DNA of 45,406 nt from Campylobacterales bacterium (GTDB lineage: Bacteria; Campylobacterota; Campylobacteria; Campylobacterales; Nitratiruptoraceae), in assembly GCA_027065825.1 (NCBI GenBank), contig JAMONM010000031.1, positions 1 through 45,406 on the forward strand, written 5' to 3'. Position numbers and translations under genes: made by a program. Position 1 is the first letter of the stretch. Every line of letters begins with the position of its first letter. The notes beneath the pieces were generated by a model. The model was not told the origin of the DNA and did not search any database. It was given only the letters and a program-made list of their open reading frames with translations. Of the stretch, positions 1 through 45,406 are shown in pieces.

Positions 1-2
1 GC

Positions 3-314
3 GCCACGCCTGCTGGAACAGCTAAAACTATGCCGGCCGGAGTTACTCAGATCGGAACGGACCTGACAAACGACCACCCGGTATCCATCCAGTATATCGA
101 GGGTAGAGCCAGCCTGAAGCCTACCACTACCACTATTACCAACTGGACCGGAGCTCAGACTATTGCCGATCTGCTCAGAAACGGCAAAGTCGAGTGCGTC
201 AGCTGCCACGATCCTCACCAAGGCGGTACGGGACAGATGTTCCTCAGAAGATACGTTGCCGGCGAAACCGGAAACAAGGGAAGCGCACTCTGTCTGACCT
301 GCCACGACAAATAA
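3..314 (+). CDS. Multiheme cytochrome c, C-terminal fragment
   Basis: The reading frame is open from the left edge, so the 5' part lies outside the window; the methionine at base 30 is internal. The visible 103 residues contain an HPVS-x-QY segment and two CXXCH heme sites, CVSCH (followed by DPH) and CLTCH just before the stop. This layout (HPV, then CxSCHDPH, then LR, then LCLTCH at the C-terminus) matches the second half of the tetraheme module in the downstream cytochromes at 1623 and 5996, so this is probably the end of a third member of that family. It would be secreted and heme-loaded in the periplasm. A strong terminator follows, so it belongs to a transcript upstream of the next gene. 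Total heme number and full length cannot be seen. Confidence 0.85.
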   Translation, partial: ATPAGTAKTMPAGVTQIGTDLTNDHPVSIQYIEGRASLKPTTTTITNWTGAQTIADLLRNGKVECVSCHDPHQGGTGQMFLRRYVAGETGNKGSALCLTCHDK

Positions 315-333
315 GAGTTTCCGCCTCTATCTC

Positions 334-364
334 GGCACAGCTTTCGGGCTGTGCCTTTTTTTTT
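334..364 (+). terminator. Rho-independent terminator after the partial cytochrome gene
   Basis: A perfect 8-bp stem (GGCACAGC / GCTGTGCC, 334-341 with 348-355) has a 6-nt loop and is followed directly by nine T residues (356-364). It lies 20 bases after the stop codon at 314 and should end the upstream cytochrome transcript. Confidence 0.92.
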
Positions 365-497
365 GCACTTTTTTCCTAAAAAAGACGAAAGAAATGTCAA
401 AACCATTATAAATTAAACGAATACTCCTTTTTCGTTTTTTTTAGGAAAAAAATTTGTAACAAATAGCTTTTTGTCACCTATATGTCACGAATTCGGT

Positions 498-525
498 TTG
501 TAAAAACGTCAAATTAATGTATAAT
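498..525 (+). promoter_or_regulatory. Probable sigma70 promoter of the NHL/cytochrome/barrel operon
   Basis: A perfect TATAAT (520-525) lies 16 bases after TTGTAA (498-503), in an AT-rich gap of 236 bases. An AAAGGAG ribosome site (537-543) sits 7 bases before the TTG start at 551. Two direct TGTCAC hexamers (473-478 and 484-489, 11-bp period) lie just upstream and could bind a regulator. Confidence 0.6.
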
Positions 526-550
526 ATTTAAAAAACAAAGGAGCGACGGT

Positions 551-1642
551 TTGATAAAAAGAGCGCTTAGAGGATCAATTTTTGTTTTATACGCCCTACT
601 CTTTTTCGGGTGCGGAGCCCAAAAGCAAGAGAGCGTCAGAATAATCATGCCGCCTCCGCCCGAAGATCCGAAGCTCTTTTACGTCGACAGCTACAGAGGC
701 GAGGCCAGCTTTACGGAAAACAGGGCTTTGGATCTCTTTTTGGGAAAAGAGAGCAAAGGGGTCGGAAAGAACCTCTTTAAACCCTACGGCGTCTACGCCA
801 AAGGGGATATCATCTACGTATCCGACACCGCGATAGGAAACGTTTTCGTAATCGATACCAAAAACAAAAAGGTCACCTTCATCGGCGACAAACCCGCCGG
901 CAAACTTGCCCTTCCGGTAGGAATCGCCATGGACTCAAAGGGCACCCTTTACGTATCCGATGCGAAACTAAAAAAGGTGTTCGGCTACGACGAAAATGGA
1001 AACCTGATTTACGCCCTGGGCAACAAAGGCGAGTTCAGAAGACCATCCGGCATTGCTATCAACAAAAAACTAAACAGACTCTACGTGGTCGATACAAAAT
1101 CGCACAACGTAAAAGTTTACGATCTATCCTCCAATAAGCTTCTGTTCGAGTTCGGAAAGAGGGGAATAAACGACGGGGAGTTCAACTTTCCGACAAACAT
1201 TGCCATCGATCCCAGAAACGGTGACGTGGCCGTTGTAGATACCCAGAACTTCAGAGTACAGATATTCGACTCCGAAGGCGAGTTTCTTAAAAAGTTCGGC
1301 AGACTCGGCGACGCCCCCGGCATGTTCGCCAGACCCAAAGGAATAGGAATAGATTCCGAAGGGCACCTCTACATAGCCGACGCCGCCTTTAACAACGTAC
1401 AGATTTTCGACGACAAGGGCCAGATACTGCTCTTTTTCGGAGGAGCCGGATTCGATCCCGGCAAATTCTATCTGCCCGCAGGCATCTACGTGGACGAAAA
1501 CGACAGGGTATATATCGTGGACTCTTTCAACGCCAGAGTCCAGGTTTATCAGTACGTTAGCGAAAAGTGGAAGCGAGAGCATCCCAAAGAGTACGAGGAA
1601 CTAAAACGTATCGGAAACGAAAATGAAAAGAACGGCGATTAA
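551..1642 (+). CDS. NHL-repeat beta-propeller lipoprotein
   Basis: The N-terminus has a lipoprotein signal with lipobox LFFGC (Cys about residue 21), so the mature protein should be lipid-anchored. Six NHL blades follow from about residue 75 to the end, each with the pattern xP-x-GI-x-D-x-x-x-LYV-x-D-x-x-x-x-x-V-x-x-F/Y (for example around FKPYGVYA, LPVGIAMD, RPSGIAIN, FPTNIAID, RPKGIGID, LPAGIYVD). This predicts a closed six-bladed propeller with no enzyme signature. NHL propellers usually bind protein partners. It heads an operon with a tetraheme cytochrome, a prolyl isomerase and an outer-membrane barrel, so a scaffold or assembly role at the outer membrane is likely but inferred. The TTG start is supported by AAAGGAG 7 bases upstream. 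Its end overlaps the next gene by 20 bases. Confidence 0.85.
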   Translation: MIKRALRGSIFVLYALLFFGCGAQKQESVRIIMPPPPEDPKLFYVDSYRGEASFTENRALDLFLGKESKGVGKNLFKPYGVYAKGDIIYVSDTAIGNVFVIDTKNKKVTFIGDKPAGKLALPVGIAMDSKGTLYVSDAKLKKVFGYDENGNLIYALGNKGEFRRPSGIAINKKLNRLYVVDTKSHNVKVYDLSSNKLLFEFGKRGINDGEFNFPTNIAIDPRNGDVAVVDTQNFRVQIFDSEGEFLKKFGRLGDAPGMFARPKGIGIDSEGHLYIADAAFNNVQIFDDKGQILLFFGGAGFDPGKFYLPAGIYVDENDRVYIVDSFNARVQVYQYVSEKWKREHPKEYEELKRIGNENEKNGD

Positions 1643-2288
1643 TCTAATAATTTCGGTACTGCTGTTTGGTTCGGCCCATGCCGAAGATATGGCGAAAAAG
1701 ATGCAGGAAGCCGCTTCGGTATTTCACACCAAGCACAATCTCCTAAGCGGCATAAAAATGGACAAAGAGAAAAAAGAGGGGCAGCTCTGTATCTGGTGCC
1801 ATATACCGAACTCCACATACTCAAACCTAAAACCCCCCGAATGGAACAGAAATCTAACGGAGAGGTTCAGGTTCTCCCCCTACGGTTTGGAGCAGAATCT
1901 ATCAAAGGCCGAAACGGACTCCGGCCCCGATATAATGGTTAGGGTGTGTCTCACCTGCCACGACGGCATCAACGCGCCAAACATCTCCACCTTTACCCAA
2001 ACCGCCGGCGTCCAAGCCTCGGTCATACCGGAAAACGAAATCTCCCAGGCCCACGGCCACCCGATAGGGGTCAAATACGATCCCCACAGCAAAAGCGGCG
2101 AAAAGGCCTCCCTAAGAGAGGAGAGCTATCCGCTGCAAAACTGGATAGGGGCCCACAGCATAAAGGATCTGATATCCGAAGGGGTAATCAGATGCACCAG
2201 CTGTCACGATCCCCACAGCCCCAACTCCAACTTTTTGCGCACCAACAACGCTATGAGCACTCTATGCAGAGGGTGCCACAACAAGTAG
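1623..2288 (+). CDS. Secreted tetraheme cytochrome c
   Basis: A Sec signal peptide (cleavage near SAHA-ED, about residue 20) is followed by four CXXCH sites: CIWCH, CLTCH (followed by DG), CTSCH (followed by DPH) and CRGCH at the C-terminus. The N-terminal TKHNL, the WN tract after heme 1, the HPIG-x-KYD segment before heme 3 and the LR between hemes 3 and 4 are shared with the first part of the large cytochrome at 5996 and the fragment at 3-314. At about 200 mature residues with four hemes it is the size and motif class of the small tetraheme cytochromes known to polymerise into extracellular filaments in Geobacter and some archaea. Filament formation here is inference. It could instead be the periplasmic donor to the barrel encoded two genes later. 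It overlaps the propeller gene by 20 bases, so it is co-translated. Confidence 0.9.
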   Translation: MKRTAINLIISVLLFGSAHAEDMAKKMQEAASVFHTKHNLLSGIKMDKEKKEGQLCIWCHIPNSTYSNLKPPEWNRNLTERFRFSPYGLEQNLSKAETDSGPDIMVRVCLTCHDGINAPNISTFTQTAGVQASVIPENEISQAHGHPIGVKYDPHSKSGEKASLREESYPLQNWIGAHSIKDLISEGVIRCTSCHDPHSPNSNFLRTNNAMSTLCRGCHNK

Positions 2289-2303
2289 AAAGGTTTGATC
2301 GCT

Positions 2304-3242
2304 ATGATGTTAAGGATACTATTTTTATACGCTTTTTTCGCCGCTTTGCTCTTTGGAGCGAAAGACCCAAATAAAACCGTGGCGATCGTCAACGGCTACA
2401 AGATAACCCAAAAAGAGCTCGACAGACAGATAGATACCCTCGTTCCCAGAAACTTTATCCACGCCAACGTCACGCAGGAAAAGAGAGACTCCCTGGCTCC
2501 CGAAGCTCTGGAAGCTCTGATAGAAAGAAGGGTGCTGATCGACTACGCAAAAAAGAGAGGCTACAAAATAAGCGACAAGGAGCTGAACAAAAGAGTAAAG
2601 CAGTATATAAAGGCTTTCGGTTCCAAAAAGAATCTGACCATGAGGCTAAAACAGTCGGGGCTGAGTTTCGAAGAGTTCGAAAAAGCCCTCAGAGGCGATA
2701 TGCTGCTGGAGAAGCTGTACGAAAAAGAGGTCAAAACCGACTTTAGCGAAAAGGATCTAAAAGAGTACTACGAAAAAAACAGATTCAAATTCAAGCTACC
2801 CCCCAAACTAAAACTGAAAGTGATCTACATCAGAAACGACCCCACCGATCCAAAAGGTGGCGAAAAGGCCAAAAAAAGAGCTATGGAAGTCATGGAAAAA
2901 CTCAAAAAAGGCGAGAAGTTCGAAGATCTGGCCAGAAAGTACTCAAACGACCTATCCAGAATCAAAGGCGGCGATCTCGGTTTTGTTCACAAAGGGATGC
3001 TGGACGCCAAAGTGGAAGACGCCGCGTTTAAACTGAAAAAGGGAGAAATCAGCGATCTGATAGAAACCACGAAAGGCTTTTTCATAATCAAGCTCGAAGA
3101 GATCTCGCCGGAAAAGCAGCTAAAGTTCGAAGAGGTCAAGGAGAAGCTAAAAAGAGAGCTAAAGACCAACAGGGAAAACAAAAAGAAAAAAGAGATTCTA
3201 AAACGTGCTAAAGAGGAATCCAAAATAGAAATTTTAATATAA
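2304..3242 (+). CDS. PpiC/SurA-type periplasmic peptidyl-prolyl isomerase
   Basis: A signal peptide is followed by a SurA/PrsA-like N-terminal helical chaperone region (about residues 25-165, beginning VAIVNGYKITQKELD) and one parvulin (rotamase) domain (about 170-270) with KYSNDLSRIKGGDLGFV and the GEISDLIET-x-x-GFFIIKL end motif. The C-terminal 40 residues are a charged helix. This class helps fold secreted and outer-membrane proteins. Lying between a tetraheme cytochrome and a beta-barrel gene, it is probably a dedicated chaperone for one or both. I chose the ATG at 2304 because AGAAAGG (2287-2293) lies about 10 bases before it; the frame also allows TTG at 2295, which would be too close to that site. 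The general SurA of the cell is not necessarily this protein. Confidence 0.88.
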   Translation: MMLRILFLYAFFAALLFGAKDPNKTVAIVNGYKITQKELDRQIDTLVPRNFIHANVTQEKRDSLAPEALEALIERRVLIDYAKKRGYKISDKELNKRVKQYIKAFGSKKNLTMRLKQSGLSFEEFEKALRGDMLLEKLYEKEVKTDFSEKDLKEYYEKNRFKFKLPPKLKLKVIYIRNDPTDPKGGEKAKKRAMEVMEKLKKGEKFEDLARKYSNDLSRIKGGDLGFVHKGMLDAKVEDAAFKLKKGEISDLIETTKGFFIIKLEEISPEKQLKFEEVKEKLKRELKTNRENKKKKEILKRAKEESKIEILI

Positions 3243-3252
3243 CGGTGTCGGA

Positions 3253-4986
3253 ATGGGAGTTTTAAAAAGAGCTGTTTCTATATCTTTGGCGCTGTCGGTG
3301 ATAAACCTCAACGCGGAGGTATACACCAGAGGCCTATACGGAAAACTCGAATACGTCTTTATGCAAGACAGCATTAAAGACAGCTACAACGAAACAAAAA
3401 GAAAATCGATCGTCCAAAACTACGAGCTGGGATACGAGAGCTTTATATACAGTCCCTACCTGCTCGTATACGACATCTCGGGAGGATGGCTAATAGACGA
3501 CTCCACAACCGATATCAGCGGCGAATCGGGCGACTACAGCACCAACAGAAACGTGGAGACCACAAACTACAGGGCGTATCTGCATTTTATAAAGTACAGC
3601 AAATACCCCTTTACCGTATACAAGGAAAAAATCGACAACCCTATCTGGACCACCGAACCCAACAGAGCGGCACTGACCACGTACAAAACCGACTCTCAGG
3701 GCATAACCGGACGTATAAAATCCGATATAGTAAAGGTGGGATACGAAATCCGCGACTACAAGATAGACAGAACCGAATCGTTCGCCGTGGAAAATCAGAA
3801 AAAGAGACGATACGCCCTGACGCTCTCGAAAGAGTTCGACGAAAACCTCACCGCGTATCTGAGCGCCAGCCACGAAAACAGAGACTACTACAGAAACGAC
3901 TGGGGAATAGGGTATACCGATATCTGGAGCGACACCTACGACAGCGTCACCGGTAACGTATCCTGGAAGATCGATCCGGCAAACATGATGACCTTTTTTA
4001 GCAGCTATATGAAAAACAGCTACTTAGAATACCAAGACACCATGGCGACGATAACCTACTCCTATTTTCCGGGAACCAAATTCAGAGCCAACCTATCCGT
4101 TACCGCCGATTCAATGGAGACGGCCGAAGGAACGAACAACTATCTAACGCTCAGCGGAAACAGCAGCTACCAGATTCAAGAGAACTGGAGCACCAACCAG
4201 GTACTGACGCTCTACAACGCCAGCGGCGATACGATAGATATGAGCATGGCCACGCTGACGCTGGGAACCAACTACACAAAAGAGCACTCCGAAACCCTTA
4301 CCTCCAACTACAACGCCAGCGTCACGGCCAGTTCCGAAAAGTACGGCAACGACACCAATTTGACGCTGACCGACAGAACTCTGCTCTCGTACACTCTCGG
4401 AGCCGGCGCTGTGAAAAATTTCCCCGAATCCCACTCTTCGGTAAACGCGGGAGTCACCTTTTATCAGCTCATATCCAGCGCCAACGACTCCTCCAAAAGG
4501 GCCAGTCTATACGGAGGCTACAACAAACGGTTTTTGCAAAATCTATCTTATAGGCTAAAAGCGAGTCTTTTGAGAGACGAAGCCGCCTATTACGATGCGA
4601 CTCTCGACTCCACAACCACCAGAAGCACCAACATAATCGATGTAGACAACATGATCAACTACTGGCGAAACGTGAACTCCAAAGGCAAACTAAACCTCAC
4701 GGCCGGAGCCAAATACACCTCCGGAATATTCAAAACCAGATTCAATCCGTACGCCAACGCCGAGTTTACCTATATGCTCAGAAGAGCCCTGATCCTAAAA
4801 GCGATAGGCAGAGTCTCCAGCGATACCGCCTACGGCACCACCACCTATACCGGCAATCTGGAGATGGTATACTCCATAAGAAAGGTCAGAATCAGCGTCG
4901 GTTCGTACTACTCCTCTCAAACGGGAGGAAGCCCGGGTCAAAAAACCCATACGAACATATATTTTAGAATTATCAGAAGACTCTAA
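3253..4986 (+). CDS. Outer-membrane beta-barrel, putative cytochrome-conduit porin
   Basis: This 577-residue protein has a signal peptide (ending near LNA-EV) and no cysteine in the mature part. The rest is alternating polar/aromatic beta-strands joined by short Thr/Asn/Ser-rich turns and long Asp/Asn/Ser loops, with many Tyr residues at strand ends. This is typical of a 20+ strand outer-membrane barrel of the size of MtrB/PioB- or Geobacter OmbB-type porins. I see no plug or POTRA domain and no specific family motif. Because it sits between a secreted tetraheme cytochrome with its isomerase and a propeller plus a 12-heme cytochrome, I infer that it forms the sheath of a trans-outer-membrane electron conduit or the exit pore for a cytochrome polymer. 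An ordinary porin is the alternative. Confidence 0.75.
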   Translation: MGVLKRAVSISLALSVINLNAEVYTRGLYGKLEYVFMQDSIKDSYNETKRKSIVQNYELGYESFIYSPYLLVYDISGGWLIDDSTTDISGESGDYSTNRNVETTNYRAYLHFIKYSKYPFTVYKEKIDNPIWTTEPNRAALTTYKTDSQGITGRIKSDIVKVGYEIRDYKIDRTESFAVENQKKRRYALTLSKEFDENLTAYLSASHENRDYYRNDWGIGYTDIWSDTYDSVTGNVSWKIDPANMMTFFSSYMKNSYLEYQDTMATITYSYFPGTKFRANLSVTADSMETAEGTNNYLTLSGNSSYQIQENWSTNQVLTLYNASGDTIDMSMATLTLGTNYTKEHSETLTSNYNASVTASSEKYGNDTNLTLTDRTLLSYTLGAGAVKNFPESHSSVNAGVTFYQLISSANDSSKRASLYGGYNKRFLQNLSYRLKASLLRDEAAYYDATLDSTTTRSTNIIDVDNMINYWRNVNSKGKLNLTAGAKYTSGIFKTRFNPYANAEFTYMLRRALILKAIGRVSSDTAYGTTTYTGNLEMVYSIRKVRISVGSYYSSQTGGSPGQKTHTNIYFRIIRRL

Positions 4987-4997
4987 AGGGGGACGAG

Positions 4998-5999
4998 GTG
5001 AAAAAAGCAGCAATAACGGCGGTCCTGTTTATGGCCGTTTCGTTGACGGCCCAGAGCGGCCCGGTATGGCCCCAACCGCCCGAAAAAGCGCGCATAGCGT
5101 ACGTAAAGTCTATCTCCAACGCGCAGGATCTGGGTATCAAAAAAGGCTTTTTCGCAAAGCTGTGGGACTTTATCGCCGGCAGCGAAGAGAAAAAGCTGAT
5201 AAAACCCTTCGGCGTACACCACGACGGAAGCAGACTCTACGTAACCGATATAGGGGCCAGAGCGGTTTTCATATTCGACGAAAAGAGAAAGAGTCTAAAA
5301 AGCATAGAGCACTCCACCAGATTCAGATTCCTCTCTCCGATCGACGTGGTTACGGACAGGGATCGTAATATCTACGTTACCGACTCCACGCTAAATTACG
5401 TCTATAAATTCAACAGAAACGGAAAATTTATAAAAAAGTTCGGCAACGACATCCTAAAAAGAGCCACGGCCATATCCTACAACGAAAAAAAGAACCTTTT
5501 AGTCGTAACCGACACTCTGGCCGGCGATCTTAAAATATTCTCCACAGAGGGTAAATTCGTAGGATTTATCGGCAAACCTGGAACCAAAGAGGGCGAGTTC
5601 AACAGACCTACGTTTACCGCCTACGACGACGAGGGCTACCTGTACGTCAGCGACACTCTCAATCACAGAGTGGAGATATTCGATCCCGAGGGGAAATTCT
5701 ATAAAAGTTTCGGCAAACTGGGCAATACCGTAGGAACATTCTCGAACCCCAGAGGCATAGCCGTAGACAAAAACAGAAACATCTACGTGGTAGACACCCT
5801 TTTTCATTCGGTGCAGATCTTCAACGAAAACGGCGATATTCTGCTCGCCTTTGGCACCTACGGTAAAAACAGCGGCGAATTTGCGGTTCCAGAGGATATA
5901 ACCATCACAAAAGATGGTAAAATTTATATTACAGACTCTTATAACATGAGGATTCAGGTATTCCAGATCCTCGACTATGTTCAAGGAGGCAAAAAATGA
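4998..5999 (+). CDS. Secreted NHL-repeat beta-propeller protein
   Basis: A signal peptide (MKKAAITAVLFMAVSLTAQS) is followed by VWPQPPEKARIAYV, the usual lead-in to secreted NHL propellers, and six blades from about residue 72 to 325 (KPFGVHHD, SPIDVVTD, RATAISYN, RPTFTAYD, NPRGIAVD, VPEDITIT, each followed by a YVTD/YVSD-type strand). It is paralogous to the lipoprotein at 551 but lacks a lipobox cysteine, so it should be soluble in the periplasm or exported. The GTG start is preceded by an AAAGGGGG ribosome site 5 bases upstream. Its stop overlaps the ATG of the next cytochrome gene (ATGA), indicating translational coupling and a shared role. Confidence 0.85.
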   Translation: MKKAAITAVLFMAVSLTAQSGPVWPQPPEKARIAYVKSISNAQDLGIKKGFFAKLWDFIAGSEEKKLIKPFGVHHDGSRLYVTDIGARAVFIFDEKRKSLKSIEHSTRFRFLSPIDVVTDRDRNIYVTDSTLNYVYKFNRNGKFIKKFGNDILKRATAISYNEKKNLLVVTDTLAGDLKIFSTEGKFVGFIGKPGTKEGEFNRPTFTAYDDEGYLYVSDTLNHRVEIFDPEGKFYKSFGKLGNTVGTFSNPRGIAVDKNRNIYVVDTLFHSVQIFNENGDILLAFGTYGKNSGEFAVPEDITITKDGKIYITDSYNMRIQVFQILDYVQGGKK

Positions 6000-8125
6000 A
6001 AAGGTTCCACCTATGGGCTTTTGGTATCGCGACGCTGCTTAGTGCCGCCTCCGCAGGAACGATTTTGAACACTAAACACAATCTATCCGTTACCGGCCCC
6101 GGCACCATAAAGGCCACTACCGAAACAGAAGTTTGCGTATTTTGCCATATCCCCCACAACGCCAGACCGGGAAAACCTCTTTGGAACAGAGAGATGCCGC
6201 AAAGCGCATACATCATGTACGAGAGCGAATACCTAAAAAGGACAAACTATCCGCTTCCCGCCGATCTGGGAATAACCGAAGGCACTCCGGGATCTCTCTC
6301 CAGGCAGTGTCTAAGCTGTCATGACGGAACGGTGGCGGTAGGCGGAGTCTATATCGTCAGAGGAAGCATCCTGGGCAATACCTTAATTGATATGATCGGA
6401 GTAAACGCCGACGGCACCATGCCCACCACGGCCGAGGGTTTTATAGGAACCGATCTATCCATCCACCATCCGGTGGGAATCGAGTACGATCCCACTAACG
6501 TAAAAAATTTTGACGTGGGCAGCAAAACCATAGAGCTAAAAACGGTTCCCGACGCCCCTTTGAAACTCTATACCTACAACGGAAAGCAGTACGTGGAGTG
6601 CTCCTCCTGCCACGATCCGCATATAGAGAACATGAAGTTCCTCAGAGTCACCTCGGGGGCCAACCACGGAGAGAACGTAAAAAACACCTGTATCTCCTGT
6701 CACGACAAAAATCAGGCCCCTTGGCCCACAACCCACGAGGTGGCCGGTATGCCCTATACCGACCAGGGCGTAAAGGACAGATACAACAACGGCGGCGACG
6801 TGTCGGTAGCTACGCTTTATTGCGTCAATTGCCACACCCCGCACAACGGGCTCGGCAAACCGTATCTGCTTAGGCAGGTTGAACAAAACAGCTGCTACAT
6901 GGGAGCCGCCTCCTCCAGAAGCACCGCCCCCTGCCACGGAACCGGAACCACCTGGGCAGGAAACGACATAGAGTCGGTTCTAAACCGTATCTACTCGCAC
7001 CCTACAAACAGAATCGACGGGGTCCATACCAACTTTGACACCCTCTACGGCTACGGAGCGACGGTAACCGATCCAGCCGCCAGCCACAGCGTAAAATGGG
7101 CTGATTCCAAACACGCAGAATGTATGGATTGCCACAACCAGCACAAACTGGGCTCCAACAACCATATCGGCACTCAGACCGCCAGCGCCACCAAATGGTA
7201 CCCGGACACCCCATCAAACGCCGTTTCCGACGTTCTGCGGGGCGTGCAGGGAATAGAGCCCACCTGGCCTGCGATCTGGACGCAGCCTACCACTTTTCAG
7301 ACGCTGGCCGAATCCACAAAAGAGTATCAGATCTGTCTAAAATGCCACTCCTACTGGGCCTTGGGACCTGTACTGGCTCCGGCGGCCGGAGAGATAGCCA
7401 CCGCCGCCACTGACAACTGGATAGATTCCGAAAACGTCAGGGCCACCGACCAGGCGATGGAGTTTAACCCAAACAACAAATCGGCCCACCCGGTGGTTAT
7501 GAGCCTAAACAACATGCCGGGTTCCTACGCTCCAAGAGGTCTCGATACCTGGGGAGTTACCGACGTTATGTGGTTCCCCTGGAACCAAAATCTTGGGAAC
7601 CAGACCATGTACTGCTCAGACTGCCACGGAGCCGACAACGAGGCCAGCGGCGATCCAAAGGGACCTCACGGATCCAGTTTCAGATATATGCTAAAGGGGC
7701 CCAACAAATATTGGCCCACAAAACCGGACGGCACGCTTTTTACCACCGCCGACATCCAGGCCGACGGAACGGTGCCGGATCTATTCTGCGCCAACTGCCA
7801 CAACCTGAACTATCCGCACAAACAGTGGGGATGGCGAATGAGCAGATGGACCTTCGCCTGCGTGGAGTGCCACGTGGCGGTTCCTCACGGATCGCCGGTA
7901 TCCAGGCTGATAGGGTACACCAACTTTCCCGAACCCTACAACTACAACCACAACGGCGTCTTACAGCTGAGAATCAAAGGGTATAGAAAGGCCAATCCCT
8001 CCACGAACATTAACGTAAGCAACGTATACGCCCCATCCTGCGGCGGCGGCAGATGCCACCGAAGAAACGCCCAGGGATACGCCGACGGAGGTGCCGGATA
8101 TGATCCGGTCACTCCTTTGCCTTAG
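5996..8125 (+). CDS. Large secreted multiheme cytochrome c (10 CXXCH plus CX12CH and CX4CH)
   Basis: A signal peptide (cleavage near residue 20, after SAASA) precedes ten CXXCH sites: CVFCH, CLSCH, CSSCH, CISCH, CVNCH, CMDCH, CLKCH, CSDCH, CANCH and CVECH. Two further sites are atypical: Cys300-X12-Cys313-His314, and Cys682-X4-Cys687-His688 (CGGGRCH) near the C-terminus. The CX12CH lies where the fourth site of a second module would be expected (after CVNCHTPHNG and YLLR), so it probably binds heme, giving up to 12. The first about 240 residues (TKHNL, CVFCHIPHN, CLSCHDG, HPVGIEYD, CSSCHDPH, CISCH) are homologous to the tetraheme protein at 1623. No membrane anchor is seen. It is coupled to the propeller gene by an ATGA overlap. 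It is a likely extracellular or conduit electron carrier; which one is not decided by sequence. Confidence 0.9.
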   Translation: MKRFHLWAFGIATLLSAASAGTILNTKHNLSVTGPGTIKATTETEVCVFCHIPHNARPGKPLWNREMPQSAYIMYESEYLKRTNYPLPADLGITEGTPGSLSRQCLSCHDGTVAVGGVYIVRGSILGNTLIDMIGVNADGTMPTTAEGFIGTDLSIHHPVGIEYDPTNVKNFDVGSKTIELKTVPDAPLKLYTYNGKQYVECSSCHDPHIENMKFLRVTSGANHGENVKNTCISCHDKNQAPWPTTHEVAGMPYTDQGVKDRYNNGGDVSVATLYCVNCHTPHNGLGKPYLLRQVEQNSCYMGAASSRSTAPCHGTGTTWAGNDIESVLNRIYSHPTNRIDGVHTNFDTLYGYGATVTDPAASHSVKWADSKHAECMDCHNQHKLGSNNHIGTQTASATKWYPDTPSNAVSDVLRGVQGIEPTWPAIWTQPTTFQTLAESTKEYQICLKCHSYWALGPVLAPAAGEIATAATDNWIDSENVRATDQAMEFNPNNKSAHPVVMSLNNMPGSYAPRGLDTWGVTDVMWFPWNQNLGNQTMYCSDCHGADNEASGDPKGPHGSSFRYMLKGPNKYWPTKPDGTLFTTADIQADGTVPDLFCANCHNLNYPHKQWGWRMSRWTFACVECHVAVPHGSPVSRLIGYTNFPEPYNYNHNGVLQLRIKGYRKANPSTNINVSNVYAPSCGGGRCHRRNAQGYADGGAGYDPVTPLP

Positions 8126-8603
8126 TCTGACGCTGTTTCTGCTGGGCGAAGCCGCACAAGCTTCGCCCAAAAAGGAGCTGCTAGAGTGCATAAAGCGCTA
8201 TAACCGAAATCTGATCGAAGCGGCCGCCGATCCCTCGTTTACCGAAAATTTCGACAACCGTCGGCGCCTTGAGGAGTGCGCCACGAAAAAGGTGGCCCAA
8301 AAGCTATATATTTGGATAGCGTCCTGGCACGAAAACCGCCTCTATATGGAGGCTAAACTCGAAAAACTGGAGCTGATCCGCCTAAATCGCTCGCAAGACT
8401 CGGCAATCGCCGAAACGAAAGAGATCTGGATATACAGATACAAAAAAATCGACTCAGAAGGAAGAGTCAGCGCAGCGCATCCCCCCTCCAAAATGGAGTA
8501 TCTCGTCAGATACACCCTAAAAAAGTTTCCCAAAGGGTGGAAGATCGCCCAAATCAAGATTCTTCACGAAAAGGAGACTCCCCTGCCCTCCGACACATCT
8601 TGA
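8100..8603 (+). CDS. Small secreted protein of unknown function in the cytochrome operon
   Basis: 167 residues with a clear signal peptide (MIRSLLCLSLTLFLLGEAAQA, then SPKKEL). The ATG at 8100 is chosen because GGAGG (8087-8091) lies 8 bases upstream; the gene overlaps the end of the cytochrome by 26 bases. The mature part is an alpha+beta protein: helices to about residue 95, then strands IWIYRYKKID and YLVRYTLKK followed by GWKIAQIKIL. That ending resembles the last strands of NTF2-like/IMS-type domains, but I do not recognise a family with confidence. Two cysteines are present and no CXXCH. Its place between the large cytochrome and ccsBA suggests a part in maturation or assembly of the conduit. 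Confidence 0.75.
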   Translation: MIRSLLCLSLTLFLLGEAAQASPKKELLECIKRYNRNLIEAAADPSFTENFDNRRRLEECATKKVAQKLYIWIASWHENRLYMEAKLEKLELIRLNRSQDSAIAETKEIWIYRYKKIDSEGRVSAAHPPSKMEYLVRYTLKKFPKGWKIAQIKILHEKETPLPSDTS

Positions 8604-8647
8604 AAATTTAAAACATTATTAAATTTGACTTATGAAAGAGGGTTTTA

Positions 8648-8676
8648 TTGCTAAATCCCCCAAATAGTTATATAGT
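8648..8676 (+). promoter_or_regulatory. Possible promoter of ccsBA
   Basis: TTGCTA (8648-8653) and TATAGT (8671-8676) are spaced by 17 bases in the 103-base AT-rich gap before ccsBA. No terminator is visible between 8603 and here, so ccsBA may also be reached by read-through from the cytochrome operon. Confidence 0.35.
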
Positions 8677-8706
8677 GTGCGAAGTTTATCGAAAAAAAGG
8701 AGCGTT

Positions 8707-11700
8707 ATGAACATTTTGAAAACCGCATGGGAGATACTGATCTCGATGAAGACCATGGTGGTTTTAACGGTTATTTTCGCATTCTCGATAGCCGTTGCCA
8801 CATTTATCGAAAACGACTTCGGAACCGAAACGGCCTGGGCACTGGTTTTTGCGGCCAAATGGTTCGAGGTACTCCAGATTCTTTTGGGAATCAACCTGCT
8901 GGCCAACATTATCCGATTCAAACTATACAGACCCAAAAAACTGCCGGCTTTCATTTTCCACGTAGGTTTTCTATTCATTCTGATAGGTTCGGGTCTAACC
9001 AGATATTACGGATACGAAGGGATCTTGCATATCAGAGAGGGGCAGAGCGAAAACAGAATGCTCTCTGCCGACGCCTTTTTGCAGATTGACGCCAAATCGG
9101 GCGGCGAAGAGGTTAAATTTGAAAAGAAACTCTTTCTATCCGCCATAGGTGGAAACGATTTTACCGAAAGCTTCGAGATCAACGGCAAAAAGGTAACCGT
9201 CAGATTCAAAGACTACATCAAAAACGCTCAAAAGGTGGCGGTAGCCGATCCTAACGGCAAACCTATCGTCTCGTTGACGGTGGCTACGCCTTCTGGTCCA
9301 GAGGAGTATATTTTAGAATACGGACAATATAGCGATCTGGGACCCTTTGCGATAGTTTTCGGTCCCAAAGAGCCCATCGAAATTAAAAAGCCGTATATAT
9401 ACATCTATACCAAAAACGGCAAGTTTTATTTCAAATCCAATACGGATCTGGGCTATTTCAAAATGGCAACCCAGGAAAAGGGGCTGTTTCAAAAAAACAG
9501 GGAACACCCCTTTGAGACAAAGATGCTCTATATCCTAAACGGCATACAGATCGTACCGAAAGAGGCGCTTTTAAAGGGTGTAAAAAAAGTGGTCAAACGT
9601 GAGGAAAACTCCCCTATGCAGATGAAGGGAATGAAACTGTCGGCTCTGGTAGTGGAGGTAGAGGTAGACGGAGAAAAAAAGGACGTGGCCCTGATGGGAA
9701 TGGGACGAAGATTCAGGGGATTTAGCGAACACGTGAGTCTAAACGGAGTCGATATGGATATAGAGTGGGGTTCCAAACAGCTGGTTTTGCCCTTTTATCT
9801 GCATCTGAAAGATTTCGTGATCGAAAAGTACCCGGGCTCTATGAGTCCCTCCTCGTACGAAAGCCACGTAATACTGATAGACGAAAAGAACGGAGTGAGA
9901 ATGCCGTATAAAATCTATATGAACCACACCCTCGAATACGGAGGATTCAAGTTTTTCCAGTCCAGTTACGATCAGGACGAAATGGGAACGATTTTGTCGG
10001 TCAACCACGATCCAGGCAAATGGCCCACATACATCGGCTACATACTGCTCGGTATAGGATTTTTGCTAAATCTCCTAAACCCCCACAGCAGATTCGGACA
10101 GCTGGCCAGAACCAGATATATTGCGCCCGCGTCCAAAGCCGCAACCGTTGCGGCGGCGCTTTTGGCCCTGCTTTCTGCCGGAACTCTGCAGGCGGCGCCT
10201 CATCAGCATCAGATAGATATGGAGCAGATCATAAGCACCGTCAAAAAGATAGATAAAAAACACGCCGACCATTTCGGAACCATACTTCTGCAAGGCCCGG
10301 ACGGAAGGATCAAACCGATAGATTCGGCCGCCATAGATATCCTAAACAAAGTGCACGGCTCGAACGAGATGTGGGGTCTAAACCACAACCAGATCGTTTT
10401 GGGTATGACGGCAAAACCTACATACTGGCAAAGAATCAAGATGATAAAAGTCTCCCATCCAGGAGTCAAAAAACTGCTTCAGATACCGGAAAACGAAAAA
10501 TATTTCGCATTCATCGACATCTTTGACAAACACGGAAACTACAAGCTACAAAAAGCGGTCGAGGAGGCCAGCAGAAAGAGACCGGCCGCCAGGAGCAAAC
10601 TGGACAAAGAGCTTTTAAAGGTGGACGAGAGAATCAATATAGCCTATATGGTCTACACCGGCGAGTTCATGAGAATATTCCCTCTAATAGGAGACCCCAA
10701 CAACACCTGGTATCCGCCGGCCTTTGCGGTCAAAAACTTTCCGGCGAATCAGGCCCGCGAAATCCAGCGAATACTTCAAAAAAACTTTGAGGGATTAAAC
10801 AGGGGTATTCAAACCGGCGACTGGAGCATGGCGGACGAGGCGGTAGAGGAGATAAAGGCCTACCAGAAAAAGTACGGCGCGGCGATCATCCCTCCGCAAT
10901 CGAGAATAGAGGCAGAAATACTCTATAACAGGCTCGATCTCTTTAACCGGCTTGTGCCGGTCTATCTGCTATCCGGTCTTGTGCTTTTGATGTTCATCTT
11001 CGCAAGATTGATGAAGCCGGATCTGAGCCTGCAAAAACCTACGAAAATAGTGGTATTTATCCTCTTTTTGGCCTTTTTGGCGCATACCTTCGCCCTCGGG
11101 CTTAGATGGTACGTGGCTGGTCACGCTCCGTGGAGCAACGGTTACGAAGCGATGCTATATATCTCCTGGTCGATCATTCTGGCCGGTATTTTGTTTGCCA
11201 GACAGTCCGAATTCGCCGTCTCCTCCACGGCCATATTCGCCGGTATAACCCTATTCGTAGCACATCTGAGCTGGCTCGATCCGCAGATCACCACGATGGT
11301 TCCGGTTCTCAAATCCTACTGGCTGACTATACACGTCTCGGTAATTACGGCCAGCTACGGATTCTTGGGACTTAGCGCGCTGCTGGGATTCATAGCCTTG
11401 ATACTGTTTATACTCCTTGGTTTCGCAAAGGACGAAAGCAGACGAAAGCAGATCGTTCTCAACATCAAAGAGGCGAACAGAATAAACGAGATGTCCATGA
11501 TAGTCGGGCTCTCTCTTTTGACTCTCGGAAACTTCCTGGGAGGCGTATGGGCAAACGAGAGCTGGGGAAGATACTGGGGATGGGACCCCAAGGAGACCTG
11601 GGCTCTCGTTACAATTTTGGTCTATACGGCTCTGCTGCATCTTAGATTCGTTCCCAAACTCTGGAACGCCTTTAATTTTGCGGCGCTGTCCGTCGTTTCA

Positions 11701-11898
11701 TACAGCTCCGTCATCATGACCTATTTCGGCGTCAACTACTATCTTTCGGGCCTGCACTCATACGCGGCGGGAGATCCGGTTCCTATACCTACCTGGGTAT
11801 ACTACGCCGTGGCGATCGTGGCCGCCATAATTTTGCTCGCCTTCAGAAACAACCACATCTACGAATCCCTCAAGAAACTGGCCGTCAAAGCCGGGTAA
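8707..11898 (+). CDS. ccsBA: Fused cytochrome c synthase CcsBA (System II heme lyase)
   Basis: This 1063-residue inner-membrane protein is a fusion of ResB/CcsB (about 1-470, with four membrane segments and a large periplasmic loop) and ResC/CcsA (about 740-1063). It exports heme and joins it to CXXCH cysteines in the periplasm. The tryptophan-rich WWD signature (ANESWGRYWGWDPKETW) is at about residues 945-965. The conserved histidines are visible: in IFHVGFLF near 83, in VAGHAPWSNGYEA near 807, in TIHVSVITASYG near 872 and in GLHSYAAGDP near 1015. I chose the ATG at 8707 because of AAGGAG 5 bases upstream; the frame extends 10 codons further without a ribosome site. Such fusions are typical of Campylobacterota. 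Beside a gene with CX12CH it may be a motif-specialised synthase, like the Wolinella paralogues. Confidence 0.95.
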   Translation: MNILKTAWEILISMKTMVVLTVIFAFSIAVATFIENDFGTETAWALVFAAKWFEVLQILLGINLLANIIRFKLYRPKKLPAFIFHVGFLFILIGSGLTRYYGYEGILHIREGQSENRMLSADAFLQIDAKSGGEEVKFEKKLFLSAIGGNDFTESFEINGKKVTVRFKDYIKNAQKVAVADPNGKPIVSLTVATPSGPEEYILEYGQYSDLGPFAIVFGPKEPIEIKKPYIYIYTKNGKFYFKSNTDLGYFKMATQEKGLFQKNREHPFETKMLYILNGIQIVPKEALLKGVKKVVKREENSPMQMKGMKLSALVVEVEVDGEKKDVALMGMGRRFRGFSEHVSLNGVDMDIEWGSKQLVLPFYLHLKDFVIEKYPGSMSPSSYESHVILIDEKNGVRMPYKIYMNHTLEYGGFKFFQSSYDQDEMGTILSVNHDPGKWPTYIGYILLGIGFLLNLLNPHSRFGQLARTRYIAPASKAATVAAALLALLSAGTLQAAPHQHQIDMEQIISTVKKIDKKHADHFGTILLQGPDGRIKPIDSAAIDILNKVHGSNEMWGLNHNQIVLGMTAKPTYWQRIKMIKVSHPGVKKLLQIPENEKYFAFIDIFDKHGNYKLQKAVEEASRKRPAARSKLDKELLKVDERINIAYMVYTGEFMRIFPLIGDPNNTWYPPAFAVKNFPANQAREIQRILQKNFEGLNRGIQTGDWSMADEAVEEIKAYQKKYGAAIIPPQSRIEAEILYNRLDLFNRLVPVYLLSGLVLLMFIFARLMKPDLSLQKPTKIVVFILFLAFLAHTFALGLRWYVAGHAPWSNGYEAMLYISWSIILAGILFARQSEFAVSSTAIFAGITLFVAHLSWLDPQITTMVPVLKSYWLTIHVSVITASYGFLGLSALLGFIALILFILLGFAKDESRRKQIVLNIKEANRINEMSMIVGLSLLTLGNFLGGVWANESWGRYWGWDPKETWALVTILVYTALLHLRFVPKLWNAFNFAALSVVSYSSVIMTYFGVNYYLSGLHSYAAGDPVPIPTWVYYAVAIVAAIILLAFRNNHIYESLKKLAVKAG

Positions 11899-11930
11899 GC
11901 CGATCGGCTTGCCCGATTATTTATTTTTAT
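11893..11930 (+). terminator. Probable terminator after ccsBA
   Basis: A stem GGGTAAGCC / GGCTTGCCC with a GATC loop (11893-11914, one T-G wobble) overlaps the stop codon and is followed by a T-rich stretch (11918-11930). The T tract is interrupted by A residues, so termination may be partial. Confidence 0.6.
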
Positions 11931-11961
11931 TTCTTATATCTTTTTTTTAAGTTTCAGCCTG

Positions 11962-11967
11962 TATAAT
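11962..11967 (+). promoter_or_regulatory. -10 box of the Sel1-repeat gene promoter
   Basis: A perfect TATAAT lies 35 bases before the ATG at 12003. No convincing -35 is seen, only a T-rich run (11940-11948), as is common in Campylobacterota. Confidence 0.55.
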
Positions 11968-11985
11968 ATTAAATAATTTAATATT
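11965..11985. repeat. 21-bp perfect AT palindrome overlapping the -10 and start region
   Basis: Arms AATATTAAAT (11965-11974) and ATTTAATATT (11976-11985) flank one central A. It begins inside the -10 box of the Sel1 gene promoter, so a dimeric repressor bound here would block transcription. It is entirely A/T, so chance is possible. Confidence 0.4.
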
Positions 11986-12002
11986 TTGAAAAAGGTGCGG
12001 CT

Positions 12003-12707
12003 ATGAAACTATCCTCTTTAGTAATTTCGGCTCTATTGGTTGCGACCGCCCCTTTGCTGGCCGGAGAGAAGCTGGAGTTCAAAGAGAGACTTATGAAATC
12101 CGCGATCCAAAAGGCTCAAAAGGGGGATCCTAACGCCCAGTTCGCCCTGGGAGAGATGCACTATCTAGGATTCATGGGAGAAAAAAATTACGATGAAGCG
12201 ATAAAATGGTACGAAAAAGCCGCCAGGCAGGGACACGTCAAAGCGATGTTCAATCTAGGCTACATCTATTTTACAGGAAAAGGCGCAAAAAAGGATTACA
12301 AAAAGGCAAAACACTGGTTCGAAAAGGCGGCGGCCGAAGATGATCCCAAAGCGATGAGATATCTAGGGGAGATCTACTATAAAGGTCTGGGAACGGACAA
12401 GGACTACAACAAAGCCTTTTTCTGGTATAAAAAGACCGCGGATATGGGCTATCCGAAAGCTCAATACATAGTAGGCCAGATGTATAAAAGGGGGCTTGGA
12501 ACGAAAAAGGATATTCAAAAGGCTAAATATTACCTCACCAGATCGGCTATGCAGAGCTGTTCAGAGGCGGAGCTGGAGCTGGGCAAAATGTACCTAAGCG
12601 GCGAAGGCGTGCCTAAAGACCCTCAAAAAGCGAAGCAGTATCTCCAAAAAGCCTACAAGGACGGAAAAAGGGAGGCAAAAGAGTATTTAGAGCGGCTGGA
12701 GGATTGA
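12003..12707 (+). CDS. Secreted Sel1-repeat (TPR-like) protein
   Basis: A signal peptide (cleavage near LLA-GEK, about 20) precedes about five Sel1-like repeats of about 36 residues (pattern A-x-x-LG-x-x-Y-x-x-G-x-G-x-x-K-D-Y-x-x-A-x-x-W-x-x-K-A-A), with units starting near NAQFALGEMHYLG, KAMFNLGYIYFTG, KAMRYLGEIYYKG, KAQYIVGQMYKRG and EAELELGKMYLSG. Sel1 repeats form a superhelical scaffold for protein-protein contact. It is a full-length paralogue of the convergent gene at 12708-13454, and both proteins end in LED. Being between two cytochrome clusters it may scaffold periplasmic cytochromes, but that is inference. It has its own promoter and an AAAGGTG ribosome site 7 bases upstream. Confidence 0.85.
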   Translation: MKLSSLVISALLVATAPLLAGEKLEFKERLMKSAIQKAQKGDPNAQFALGEMHYLGFMGEKNYDEAIKWYEKAARQGHVKAMFNLGYIYFTGKGAKKDYKKAKHWFEKAAAEDDPKAMRYLGEIYYKGLGTDKDYNKAFFWYKKTADMGYPKAQYIVGQMYKRGLGTKKDIQKAKYYLTRSAMQSCSEAELELGKMYLSGEGVPKDPQKAKQYLQKAYKDGKREAKEYLERLED

Positions 12708-12719
12708 TCAATCCTCCAG
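12696..12719. repeat. 24-bp perfect palindrome formed by two abutting stop regions
   Basis: The last four codons of the + strand Sel1 gene (CTGGAGGATTGA) and of the minus-strand Sel1 gene are identical, and the two stop codons touch at 12707/12708, giving a 24-bp perfect inverted repeat. Folded as RNA it is a 10-bp stem with a 4-nt loop on either strand. No T tract follows on either side, so it is not a standard intrinsic terminator. Confidence 0.9.
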
Positions 12720-13454
12720 GCCGGGTAGTCTCTCTTTTGGAATTTCGGCTTTCCAACCGTAGCTGTCCATAATCTTTTTAGCCTCTTTATGGCCGTTTAT
12801 ATAGGCCTGACAGATATACTCCTTGGCCTTTTCCATATCTTTTGGAACCCCCTCGCCGGTGAGATACATCCTGCCCAACATATAATCGGCGTCGGCGTGA
12901 CCCTGCTCGGCCGCTTTTTCAAAAAGTTTTGCCGCCTCATTGAAATCCTTTTTCACCCCCTCTCCTCTATAAAACATCATACCGAGCCTATACTGGGCCT
13001 CTGGATACTCTTCGGCGGAGGCTTTTGTATACCAATAAAGAGCCTTTCCGTAGTCCTTGGAAACGCCGATTCCCTCGTAATACATTCTGCCAAGATACAG
13101 CATAGATTTTGGATCGTTCTTCTCGGCCGCTTTTTCAAACCACTTTCTGGCCTTTTGGTAATCTTTCGGCGCGCCCTCGCCGCTGAAATAGATATGTCCC
13201 AGATTGAACGCGGCTTTTACGTGGCCTTTGTCGGCGGCCTCTTCAAAGTATGATATAGATTTGTCGTAATCTTTGTGAACGCCCATTCCCAGATAGTACA
13301 TCTCGCCCAACGCAAAGAGCGCGTTCGGATCTCCCTGTTCGGCCTTTTTCAATACCGAGGCGTAGGCTCTTTTGACGAACTCGCTCTTTTGAGCTAATGC
13401 CGGAGCTACCATCAGGGCTCCTACGGCGGCTATCGAGACCAGTATCTTTTTCAT
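12708..13454 (-). CDS. Secreted Sel1-repeat (TPR-like) protein, last gene of the cytochrome operon
   Basis: A signal peptide (MKKILVSIAAVGALMVAPALA, then QKS) precedes about five Sel1-type repeats (NALFALGEMYYLGMG, KAAFNLGHIYFSGEG, KSMLYLGRMYYEGIG, EAQYRLGMMFYRGEG, DADYMLGRMYLTGEG) and a short C-terminal tail ending LPGLED. It starts 9 bases after the stop of the octaheme cytochrome gene, with AAGGAG upstream, so it is the last member of the NapC/multiheme operon. Its homologue sits head-on at 12003-12707. A scaffold role for the neighbouring cytochromes is plausible; no enzyme motif is present. Confidence 0.87.
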   Translation of the reverse strand: MKKILVSIAAVGALMVAPALAQKSEFVKRAYASVLKKAEQGDPNALFALGEMYYLGMGVHKDYDKSISYFEEAADKGHVKAAFNLGHIYFSGEGAPKDYQKARKWFEKAAEKNDPKSMLYLGRMYYEGIGVSKDYGKALYWYTKASAEEYPEAQYRLGMMFYRGEGVKKDFNEAAKLFEKAAEQGHADADYMLGRMYLTGEGVPKDMEKAKEYICQAYINGHKEAKKIMDSYGWKAEIPKERLPGLED

Positions 13455-13463
13455 TCCCTCTCC

Positions 13464-14498
13464 TTATTTTTTATGACATTTGTTGCACCACAGCATCAAA
13501 CCCTCCCCCATATAGTCTCTTAGCATAAAGCCGTTGTTGGAGACGTGAGGATTGTGGCAGCTCACGCATGTGAGCTCCTCGTTGGGGTTATTGGGAAGTT
13601 TTTTCCCTTTTGTGGGATGACCTCTACTGGAAAAGGTGGTAACCACGTGCGGTTTGCTCTTTTTTTCCGTATGGCACGTGGTACAGAGATACCAGACCTG
13701 ATATCTCAAAAACTTCTTGTCGTTTCCGCCGTGCGGATTGTGGCACTTGTTGCATCTGCCGTCGTCAACCGGCTCGTGTCTGTACTTTTCCTTTTTGAAT
13801 CTCTTCTCGAACTTTTCGTGGCATTCAAAGCAGGTTTTTGCTATGGGATCGGGATAGATAAATTTGGACGCTCCTTTGAACTTTTCGTTGAATCTGCCGC
13901 TTTGACCGTTATGGCAACTGGTGGCGCAGAGCCAGTTGGCCGCCGGAGCGTGCATGTACTTTTCAAACATTACCGATTTGTGGCAGATAAAGCAGTTGGA
14001 CTCCTCTATATCTTCGAAGGCCACGCCCTTGACCTCGTTTACGCTCATATCGTGGCAATCCGCGCAGGGCGTTTCGAATCTCTCGTTATGAAAATAGGTT
14101 TTATGGTATTCTTTGGGCGGATATCTGAACTTTTTTTGCAAGATGCTCTTTTGATAGAGGGTCAAACTCTTTTCCAGAACTTTTCTATCCTCTTTGTCGA
14201 ACCCCAGCACTTCCACCCTGTTCTCCCCCAGCATCAGTTCAACGGTCAGACAGACGAACTCCTCGTGAATATTGGTTTTGGGCGTTATCTTTCTGTTGGC
14301 CGCGGGCCGATCGTTTATTATGATAGCCACTCTATCGAGGCTGTTACCCTTTCTGACCACGATTGTGGCGTATCTGTTGTCGTAAACGTTCCTATCAACC
14401 GGCCAGACCAGATCGCTGCTCCAGACCAGCTTTTCGCCGCCTTGAGGGTTGGCATACAGAAAAATCGTAAAAATCGCGAAAACGAGCGCTAATCTCAC
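13464..14498 (-). CDS. Secreted octaheme cytochrome c with N-terminal Ig-like domain
   Basis: The product (344 residues from the GTG at 14498) has a signal peptide (RLALVFAIFTIFLYA), a beta-sandwich-like region (about 20-115, ending in GENRVEVLGFDKED) and a heme domain with eight sites: CADCH, CFICH, CATSCH (a CX3CH; first Cys codon at 13926-13928), CFECH, CNKCH, CTTCH, CVSCH and CNKCH at the extreme C-terminus. I prefer the GTG at 14498 because it overlaps the TGA of the previous gene as GTGA and has GGGGGAAG just upstream. An in-frame ATG at 14531 would add 11 residues and overlap the neighbour by 37 bases. It is a paralogue of the gene at 14495-15565 and likely a periplasmic or exported electron carrier fed by the NapC-type dehydrogenase of this operon. 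Confidence 0.85.
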   Translation of the reverse strand: MRLALVFAIFTIFLYANPQGGEKLVWSSDLVWPVDRNVYDNRYATIVVRKGNSLDRVAIIINDRPAANRKITPKTNIHEEFVCLTVELMLGENRVEVLGFDKEDRKVLEKSLTLYQKSILQKKFRYPPKEYHKTYFHNERFETPCADCHDMSVNEVKGVAFEDIEESNCFICHKSVMFEKYMHAPAANWLCATSCHNGQSGRFNEKFKGASKFIYPDPIAKTCFECHEKFEKRFKKEKYRHEPVDDGRCNKCHNPHGGNDKKFLRYQVWYLCTTCHTEKKSKPHVVTTFSSRGHPTKGKKLPNNPNEELTCVSCHNPHVSNNGFMLRDYMGEGLMLWCNKCHKK

Positions 14499-15565
14499 CA
14501 CCTTCCCCCGGTTTTTGTAATATCCAGACATACGCCTTCTAAATCCTTATACTCCGTTTTCATCAAGAACTTCTCATCCGAGGCGTGCGGATCGTGACAG
14601 GTAACGCAGCTAAAGCCCTCTTTGAGCAGATTTTTAAACAGCTCTTCGCCGTTTTTAGCTCTCGAGACAAAGAGGGCTTTGTAAGCTCTTTTGTCATATT
14701 TGTCCGCATGGCAGGAGGTGCACAGACCCCACGCGTTCTTTCTGAGAAAGTTCTTGTTCACGTCCGAAGAGTGGGGATTGTGGCACTTGTTACATTTGCC
14801 GGCCCCAACCGGATCGTGTTTATAAGTTTTAGTATACCAGAGTTTTCTCTTTTTTTTATGGCATTTGAGACATTTCGGCGCTATGGGATCGGGATAGGTA
14901 AAGCGGCTTTTATGCGCATCGGCCTGATTTTTCTCGCCCACGCTTCCGTCGTGGCAGGGCAGACACAAAAAGTTGACCGTGGGAGCATGGGCGAACTTTC
15001 TATCCAGTAAAACGTTGTGACAGGCAAAACAGTTGGATTCGCTGATCTCCTCGAAGGCTACGCCCGGAGTCTCGTTAACGCTCATATCGTGGCATTTCTT
15101 GCAGGCCTCTTCGTTCTTGCCGTTGTGGAAAAACTCTTTTTTATATCCGGCCGGAACTATTTTATAATATTTGGACAAAAAGGACTTTACGTAAAAGTCC
15201 ACCCTTTTTTTGTCCACCTTTTTTCCGTTTTTATAAGCCACCACCCTTATATGGTTTTCACCGAAAAAGAATCGGAAACTTTTACAGTAGGTATCCTTTT
15301 TCGGATCCGTTTTTATCTCTACCTTTTCGCCCTCGCTGGTATAGAAGACCAGCTTATCTATTTGTGAATCGTACAGTTTTACCGAAACAGTTACGAAACT
15401 CTCTTCGAAAACGTCCTTTTCAAAAGGCAGCACCACAGAAACGGGTCCGCCGGAAATCCTTTTGACCAGAGTCACGACCATGGACTCTTCGCTCTCTTGC
15501 GCCGCCAGGGGCGAGAGGCCCAGGCACAGCAGCAAAATCGAAAGCAGTATCCTCGCCCCTTTCAT
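14495..15565 (-). CDS. Secreted heptaheme cytochrome c with N-terminal Ig-like domain (terminal heme site lost)
   Basis: A signal peptide (cleavage after LAAQ, about residue 23) leads into a beta-rich Ig-like region (about 30-130, ending FGENHIRVVAYKNGKKVDKK) and seven CXXCH sites: CKKCH, CFACH, CLPCH, CLKCH, CNKCH, CTSCH and CVTCH (followed by DPHAS). The motif order and spacing match the next gene throughout. Where that paralogue has its eighth site (WCNKCHKK), this one has only the first Cys (GVCLDITKTGGRW), so one heme seems to have been lost. Other frames near the end do not restore CXXCH. A GGGGG-containing ribosome site precedes the ATG. It lies 8 bases after the dodecaheme gene in the same operon. 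Confidence 0.87.
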   Translation of the reverse strand: MKGARILLSILLLCLGLSPLAAQESEESMVVTLVKRISGGPVSVVLPFEKDVFEESFVTVSVKLYDSQIDKLVFYTSEGEKVEIKTDPKKDTYCKSFRFFFGENHIRVVAYKNGKKVDKKRVDFYVKSFLSKYYKIVPAGYKKEFFHNGKNEEACKKCHDMSVNETPGVAFEEISESNCFACHNVLLDRKFAHAPTVNFLCLPCHDGSVGEKNQADAHKSRFTYPDPIAPKCLKCHKKKRKLWYTKTYKHDPVGAGKCNKCHNPHSSDVNKNFLRKNAWGLCTSCHADKYDKRAYKALFVSRAKNGEELFKNLLKEGFSCVTCHDPHASDEKFLMKTEYKDLEGVCLDITKTGGRW

Positions 15566-15573
15566 AGTGCCCC

Positions 15574-17118
15574 CTATTTTTTGAAGACCTCTTCGCTGAT
15601 CTTGTTCTTAGGCGTAACCCTGTCGTACTCATATTTTTTGTGGCAAGCCGGCTGACACGATCCGCCGTTGTCGTTGGCGATATACCTCATCGGGAATTTG
15701 ATTCCTCCAAATTCGGTATATTTCCTGATCAGATGCGGATATTTCGAGGCGTGCTCGTCGTGACACGCTCTGCACGATCTGCCCTTTTTGTTTAAAACGT
15801 GCAGGTAGTGCAGATTCACCTTGCCGTCTCTAAAGTTCGTTTTGGTGGTATATTTCTCCTTGAACTTCTCTACCTTGTGGCACTTAAAGCATATAAAATC
15901 CTTCTCCTTGTCGAAATTGCCGTAAAATTCGGTCGTATAGGACTTTCTGAGTATGCTGAAATGGTTCGATCCGTGCGGATTGTGGCACGCGGCGCATCCG
16001 CCCTCTTTTTTTACGTCTTTGATCGGTTTGTGCCATATCGGATTCTCTTTGAGGTGCTTGGCCATATTCATCAGCATTCCGCCGTCTTCGTCAGATTTGA
16101 CCTCCTTGTCGTGGCAGCTTAGACACATCTTGACCTGCTGTTTTCTGAGAATACCTTTATGATTTGTAGCGTGCGGATCGTGGCACTCCAGACATTTTCG
16201 TTTGCTGTCGGTGATGGCGCCGTGCTTATATTTTACTTTTTTAATCCACTTTCTCATATCAATATGTTTTTCGAGTCTAGAGTGGCAATCCAGACACAGA
16301 TTCATTTTGCCCTCGTCCTTGAGCAGCTTTTTAAAGTTGGAGGTATGCGCCTCGTGACACTCTACGCAGCTTTTTTCGGCAGGTTTGTGTCTGTAGGCCG
16401 CTTTCATGTTCACAACTTTCTTGATCTTTTTCTTGTTGCCTACGCTGTGGCACTTCATACATAGATCGTTGACGTTTTTGCCCTTTAGCAAGAATTTGGT
16501 ATTGGACTGATGAGGATCGTGACAGTCTATACATCTACCCTCTTTGACCGGTTTATGGTCAACTTTTTTGTTGTATCTGACCTTGTGGCATTTATAGCAG
16601 AGCTCTTCGATATTTTTCGTTATAAGTTTTCCCGGTTTGGCGCCCGTTCCCACGTGACAAAGTTCGCAGGCTCCCATGTGGAAGGGCTCGTGCAGATATT
16701 TTTTAAGAGGTCTGAACTTTTGCGGCAGATCTTCCGGTTTTACGAACTTGGCCACTCTCGCTTTGGCCTTTGTATGTTTTAGCTTTTTCTCTTCTTGGAG
16801 TTTTTTAAGCTCGATTTTTAGAGCCTCTTCGGTCTTTTTCTCTATAAGCGCGATCTTCTCTTTCTCCTTGACCTTCAGCCCCTCTCCGATCTCCTCGGCT
16901 ATTTTGGTAACGTTGATCTCCTTTAGCTCCTCTTCGGTAATTTCGGCGTGTTGAGGAAAAAATTTATGGGGCCCTTCAAGAACGCCTTTTAATATGCTTT
17001 GGTTGATCTTTTTGATTCTCTCGATCTTTTCACCCAAATCAACCTGTGAGAGATAGTAAAAGGCCGCCGTGAAAACGGCGGCGAAAAATAGCGTAAGAAT
17101 AACGTTTCTGGCTCTCAT
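15574..17118 (-). CDS. Membrane-anchored dodecaheme cytochrome c
   Basis: 514 residues. An N-terminal uncleaved-looking membrane segment (about 5-25) is followed by a Lys/Glu-rich helical stretch (about 60-125, probably coiled coil) and then twelve heme sites: CELCH, CYKCH, CIDCH, CMKCH, CVECH, CLDCH, CLECH, CLSCH, CAACH, CFKCH, CRACH and a final CX3CH (CQPACH). Most odd-numbered sites are followed by DPH, NPH or EH, typical of repeated two-heme c3-like modules. The charged helix could act as a stalk lifting the heme wire across the periplasm, a functional guess. Its first 180 residues are homologous to the triheme gene just upstream. AAGGTGGGTGA precedes the ATG. It presumably takes electrons from the NapC-type protein encoded two genes earlier. 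Confidence 0.9.
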   Translation of the reverse strand: MRARNVILTLFFAAVFTAAFYYLSQVDLGEKIERIKKINQSILKGVLEGPHKFFPQHAEITEEELKEINVTKIAEEIGEGLKVKEKEKIALIEKKTEEALKIELKKLQEEKKLKHTKAKARVAKFVKPEDLPQKFRPLKKYLHEPFHMGACELCHVGTGAKPGKLITKNIEELCYKCHKVRYNKKVDHKPVKEGRCIDCHDPHQSNTKFLLKGKNVNDLCMKCHSVGNKKKIKKVVNMKAAYRHKPAEKSCVECHEAHTSNFKKLLKDEGKMNLCLDCHSRLEKHIDMRKWIKKVKYKHGAITDSKRKCLECHDPHATNHKGILRKQQVKMCLSCHDKEVKSDEDGGMLMNMAKHLKENPIWHKPIKDVKKEGGCAACHNPHGSNHFSILRKSYTTEFYGNFDKEKDFICFKCHKVEKFKEKYTTKTNFRDGKVNLHYLHVLNKKGRSCRACHDEHASKYPHLIRKYTEFGGIKFPMRYIANDNGGSCQPACHKKYEYDRVTPKNKISEEVFKK

Positions 17119-17132
17119 TCACCCACCTTGTA

Positions 17133-17636
17133 TCAATATTCGAACTCTCCTACCGGACACTCATGCGCGGTAACCTTCTTTCTGATTAGATGCTCTTTCG
17201 GTGCGTGATGCGGATTGTGACACTTGTTACAGTTTATGTTCTCTCTGGGCTCGGTAACCGGTACGTGACACTCAAAACATAGCTCTTGAACGGTAGGAGT
17301 CAAAATGGCCGCCGGCTTGCTCCTTTTAGGGGCGTGGCAAACCTGGCACGCTCCCATTATGAAAGGGGGATGCTTATATTTTTGAACCGGCTTAAAAGCC
17401 TGGGGCAGCTCGGCTATCTCGATCGTCTTCGTACTGCCCGTATGGTTTTTTATGTAATCAACGCTGATACTGGGATCCATATAGATATGGTGCGATCCCT
17501 CCATAATGTTTTCCATTATGTTTTTGTTAATCTTGACAAGTTTGCCGAAATTTACGCCGCTGACGGCAAGACCCACAAGGGCCAGCAGCAATACTCCCGC
17601 TCCGATCAGGGCCAGTTTACTTTTATTCTCTTTCAT
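17133..17636 (-). CDS. Membrane-anchored triheme cytochrome c
   Basis: 167 residues: an N-terminal membrane anchor (LALIGAGVLLLALVGLAVSG), a linker, then CQVCH, CFECH and CNKCH (followed by NPHHAP). The anchor, the KINKNIMENIMEGSHH stretch and the LPQAFKPVQKYKHPPF-IMGAC lead-in all have counterparts in the dodecaheme protein encoded next, so this looks like a short tandem duplicate of its first quarter. The fourth site is reduced to a lone Cys (HECPVGEFEY, stop). The ATG at 17636 has GAGGGG 7-8 bases upstream. An in-frame GTG at 17651 overlaps the previous stop and is a less likely start. It is probably an intermediate carrier between quinol dehydrogenase and larger cytochromes. Confidence 0.85.
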   Translation of the reverse strand: MKENKSKLALIGAGVLLLALVGLAVSGVNFGKLVKINKNIMENIMEGSHHIYMDPSISVDYIKNHTGSTKTIEIAELPQAFKPVQKYKHPPFIMGACQVCHAPKRSKPAAILTPTVQELCFECHVPVTEPRENINCNKCHNPHHAPKEHLIRKKVTAHECPVGEFEY

Positions 17637-17647
17637 CTTGACGCCCC

Positions 17648-18433
17648 TCACTCATGGTTTTCGGTTTCGTTGGACTCTTCGCCCTCCTGGGGCTCCTCAC
17701 TATGCGGCTCATGCTCTCTCAGAGGCGGCTCGGGCTCCGCAGCGTAGTTGGGCTCGTCGCGTTTGTAGTCGTAAAAATCTTTGTCGTATACGGTTCCTAT
17801 TTTATCCAGCTCTTTGCCTAGCTCGTAGTGTCCCACGTATTTGTGGCAGTCGGTACACATTGCCGGAACCTTCTTGTGATCCACTTCGACCTTCAGCTTT
17901 CCGCTAAAATAGGCTTTGTGAGCCAAATAAGCCTTTTTGTTGGGTTTTGTAGCCCTTAACAGATTCTCGTGACAGTGCAGACAGCTGCTGTCGTAAGTGA
18001 AATGGCGTCTCTCTTCTCTCTTCTCTTTCCAGTCGATATTGTAGGTATCCTTCGTAACCTCGGTAACCACGTCGTGGATACCGGTTCTAACTTTTTGAAC
18101 CAGATACCCCATCAAAGAGTCGTGAGGAAGATGGCAGTCGGCGCATCTGGCTACAAAGCCGCTCTCGCCGAATCCTCCGTGAACGCTGTTCAAATAGGCG
18201 TTGGCCATCGGCCTCATCGAATGGCAGGAACTACAAAAGTTCACGGCCGAAGTCTCTTTGACCGCGATAGCCGTTATAAAAGCTATCAGCAGACCCACGA
18301 AGGTAAAGGCGATAGCCACGCCGGCGATGATTTTGAAATCCGGCTTTCTCTTTGGATTCTCTTCGTTCATCATTTCACTCTCCCGTTTGGTGTTTATTTT
18401 TTCAGGCTCTATCTCTCTGTTTTTGTCCATCAT
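17648..18433 (-). CDS. NapC/NrfH-family tetraheme quinol dehydrogenase with acidic tail
   Basis: 261 residues: a charged cytoplasmic N-terminus, one membrane helix (about 34-58) and four CXXCH sites at 67 (CSSCH followed by SM, the NapC/NrfH heme-1 signature), 97 (CADCH), 151 (CLHCH) and 193 (CTDCH). This family oxidises menaquinol at the inner membrane and passes electrons to periplasmic partners. No nrfA, napA or torA lies nearby, so the partners are probably the multiheme cytochromes that follow, as for CymA. The last 40 residues are Glu/Pro/His-rich and unlike the family core. I chose the ATG at 18433 because AAAGAGG lies 7-8 bases upstream; 14 earlier in-frame codons have no ribosome site. 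This is the first gene of a six-gene operon. Confidence 0.9.
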   Translation of the reverse strand: MMDKNREIEPEKINTKRESEMMNEENPKRKPDFKIIAGVAIAFTFVGLLIAFITAIAVKETSAVNFCSSCHSMRPMANAYLNSVHGGFGESGFVARCADCHLPHDSLMGYLVQKVRTGIHDVVTEVTKDTYNIDWKEKREERRHFTYDSSCLHCHENLLRATKPNKKAYLAHKAYFSGKLKVEVDHKKVPAMCTDCHKYVGHYELGKELDKIGTVYDKDFYDYKRDEPNYAAEPEPPLREHEPHSEEPQEGEESNETENHE

Positions 18434-18480
18434 AGGGTTTACCTCTTTATTAAAATGTCCTAAAATTAGCGACACGATTG

Positions 18481-18497
18481 AAATTGTAAAACAATTT
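18481..18497. promoter_or_regulatory. Inverted repeat, candidate operator of the NapC/multiheme operon
   Basis: AAATTGT and ACAATTT arms are separated by AAA, 48 bases upstream of the NapC-type start codon at 18433. It is a 7-bp perfect dyad with a 17-bp footprint, the size bound by a dimeric HTH regulator. No known consensus is recognised. Confidence 0.4.
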
Positions 18498-18654
18498 TTA
18501 TTAAAATAAATTGAAATTTAACCGGATTATTTAGTTCATTTTTTTATTTTATAATTTTAATAATTTGAACTTATTGAAATGGACAAACTTTATTCTTTTG
18601 TAAAAATTTGTTTTACATTTGTTCCGCTTCAAACGAGGAAAAAAACTAAATTAG

Positions 18655-18676
18655 CTCCCTTTACAAGGGGGTTTTT
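18655..18676 (+). terminator. Orphan intrinsic-terminator-like hairpin on the + strand
   Basis: CTCCCTT and AAGGGGG (one T-G wobble, 3-nt loop) form a 7-bp stem followed by TTTTT (18672-18676). No + strand protein gene lies upstream between it and the cytochrome operon. A TATAAT at 18550-18555 would allow a + strand transcript of roughly 115 nt ending here. Confidence 0.4.
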
Positions 18677-18889
18677 ATCACTTTTTTGTCACTGTGTCAC
18701 GCTTTTGGAAGAGAGAAATAATCAATAATTTTTATCGTCAATCGGGGTCAAATCATTAATATTTATTATTCAAATGGTTAGCTTTTATTATAATTTTTTA
18801 TAAAACAAGGACCTTGCGATCCTCGTTTCGGCAAAAATCGACCAATTTTTTAAAAGCCCTGAGGCGAAACTATATATTAATTTCTTCGT

Positions 18890-19609
18890 TTAAGTTTTTT
18901 TTATCTTTCTGGCTATGAAGAGTGTGGAGATTCCCATAGAAAAACTCTGAACGTAAAGAGGATCAAACCCGTTTTCCCTCATCTCCCGAAGCATCATATC
19001 AGTGGTCAAAAAATCGTCGATAGAGTTGGGCAGATATTCGTAGGCCTCCTTGTTGCCGGAAACCAAACCGCCTACTAAAGGCAGCAGTCTTTTCATATAA
19101 AACTCTACGGCCATATCGCTCAAACCTCTTCGCTCTCTTTTGGTAAACTCCAAAATCACCAGCATACCGCCATCTTTCAAAACTCTGTTGAACTCTTTTA
19201 GGGCCTTGTCCCTTTCGGTAACGTTCCTGATTCCGTAACTGATGCTGACAATATCGCAGCTATCCGAATCGATAGGCAGATCCTGGGCGAAAGCCTCCAT
19301 GTATTCGAAATCCTTGAACTTCTCTTTGGCGATCTCGAGCATTCCTCGTGAGGGATCGATACCCCAAAACCTTCCCACGCTTATGCCGGACCTCTGCGCT
19401 CTTTTTTGCCAAAAACCCAGCATATCTCCAGTTCCGCAGGCCACGTCGGCTATCGTTTCTATTCTGTTTTTGCCGTAGAGCTCAAAAGCCTTGTCGCACG
19501 CCTTTTTTCTCCAGGCAACATCGCTGCCAAAACTCAATACCCTGTTGGCCAGATCGTAGGTGGAGGCGATCTGATCAAACATTCTGACAATCTTTTTCTG
19601 TTTATCCAT
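18890..19609 (-). CDS. ubiE: Demethylmenaquinone methyltransferase (UbiE/MenG family)
   Basis: 239 residues from the ATG at 19609 (a GGAGAGAG site just upstream; overlaps the ribD stop by 8 bases). The class I SAM methyltransferase fold shows the SAM-binding ADVACGTGDML motif (about residue 55), a GIDPSRGMLEIAKEK second motif and SYGIRNVTERDKALKEFNRVLK, the UbiE family signature. It performs the C-methylation that finishes menaquinone from demethylmenaquinone. Campylobacterota use menaquinone, the likely electron source for the NapC-type protein encoded downstream. Last gene of the long minus-strand housekeeping run. Confidence 0.92.
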   Translation of the reverse strand: MDKQKKIVRMFDQIASTYDLANRVLSFGSDVAWRKKACDKAFELYGKNRIETIADVACGTGDMLGFWQKRAQRSGISVGRFWGIDPSRGMLEIAKEKFKDFEYMEAFAQDLPIDSDSCDIVSISYGIRNVTERDKALKEFNRVLKDGGMLVILEFTKRERRGLSDMAVEFYMKRLLPLVGGLVSGNKEAYEYLPNSIDDFLTTDMMLREMRENGFDPLYVQSFSMGISTLFIARKIKKT

Positions 19610-20603
19610 TCTCTCTCCAGATAGCAATATCGTCGCCTATTTTAGAGCAGTGGAGAAATTCTCCGCAACTATCAAAATCGTATCCCCTGCTCTTGCCCGT
19701 ACGGGAGGATACGAAAAAGAGATACCAATCCACTATGGAGGCGCTCTTTTTTAGCATCCCTTCTCCACCCTCTATCAAAACGTATCTATAACGTTTAGGA
19801 ATCGAAATCTCGTTAGAGACGAACACCTCTCTATCGGGAACACTAAACAGCGGTATTTCCCTGTCAAAATCGTCTCTGGAGGATACTATCATAACGTCGG
19901 GCGCCCTGCCGCCGCACAACCTGGCATCCAAAACGGGGCGATCGGCTCTGACAGTATCTCCTCCTATGATCAGCAAATCCGCCCTGTCTCTAAGACGGTG
20001 CACAAACTCCCTGGACTTCAGGGAGGAGATGGTTCCGGGAGCTATTTTACCGTTTAGAGTCTGAGCCAGTTTGAACAGAACGAATCTGTTTTCGCTCCAC
20101 GCCTTGAAGGGATACAGCAGTTTCGCCGCCTCCTCTCTGCATACGCCCACTACCACTTCGCACTTTTTCCCGAGGGCCTTTGCGCCGCCTCCGGCTTGTT
20201 CGTTAAAATCCTCGTGCGCTATTACCACCCGTGAAAAACCCAGTCCCTCTATCAGCAAAGAGCACGGAGGAGTCCTGCCGTAGTGGGTGCAAGGCTCCAG
20301 CGTTACGAAAATCTGGGCCCCTTTAAACATAGAGCCGGCATTTTTTAGCAAAAACTCGTATACGAAAGAGGGATCATCAGATTCCAAAACGGCCCTGTCG
20401 CCCCCCATTCTCACATAGGCGTCCCTGGCACAGGCGAGCTCTGCGTGCATTTTTCCGGCTCTCTCGTGAGCTCCGAGAGCCAAAATTCGCCCATCCTTGA
20501 TTATCAACGCACCTACCGCCGGATTGGGATAGGTCAGACCCTGATACCGCCACGCTCTATCTATGGCGATTTTCATAAAGATTCGATCGCCGTAATCTAC
20601 CAT
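19602..20603 (-). CDS. ribD: Bifunctional riboflavin biosynthesis deaminase/reductase RibD
   Basis: The N-terminal zinc deaminase domain (1-145) has the HAE motif (His53, Glu55) and PCTHYGRTPPC (Cys105, Cys114) as zinc ligands. The C-terminal RibD reductase-like domain (about 165-330) contains RFVLFKLAQTLNGKIA and IIGGDTVRADRPVLDAR. It deaminates and reduces the pyrimidine made from GTP in riboflavin synthesis. At 333 residues it is a little shorter than E. coli RibD, as is common in this class. It overlaps rimP by 7 bases and ubiE by 8. Confidence 0.92.
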   Translation of the reverse strand: MVDYGDRIFMKIAIDRAWRYQGLTYPNPAVGALIIKDGRILALGAHERAGKMHAELACARDAYVRMGGDRAVLESDDPSFVYEFLLKNAGSMFKGAQIFVTLEPCTHYGRTPPCSLLIEGLGFSRVVIAHEDFNEQAGGGAKALGKKCEVVVGVCREEAAKLLYPFKAWSENRFVLFKLAQTLNGKIAPGTISSLKSREFVHRLRDRADLLIIGGDTVRADRPVLDARLCGGRAPDVMIVSSRDDFDREIPLFSVPDREVFVSNEISIPKRYRYVLIEGGEGMLKKSASIVDWYLFFVSSRTGKSRGYDFDSCGEFLHCSKIGDDIAIWRENG

Positions 20604-21025
20604 CTGTAAAAGGTTTTAGCCCAGGCGATCTCGTCATAGCCGAAGCAGTGTCTTTGAGAGCCCGTTTCGATGCAAAAACCGCTCTCGTCGGCTTCAGCCA
20701 GAACCCCTTCATACTCGGTAGAGTCGTTCAGAGCCAGTCTGATCTCCTCGCCTATGGAGCTTTGAAAATGTTTGGGTTTTTTTAGTTTTCGTTCTATTCC
20801 GGGAGAGCTTACTTCGAGACTATATTCCCCTTTTATAGGCGGTTGAACGTCTAAAAGCGGCGATATCATGTTGCTGATGTCGGCGCACATATCCAGATCT
20901 ACGCCCTCCGGATGAGTGATCGTGACTCTGTATATGTTCCTGCCCCTTTCGGTAAGCAGCTCTATATCGTAGAGTCTGGCGCCGCAGTTTTCGACTATCT
21001 TTTCAATTTCGGATTCCAGACTCAT
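20597..21025 (-). CDS. rimP: Ribosome maturation factor RimP
   Basis: 142 residues from the ATG at 21025, preceded by GGATGGAG and overlapping the rbfA stop as ATGA; the frame runs further upstream inside rbfA but without a start signal. Family marks are IEKIVENCGARLYDIELLTE near the N-terminus, the DLDMCADISNMISPLLD helix and the YSLEVSSPGIERKLKKPKHF motif. RimP assists 30S subunit maturation. Its place next to rbfA and infB is the classic translation-factor cluster. Confidence 0.93.
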   Translation of the reverse strand: MSLESEIEKIVENCGARLYDIELLTERGRNIYRVTITHPEGVDLDMCADISNMISPLLDVQPPIKGEYSLEVSSPGIERKLKKPKHFQSSIGEEIRLALNDSTEYEGVLAEADESGFCIETGSQRHCFGYDEIAWAKTFYRW

Positions 21026-21375
21026 TCTCCATCCTTTATCTTTTTGAACAGATCCTCTATCTTTTTGGATCGCTCTATATTGTCGTCGAACTTGAAATGA
21101 AATTTCGGACACTTGTACCATCCGCTGGACTCCAGGCAGAAGCTCCTCAGAAGTCCGGAGGCTTTTTTGAGTCTTTTTAGAATTTCTCTCTTTTCCTCTT
21201 CGTTGTAGATGCTGGGATCAATATAGACATCCGCGTCGTAACCGCCCCTTTTCACTACAACCTCGGTCACCGTCACGCCGCTGATTTCGCTGTCGTTCAA
21301 AGAGGCGAGAGCCTCGGCCAAAAGCTCTTTTAGCAAAGAGGACTGTCTGGCCCTTTTTATCTCCTGGGGAGTCAT
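21022..21375 (-). CDS. rbfA: Ribosome-binding factor A
   Basis: 117 residues with a single KH-like domain: an N-terminal helix with LLKELLAEALASLNDSEI, then VTVTEVVVKRGGYDADVYID and the helix following LKRLKKASGLLRSFC. RbfA binds the 30S subunit during late assembly and is needed for growth in the cold. It lies 9 bases after infB and couples to rimP through ATGA. Confidence 0.93.
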   Translation of the reverse strand: MTPQEIKRARQSSLLKELLAEALASLNDSEISGVTVTEVVVKRGGYDADVYIDPSIYNEEEKREILKRLKKASGLLRSFCLESSGWYKCPKFHFKFDDNIERSKKIEDLFKKIKDGE

Positions 21376-21384
21376 CTACTCTCC

Positions 21385-23892
21385 TTAGAGCGTAGCCGCT
21401 TCTTCTATCTCTTTGTAGGCCTCTATAAAATCGCCCACCTTCACGTCGTTGAAGTTTGCAAGCATTATACCGCACTCGTATCCCTTGCTGACCTCTTTGA
21501 CGTCGTCTTTGAATCTCTTTAGCGAGGAGATGGAGGTATCGTATATGACCACTCCGTCTCTAATTACTCTCGCTTTGGCGTTTCGCTCAATCTTGCCGTC
21601 TGTGACCATACAGCCGGCTACTGTTCCCACCTTTGGCACGTTGAACGTCTCTCTCACTTCGGCCTGACCTATTACCTCCTCCTTGATCACCGGAGAGAGC
21701 AATCCGCTCAACAGCGCTTTGACGTCGTCAAGCAGATCGTATATTATGGAGTAGGTCTTTATCTCCACTCCCAGCTGTTTGGCTCTGTTTTTGACCGAAC
21801 CGGTGGGTCTGACGTTGAATCCGAAAATCACCGCGTTGTCGCTGGCGTCGGCCAAAGTTACGTCGCTCTCCGTTATCGCTCCCACTCCGGCGTGAATGAT
21901 GTCTATCTTGACCTCTTCGTTTTTCAGTTTCTCCAGGCTGCCTTTGATGGCTTCGAGGCTTCCTTGGGTGTCGGCCTTAATAATTACCGGCAGTTTTTTT
22001 ATCTGCCCCTCTTTCACAAGTTGGCTCAACTCCTCGAGAGTCACTTTGGTGGTTTTCGAAAGCTCTTTTTGTCTTTCTATCTCGGCTCTCTTTTCGGCCA
22101 GTTCTCTGGCTTTTTTATCGTCTTCCACCGCTATCAAAACGTCTCCCGCGTTGGGAACCTTATCCAGTCCCACTACAACTCCCGGCTCTCCTGGCGCCGC
22201 CTCCTTGATACTGGTGCCTTCGTCGTTTATTAGAGTTCGGACCCTTCCGTGGGCAATACCGCAAACTACGTGATCTCCCTGCCTGAGGGTTCCGTTTTTT
22301 ACGATCACTGTGGCCACCGGACCCCTGCCTTTTTCCAAAGAGCTCTCTATAACAACCGCTTTGGCGTTTCTCTTGGGGTTGGCCTTGAGCTCCAAAATCT
22401 CCGCCTGAAGCAAAATGGTCTCCAACAGATCGTCTATCCCTTCGCCGGTCATGGCGCTAACCTCTACGAATTCATACTCTCCTCCCCACTCCACGGGAGT
22501 TATACCCAGCTCCGAAAGCTGCGACTTTACCAGATCCGGATTGGCCTCTGGCTTATCGATCTTGTTTATTGCGACGATCATAGGTACGTCGGCGCTTTTG
22601 GCGTGGTTAACCGCCTCTACCGTTTGAGGTTTGACGCCGTCGTCAGCCGCTACAACTATAATGGCTATGTCGGTAACGCTGGCTCCTCTGGCTCTCATCT
22701 CGGTAAAGGCCTCGTGACCGGGAGTATCGATAAACGTTATCTTTTTGCCGTTTTTGACCACCATATAGGCGCCTATGTGCTGCGTAATTCCTCCCGCCTC
22801 TTTTTCGGTTACCTTGGTCTGTCTGATCCTATCGAGCAAAGAGGTTTTTCCGTGGTCGACGTGCCCCATTACGGTAATTACCGGCGGTCTCTCCTCTTGA
22901 TAATCGTCCTCTATCTCGTCGTACGCCTTGACGTAATCGATCTCCTCCTCGATATTTTTGGTAACGATGTCCACGGAAAACTCTTCGCCTAGAATCTCCA
23001 GAGTCTCCTTGTCCAAAAAGTCGTTTTTCGTAACCATCATGCCAAGGCCAAAAAGCACCTTTATAACTTCGCTAACACTTTTGCCTATCTTTTCGGCAAA
23101 CTCATATACTCTTACGTTTTCAGGAATTACCACTTCTTTTATTTCCCCTGTCTCTTTTTCGGTTTTTCTCTTTCTCTTTTTCTTTTTGCCTCTGCTGATC
23201 GTTCTGGTTTCAAAGGAGAAGCTCTTTCTCGATACTTTGACTCTCTTTTCGTCTATCTCTTTTTTTCTCTTCTCTTCCTCTTCGAGTTTGTTCAGCTCCT
23301 CGCTAAAATCGGGGAGGACGACCTCCTCCTCTTCGAACTCCACGCTGATGTTACCGAGATCTCTGTCGGTCAATATCTCTATCTTTTTACCGCTCTCTTT
23401 TTTTGCGGCGGGAGCGCTTTTTTTGCTCTTTTTCTTTTTTCTAGTTTCCGTCTCGGTAGGCGCGGATTGCAGTTCCTGTTTCGTTTCGGGCTCTGTCGGC
23501 GCCGGTTTTTGCGCTTGGCTCTCTTGTTCGGGTTTTTGGGTCACCCTCTTTTTCTTGACTATTACCAAACCTCTTCGTTTTTTGACTGTTGCAGAGGCCA
23601 GAGTCTCTTTCTTTTTGGGTTCGCTCTTTTTCTCCTCCTTTTTAGGCGGGCTCTTTTGCTCTTTGGGTTCGCTCTTTTTCTCTTTCGGTTTTTCCTGCTC
23701 CTCTTTAGGTTGGGGCTGTGGTTTCGGGGCGGCTCCGCTCATAACGTAGTTCATCAACCTCTCGGCCTCTTCCAGCGTAACCGCGCTGGAGGCGGCCTTG
23801 ACGTTGAGACCAAGCTCCTGGGCCTTCTCTACCACCTCTTTGCTCTTTAAGCCCAGTTCCCCGGCAATCTCATGGATTCTAACCTTATCCAT
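21385..23892 (-). CDS. infB: Translation initiation factor IF-2
   Basis: 835 residues. An N-terminal IF2_N domain (1-50) is followed by a Lys/Glu/Pro-rich low-complexity linker (about 55-245), a second IF2_N-type domain (about 255-305) and the G domain with GHVDHGKT (343-350), DTPGH (389-393) and NKID (443-446), then EF-Tu-like domain II, domain 3 and the C-terminal fMet-tRNA-binding domain. It brings initiator tRNA to the 30S subunit. It overlaps the preceding ylxR by 8 bases. The biased linker generates long antisense open frames that are not genes. Confidence 0.97.
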
Positions 23893-24121
23893 TATCTATT
23901 ATCTCCTTTAACATATTCAAAGCCTTGACGGGATCGATCTTGCAAACCTTGGCGAGAGCTTTGGAGAGCCTCGGGCTCTTCAGGCAGCTCGTGCATATAT
24001 AGAAGCTCCGTCCGACACCGCTATGTTTTTTGATTGTTTTCTCTTCGCATTGAAGTCTTATCAGCTCTGTTTGAAAAAAACGCTCCCTGCAACATATACA
24101 CATTCTTATCGGTTTGCTCAT
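23885..24121 (-). CDS. ylxR: YlxR/DUF448 family protein
   Basis: 78 residues with the family signature [11 protein letters not shown] near the N-terminus, a [13 protein letters not shown] second cysteine pair and the KALAKVCKI region, in the usual place directly before infB. Cys pairs (CxxC twice) may bind a metal. In Gram-positives the protein has been reported to modulate RNase P and to affect transcription; a role here is not shown by sequence. Overlap with infB of 8 bases suggests coupling. Confidence 0.88.
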
Positions 24122-24159
24122 TGCGGCTAATTATACCAAAAAGTTAAGATTTGCCAAAA

Positions 24160-25050
24160 TTACTCTTGCGCTACCTCTAATCCTATGTTGTCAAAGGAGA
24201 GCACCCTCACATCGAACTGGGGAAAACGGTTTTGCAACACTTTTGCTAGTCTGGAGGAATCTCCTTCGTAAGCCATGTTAAAAAAGGTCGATCCGCTCCC
24301 AGAAAGCGTACTCATCAAAGCGCCGTTGTCGAGAGCGCACTTTTGCACCTCGAAAAGCTCGGGCATGTTTCTCATTCTGATATCCTGATGCATCCTGTCT
24401 TTGGAAGCCACTTTCAAAATATCCCATCTCTCGCTGAAAAAAGCCGAAACCATCAAAGAGGCGTGCGAAAGATTATATATCGCCTCCTCTCTCGAATAGT
24501 GCCGCGGTAATCTGGTTCTCGACTGTGCCGTAGATATAGGACGATCCGGTATAACCACGACCGCCTTTAGATCTGCCGGGATATTCTTTTTGAGGCTGTA
24601 TACTCTATCTCCCTCCACAGCGGCGGCGTTGAATCCTCCCATAACCGCAGGCGCGATATTGTCAGGATGAGGCTCGTAGGTAAGCGCCAGATTGAGTATC
24701 TTCTCTTTCGAAACGGCGACTCCTGCCGCCTCGTACGCCGCGGCAATGGCGCTGACTATAACCGCGGAACTGCTCCCCAGACCTCTGGAGAGAGGAATGT
24801 TGTTGTAAAAGGTGAATCTAAATCTGCTTTTAGTATCGTCGGGGGAGAGCTTTTTGTAAAACTCGTTAAAAATTCTGATAAATAAATTGTTTCCCTTTAA
24901 TTTGAAACTCTTTTCGCCCTCGCCCTTTATAGAGATACTGAAGAATCTCGATCTTTTTACGTTAACTACGTTTTTGAGATCGAGAGCTATACCTAGAGTA
25001 TCGAATCCGGGCCCCAAATTAGCGCTGGTAGCCGGTACGGTTATAACCAA
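24160..25050 (-). CDS. thrB: Homoserine kinase
   Basis: 296-residue GHMP kinase. The N-terminus [19 protein letters not shown] and the ATP-binding loop [11 protein letters not shown] (86-96) are typical of ThrB, and the C-terminal [16 protein letters not shown] is GHMP motif 3. It phosphorylates homoserine for threonine synthesis. The TTG start has AAAGGAG a few bases upstream. It follows the tsaB-like gene by 9 bases and precedes ylxR by 38. Confidence 0.93.
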
Positions 25051-25059
25051 GGGACTCCT

Positions 25060-25536
25060 TTATACTGCTGGAAGAATATAAAGAGGCTCCGCATCCGTAT
25101 CGAAATCTATCATCTCCAGTCGCTTTGGCAATCGAACAGTTACGGTTGGAGGCTCTTCATATTTTTTGAGGGTAATTTTACCATTTTCTTTTATAAAGTA
25201 AAGTTTCCCCATCGCCTTTACGGGTTCCCCTCCCGTTACTTCGAAAGCGTCGCAGCCTTTTAGGGGGATATCGTGCACTATGGATAGAGTCTTTAAAAAA
25301 ACGTAGGCCAGTTTGAGGGCCATATAGCTGCCGGGACCTCTCACATATGCCAGCATCACGGGCTCGTAATCTCTCAAAAGCGATTCAAAAATCTCAGGAA
25401 GAGCTTCGCTGCTTTTTTTTTCGCTGAAGAGCTCTTTTATAAGAACGGAGTTCTCGTCATACAGGCCGACTCTGATCTCCTTGCCGAAAGAGACCAAAAA
25501 GAGTTTAACCCTTGGCTTATGCGAAGGCTCTCTCAA
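25060..25536 (-). CDS. tsaB: TsaB-like protein (tRNA t6A modification)
   Basis: 158 residues, shorter than E. coli TsaB (about 230). The diagnostic stretch YVRGPGSYMALKLAYVFLKTLS corresponds to the RGPGSFTGLR region of TsaB; the first part (VKLFLVSFGKEIRVGLYDEN) fits the ASKHA first strand pair. TsaB stabilises TsaD in making threonylcarbamoyladenosine on tRNAs. The short form, lacking much of the second lobe, is what I would expect in Campylobacterota. A TTG at 25536 inside lpxC (20-base overlap) is the likely start. The assignment is by motif only. Confidence 0.72.
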   Translation of the reverse strand: MREPSHKPRVKLFLVSFGKEIRVGLYDENSVLIKELFSEKKSSEALPEIFESLLRDYEPVMLAYVRGPGSYMALKLAYVFLKTLSIVHDIPLKGCDAFEVTGGEPVKAMGKLYFIKENGKITLKKYEEPPTVTVRLPKRLEMIDFDTDAEPLYILPAV

Positions 25537-26407
25537 AGGCCAAAACCTCGCTTCTCTCTTTCGGGAGTTCGGCTATCTCGTAATTTTCCGGATCCATAAA
25601 TAGCCTCTTGGTCAACTGATGGTTTATATGGTGGCTCCCCGCAAAAGAGTCGTAATGGCCCATAAACCAATATCCCATCAGCGACATATCCCCTATGGCG
25701 TCCAGAATTTTGTGCCTCACGAATTCGTCTTGGAATCTAAGGCCTTCGGGATTGAGAATCTTTTTATCGTCCAAAACCACGGCGTTTTCCAGGCTGCCGC
25801 CCAACGCCAGTCCCATACTGCGCAGATATTGTACTTCGTGTAAAAAACCGAAGGTTCTGGCTCTGGCGATTTCCGAAAGAAAAGCTTTTTTGGAAAAATC
25901 GAGCTCGTATCTCTGTCTACCTATGAGGGGATGATCAAAATCTATCTCGAAGGAGAATCTAATATCTCTTGCCGGTTTTAGTCTGGCGTACTTGCCGTTC
26001 TCTTCGTATACCACCTCTTTTTTTATCTTTATATAGCGTTTCCTTTTCGAAAGGGTTCTGATTCCAGCCTCTTCAAGAAGCATGCAAAATCCGATAGCGC
26101 TACCGTCCATCACCGGAACCTCGGGGCCGTCCAGCACTACTCTGAGATTGTCGATACCGAAAGAGTACACCGCCGACATCAGATGCTCTATCGTGGAAAC
26201 TCCAACCTCAGGATCTCCGATAACGGTAGCCAGTTTGGTATTCGTTACGCTCTCTACGCCAAGAGGTATTCCCACCCCTTCGTCGGATCTGTAAAAGATT
26301 ATGCCGCTGTCGTCCTCTAGCGGCTCCAATACCATATTGACGGGCTTTCCGCTATGTAGACCGATTCCGGTGATTTTTACTTTTTTGGCTATGGTTCTTT
26401 GTCTCAT
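25517..26407 (-). CDS. lpxC: UDP-3-O-acyl-N-acetylglucosamine deacetylase
   Basis: 296 residues, standard length. Zinc and active-site residues are visible: His75 in STIEHLMSA, His232 and Asp236 in RHKILDAIGD, and the catalytic His in FAGSHHINH (about 259). The N-terminal QRTIAKKVKITGIGLHSGKPV is the family start. LpxC carries out the first committed step of lipid A synthesis in the cytosol. AAGGCGAG precedes the ATG; the 63-base gap upstream may hold an extra promoter. Confidence 0.96.
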   Translation of the reverse strand: MRQRTIAKKVKITGIGLHSGKPVNMVLEPLEDDSGIIFYRSDEGVGIPLGVESVTNTKLATVIGDPEVGVSTIEHLMSAVYSFGIDNLRVVLDGPEVPVMDGSAIGFCMLLEEAGIRTLSKRKRYIKIKKEVVYEENGKYARLKPARDIRFSFEIDFDHPLIGRQRYELDFSKKAFLSEIARARTFGFLHEVQYLRSMGLALGGSLENAVVLDDKKILNPEGLRFQDEFVRHKILDAIGDMSLMGYWFMGHYDSFAGSHHINHQLTKRLFMDPENYEIAELPKERSEVLAFERAFA

Positions 26408-26470
26408 ATCTCGCCTTGGAGGGTTTGTGTAGCCATTTTAGCATAATTTCTCTTAAAGGTTAACACCAGT

Positions 26471-27841
26471 TCACTCCTCCTCTTCCATATCGATCATCTT
26501 TCTGGCGTCTTTTATAACGTCAGTAATGTTGAGTTTGATCCATTTTTTATCCATCCACTCCCTAGGCATAACCTCAACGCCCTGAACCAAAACTCCAAAA
26601 TGGAGATGGTCTCCAAGAACGAGGCCGGTAGAGCCGGTTTTCGCCACCACCTCTTTGGCCGCCACTTCGTCACCTTTGGATATCAAAACGCTAGAACAGT
26701 GGGCATAAAGGGTATACAGTCCCAGTCCGTGCGAAATTATGGGCATATTTCCATATATACCGTTATAATCGGAATAGACGCACTCCCCTCCGTTACTGGC
26801 GATAATGGGAGCCCTTTTCACGCTGGCCAAATCAAGACCCAGATGATATGATCTGCTAACCGTTTTGCCGTTGTAGGTATAGATTCTGTATTCTCCGAAA
26901 CTCCCTTTGGGCGCCGAATTTTTGAGAGGATAGAAAGGCTCTATCTCGAAATCGTCTATCATATCGTGCGATACTTTGGAGGTGATTTCGTGAATTCTCT
27001 CTTCGTTTTTGTTTCTTAGTGTCTCGTTGATAAACTTGAACTTCTCCAGAGGTCCCATTTTGGCCGTTTCCGGATATTCGCTGGCCAGATCCTCGACTTT
27101 GCCTTCGAGAAAGCTCTTTTTGAGTCTCATTTTGACCTTTTTATATCTCTTATCCTGTAGAAAATATCTAATATAGGTCTTGGATACGTTTCCGGCCATA
27201 TCCTCGGATACCACGTAGGCTCTAAAGTTCCTTTCATTAACCGGCCAAGCGACAAGAGATATGTAATAGCCCTCTTTGTAAAAGGGCTGAGGTATGAACT
27301 TTTTACCGAAATTGGTTTTTATGTATACGCTCTTTAGGTTTTCGTCCGTGGCTTTAAATATCACCGCCGCCGACCCGCCTCTGGTTATTTTGTAGGAGTT
27401 CGAGATCACGTACTGATTAGGTTTTTTTCTATCTATTATCACATAGACTCTTTTTTGGGACTCGTTACCTCTAAAGTAGTTCCATCTGCTGGCGTCGTTT
27501 ACCTCTATGTCCAGTATCGCTTTTTTCTTTTCAAATGTAAACCCGGGCGGGGCGTCAACCTCCACTGTAACCATTTTCAGGGGTTTTTGCAATTTTTGCT
27601 CATATATGACCTCTTCGTTCTTGCCGTCGTTCATGGTTATTTTGTAGGAACTGATGCCCAAATTGTCCTTTAGCGTAATCCCGATAGGTTTTTTCATATT
27701 CCAAAAGATCTTTTTCTCTATCAGTATCTGGGGCGCTTCTCTCTCGAAATCCTCCGAAGTATAAATATAGGCTCCGATACCGGCCAACAGCGCCGCAAAC
27801 AGAAAAATCAACGCCTTGGTACCCTTTTTCCTTCTTCTCAC
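26471..27841 (-). CDS. Membrane-anchored M23 peptidoglycan endopeptidase
   Basis: 456 residues: a basic N-terminus, one membrane segment (about 10-26), a beta-rich region (about 35-230) resembling the non-catalytic domains of cell-shape peptidases, then a LytM/M23 domain (about 310-435) with HLGLD (His333, Asp337), His381 in YAHCSS and the DHLHFG motif (His412, His414). All M23 zinc and catalytic residues are present, so an active enzyme cutting peptide cross-links is expected. In Campylobacterota such proteins (Csd/Pgp type) set helical cell shape. Its start overlaps the DHH gene stop by 4 bases. Confidence 0.88.
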   Translation of the reverse strand: MRRRKKGTKALIFLFAALLAGIGAYIYTSEDFEREAPQILIEKKIFWNMKKPIGITLKDNLGISSYKITMNDGKNEEVIYEQKLQKPLKMVTVEVDAPPGFTFEKKKAILDIEVNDASRWNYFRGNESQKRVYVIIDRKKPNQYVISNSYKITRGGSAAVIFKATDENLKSVYIKTNFGKKFIPQPFYKEGYYISLVAWPVNERNFRAYVVSEDMAGNVSKTYIRYFLQDKRYKKVKMRLKKSFLEGKVEDLASEYPETAKMGPLEKFKFINETLRNKNEERIHEITSKVSHDMIDDFEIEPFYPLKNSAPKGSFGEYRIYTYNGKTVSRSYHLGLDLASVKRAPIIASNGGECVYSDYNGIYGNMPIISHGLGLYTLYAHCSSVLISKGDEVAAKEVVAKTGSTGLVLGDHLHFGVLVQGVEVMPREWMDKKWIKLNITDVIKDARKMIDMEEEE

Positions 27842-28785
27842 GCCAGCTCCTTTTTCAAAATATCCAAAACTTCCTTCAGTACCGTATCGAAATCTTTACC
27901 TTTTACCGTAAAACCCGCCGCTCTTTTATGCCCTCCCCCTCCAAAGATCAGCGCCGCTTTCGATACGTCCACAAATCTTTTGGAGCGTAAAGAGACCTTG
28001 ACGTCGCCGTTTGGCTCCTCTCTCAGCAGAACTCCCACCTCCACGGTAGCCAAGCTTCTGGCCATATTTGCGGCCTCTTCGGCGTCAGACGGAGCGGCAC
28101 CGGTACTTTTTAGCATATCCTGAGTCAGTTTCACAACCGCGACCCTCGCGTTTAGATAAAGAGTCAAGGTATCTAAAATTTTGGCTTTTAGCCTCAACTT
28201 CGCCAAAGACTCTCTTTGGGTAATCATATCCGCCACGTAAGAGGGATCGACTCCCAGCTCCACAAGTTCGGAACATTTTTTAAAAAGCGCCGAATTTACG
28301 TTTTCGTACCTGAAAAATCCCGTATCCGAGACAATTGCGCTATATAGGCAAAGGGCCACGTTCTTATCTATAACAAAACCGGAACTTTTTAAAAAGTCGT
28401 AAACCAGCTCTCCGGTTGAAGAGTAGCTGGGATCGTTTATATCGATATCCGCAAAACCCTCGTTGGTGGGGTGGTGATCGAAACCGATCAGAGGGGCGTC
28501 GATCTTATCGACTCCCAGTCTGTCGAAAGAGGCGCAATCAAACGCGATTGCCAGATCGTAACCGCCGGAGAAGGTTTTTGAAATCTTTTCAAATCCAGGC
28601 AGAAAGTCGTAGCTGCGCGGCAGATCATCGCTGACGTTTACGATTCTTACTCTCTTAGAGCCCGTTATTTGCAAAGAGTTAAACATAGCCAACGAGCTGC
28701 CCAACGCGTCCCCGTCAGGGTTGACGTGGGAGATCAGAAGCACTCTTTTTGCCTTTTCGATCGCCTCTTTGGCTCTCTCAAACAT
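27838..28785 (-). CDS. DHH/DHHA1 phosphoesterase (NrnA-like)
   Basis: 315 residues. The DHH domain has SHVNPDGDALGSS (His20, Asp24, Asp26) and GFDHHPTN (Asp103-His104-His105); the C-terminal DHHA1 domain ends in FGGGGHKRAAGF. This matches bifunctional nano-RNase/pAp phosphatases that clear very short RNAs and 3'-phosphoadenosine phosphate. An activity on cyclic dinucleotide breakdown products is also possible. It overlaps nadC by 8 bases and the M23 gene by 4. Confidence 0.88.
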   Translation of the reverse strand: MFERAKEAIEKAKRVLLISHVNPDGDALGSSLAMFNSLQITGSKRVRIVNVSDDLPRSYDFLPGFEKISKTFSGGYDLAIAFDCASFDRLGVDKIDAPLIGFDHHPTNEGFADIDINDPSYSSTGELVYDFLKSSGFVIDKNVALCLYSAIVSDTGFFRYENVNSALFKKCSELVELGVDPSYVADMITQRESLAKLRLKAKILDTLTLYLNARVAVVKLTQDMLKSTGAAPSDAEEAANMARSLATVEVGVLLREEPNGDVKVSLRSKRFVDVSKAALIFGGGGHKRAAGFTVKGKDFDTVLKEVLDILKKELA

Positions 28786-29605
28786 CGCCTACCATCTTCA
28801 TGGAGATATCGGGCCATCTGGCCTGGTGTACCAAACTGCCGGAGCTTATCGCGTCTACGCCTGTATCGAAAAATCTCTCTATATTTTCGAGCGTCACGTT
28901 GCCGCTGGCCTCGATCAGTACCGAAAGGTTGCGGCGACTTCTATACTCGCACACCTCTTTTACCGAAGAGGGCTCCATATTGTCGCACATAATTATGTCG
29001 GCTCCCGCCTCGATGGCCTCTATCGCGGCCTCTACGCTCTCGCACTCCACCTCGATTTTAGCGGTAAAAGGGATCTTTTTTCTCGCCTCTTTTATAAAGG
29101 TTTTAAGATCTTTGATTATCTTCAAATGGGTATCTTTTAACATTAAACAGTCGTCCAACCCCATTCTGTGGTTAACTCCGCCACCGCAAAGAACAGCATA
29201 CTTTTCAAACTCCCTCAAAAGCGGCCTTGTTTTTCTAGTATCCAAAATTTTTATGCCGCTGCCTTTTAGTTTTTCAACGAACATGGCGGTGTTGGTGGCG
29301 ATCGAAGAGGCGTGAAGCAAAATATTCAACAAAGAGCGCTCGGCCTTTAAAATCGATATGGAATCTCCGCGAATACGGGCGATTTCGTCTCCGCTTTTGA
29401 AACGGTCCGAATCGTTTAGATGCCATTTAATATCCAAATCCACGATTTCGCCCAGCGCCGAAGCGTATTTCACGCCGGCCAAAACGCCCTCGCTCTTGGC
29501 TTTGATAACAGCCTCCGCCATACCGGCGGAAGCCACCCTCTCGAACAGATCCCCCCGTCCTATATCCTCTTTTAGAACCTCTTTAGCAAACTCTTTTTCA
29601 AACAT
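28778..29605 (-). CDS. nadC: Nicotinate-nucleotide pyrophosphorylase (quinolinate phosphoribosyltransferase)
   Basis: 275 residues with the family marks LKAERSLLNILLHASSIAT, ILDTRKTRPLLREFEKYAVLCGGG and NHRMGLDDCLMLKDTHLK, and the late IMCDNMEPSSVKEV strand. It converts quinolinate and PRPP to nicotinate mononucleotide in de novo NAD synthesis. It starts 3 bases after the nadA stop, so the two steps are encoded together. Confidence 0.95.
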   Translation of the reverse strand: MFEKEFAKEVLKEDIGRGDLFERVASAGMAEAVIKAKSEGVLAGVKYASALGEIVDLDIKWHLNDSDRFKSGDEIARIRGDSISILKAERSLLNILLHASSIATNTAMFVEKLKGSGIKILDTRKTRPLLREFEKYAVLCGGGVNHRMGLDDCLMLKDTHLKIIKDLKTFIKEARKKIPFTAKIEVECESVEAAIEAIEAGADIIMCDNMEPSSVKEVCEYRSRRNLSVLIEASGNVTLENIERFFDTGVDAISSGSLVHQARWPDISMKMVGDV

Positions 29606-29608
29606 CTC

Positions 29609-30613
29609 TTATCCGAAATATTCGAACATTCTCTCTAACGCCAAATTGGCCCATTTTCTGGTATCCTCCTCGATAAAGATCTCGTTAAAGGGTTTGTTGT
29701 CCCTGATAGCTCTAAGAACGTCCAGAAGATCCTCCAGTGTCGTCTCGTTCATCGTGGGACACTCGGGCTTGGTAGAAGAGAGCACATAGGTGTTTTTATC
29801 TCTGAGGCGTTTGACGAAATTGTACTCGGTGCCTACCGCAACCTTCTGTTCCGGCGGAAGAGATCTGACATAATGGAGAAGCTGGCTCGTAGAACCCACA
29901 AAGTCGGCGGCTCTGCAGACTTCAGGCTTGCATTCTGGATGAACGGCTATCTTGATTTCTGGATATCTCTTTCTGTAAAACTCGATATCTTCCGGTTCAA
30001 ACAGCTGATGAACGGAACAAAAACCGTTAAAACATATGATATCCGCCTCTTTCGGATCGCACTCTCCCTCTCCTATAACGCAGGCTTTTAGCCCCATCAT
30101 CCACGCTATGTTCTGGCCGAGACATTTATCAGGCACAAACAGGATCTTTTTGCCGGTCTCCACAGCCTTTTGAATTATCTTTTTGGCGCTGCTGCTTGTG
30201 CAGACCATTCCGCCCATTTGACCCACCTTGGCCTTTACTTCGGCGCCAGAATTTATATACGTTACCGGCAGTATATCCTCTTTGGCTATACCGTGTTCGA
30301 TCATATATCGGACCGATTCGTCAAAATAGGCGCTGTCTATCATTCTGGCCATGGCGCAACAGGCTATTCTCGGCATCACGACCCTTTTGCTGGGATCGAG
30401 TATCTTGACGCTCTGGCCCATAAATCCCACGCCGCAAAAAAGGATAAACTCGCTGTCGCTCTCTTTGGAACGTTTCGCCAGTTCGAGACTGTCCCCGGTT
30501 ATGTCGGCCATCTCGAAAACTTCGTCTTTTTGGTAGTAGTGAGCGACTATTGTGACCGAAAGCTCCTCTTTGAGTCTCCTAATCTCCTCTTGCATCTTCG
30601 AAATCTCGTTCAC
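29609..30613 (-). CDS. nadA: Quinolinate synthase
   Basis: Iron-sulfur enzyme joining iminoaspartate and dihydroxyacetone phosphate. Visible marks include TIVAHYYQKDEVFEMADITGDSL, GGMVCTSSSAKKI, PDKCLGQNIAWM and HPECKPEVCRAADFVGSTSQL; the cysteines in MPRIACC, MVCTSSS and ECKPEVC are the likely 4Fe-4S ligands. I prefer the GTG at 30613 (334 residues), with GGAAAGGA 5 bases upstream. An in-frame ATG at 30634 lacks a ribosome site. First gene of the long minus-strand run, diverging from plsY. Confidence 0.93.
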   Translation of the reverse strand: MNEISKMQEEIRRLKEELSVTIVAHYYQKDEVFEMADITGDSLELAKRSKESDSEFILFCGVGFMGQSVKILDPSKRVVMPRIACCAMARMIDSAYFDESVRYMIEHGIAKEDILPVTYINSGAEVKAKVGQMGGMVCTSSSAKKIIQKAVETGKKILFVPDKCLGQNIAWMMGLKACVIGEGECDPKEADIICFNGFCSVHQLFEPEDIEFYRKRYPEIKIAVHPECKPEVCRAADFVGSTSQLLHYVRSLPPEQKVAVGTEYNFVKRLRDKNTYVLSSTKPECPTMNETTLEDLLDVLRAIRDNKPFNEIFIEEDTRKWANLALERMFEYFG

Positions 30614-30671
30614 GCCTATCCTTTCCGTTTGCATTTAGCAACAACCCGAATTTCGTAATCATAATGTTATG

Positions 30672-30689
30672 TAATTTTAGCTAAAATTA
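30672..30689. promoter_or_regulatory. 18-bp perfect palindrome between nadA and plsY
   Basis: TAATTTTAG followed by CTAAAATTA lies midway in the 112-base divergent promoter region. A TATGAT -10-like box for nadA (minus strand, 30658-30663) lies close by, so a protein bound here would sit at its -35 position. No known NAD-regulator consensus is recognised. Confidence 0.4.
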
Positions 30690-30725
30690 TCCGTAAATTT
30701 AGAAATTGACAGGAGTTTAAATCTC

Positions 30726-31352
30726 ATGGAGTTTTTGACAAACACAAACGTACAGTTTTACATATTGGCTTATCTCGTAGGCGGGATACCCTTTGGACTG
30801 ATACTGGCCAAACTGTTCGCCAAAGAGGATATAACCTCTGCCGGCAGCGGTAGCATAGGAGCTACAAACGTATTGAGAGTAATCAAAAACAAAGACCCCC
30901 GCCTGGCAAAAAAACTGGCTATCGCCACGGTGGTTCTGGACGCGTTCAAAGGGGTGGCGATAATCCTGCTGGCCAAAGCAGCGGGACTCTCGTACGCGGC
31001 TCAATGGGCCATCGCGGTTTTGGCCGTGATCGGACACTGTTTTAGCCCCTTTTTAAAGTTCGAAGGCGGCAAAGGCGTAGCCACAGGGGTCGGAGTTTTG
31101 CTAATAATGCTGCCTTTGGAAACTCTTTTGGCTATCGCGGCGTGGGCCCTTGTGGCCAAAACGACGAAAATCTCCTCTTTGGCCTCTTTGGCCGGCTTGA
31201 CCGTACTGATTCTATCGAGTTTCATAATACATCCTCAGATACCTCATATCAAATCTCACGCTCCTATAATCATTATAGCGATGATAGTGGTCTATAAACA
31301 TATTCCAAATATCATCAGACTGCTCAAACGGGAAGAGAAAGCGGCTATATGA
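30726..31352 (+). CDS. plsY: Glycerol-3-phosphate acyltransferase PlsY
   Basis: 208 residues with about five membrane helices. Three cytosolic PlsY motifs are visible: GSGSIGATNVLR (about 38-49), the KFEGGKGVATGVGV loop (about 113) and the HIPNIIRLLK end. It uses acyl-phosphate to acylate glycerol-3-phosphate in the inner membrane, the first step of phospholipid synthesis. AGGAG lies 10 bases before the ATG. Its stop overlaps folB as ATGA. Confidence 0.95.
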   Translation: MEFLTNTNVQFYILAYLVGGIPFGLILAKLFAKEDITSAGSGSIGATNVLRVIKNKDPRLAKKLAIATVVLDAFKGVAIILLAKAAGLSYAAQWAIAVLAVIGHCFSPFLKFEGGKGVATGVGVLLIMLPLETLLAIAAWALVAKTTKISSLASLAGLTVLILSSFIIHPQIPHIKSHAPIIIIAMIVVYKHIPNIIRLLKREEKAAI

Positions 31353-31675
31353 TAAAAATATTTATCGAAAATCTGAAATTTAAAACCGTAATAGGCATAT
31401 TGGAAAAGGAAAGAAAAACGGAACAGCAGGTGGTACTGGACATTGAGATATCTTATGATCCGAAAGAGGGCTTCGTCGACTACGCACTCGTTTGCGAAAT
31501 ATCGAAAAACCTGCTGCGCTCCGAAAAATTCGAACTCGTGGAAGAGGCCGTAATCTCTTTGGCCGCCGAACTGAAAGAGAGATTCGACCAGATCTCGTCT
31601 ATCGAAATTTCCCTTAAAAAAATAGAAATTCTAAGAGACTGCGTAGTCGGCGCAACATATTCGAAAACTTACTAA
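31349..31675 (+). CDS. folB: FolB-like dihydroneopterin aldolase
   Basis: 108 residues of the T-fold type. MIKIFIENLKFKTVIGILEKER is the FolB N-terminus, with the expected Glu/Gln-rich QQVVLDIEI strand and FELVEEAVISLAAEL helix; family members have the FELVEELAE pattern with the substrate-binding Glu. It would make 6-hydroxymethyl-dihydropterin for folate. The plsY-folB pair, coupled by ATGA, is common in Campylobacterota. The protein is a little shorter than E. coli FolB (122). Confidence 0.82.
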   Translation: MIKIFIENLKFKTVIGILEKERKTEQQVVLDIEISYDPKEGFVDYALVCEISKNLLRSEKFELVEEAVISLAAELKERFDQISSIEISLKKIEILRDCVVGATYSKTY

Positions 31676-31756
31676 ACTATCCTTCCGCCCGGTATCATAA
31701 TCGAAAAAAAGATTAAAAAAAGTTGAAACTTTCTTTAAAATTTTCTAAAATTGTGA

Positions 31757-31762
31757 TATAAT
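31757..31762 (+). promoter_or_regulatory. -10 box of the two-component system promoter
   Basis: TATAAT, 34 bases before the response regulator ATG at 31797, in an AT-rich gap. A purine-rich ribosome site (AAAAGGGGA) lies 4 bases before the start. No clear -35 is present. Confidence 0.55.
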
Positions 31763-31796
31763 CTCCTTTAAATTTGAAATAAGGAAAAGGGGACCG

Positions 31797-32468
31797 ATGA
31801 GAATATTAATAGTCGAAGACGAAGTAACTTTAAACAAAACATTGGCGGAAGGCCTAAAGGAGTTCGGCTATCAAAGCGACGAAGCCGAAAGTTTAAAGGA
31901 TGCTCTTTACTATCTGGACATTCGTAACTACGATCTGATTCTGGCGGACTGGATGCTGCCGGACGGCAACGGCCTGGAGCTGGTCAGCCAGGTGAAACAG
32001 AAAACCCCGAAAACAATCGTAATAGTACTCTCGGCCAGAGACGACAAGGACAGCGAAATAGAAGCTCTCAGAGCGGGAGCCGACGACTATATCAGAAAAC
32101 CTTTCGATTTTGACGTTCTGATCGCCAGAATCGAAGCCAGACTGAGATTCGGAGGCAGCCGCATCATAGAGATCGAAGAGCTGATCATCAACCCAGAAGA
32201 GGAAAAAATAACCTACAAAGACAAAGAGATAGAACTAAAAGGAAAACCTTTCGAAGTGCTATCTCATCTGGCAAGACACAAGGATCAAATCGTATCCAAA
32301 GACCAACTGTTAGACGCGATATGGGAAGAGCCCGAACTGGTAACCCCAAACGTTATAGAAGTGGCCATAAACCAAATCAGACAGAAACTGGACAAACCTC
32401 TGGGAATTCAGACCATCGAGACGGTTAGAAGAAGAGGTTACAGATTTTGCTATCCAAAAGGAGCATAA
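31797..32468 (+). CDS. OmpR-family response regulator
   Basis: 223 residues. The receiver domain (1-115) has the acidic pair Glu7/Asp8, phosphoacceptor Asp51 in LILADWMLPDGNG and Lys101 in IRKPF. The C-terminal winged-helix domain (about 125-220) ends VRRRGYRFCYPKG. It should be phosphorylated by the sensor kinase encoded next (22-base overlap) and bind DNA as a dimer. The signal and target genes are not evident; it is not adjacent to the cytochrome clusters. Confidence 0.92.
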   Translation: MRILIVEDEVTLNKTLAEGLKEFGYQSDEAESLKDALYYLDIRNYDLILADWMLPDGNGLELVSQVKQKTPKTIVIVLSARDDKDSEIEALRAGADDYIRKPFDFDVLIARIEARLRFGGSRIIEIEELIINPEEEKITYKDKEIELKGKPFEVLSHLARHKDQIVSKDQLLDAIWEEPELVTPNVIEVAINQIRQKLDKPLGIQTIETVRRRGYRFCYPKGA

Positions 32469-33748
32469 GGGGGAAGTTCATATGGCAGTTGGTGCTGGCT
32501 TCGGCCGCACTGATAGCCATATTCTCTACACTCCTTTACAACTATATAAAACACTCTCTTTATCAGGAGATTGAAGAGGGTCTGATACGTCAGGCCAAAT
32601 ATATAGTTACCACGATACCGGATCAGCGCGCCGGCAGTAAAATAGACAGCTTCTACCTACAAAACACCCTCAATATCAACGTCGAGGTTATACCAAAACC
32701 TCCTCAGATAGACAGCGTCAGCTACAACGTGATCAGAGGCGGAAACAGAGTTTACGCTATCCTTTACTATCCATACAGCTTCACCGAACAGACGTATCTG
32801 AAAATAAAAAAAGATATCACCTCCATCTCCAAACTGCTGAATAAAATACATAAAATCGTTCTAATAGCCAATATATTGAGCTTTGCCTTTATCATTATAT
32901 ACGCCTTTTTTATCTCCAACATATTGACCACTTACATAACCAGTTTTACCAAAAAACTGGCCGATATGAACGAGAACATGCTAACCCCGATAAAGATAGA
33001 GCATCTACCTATAGAACTGCAGCCTCTGGGCAGATCCATAAATATGCTCATCAACAGAATACAGACTTTCGTCAAATACCAAAAAGAGCTCTTTATAGGA
33101 GTCGCACACGAGCTTAAAACTCCGCTGGCCGTAATGAAGCTCAAAAACGAAGTGACGCTTATCAAACAGAGAACGCCGCAGGAGTACATAGAAACCATAA
33201 AACTCAATATAAAGTCGATCAACGAAATGAACAAAATGATAGAAAACGTACTCAAAATAGGGAGACAAGAGGGAGACCACTTCGAACCGCCGGTTCAGAT
33301 GGACGTTATTTCGCTGCTCAACGAAAAGGCCAACAACTACAAACTGCTGGCGGAACAGGAGAACAAGGAACTAATCACCGATCTAAAGCCGCACAAATAC
33401 AAAACCACGATTCAGCCCACGCTCGTAAACCACATTCTTCAAAACTTCATTCAAAACGCCATAAAATTCACGCCCGAAGGGGGAAAAATCCTTTTAAAAA
33501 GCTACCCAGTCGAAGAGGGTCTGAAAATAGAAGTGATCGACGAAGGGCCCGGAATTGACGAGAGCCTGGATTTGTTCGCTCCCTTTAAAAGAAGCGGCGA
33601 AAAGAGCGGCGTAGGTCTGGGACTGTTCTTGGCCAAAAGCGCCGCGGACGCCATGGGAGCGCATATAGAAATCAAAAACAGAACCGACGAAACGGGAGCG
33701 GTAGCGAGCCTCGTAATCCCCTCAACTCTGGCCTGTCCCATCTGCTGA
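32447..33748 (+). CDS. Sensor histidine kinase
   Basis: 433 residues: membrane helix 1 (about 11-34), a periplasmic sensor of about 100 residues (35-135), helix 2 (about 137-160), a HAMP-like linker, a HisKA domain with phosphoacceptor His in GVAHELKTPLAVMK (about 221) and an HATPase domain with N box HILQNFIQNAIKF (about 328), DEGPGID and GVGLGLFLAKS. The TTG start at 32447 is inside the regulator gene, with AGAAGAGG about 9 bases upstream. The protein ends with LACPIC, a short Cys pair of unknown meaning. Confidence 0.9.
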   Translation: MLSKRSIRGKFIWQLVLASAALIAIFSTLLYNYIKHSLYQEIEEGLIRQAKYIVTTIPDQRAGSKIDSFYLQNTLNINVEVIPKPPQIDSVSYNVIRGGNRVYAILYYPYSFTEQTYLKIKKDITSISKLLNKIHKIVLIANILSFAFIIIYAFFISNILTTYITSFTKKLADMNENMLTPIKIEHLPIELQPLGRSINMLINRIQTFVKYQKELFIGVAHELKTPLAVMKLKNEVTLIKQRTPQEYIETIKLNIKSINEMNKMIENVLKIGRQEGDHFEPPVQMDVISLLNEKANNYKLLAEQENKELITDLKPHKYKTTIQPTLVNHILQNFIQNAIKFTPEGGKILLKSYPVEEGLKIEVIDEGPGIDESLDLFAPFKRSGEKSGVGLGLFLAKSAADAMGAHIEIKNRTDETGAVASLVIPSTLACPIC

Positions 33749-33820
33749 CCTTTAATTTTTTATTAAGTTTATTTCAGATATAAATTTGCGATATCAATTA
33801 AACTTTCAGAGGGGGGTTGA

Positions 33821-34078
33821 ATGTCGTTGATGATAACGGACGAGTGCATCGCATGCGATGCCTGCAGAGAGGAGTGCCCCACAGAAGCCATAGAAGAGGG
33901 CGATCCGATCTACGTAATTGATCCCGACAGATGTACCGAGTGTGTGGGATTTTACGACGAACCGGCCTGTATAGCCGTATGCCCGGTAGAGTGCATAGTA
34001 CCGGATCCGGACAATATGGAGACCATGGCGGAACTGAAACTAAAATATGAACAGTTAGCCAAAGATAAAGAGGATTGA
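33821..34078 (+). CDS. 2[4Fe-4S] ferredoxin (YfhL/Alvin type)
   Basis: 85 residues. Cluster 1 cysteines are 9, 12, 15 and 19 (CIACDACREECP). Cluster 2 has 38, 41, 50 and 54, with an 8-residue insert between the second and third (CTECVGFYDEPACIAVCP), typical of Allochromatium-type low-potential ferredoxins. An extra Cys58 is present. It is a soluble one-electron carrier. A GAGGGGGG ribosome site precedes the ATG, and the stop overlaps the ppx start by one base, a pairing frequent in Campylobacterota. Confidence 0.92.
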   Translation: MSLMITDECIACDACREECPTEAIEEGDPIYVIDPDRCTECVGFYDEPACIAVCPVECIVPDPDNMETMAELKLKYEQLAKDKED

Positions 34079-35541
34079 TGGCCAGACGGACCGCCGTCAT
34101 AGATATAGGTTCCAATTCGGTACGTATGATAATCCTCGAGCGCACCAGTCGACTCGGGTTTTATCTGTTAAACGAAGTCAAAAGCAGAGTAAGAATAAGC
34201 GAAGGTTCCTATGAAAACGGCGGTAATCTGCAACCCCAAGCCATAGAGAGGGCGATCGCCGCCCTAAAAGAGTTTTTGACCATAGCGAAAAATCTCAAAG
34301 TCAAAAAGATTCTTGCCGTAGCCACATCGGCGGTGAGAGAGGCGCCAAACAAAAAAGAGTTCTTGTCGCGTGCCAAAAAGGAGCTCAATTTAAACATAAA
34401 GGTCATCGAGGGCGAAAAGGAGGCCTTTTTCGGAGCGGTTGCGGCCATGAACCTGCTGCCGATAAACGAATGCGTCACGATCGATATAGGAGGAGGCTCC
34501 ACGGATCTTGCGCTAATCAAAAACAACGAGATAAAACAGTGCGTCTCTTTGGATCTAGGAACGGTTAGATTAAAGGAGCTCTTTTTCGATAAAAAATCCA
34601 CTATCAAAGAGGCTCTTGTCTACATCAAAGAGGAACTAAAAAAGATCCCTCCGGAATTCAGATCCGACACCGTCGTAGGCATAGGAGGAACTCTAAGAGC
34701 CTTGTCCAAATCTATAATGGAGTCTGATAATTATCCACTTGATAAGCTTCACGGCTTTAGCTACTCCTTTAAAGAACATCAAGGCTATATAAAAAAGCTG
34801 ATCGAATCCCCAACCGGAAAACTGAAAAAATTCAACATAAAAAAAGATCGTTACGACACCATCAGAGAAGGCTGTCTGATATTTTACGAAACTGTTCGGC
34901 AAATAAGAGCCGAAACCGTAATCACCAGCGGAGCCGGAGTCAGAGAGGGCCTGTTTTTGTACGATCTGCTCAGAAACCACAACTTTAGATTTCCAAAAAA
35001 CTTCAACCCCAGCTTAAAAAGCCTGCTAGATAGATTCTGTATCGATCCCAAGGCTTCGGCCTGCATCTACAGAAACAGTCTGAAGATATACGAAGCTCTT
35101 CATCACCTTTTCGATCCCGAAAAGAGATACGAAAAAGAGCTCGGCATGGCGGCTAAATTGCTAAATATCGGCATATACGTAGATTTTTACGAACACCACA
35201 AACACAGCTCTTATATCATTTTAAACGATCTAGAATACGGAGTATCGCACGAGGAGATAGCTTTGACCGCCTTGCTGGTTAGATACCATAAAAGAAAGCT
35301 CCCCTCAAACTCCTCCTTAAAAAGTTTCAAAAAGCTTCTGCCTCCTCAAAAAAAGGTCGAGTGGCTCAGCTTTATACTATCTTTGGCCGAGATACTAAAC
35401 AGAGATTTAGAGTGCAGTCGATTCGAGATCCACTATAGTCGAAACTGTATAAAAATAGAGAGCGATAAAAAGCTCTATCTGGCCAAAGAAGAGATAAAGA
35501 ACCTGCAAAAGCCTGCTCCTCTGGCCGTTTTGATAGATTAG
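34078..35541 (+). CDS. ppx: Ppx/GppA-family exopolyphosphatase / pppGpp phosphatase
   Basis: 487 residues with the ASKHA phosphate loop TAVIDIGSNSVRMIILE at the N-terminus, VATSAVREAPN and the TIDIGGGSTDLALI second loop, then a C-terminal HD-like helical domain (about 300-480, with EHHKHSSYII). It hydrolyses polyphosphate and/or pppGpp; sequence alone does not separate the two. The ATG at 34078 overlaps the ferredoxin stop and has AAAGAGG upstream. Its end overlaps the convergent bamA stop by 4 bases. Confidence 0.88.
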   Translation: MARRTAVIDIGSNSVRMIILERTSRLGFYLLNEVKSRVRISEGSYENGGNLQPQAIERAIAALKEFLTIAKNLKVKKILAVATSAVREAPNKKEFLSRAKKELNLNIKVIEGEKEAFFGAVAAMNLLPINECVTIDIGGGSTDLALIKNNEIKQCVSLDLGTVRLKELFFDKKSTIKEALVYIKEELKKIPPEFRSDTVVGIGGTLRALSKSIMESDNYPLDKLHGFSYSFKEHQGYIKKLIESPTGKLKKFNIKKDRYDTIREGCLIFYETVRQIRAETVITSGAGVREGLFLYDLLRNHNFRFPKNFNPSLKSLLDRFCIDPKASACIYRNSLKIYEALHHLFDPEKRYEKELGMAAKLLNIGIYVDFYEHHKHSSYIILNDLEYGVSHEEIALTALLVRYHKRKLPSNSSLKSFKKLLPPQKKVEWLSFILSLAEILNRDLECSRFEIHYSRNCIKIESDKKLYLAKEEIKNLQKPAPLAVLID

Positions 35542-37748
35542 AACTTCGTTCCCATACTAAACTCGAAAGAAGAGGTCCTGTCTCCCGGCTCGTTGTCCAA
35601 AGGAGAGGCGAAAATCAACTGTATCGGTCCCATTGGAGAGAGCCATTCGATAGCCACCCCTGCACCGCTTCTTTGAATTTCGCTTAGAGAGTTCTCCCCG
35701 ATCATTCCGTAATCGTAAAAGAAGGTCAATCTCATTCGCGCAGACTCTATTAGCGGAATACTGGCCTCTATAGAATTGGAAAAGGTTACCTTGCCCCCTA
35801 TTAGTCTATCCTGATCATCTTTCGGAGAGAGCGATCCTGATGAGTATCCTCTGACGCTTCTGATACCGCCGATATAGAACTTTTCGTTCACCGGCAGATA
35901 TCCCAGATCGGAGATAAATCCGCCTCTGGCCTTATATCGAAGAATCAGATCGTAGTCTATAATATCCTCCAGACCGTAATAGTAGGCGAATCTGGCAAAG
36001 TTTTTGAGATATTTGTCATCTCCTCCAATGCCGGCGTACTCCAGCGAATAGCTGGCCGCCATCCCCTCTCTGGGAACGTAGTAATCGTCAGTATTGTCCC
36101 AATAAAGAGTCGGCATGATAGAGCTCTTTATAAATCTTCCCTCGGGGAAATAGATGCTGTCAAACGTCACGTCGCTGAGCTCGTTGACTTCATATTTATA
36201 AGTGATAGAGCCTCTTAGATGTCTGGTAAGCTGTTTTCCCACTCCAACCGAAGCGCCGTATCTTTTTTGAGTGTAATCGTAAGATTCGTAGGTGGTATTG
36301 TACAGATTCAGACTCAGACTATAATCGCTGTCGTATATCCTGGGATTGTATATTCCCAGATTGAACCTCAGCGATCTTCTGGAGTTGTCTACCGATAGAG
36401 TCGTGTTGATACCGCTGCCGAATATGTTTCGGTCGGATATGCTGGCATTTACGATTACCCCCTCGTATGATCCGTATCCGCCCCCGATCATGATGTTTCC
36501 GGTAGGCATCTCCTTGACCTTGACCAGCAGATCTATCTGATCTTCGCTTACTCTGCGCTCTTCTATCGTAACATCCTGAAAAAAGCCGGTTCGCCTGAGG
36601 GCGTTTTTAGAGTCCCTAAGATCGGTCAGACTATACAGATCCCCCGGAGCCAGATAGATCTCGCGCCTGATAACTCTATCGAGCGTCCTTTGGTTGCCTG
36701 AAATGATCACGTCTCTGATATAGACCTTTTTACCGGGAACTATCGTAAACTCCACTACGGCGGTATGATCTTTCTCGTTCTTTTTGAAATCCGGTATTAC
36801 CCTGACATAGGCATAACCAAGATCGGCGATCTTCTCCTTGATCTTTTGCATATCCTTGCGGAGCTTTTCGATATTGAATATCTTCCCTTTTTGCAGCTTT
36901 AGATCTTTGCCCAGCTCCTTTGGATCTATAACCTGCTTTGTCATAAATATCTTTATATCGGCTACCCTGTATGGTTTTCCCTCGAAAATATGGTATGTAA
37001 GTTTAGCTTCATAATTGTCAAAATCCACCCTCAAAAAGGGATTGCTTACTTTGGCGTCTAAAAAGCCCTCGCGCATATAGAGATCTTTTATTCTGGCTCT
37101 GTCGTACTCCAGTTGATCCAGCTTCACCTCCCCGTCGTCGAATCCCCACATCCATCCGAGAAAGTCGCGCTCTCTATTGGCAATCACCTCTTCTATCTCA
37201 TCCTTGTCGAAAGCCTTCGCGCCGCAAAGATTAAGATTTTTAATAATTATGTTCTCCCCCTTGTTGACTATAAAATCCACCTCCACGCTGCCGTTTGGCA
37301 AATTTTTGATTTCTGTCTCAACGACCGTATCGAAATATCCCTCCTGAGTAGCTCTTTGCACGATTTTGGCTTTAGCCTCTTCTATCTTCTCCTCGTCGAA
37401 AATATCGCCCTTTTTAATACCTAGTATCTCCGGCAGTTCCTTCTTTTTGCTCTCGAGATATCCTGTTATGTCGACTTTGGAAATCACCGGTTTTTCGACA
37501 AAATGAAATGTAACGACCCCGTCTTTTTCGGTTACCCAGATATCTTTGAAATAACCCAGCTCGAAAAACTTTTTGATGGCTTTGTCGATCTTTTCTATAT
37601 CCAACCGCGAACCGGCATGCAGTCCGACGGTCTCCTCGGCTATGGTGGGGGAGAGATGAACCAGCCCTTCGAATCTGATCTCCTTGATCTCCTTGGCGTG
37701 CAAGGAGATGAGGGCGCTTATCAAAAGAGGCCAAAAACCCTTTTTCAT
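35538..37748 (-). CDS. bamA: Outer-membrane protein assembly factor BamA
   Basis: 736 residues: a signal peptide (MKKGFWPLLISALISLHA), POTRA repeats (about 20-345; the first begins EIKEIRFEGLVHLSP and the last VYIRDVIISGNQRTLD), then a 16-strand barrel with the conserved VRGYSSGSLSP (VRGF) motif of loop 6 and a C-terminal aromatic end (FEFSMGTKF). It inserts beta-barrels, including presumably the barrel at 3253, into the outer membrane. The ATG at 37748 has AAGGAA upstream; 17 earlier in-frame codons have no start signal. Confidence 0.95.
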   Translation of the reverse strand: MKKGFWPLLISALISLHAKEIKEIRFEGLVHLSPTIAEETVGLHAGSRLDIEKIDKAIKKFFELGYFKDIWVTEKDGVVTFHFVEKPVISKVDITGYLESKKKELPEILGIKKGDIFDEEKIEEAKAKIVQRATQEGYFDTVVETEIKNLPNGSVEVDFIVNKGENIIIKNLNLCGAKAFDKDEIEEVIANRERDFLGWMWGFDDGEVKLDQLEYDRARIKDLYMREGFLDAKVSNPFLRVDFDNYEAKLTYHIFEGKPYRVADIKIFMTKQVIDPKELGKDLKLQKGKIFNIEKLRKDMQKIKEKIADLGYAYVRVIPDFKKNEKDHTAVVEFTIVPGKKVYIRDVIISGNQRTLDRVIRREIYLAPGDLYSLTDLRDSKNALRRTGFFQDVTIEERRVSEDQIDLLVKVKEMPTGNIMIGGGYGSYEGVIVNASISDRNIFGSGINTTLSVDNSRRSLRFNLGIYNPRIYDSDYSLSLNLYNTTYESYDYTQKRYGASVGVGKQLTRHLRGSITYKYEVNELSDVTFDSIYFPEGRFIKSSIMPTLYWDNTDDYYVPREGMAASYSLEYAGIGGDDKYLKNFARFAYYYGLEDIIDYDLILRYKARGGFISDLGYLPVNEKFYIGGIRSVRGYSSGSLSPKDDQDRLIGGKVTFSNSIEASIPLIESARMRLTFFYDYGMIGENSLSEIQRSGAGVAIEWLSPMGPIQLIFASPLDNEPGDRTSSFEFSMGTKF

Positions 37749-37833
37749 TTTTTTCCTTAGAATAGGTAGAATATTCAAATTTAGGGGTAAGTTTACCAAT
37801 ATTTTAATTAATATTGATTAAAAGCGACGATGC

Positions 37834-37839
37834 TATAAT
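37834..37839 (+). promoter_or_regulatory. Extended -10 box of the tyrA promoter
   Basis: TGCTATAAT, an extended -10, lies 27 bases before the tyrA ATG at 37867. TTGATT (37814-37819) is 14 bases upstream, rather close for a -35. A 7-bp inverted repeat (CAATATT/AATATTG, 37797-37816) lies just before, in the region shared with bamA. Confidence 0.5.
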
Positions 37840-37866
37840 AATGCGAAATATTTTTTGGGGAGTGCG

Positions 37867-38694
37867 ATGGTTGCCGGAGTAGTTGGACTGGGATTGATGG
37901 GGGGATCTTTGGCTTTGGAGCTAAAGGAGCTGGATTTCGTCAAAAAGGTTGTCGGTTACGACAAGAACGAAAAACATAAAAAAGAGGCCCTCGAATTAAA
38001 ACTGATCGAAGAAGCCGTGGATCTGGATACCATACAAAAGTGCGATCTTATAATTTTGGCCATTCCGGTAGAGGGGATCATAGAGACTCTAAAAAGTTTC
38101 AAAAATATAAAAAGCGACTCCACGATAATAGATCTGGGCAGCACCAAAGAGAAAATAGTAAAAAGCGTTCCCGAAAAAATCAGAAAAAATTTCGTAGCCG
38201 CCCATCCGATGACCGGAACGGAAAAGTTCGGTCCCAAAGCGGCCTTCAAAGGGTTGTACAAAGACAAAATAGTAGTCGTTTGCGATATCGAAAAGAGCGG
38301 AGAACATCAAAAAAACGTGGCCATCAGACTCTTTGAAAGTATTGGTATGCAGATAGTCTACATGGAGGCGGCCGAACACGACCGGCACGCGGCTTATATC
38401 AGCCATCTGCCGCACGCTATCAGCTACGCTCTGGCAAATTCGGTGCTGGGCCAGGAAGATCCTAAAAGCATTTTAATTCTGGCCGCCGGAGGGTTCAAAG
38501 ATATGAGCAGACTGGCAAAGAGCTCCCCAAAAATGTGGAGCGACATCTTTAAACAGAACAGAGAAAATCTGTTAGACTCTATCGACTCTTTCAAAAAGGA
38601 GCTAAAAATCGCGGAAAATCTGCTCAAAGAAGAAAACTGGGAAGAGCTCAGAAAGTGGATGGAAAAGGCAACTACCCTTCACGATATTCTCTAG
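37867..38694 (+). CDS. tyrA: Prephenate dehydrogenase
   Basis: 275 residues: a Rossmann NAD-binding motif GVVGLGLMGGSLAL (GxGxxG at 7-12), then AAHPMTGTEKFGP and AYISHLPHAISYALA, the TyrA signature with the catalytic His in the SHLPH segment, and a helical dimer domain at the C-terminus. It makes 4-hydroxyphenylpyruvate for tyrosine. A GGGGAGTG site precedes the ATG; a TTG at 37855 in frame is unlikely. Its 3' end overlaps batD on the other strand by 23 bases. Confidence 0.93.
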   Translation: MVAGVVGLGLMGGSLALELKELDFVKKVVGYDKNEKHKKEALELKLIEEAVDLDTIQKCDLIILAIPVEGIIETLKSFKNIKSDSTIIDLGSTKEKIVKSVPEKIRKNFVAAHPMTGTEKFGPKAAFKGLYKDKIVVVCDIEKSGEHQKNVAIRLFESIGMQIVYMEAAEHDRHAAYISHLPHAISYALANSVLGQEDPKSILILAAGGFKDMSRLAKSSPKMWSDIFKQNRENLLDSIDSFKKELKIAENLLKEENWEELRKWMEKATTLHDIL

Positions 38695-39841
38695 ATCTCT
38701 CCTCCAGTAACTTTTTCAATCTTTTTCTATCTATTCTGTTTTTCCCGTTTTTATAAATATTTTCATAAAGCTCTTTTGCGAAAAGATACAGTTCGTCACT
38801 GCCGTTAGAACGGGCCAGAGTTTCCATTAAGAGCCTCTTGTCGCTCTCTATTTTCGGCACTTTTTTTCCTTTTTTTGAAAAGTAGAGCGCCACTAAAAGA
38901 GCGACAGCGGCCAAAACCGCCGCGAACAGAAAGCCTGCCATGAAATAGATCCACCTATTTTTGTTTTCAAAAAGCGCTGGTCGATCGCTTTTTAACGGCT
39001 CGGTTCCTAAAACCTCCACCGATATCGGCTCTGAAGACAAAAGCGAGATTTTGCCTCTAGATGGATCGAAAAATTTTAGCTTTAACGGTCCTACGGTAAA
39101 GTTTTCATCCGAAACGATCGAAAATTTCTGAATAAAAGTGACGTTTAGATCATCTTCGTAAAACTTTTTTATCTTTTTCGGCACATCCGAATAGACTATG
39201 GCGTTTTCTACCGGCAAATCGATATTTTCCAGATTTTCTACGTTTCCTCTACCTTGAATTTTAACGCTTACATTTACTGGTTCGTTTGGTTTGGTTTTTG
39301 TTTTGTCGATATCTACCGAAAGAGAAAAAACGCCTATTAAATCCACATTCTCGGGCAACTCTTTGACACTAATAAGCAGTTCGTTCGTCTTTAGGCTCCT
39401 CCATTTGGAAAATTCGACTATGCCGCCCACGGAGTCTTCGCTCATCGAAGGCGTAGCTATCTGCAATGTGGCCGGAGATATTCTCAGCAAACCGCTTTTT
39501 TGAGGAAAAACGACGTATTTTAGCTCTTTTATAAAATATTTTTTCGTTACCAGCAATAAATTGTTGGTTCTGTCTTGATCTACCCTCTCCACCCAAAAGT
39601 CGTAAAAAACGGGCGGAGTAAACCTGTAATCCACCACCTCAACGTCCCTTTTTATCTTCAGTCTGAGAGTAACCAGAATACTTTCGCCGACGTAGGCCTC
39701 TTTTTTGTTGGAATAGAGTTCAAACACTATATCTCTCTCTTTTACTCCGACCCTTTGGATATCTATCTTTGCGCAGTATAGAAGATCGGCTAAAAAAAGA
39801 TACGTCAAAAAAAATATAAAAGCTCTACCAAGGTTTTCCAA
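38672..39841 (-). CDS. batD: BatD-family protein
   Basis: 389 residues: a signal segment (about 5-22), beta-sandwich domains typical of BatD (about 30-290), one membrane helix (about 300-325) and a charged cytosolic tail ending SREYREG. BatD proteins act with MoxR ATPases and VWA proteins in the Bat (aerotolerance) systems. The exact function is unsettled, with links to stress resistance and envelope protein assembly. The TTG start inside the previous gene (17-base overlap) has AAAGGAG 5-6 bases upstream. Last gene of the operon. Confidence 0.82.
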   Translation of the reverse strand: MENLGRAFIFFLTYLFLADLLYCAKIDIQRVGVKERDIVFELYSNKKEAYVGESILVTLRLKIKRDVEVVDYRFTPPVFYDFWVERVDQDRTNNLLLVTKKYFIKELKYVVFPQKSGLLRISPATLQIATPSMSEDSVGGIVEFSKWRSLKTNELLISVKELPENVDLIGVFSLSVDIDKTKTKPNEPVNVSVKIQGRGNVENLENIDLPVENAIVYSDVPKKIKKFYEDDLNVTFIQKFSIVSDENFTVGPLKLKFFDPSRGKISLLSSEPISVEVLGTEPLKSDRPALFENKNRWIYFMAGFLFAAVLAAVALLVALYFSKKGKKVPKIESDKRLLMETLARSNGSDELYLFAKELYENIYKNGKNRIDRKRLKKLLEERSREYREG

Positions 39842-41465
39842 AATCTTCTCCTTTGGAGTTTTCGTCTTTGATCAAAAGGCTCTCTTGGGGAATCTTTTTG
39901 ACTTTTGAGAGCCACTTGCGCTCCTCTCTGTCGCTGATAAATCTGTTATCGGCTCTGTTCGATACGCTTTTGGCGCTCTTTTTAGCCCCTTTTGATCTAT
40001 CCTTTTTGGGCGAGCTTTTTCCTCCTTGATTGTCAACTCCTTCCTTTTTGTCCTCCTGTCTGTTTCGGGAACCACTTTTTGCCGAATTTTCACTTTTTTT
40101 CAGCATCCGCTCCGCCAGTCGCAAATTGGCTTGGGTATCTTGATCCTCTTTGATGGCCAGAGCCTTTTTGTAACTCTCTATAGCCGATCTGTAATCTTTT
40201 AACATAAAAAAGGCGTTTCCCATATTGTGGAGCTTGTAGTACTCCAGCAACCTGTTTGGCGTCTCTATCATTTTGTAGTATTTTATCGCCTCTTTATACC
40301 TTTTGGCCTTATAAAGAGCGTTTGCCAGATCGTAATACGCGTAGGGACTCTTTTTGCTACGGGCTACTTTTTCAAAATATTCGACCGACTTGGGGAAATT
40401 CCCCTTTTTATAATATTTTTGCGCCTGTTCTATATCCCTAAAATCCAATAAAAAGGCGTAGCTCTTTGTGGAGGCAAAAGCGATCAACGTAATACAGAGC
40501 ACCGCGACTCCCCCTCTGCCCGGCGGAGAGAAGAAAACCGCCGCCATCAGAACGATAGAAAAGGGCAGCAGATATACAAAAAGCTCTCTGTACTCCCTAA
40601 CTCTTATTTCGCGCTCCGAACCGCCTAGACCGTTTAGCGTAAAAAGCAGCCTATCTATATCTTTCGAGGAGAGCGAAGCCTCGATAAAACGGCCGACACC
40701 TTCTGACTCAAGAAGATTTCCCAGCTCAAAATTGAGTCTCGAAATAACTATATTCGATCGCGAATCTTTCATATATCCGTCGCCATCCGGCACCGGAGCG
40801 CCCCTTAAAGTGCCCATTCCCCAAAAATAGAGTTCTATACCTTTTCGTTTCAAAAGAGACACTATCTTTTCGTTTTCAGCGATCTCGCCTCCGTCGCTAA
40901 GGAGTAAAACCCTCTTTTTCTCTTCCTTTTTCAACAGCGAGGCCGCGCTATTTATAGCCGCGCTCAACGAAGTTCCTTTTAGAGTGACGCTCTCTGGATT
41001 GATATGTTCGACCAAAAAAGCTACGGCCCCAAGATCCTCGCTAAGGGGAGAGACCACGAACGCCTCAGAACTAAAAGCCACTACGCCTACTCTGAATCCT
41101 TGCGCCTTTTTTAGAAACTCAATCAGTTTTCGTTTTGCGAATCTGATTCTATCTGGATATAGATCACGGGCTCTCATCGAAGGCGAAATATCTATCGCCA
41201 CTACCAAAGGAACGCTCTTTTTTTTCAGAACCCTCTCTCCTTTGTCCACCACGGGTCTTGCCAGGGCCAAAATCATAAAGCCCAGAGCCAAAAAAAGCAT
41301 AACGAGTTTTACGTTCTTTTCCAGGCCCCTCTCTATCCTGATTTTTTTTAAAATCTCTTTGTCAAAAAATCTCTCGATTTCGCTTTTGTTCGTCAATACA
41401 AGATACAGCAAAACCAGCGAAGGCAGAAGCATCAAATATACAAATTCGAAACTTAAAAACTCCAT
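39825..41465 (-). CDS. BatB-BatC fusion: VWA-domain and TPR protein
   Basis: 546 residues: two N-terminal membrane segments (about 6-24 and 53-70), a von Willebrand A domain (about 85-280) with MIDAS motif DISPSMRAR and a later LLSDGGE, two more membrane segments (about 300-345), then TPR repeats (about 355-465) and a Lys/Ser-rich tail. The order equals BatB followed by BatC of Bacteroides-type operons, here joined in one chain. It would sit in the inner membrane with VWA and TPR parts exposed for protein contact. Its ATG directly follows the batA stop (TAGATG). Confidence 0.85.
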   Translation of the reverse strand: MEFLSFEFVYLMLLPSLVLLYLVLTNKSEIERFFDKEILKKIRIERGLEKNVKLVMLFLALGFMILALARPVVDKGERVLKKKSVPLVVAIDISPSMRARDLYPDRIRFAKRKLIEFLKKAQGFRVGVVAFSSEAFVVSPLSEDLGAVAFLVEHINPESVTLKGTSLSAAINSAASLLKKEEKKRVLLLSDGGEIAENEKIVSLLKRKGIELYFWGMGTLRGAPVPDGDGYMKDSRSNIVISRLNFELGNLLESEGVGRFIEASLSSKDIDRLLFTLNGLGGSEREIRVREYRELFVYLLPFSIVLMAAVFFSPPGRGGVAVLCITLIAFASTKSYAFLLDFRDIEQAQKYYKKGNFPKSVEYFEKVARSKKSPYAYYDLANALYKAKRYKEAIKYYKMIETPNRLLEYYKLHNMGNAFFMLKDYRSAIESYKKALAIKEDQDTQANLRLAERMLKKSENSAKSGSRNRQEDKKEGVDNQGGKSSPKKDRSKGAKKSAKSVSNRADNRFISDREERKWLSKVKKIPQESLLIKDENSKGEDFGKPW

Positions 41466-42383
41466 CTAAACTCCGCGTCTGGAATAGTAGTAGATATACA
41501 AAAGCAAAAAAATGGTAGCCAAAAATAGCGGATAGATATAAAATCTATCCACTTTGATAAACCGAGTCTGCTTGATTTTCGATTTTTCCAAAGCGTCGAT
41601 CCTTTTATACACCTCTTTTAAATCCTGAGCGTATCCGGCGAAAAAGAACTCCCCTCCGCTTTGATCAGCCAGAAACTTTAAATACTTTTTGTTTATCCCT
41701 TCCTCATCTCCTATGGCGATGGTATATATTTTGACCGAGTGCTTTTTCGCCATCTTTGTTATGGCCTCAGGCGGCACTCTGCCAGCAGTATCGTTCCCGT
41801 CGGTGAGCAAAATCACTATTTTTGATCTGGCTTCTCCTTTTTTCAGCAACTCTATGGAAAGGGCCAAAGCGTCGGTTATAGCCGTCTTTTGTCCCGCAAC
41901 GCCTATTTGCAGGAAATCTATCAGTTTGGATAGAAACTCTTTATCGAAACTCAAAGGCGAAGCCGCATAAGCGAAAGAGCCGAATACAACTACCCCCAAA
42001 TTGTCGTTTTCTCTTCTTTTTATAAACTCTTTTATCAGCTCCTTGACCACCTCGAATTTGTTTCTATCCAGCCGTGTTGGGTCAAACCCCTTCTCCCTCA
42101 TGGAACCGCTGGCATCTATCGCAAGTACAATATCGTATCCCGGTTTTTTCACCTCATAAGAGGAGTCTCTCTTGATCGGCGACGCCAACGCCACTACCGT
42201 TAAAAAGAGAGCCGAATATTTCAAAAACTCCAAAAAAAAACTTTTCCCTCTGCCCACTTTTTTGATCAGTCTCAGATTGGAAAAGAGCAAAGCGCTCTCT
42301 TTGGCCTGACAAAATTTAGCGCACAAAACAAAGAGCGGCAAAAGCAGCAACACCCACGGATACTCGAAACCGAAACTACTCAT
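41466..42383 (-). CDS. batA: BatA-type VWA-domain membrane protein
   Basis: 305 residues: membrane segments near residues 7-22 and 50-70 and at the C-terminus (about 280-300), with a VWA domain (about 80-260) whose MIDAS motif DASGSMREKG, Thr in GQKTAITDAL and Asp in LLTDGNDTAG are intact, so metal-dependent binding of a partner is expected. It is paired with the second VWA protein, as BatA is with BatB. It overlaps the upstream 126-residue gene by 8 bases. Confidence 0.88.
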   Translation of the reverse strand: MSSFGFEYPWVLLLLPLFVLCAKFCQAKESALLFSNLRLIKKVGRGKSFFLEFLKYSALFLTVVALASPIKRDSSYEVKKPGYDIVLAIDASGSMREKGFDPTRLDRNKFEVVKELIKEFIKRRENDNLGVVVFGSFAYAASPLSFDKEFLSKLIDFLQIGVAGQKTAITDALALSIELLKKGEARSKIVILLTDGNDTAGRVPPEAITKMAKKHSVKIYTIAIGDEEGINKKYLKFLADQSGGEFFFAGYAQDLKEVYKRIDALEKSKIKQTRFIKVDRFYIYPLFLATIFLLLYIYYYSRRGV

Positions 42384-42756
42384 CTACGATCTTTATAAAA
42401 AGATTTATCAGCTGTATTGTCTCTCTATCCATAGCGGGTACTCTCTTTTTATACTTGTATCTTCCGAGCCTTTTGACCAGTTCCTCGAATATTTCCAGAC
42501 TCCTATCGTCGTAAATAAGCTCTCTGCCGTATTTTGTAATTTTATAAGCGGCTCTTTTGGAGTCTTTAAAATCGAGCTCTTTCAACTCTTTTATCATCAT
42601 TTTTTTTTCATCAATCCTCTTTTTAAATAGCAAAACAAAAAGCTTATAAAATAAAAACGCAAAAGCGAAAAATCCCAAAAGGAGCGCCGCAAGATATGCG
42701 AAAAAGGAAAAATCGGGAATTTCCAACAAAGGTTTGATATCTCTTAACTCAGACAT
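42376..42756 (-). CDS. Small membrane protein of the Bat operon (DUF4381-like position)
   Basis: 126 residues: one membrane helix (about 18-42) followed by a basic cytosolic domain (KRAAYKITKYGRELIYDDRS and a C-terminal helix). No catalytic motif is seen. By position between DUF58 and BatA it corresponds to the small single-span proteins (DUF4381 class) of other MoxR operons; I cannot confirm family membership. It starts within the DUF58 stop (TAATG) and overlaps batA by 8 bases, so it is tightly coupled. Confidence 0.75.
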   Translation of the reverse strand: MSELRDIKPLLEIPDFSFFAYLAALLLGFFAFAFLFYKLFVLLFKKRIDEKKMMIKELKELDFKDSKRAAYKITKYGRELIYDDRSLEIFEELVKRLGRYKYKKRVPAMDRETIQLINLFIKIVDE

Positions 42757-43580
42757 TATCCGAAAAACCTTAACAGTTTCGCAAAAGGCTTGTCATGGGT
42801 ATAGATTTTCAAAAATCTGATTCCGGCTTTTTTTAGATGTTCGTAAAGTTCGAAATCTCTTTTTTTGAGCTCTTTTTTATAGTTGCTCACTACCCTCGAA
42901 TCTAGATCCATCGTCATACTCTCCCTGCCGCCAGGATCGAGCAACGTCACAAACCCTAGTTCGGGAGGGGACTCTTCCATTTCGTCTCTGACGATCACCG
43001 CGACTACCTCATGCTTTCTAGCCAACACTCTCATATCCGAAAAATCGAGAAAATCCGCCAAAACAAATATCAAAGAGCGTCTTTTTATCCTAAAGAGCCT
43101 CTCGATCATGACATCGTAATTCCCCGTTTTTCCCAAAGGGGAAAAACTCCCCATACTTTCGCAAAACCTCGTAACGCCCGCAGAACTTTTTGTGGGCTTG
43201 AAAAAACCGTACTCCCTATCGGCAAAAATAAATCCGCAAAATCTGTCTCTGTTTTTAATCGCCGAAAATCCTATCAGCGCCGCGATATAGACCATCTGAT
43301 CCCTCTTGAGAACTCTGGATCCGAAATAGGTTCCCCCGTCCAACATCGCGGCCAATACTACGTTTAATTCCCTTTCTTCTTTGAATATTTTCACATAAGG
43401 CTTTTGCAGTTTTGCACTAATTAACCAATCTATCTTTTTTACGTCGTCGCCGTATTGATACTCTCTGAGCTCTACAAAATCGAATCCCTCTCCACGAAAA
43501 ATCGAGGGATTGTTTCCGGGAATCTCGCTAAAAACCTTTCTTTTGGCCTTTATAATCAGTTTTTTTACGCTCTTTTCCAA
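42756..43580 (-). CDS. DUF58 domain protein
   Basis: 274 residues with the DUF58 signature EYQYGDDVKKIDWLISAKLQKPYVKIFKEE (about residues 38-67) and a degenerate VWA-like fold after it (VVLAAMLDGGTYFG, SLIFVLADFLDFSD). It is a soluble partner of MoxR-type ATPases in Bat operons, with no membrane segment here. It starts 9 bases after moxR and ends within the ATG of the next gene. Its biochemical role is not known from sequence. Confidence 0.87.
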   Translation of the reverse strand: MEKSVKKLIIKAKRKVFSEIPGNNPSIFRGEGFDFVELREYQYGDDVKKIDWLISAKLQKPYVKIFKEERELNVVLAAMLDGGTYFGSRVLKRDQMVYIAALIGFSAIKNRDRFCGFIFADREYGFFKPTKSSAGVTRFCESMGSFSPLGKTGNYDVMIERLFRIKRRSLIFVLADFLDFSDMRVLARKHEVVAVIVRDEMEESPPELGFVTLLDPGGRESMTMDLDSRVVSNYKKELKKRDFELYEHLKKAGIRFLKIYTHDKPFAKLLRFFG

Positions 43581-43589
43581 TATCTTCCC

Positions 43590-44537
43590 TTACGGAATAG
43601 GAACGTTTTTTAAAATCTCTTCCACAAGTTGGTCGCTGTTTATCTCCTCCGCCTCGGCTTCATAGCTCAAAATCAGTCTATGCCGCAAAACCTCTTTGGC
43701 TATATAGGCGATCTCCAGCGGCGTAACGTGATCGAGACCTCTTATATATGCCAAAGCTTTGGAAGCTTTGTACATATCTATGGTGGCTCTAGGACTGGCG
43801 CCGTACATAATGTGAGATTTTATGTGATTTAGACCGTATGATTCGGGCTCTCTAGTGGCAAAAACCAGATCGACTATGTACTCTTCGAGCTCTTTGTCTA
43901 TATGAACCTTTTTAACGGACTCTTTCAATTTGCGTAAATCCTCTTTTGAGGCTACGGGCTCTATCTCTTCGAATGATTCGTTTGCCACCCTTTGGGCTAT
44001 ACGCAGCTCCTCCTCTTTGGTATTGTAGCTTACTACCGTTTTCAACATAAATCTGTCCAACTGAGCCTCGGGAAGCTCATAGGCGCCTTCGCTCTCAACC
44101 GGATTTTGAGTCGCCATAACCAAAAAAGGGGACTCTATAGCAAAACTCCTCTCTCCTATGGTAACCTGCCTCTCTTGCATAACCTCCAACAGCGCCGACT
44201 GTACCTTCGCAGGCGCCCTGTTTATCTCATCCGCCAGCAAAAGATTCGTAAAGACCGGGCCTTTTTTGATTCTAAATTCGTTTTTGACAGGATCGTAAAT
44301 CTCCGTACCGGTAATGTCGCTAGGCAAAAGATCGGGCGTAAACTGGACTCTTTTGAAATTTAACCCCAAACTCTTGGCAAGAGCGTTAACGGTAGTCGTT
44401 TTCGCCAAGCCTGGCACACCTTCCAAAAGAATATGCCCTTCGCACAAAAGACCTATTAAAAGACTCTCTATCATCCTCTCTTGACCGATTACTACTTTTT
44501 GGACCTCTTGTTTTATTCTTGCTACGATTTCGTTCAT
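43590..44537 (-). CDS. moxR: MoxR-family AAA+ ATPase
   Basis: 315 residues: Walker A GVPGLAKTT (about 40-48), Walker B LLLADEINRAP, sensor 1 MATQNPVESEG and the C-terminal lid with YGASPRATIDM (sensor 2 Arg). This chaperone-like ATPase acts on VWA-domain proteins and heads the operon moxR-DUF58-small protein-batA-batB/C-batD. AGGA lies about 12 bases before the ATG. The -10 is at 44566-44571 on the minus strand. Confidence 0.93.
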   Translation of the reverse strand: MNEIVARIKQEVQKVVIGQERMIESLLIGLLCEGHILLEGVPGLAKTTTVNALAKSLGLNFKRVQFTPDLLPSDITGTEIYDPVKNEFRIKKGPVFTNLLLADEINRAPAKVQSALLEVMQERQVTIGERSFAIESPFLVMATQNPVESEGAYELPEAQLDRFMLKTVVSYNTKEEELRIAQRVANESFEEIEPVASKEDLRKLKESVKKVHIDKELEEYIVDLVFATREPESYGLNHIKSHIMYGASPRATIDMYKASKALAYIRGLDHVTPLEIAYIAKEVLRHRLILSYEAEAEEINSDQLVEEILKNVPIP

Positions 44538-44565
44538 GCAATCTCCAGGATGGATAGTTAAAAAA

Positions 44566-44571
44566 ATTATA
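44566..44571 (-). promoter_or_regulatory. -10 box of the moxR/Bat operon
   Basis: TATAAT on the minus strand, about 30 bases before the moxR ATG at 44537. No good -35 is seen. It lies between the end of mscL and moxR, so the Bat operon seems to be transcribed separately. Confidence 0.5.
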
Positions 44572-44610
44572 AAACAAAGAGGCTTTGAAGCGCCTTGAGA
44601 GGTTCGGATA

Positions 44611-44630
44611 TATTAAAACGCCTACTGGCG
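44611..44630 (-). terminator. Terminator overlapping the mscL stop codon
   Basis: On the minus strand CGCC-AGTA-GGCG (44619-44630) is followed by TTTTAATA. The stem includes the mscL stop codon and is short (4 bp, extendable by A-T pairs), so it is probably a modest terminator. Confidence 0.5.
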
Positions 44631-45065
44631 AGTTTTACAGTATGGGCATATTTTGGCGGCAATAGGAACGGACATGGCGCATTCGGGACAGTTTTTATGG
44701 GTAGGCTCGGAAGGAGCTTCGCGCTCCTCTTTTTTTAATCTGTTATACCCTTTGATAAACAAAAATACCACAAAACCCAAAATCAAAAAAGATATAAAAT
44801 CGTTTATAAAGAGCCCATATTTTATAGCCGGAGCGCCGGCGTCGCCGAGTTCTTTTAAAGAGGCGTACTCCTTTCCGTCGAGAGCTATAAAAAGATTGGA
44901 AAAATCTATATTGCCTAGCAATTGACCTATAGGAGGCATAACAACGTTGTTTACGAAAGATTTAACTACGGTAGCAAAAGCGGCACCGAATATAAAACCA
45001 ATCGCCATATCTACGGCGTTTCCTTTTATAAGAAAAGTTTTAAACTCTTTAAAAAATCCTTTCAT
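44622..45065 (-). CDS. mscL: Large-conductance mechanosensitive channel with C-terminal zinc ribbon
   Basis: 147 residues. The MscL core includes GNAVDMAIGFIFGAAFATVV (TM1, about 15-40), the VNNVVMPPIGQLLG loop and TM2 (about 83-105, FINDFISFLILGFVVFLFI). After a charged linker a CPEC-x10-CPYC pair (Cys126/129/140/143) forms a probable zinc ribbon in place of the usual C-terminal helix bundle. The channel opens at lytic membrane tension to release solutes. It has its own promoter and sits just after an rRNA operon. Confidence 0.93.
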   Translation of the reverse strand: MKGFFKEFKTFLIKGNAVDMAIGFIFGAAFATVVKSFVNNVVMPPIGQLLGNIDFSNLFIALDGKEYASLKELGDAGAPAIKYGLFINDFISFLILGFVVFLFIKGYNRLKKEEREAPSEPTHKNCPECAMSVPIAAKICPYCKTRQ

Positions 45066-45096
45066 CTCATACCCTTTTTATAAATATCACAAAATA

Positions 45097-45125
45097 ATTA
45101 TAACAAAAAAATTAAGTTTTGTCAC
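45097..45125 (-). promoter_or_regulatory. sigma70 promoter of mscL
   Basis: On the minus strand a GTGACA -35 (45120-45125) and TATAAT -10 (45097-45102) are spaced by 17 bases, 32 bases before the mscL ATG. An exact tandem 9-bp repeat GTATTAATA (45135-45152) lies just upstream of the -35. Confidence 0.6.
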
Positions 45126-45293
45126 AAAAAAGAGGTATTAATAGTATTAATATATGAGAGTAAAAATAAAACGAATAGTATCAGCTTCTCGACTCTGTAA
45201 AATTTACATCGATGCTTATTTTGAACGAAATTTCGAATAAAGTTTTAATATGAAGTTTTTTACGTAAGTTAATCGGAGCAAAAAACCTTCGGA

Positions 45294-45406
45294 CCGGCGC
45301 CGACCTACTTTTCCACGCCCGAGGGGCGCAGTATCATCAGCGATGCGGAGCTTAGCTTCTAGGTTCGAAATGGAGCTAGGCGTTTCCTCCGCTCTATAGG
45401 CACCGG
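45294..45406 (-). rRNA. rrf: 5S ribosomal RNA (possibly missing 1-3 bases at the 5' end)
   Basis: The minus strand reads CCGGTGCCTATAGAGCGGAG near the 5' end (45387-45406) and ends GTGGAAAAGTAGGTCGGCGCCGG (3' end near 45294). The two ends pair as helix I (45399-45406 with 45294-45301), and internal stretches such as CTCCATTTCGAACCTAGAAG are the conserved 5S loop B/C region. The length of 113 bases is close to the usual 115-120. It is the last gene of an rRNA operon lying to the right of the window; T6 follows the 3' end at 45280-45286. Confidence 0.93.

Follow-up and report, generated by a model that had tools for sequence, protein, structure and literature searches.

Gene content and operon structure

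The window analyzed here, a stretch of 45,406 nucleotides, makes up the whole of contig C31 in a genome of 1.61 Mb that is divided over 116 contigs and estimated to be 99% complete; genes, homologies, heme motifs, the barrel prediction, synteny and co-occurrence were computed directly. The source organism is a deep-branching relative of Campylobacter, and the naming of the host as a campylobacterium in a preliminary description of this DNA is supported through its relatives, the named matches being Hydrogenimonas and other Campylobacterales MAGs. Near the left end lies a tight plus-strand operon of eight genes (positions 551 to 11898), encoding in this order an NHL propeller lipoprotein (NHL1), a tetraheme cytochrome (cytS), a prolyl isomerase (PpiC), an outer membrane barrel, a second propeller (NHL2), a large cytochrome (cytL), a small secreted protein and a ResB-CcsB heme lyase (Table 1), with intergenic gaps of −20, 6, 10, 11, −4, −35 and 73 bases. 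The gene content described earlier for positions 551 to 8603 was recovered in full, with every open reading frame in its place and Pfam support for the NHL, PpiC, paired-CXXCH and lyase assignments. In that description the lyase followed the operon. It does lie directly downstream, but the two best terminator-like matches (334 to 355 and 11892 to 11915, by consensus only) fall on either side of the block 551 to 11898 and a promoter-like site precedes it, so that the lyase probably belongs to the operon.

Table 1. Features of the window, in order of position
Feature	Position	Strand	Evidence
OmcE-like tetraheme cytochrome, C-terminal 103 aa, cut by contig edge	3..314	+	CVSCH and CLTCHDK-stop
Terminator-like hairpin between upstream cytochrome and operon	334..355	+	9-pair stem and T run; consensus match only
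Promoter-like site before operon	498..525	+	TTGTAA-16-TATAAT, 10/12; best plus-strand match; consensus match only
NHL1, NHL beta-propeller lipoprotein	551..1642	+	NHL E 7e-34 (Pfam); lipobox-like LFFGC
cytS, OmcE-like tetraheme cytochrome, divergent paralogue	1623..2288	+	7TFS E 4e-13, 9YUQ E 2e-15
PpiC/SurA-type prolyl isomerase, periplasmic	2295..3242	+	Rotamase_3 E 9e-24, SurA_N_3 E 2e-17 (Pfam)
Outer membrane beta-barrel, 577 aa, predicted 28 strands, orphan family	3253..4986	+	AlphaFold2
NHL2, second secreted NHL propeller	4998..5999	+	NHL E 4e-28 (Pfam)
cytL, 12-heme cytochrome: OmcE-type module plus 8-heme extension	5996..8125	+	24 Cys in 12 motifs
OmcE-type tetraheme module of cytL (aa 21-238)	6056..6709	+	Ends CISCHDK, where free tetrahemes end
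C-terminal extension of cytL, 471 residues, 8 heme motifs	6710..8122	+	No PDB relative by sequence
Small secreted protein, kept in locus	8091..8603	+	Weak ARC6-like_IMS match below cutoff
Fused ResB-CcsB (CcsBA) heme lyase	8677..11898	+	Cytochrom_C_asm E 3e-42, ResB E 3e-23 (Pfam)
7-heme cytochrome	13464-14531	-	Heme motif count
7-heme cytochrome	14495-15565	-	Heme motif count
11-heme cytochrome	15574-17118	-	Heme motif count
3-heme cytochrome	17133-17651	-	Heme motif count
NapC/NirT tetraheme	17648-18475	-	Cytochrom_NNT E 1e-27

Upstream of the operon, the left edge of the window cuts a further tetraheme gene, which was absent from the preliminary description. This fragment is 77% identical to an intact relative (L043:5153-5929). 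The N-terminal half of an almost identical gene stands at the end of another contig of this genome, C97, and matches the half at positions 3 to 314. The overlap of the two contig ends is not exact, and C97 likely adjoins C31 in the genome. A search for PF13435 (Cytochrome_C554) gave a sole match, an unrelated 376-aa cytochrome.

Among the accessory proteins, the lipoprotein assignment of NHL1 has a parallel in its relatives, in which the N-terminal hydrophobic stretch also ends in GC or AC, and the small secreted protein keeps its place between cytL or NHL2 and ccsBA. On the minus strand, a quinol-dehydrogenase cluster headed by NapC/NirT (13464 to 18475) converges on the operon; a UbiE menaquinone methyltransferase comes next (18890 to 19627). 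In L049, L050 and L078, too, the cluster lies close to the barrel locus. The cluster had earlier been left unconnected to the operon.

Tetraheme cytochromes homologous to OmcE

Searches of the PDB with phmmer link the cytochromes of the locus to OmcE, the subunit of a Geobacter sulfurreducens filament (7TFS), which matches the intact relative of the edge fragment (E = 3e-23), residues 12 to 237 of cytL (E = 2e-28) and cytS (Table 1); 9YUQ, a sequence relative of OmcE, matches the same proteins (E = 1e-21 for the relative and 3e-16 for the cytL module). The homology extends over the full OmcE chain in the relative of the edge fragment, in cytS and in the cytL module. The tetraheme and multiheme cytochromes reported previously are real, but their relation to OmcE had been missed; with it, the locus reads as one of conduit plus nanowire, no longer of a conduit alone.

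CytS has four CXXCH motifs and exactly eight cysteines. Four histidines outside the CXXCH motifs occur in OmcE as well: one in an N-terminal KH, one in the CHxxH after heme 1, one in an HP between hemes 2 and 3 and one in the CHxxH after heme 3. Three of them, the KH included, are found in 16/16 aligned tetrahemes and that of the CHxxH after heme 1 in 15/16; the cytS of the window has Asn at this last position (CHIPN), the outlying paralogue ECN_L128 likewise lacks the histidine, and the cytL module keeps all four. A maximum-likelihood tree resolves three separate, highly supported clades (free tetrahemes, cytS and the module of cytL), indicating that the paralogues differentiated before the families split; the free tetrahemes lie on the side of OmcE and 9YUQ, in a tree whose deep branches are long and whose root is arbitrary.

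Homology to OmcE does not prove polymerization, and the tetrahemes could be monomeric shuttles, periplasmic or at the surface, that serve a porin-cytochrome conduit with part of cytL inside the barrel. The wide barrel, its multiheme partner and the position of NHL2-cytL after the barrel in most loci would all suit a conduit of this kind. We nevertheless consider it unlikely, given that the tetrahemes keep the four extra histidines, one of which is supplied to a heme by the next subunit in OmcE (PMC12307469), and that up to three tetraheme genes per locus, together with the fused module, point to a polymer system. As judged from their sequences, the tetrahemes would form surface filaments of the OmcE type.

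A twelve-heme cytochrome with an OmcE-type module

The heme motifs of cytL comprise 10 CXXCH, a CX12CH (6893 to 6937; C300/C313-H314) and a CX4CH (8039 to 8059; C682/C687-H688), which together use exactly its 24 cysteines, in agreement with the earlier count of up to 12 hemes. All full-length homologues examined (n = 14) have 24 or 25 cysteines, and 13 of them carry the CX12CH after the fourth heme, L075 being without that spacing. The last motif varies: L046 and L122 have CXXCH there and L052 has CX9CH, a variation consistent with a genuine heme site, and the presence of twelve hemes is well supported by these sequences. In Wolinella an unusual heme motif is served by a CcsA-type lyase of its own and, by analogy, the CcsBA of the operon, which would attach hemes, is perhaps specific for the CX12CH heme of cytL. 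A heme motif with a long loop is also known from the OmcZ nanowire (PMC9473688).

CytL has a plain signal peptide without a lipobox and is not a member of the MtrA/DmsE family (TIGR03508; 35.8 bits against a cutoff of 192.2), and its AlphaFold2 model is of very low confidence (pLDDT 28.5) and lends no support to any role. Its fusion architecture suggests that cytL may be a terminal adapter joining filament to conduit. A second cytL in genome G420 follows an octaheme OmcZ homologue (8D9M, E = 1e-58, including the C-terminal domain), a subtilase and a PpiC protein, and in a related genome OmcZ-like genes occur three in tandem, with subtilase and PpiC alongside (L152). OmcZ, subtilase and prolyl isomerase are the set reported for OmcZ assembly (PMC11208441, PMC12307469). 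The occurrence of cytL beside two unrelated kinds of nanowire gene supports a nanowire-related role and at the same time weakens the idea that it fits OmcE filaments only. No OmcZ homologue was found in the window's own genome, and a search of plasmid records with cytL gave no match.

A predicted wide outer membrane barrel

The AlphaFold2 model of the barrel, built with nine sequences, shows 28 strands and no plug domain (mean pLDDT 81, pTM 0.61), a pTM at which the strand count may be off by two, that is, by one hairpin. MtrB has 26 strands. By the textbook formula, the backbone radius of the barrel is about 25 Å, versus 23 to 24 Å for 26 strands and about 14 to 15 Å for a 16-strand porin, so that on the predicted strand number it is wide enough to hold a heme wire. 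The preliminary description had named a narrow general porin as the finding that would speak against a conduit, and the model points the opposite way. Foldseek searches with the model returned large barrels in general, with MtrB (6r2q_B) second by E value and best by query TM-score, at only 0.41; this likeness is that of large barrels; it speaks for a wide barrel but does not place the protein in the MtrB family.

There was no significant sequence match to the barrel in Pfam, NCBIfam or the PDB, the few matches being noise, and none of 10 barrels matched a family in Pfam or NCBIfam, MtrB/PioB included. A weak match to a 1,033-aa protein (G038/L013; E = 2e-4) was rejected as a family member. 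Between families, barrel identity falls to 23 to 32%, while that of cytL stays at about 50% or more.

A plug-free 28-strand barrel could also be an export or assembly channel for nanowire subunits that is not lined by hemes, with cytL and the propellers acting in secretion or anchoring. PpiC, the propellers and the small secreted protein are accessory, non-redox parts that would suit such a machine, and L049 keeps NHL1-PpiC-barrel-lyase with no cytL alongside. We regard this reading as doubtful, because almost every genome with the barrel also has cytL, linked or not, and because nanowire secretion in Geobacter is linked to another route, pseudopilus-like pili (PMC12307469).

A barrel could, in addition, act as a substrate channel, as proposed for ExtI of Geobacter, for a periplasmic or surface multiheme reductase of soluble sulfur, selenium or nitrogen compounds. 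The cytochrome-barrel cluster extHIJKLMNOPQS is tied to selenite and tellurite reduction (PMC5877670), and the phylum of the carriers oxidizes sulfur and hydrogen. However, the operon has no catalytic subunit family by Pfam and NCBIfam, its cytochromes belong to the paired-CXXCH type that transfers electrons, and ExtI is a protein of 45 kDa with approximately 12 predicted strands (PMC5877670), which makes a reductase of this sort very improbable.

Conservation and distribution of the locus

The order NHL1-(cytS)-PpiC-barrel-NHL2-cytL-small protein-lyase recurs in nine other loci (L043, L044, L045, L046, L052, L075, L076, L077 and L078), and the same order is seen on contigs that end part-way (L047, L048, L051, L066 and L070). 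The search for this gene order in other Campylobacterota, which had been proposed as a check, thus found the barrel beside cytochromes in a conserved arrangement over four families, the opposite of the homologues lying away from cytochromes that were named as a refutation. CytS is limited to part of the window's family and to the Hydrogenimonas group. Upstream of the loci we observe one or two further OmcE-like tetrahemes, often with 8- and 11-heme cytochromes; in L043 and in the genome to which the window belongs, the upstream genes also include a dCache sensor and a histidine kinase. In L049 the trio NHL2-cytL-small protein does not adjoin the barrel block and stands together elsewhere in the same genome (L148), and in L050 the locus is without cytL, which lies on another contig.

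Among 397 genomes of the phylum, profile matches were obtained in 10 for the barrel and in 11 each for the OmcE-like tetraheme and cytL, and the sets share 10 genomes, to which G451 is added, a fragmented assembly with the same neighbors on its pieces; one of the 10, G072, counts for cytL by a tetraheme-type match only, its locus contig ending where cytL would begin. Fisher's test of the co-occurrence gives P = 5e-19, uncorrected for common descent. The carriers are patchy over the four families, and G002, of the same genus as the window, has no match to barrel, tetraheme or cytL, a distribution that suggests gain or loss of the locus as a unit.

A proposed path from quinol to the cell surface

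We consider it somewhat probable that the locus encodes a system for extracellular electron transfer that spans the envelope and is of the OmcE-nanowire type, with cytL as the putative adapter between conduit and filament. The NapC/NirT family normally oxidizes quinol, and with its cluster near the barrel locus, here and in relatives, a complete quinol-to-surface path can be drawn. Menaquinol would be oxidized by the NapC/NirT-headed cluster and electrons relayed via periplasmic multihemes to the barrel and its 12-heme partner cytL; the outer membrane would be crossed by a cytochrome inside the barrel, as its width and the gene order suggest, and the onward path at the surface would consist of tetraheme subunits polymerized head to tail. 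PpiC would assist folding of the barrel and of the cytochromes, which are rich in loops; the two propellers, one of them a lipoprotein, may dock or cap the complex; and cytL, an OmcE module extended exactly where the free subunits end, would join the filament to the conduit. We infer the electron transport and its direction, the polymerization and surface location of the tetrahemes, the position of cytL and the roles of propellers and lyase from protein families, homology, conserved histidines, barrel width and gene order. Counted against this reading is the separation of the NHL1-barrel block from cytL in L049 and L050.

The same conduit might run inwards and oxidize extracellular donors such as Fe(II), metal sulfides or partner cells, which would suit the carriers as probable lithoautotrophs; this is quite improbable, however, since the usual quinol oxidation by the neighboring NapC/NirT family favors outward flow. 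Multiheme conduits such as Mtr do sustain bidirectional transport (PMC9473688).

It is possible, if somewhat doubtful, that the operon is a dedicated nanowire base, with barrel, propellers and PpiC as its outer membrane platform and cytL as terminal subunit of the filament, the 8-heme extension of cytL passing through the barrel or docked on it, to give a continuous heme chain from the periplasm to an OmcE-type filament. If true, it would identify for the first time an anchor that links a cytochrome nanowire to a membrane conduit, and would do so in a phylum without nanowires described in the literature searched. The assembly, anchoring and membrane wiring of nanowires are stated to be unresolved (PMC12307469, section 5.4), and what cytochrome filaments do in the cell is also a matter of dispute (PMC11077965). 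The locus may show how OmcE-type wires attach to the cell: it names candidate anchor and platform genes, and the presence of OmcE-type subunits, a fused cytochrome, a wide barrel and chaperones in one conserved order makes the anchoring question testable.

For Campylobacterota, no paper describing OmcE-type nanowires was found among the open-access papers searched; some of these tetrahemes may have been listed earlier elsewhere. A study of cable bacteria found only incomplete known conduits in a Sulfurimonas, suggested an undetected porin and cited the use of Mn(IV) oxide by a Sulfurimonas (PMC11748539), and a review places Campylobacterota among genome-predicted electroautotrophs (PMC12575090). 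For the respiration of metal oxides in this phylum, the locus provides an explanation at the molecular level.

Comparison with known systems

The conduit reading of the preliminary description holds as far as the wide barrel and its conserved cytochrome neighbors are concerned, whereas the likeness to Mtr, Pio and Omb-Oma-Omc that it drew is one of analogy, there being no family match and no lipobox in cytL. With MtrCAB/PioAB the locus shares a large barrel and a 10- to 12-heme cytochrome, and MtrB is the best fold match in the PDB by query TM-score; in contrast, it has no MtrB/PioB family match, 28 predicted strands instead of 26, and a large cytochrome outside MtrA/DmsE, and by its sequences the operon is not MtrCAB. 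In Geobacter Omb-Oma-Omc (Pcc) clusters, too, a barrel adjoins multiheme cytochromes, but the locus has no lipoprotein dodecaheme and adds propellers, PpiC and a heme lyase.

Parallels are also found among nanowire systems. OmcE (7TFS) and 9YUQ share with the tetrahemes full-length homology, four CXXCH motifs, the extra histidines and a C-terminal CxxCHxK; unlike OmcE, the tetrahemes here fall into three paralogue classes, one of them fused to an 8-heme extension, in a locus with barrel, propellers and PpiC. The OmcZ operon (OmcZ, the subtilase OzpA and a prolyl isomerase) corresponds exactly to the set beside the second cytL of G420, although OmcZ is an octaheme of unrelated fold.

OetABI/OetI-type clusters of ANME-partner sulfate reducers and Geobacter likewise combine a six-bladed propeller, a prolyl isomerase, multihemes and a barrel, and are associated with nanowire-type cytochromes (PMC10553843, PMC5539420). 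They differ in that their core cytochromes have 16 and 26 hemes, compared with at most 12 motifs in this operon, that OetB is a lipoprotein whereas cytL lacks a lipobox, and that their wires are OmcS/OmcX, not OmcE. The operon is therefore not strictly OetABI, and the likeness is one of gene content. Propeller, prolyl isomerase, cytochromes and barrel together nonetheless follow the known logic of OetI-type clusters (PMC5539420, PMC10553843), here without the 16- and 26-heme proteins and with a different type of filament.

Neighbours of the proposed conduit operon and related loci

The tetraheme cytochrome cytS carries CHIPN where every other relative in the tetraheme set has CHxPH, so that a conserved heme-ligand candidate is lost in this one sequence. 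The multiheme cluster downstream is convergent with the conduit operon and likely serves as its quinol-oxidising feeder; the Sel1-repeat pair sits between the two and is kept in several relatives.

Elsewhere in the window's genome, the dCache sensor and histidine kinase genes of L053 lie between those of an 8-heme and a tetraheme cytochrome and are a candidate regulator of the conduit locus; such a pair is also found in a relative's barrel locus (L043). The separate pentaheme cytochrome belongs to the Cytochrome_C554 family (E 1e-9).

Features in the window and related loci
Locus	Positions	Feature
Window	1623-2288 (+)	cytS
Window	12003-13454	Two Sel1-repeat proteins, facing each other
Window	13464-18475	NapC/NirT-headed multiheme cluster
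L053 (C97, same genome)	1409-4372	dCache sensor protein, histidine kinase
L055 (C13, same genome)	1359-2489	Pentaheme cytochrome, 376 aa
L149	705-5398	Additional cytL copy
L150	3634-7033	Additional cytL copy
L152 (G046:C182)	5752-15210	Three tandem OmcZ-like octahemes, then subtilase and PpiC
L122 (G420:C41)	8595-15388	OmcZ homologue, subtilase, PpiC, second 12-heme cytL, in that order

Large putative lipoproteins (893 and 461 aa) are encoded directly 5' of the L149 and L150 copies of the 12-heme cytochrome cytL, respectively. The OmcZ homologue of L122 matches 8D9M (E 1e-58) and bears IPT/TIG domains at its C-terminal end; with this gene row, a member of the Campylobacterota carries a nanowire operon of the OmcZ type.
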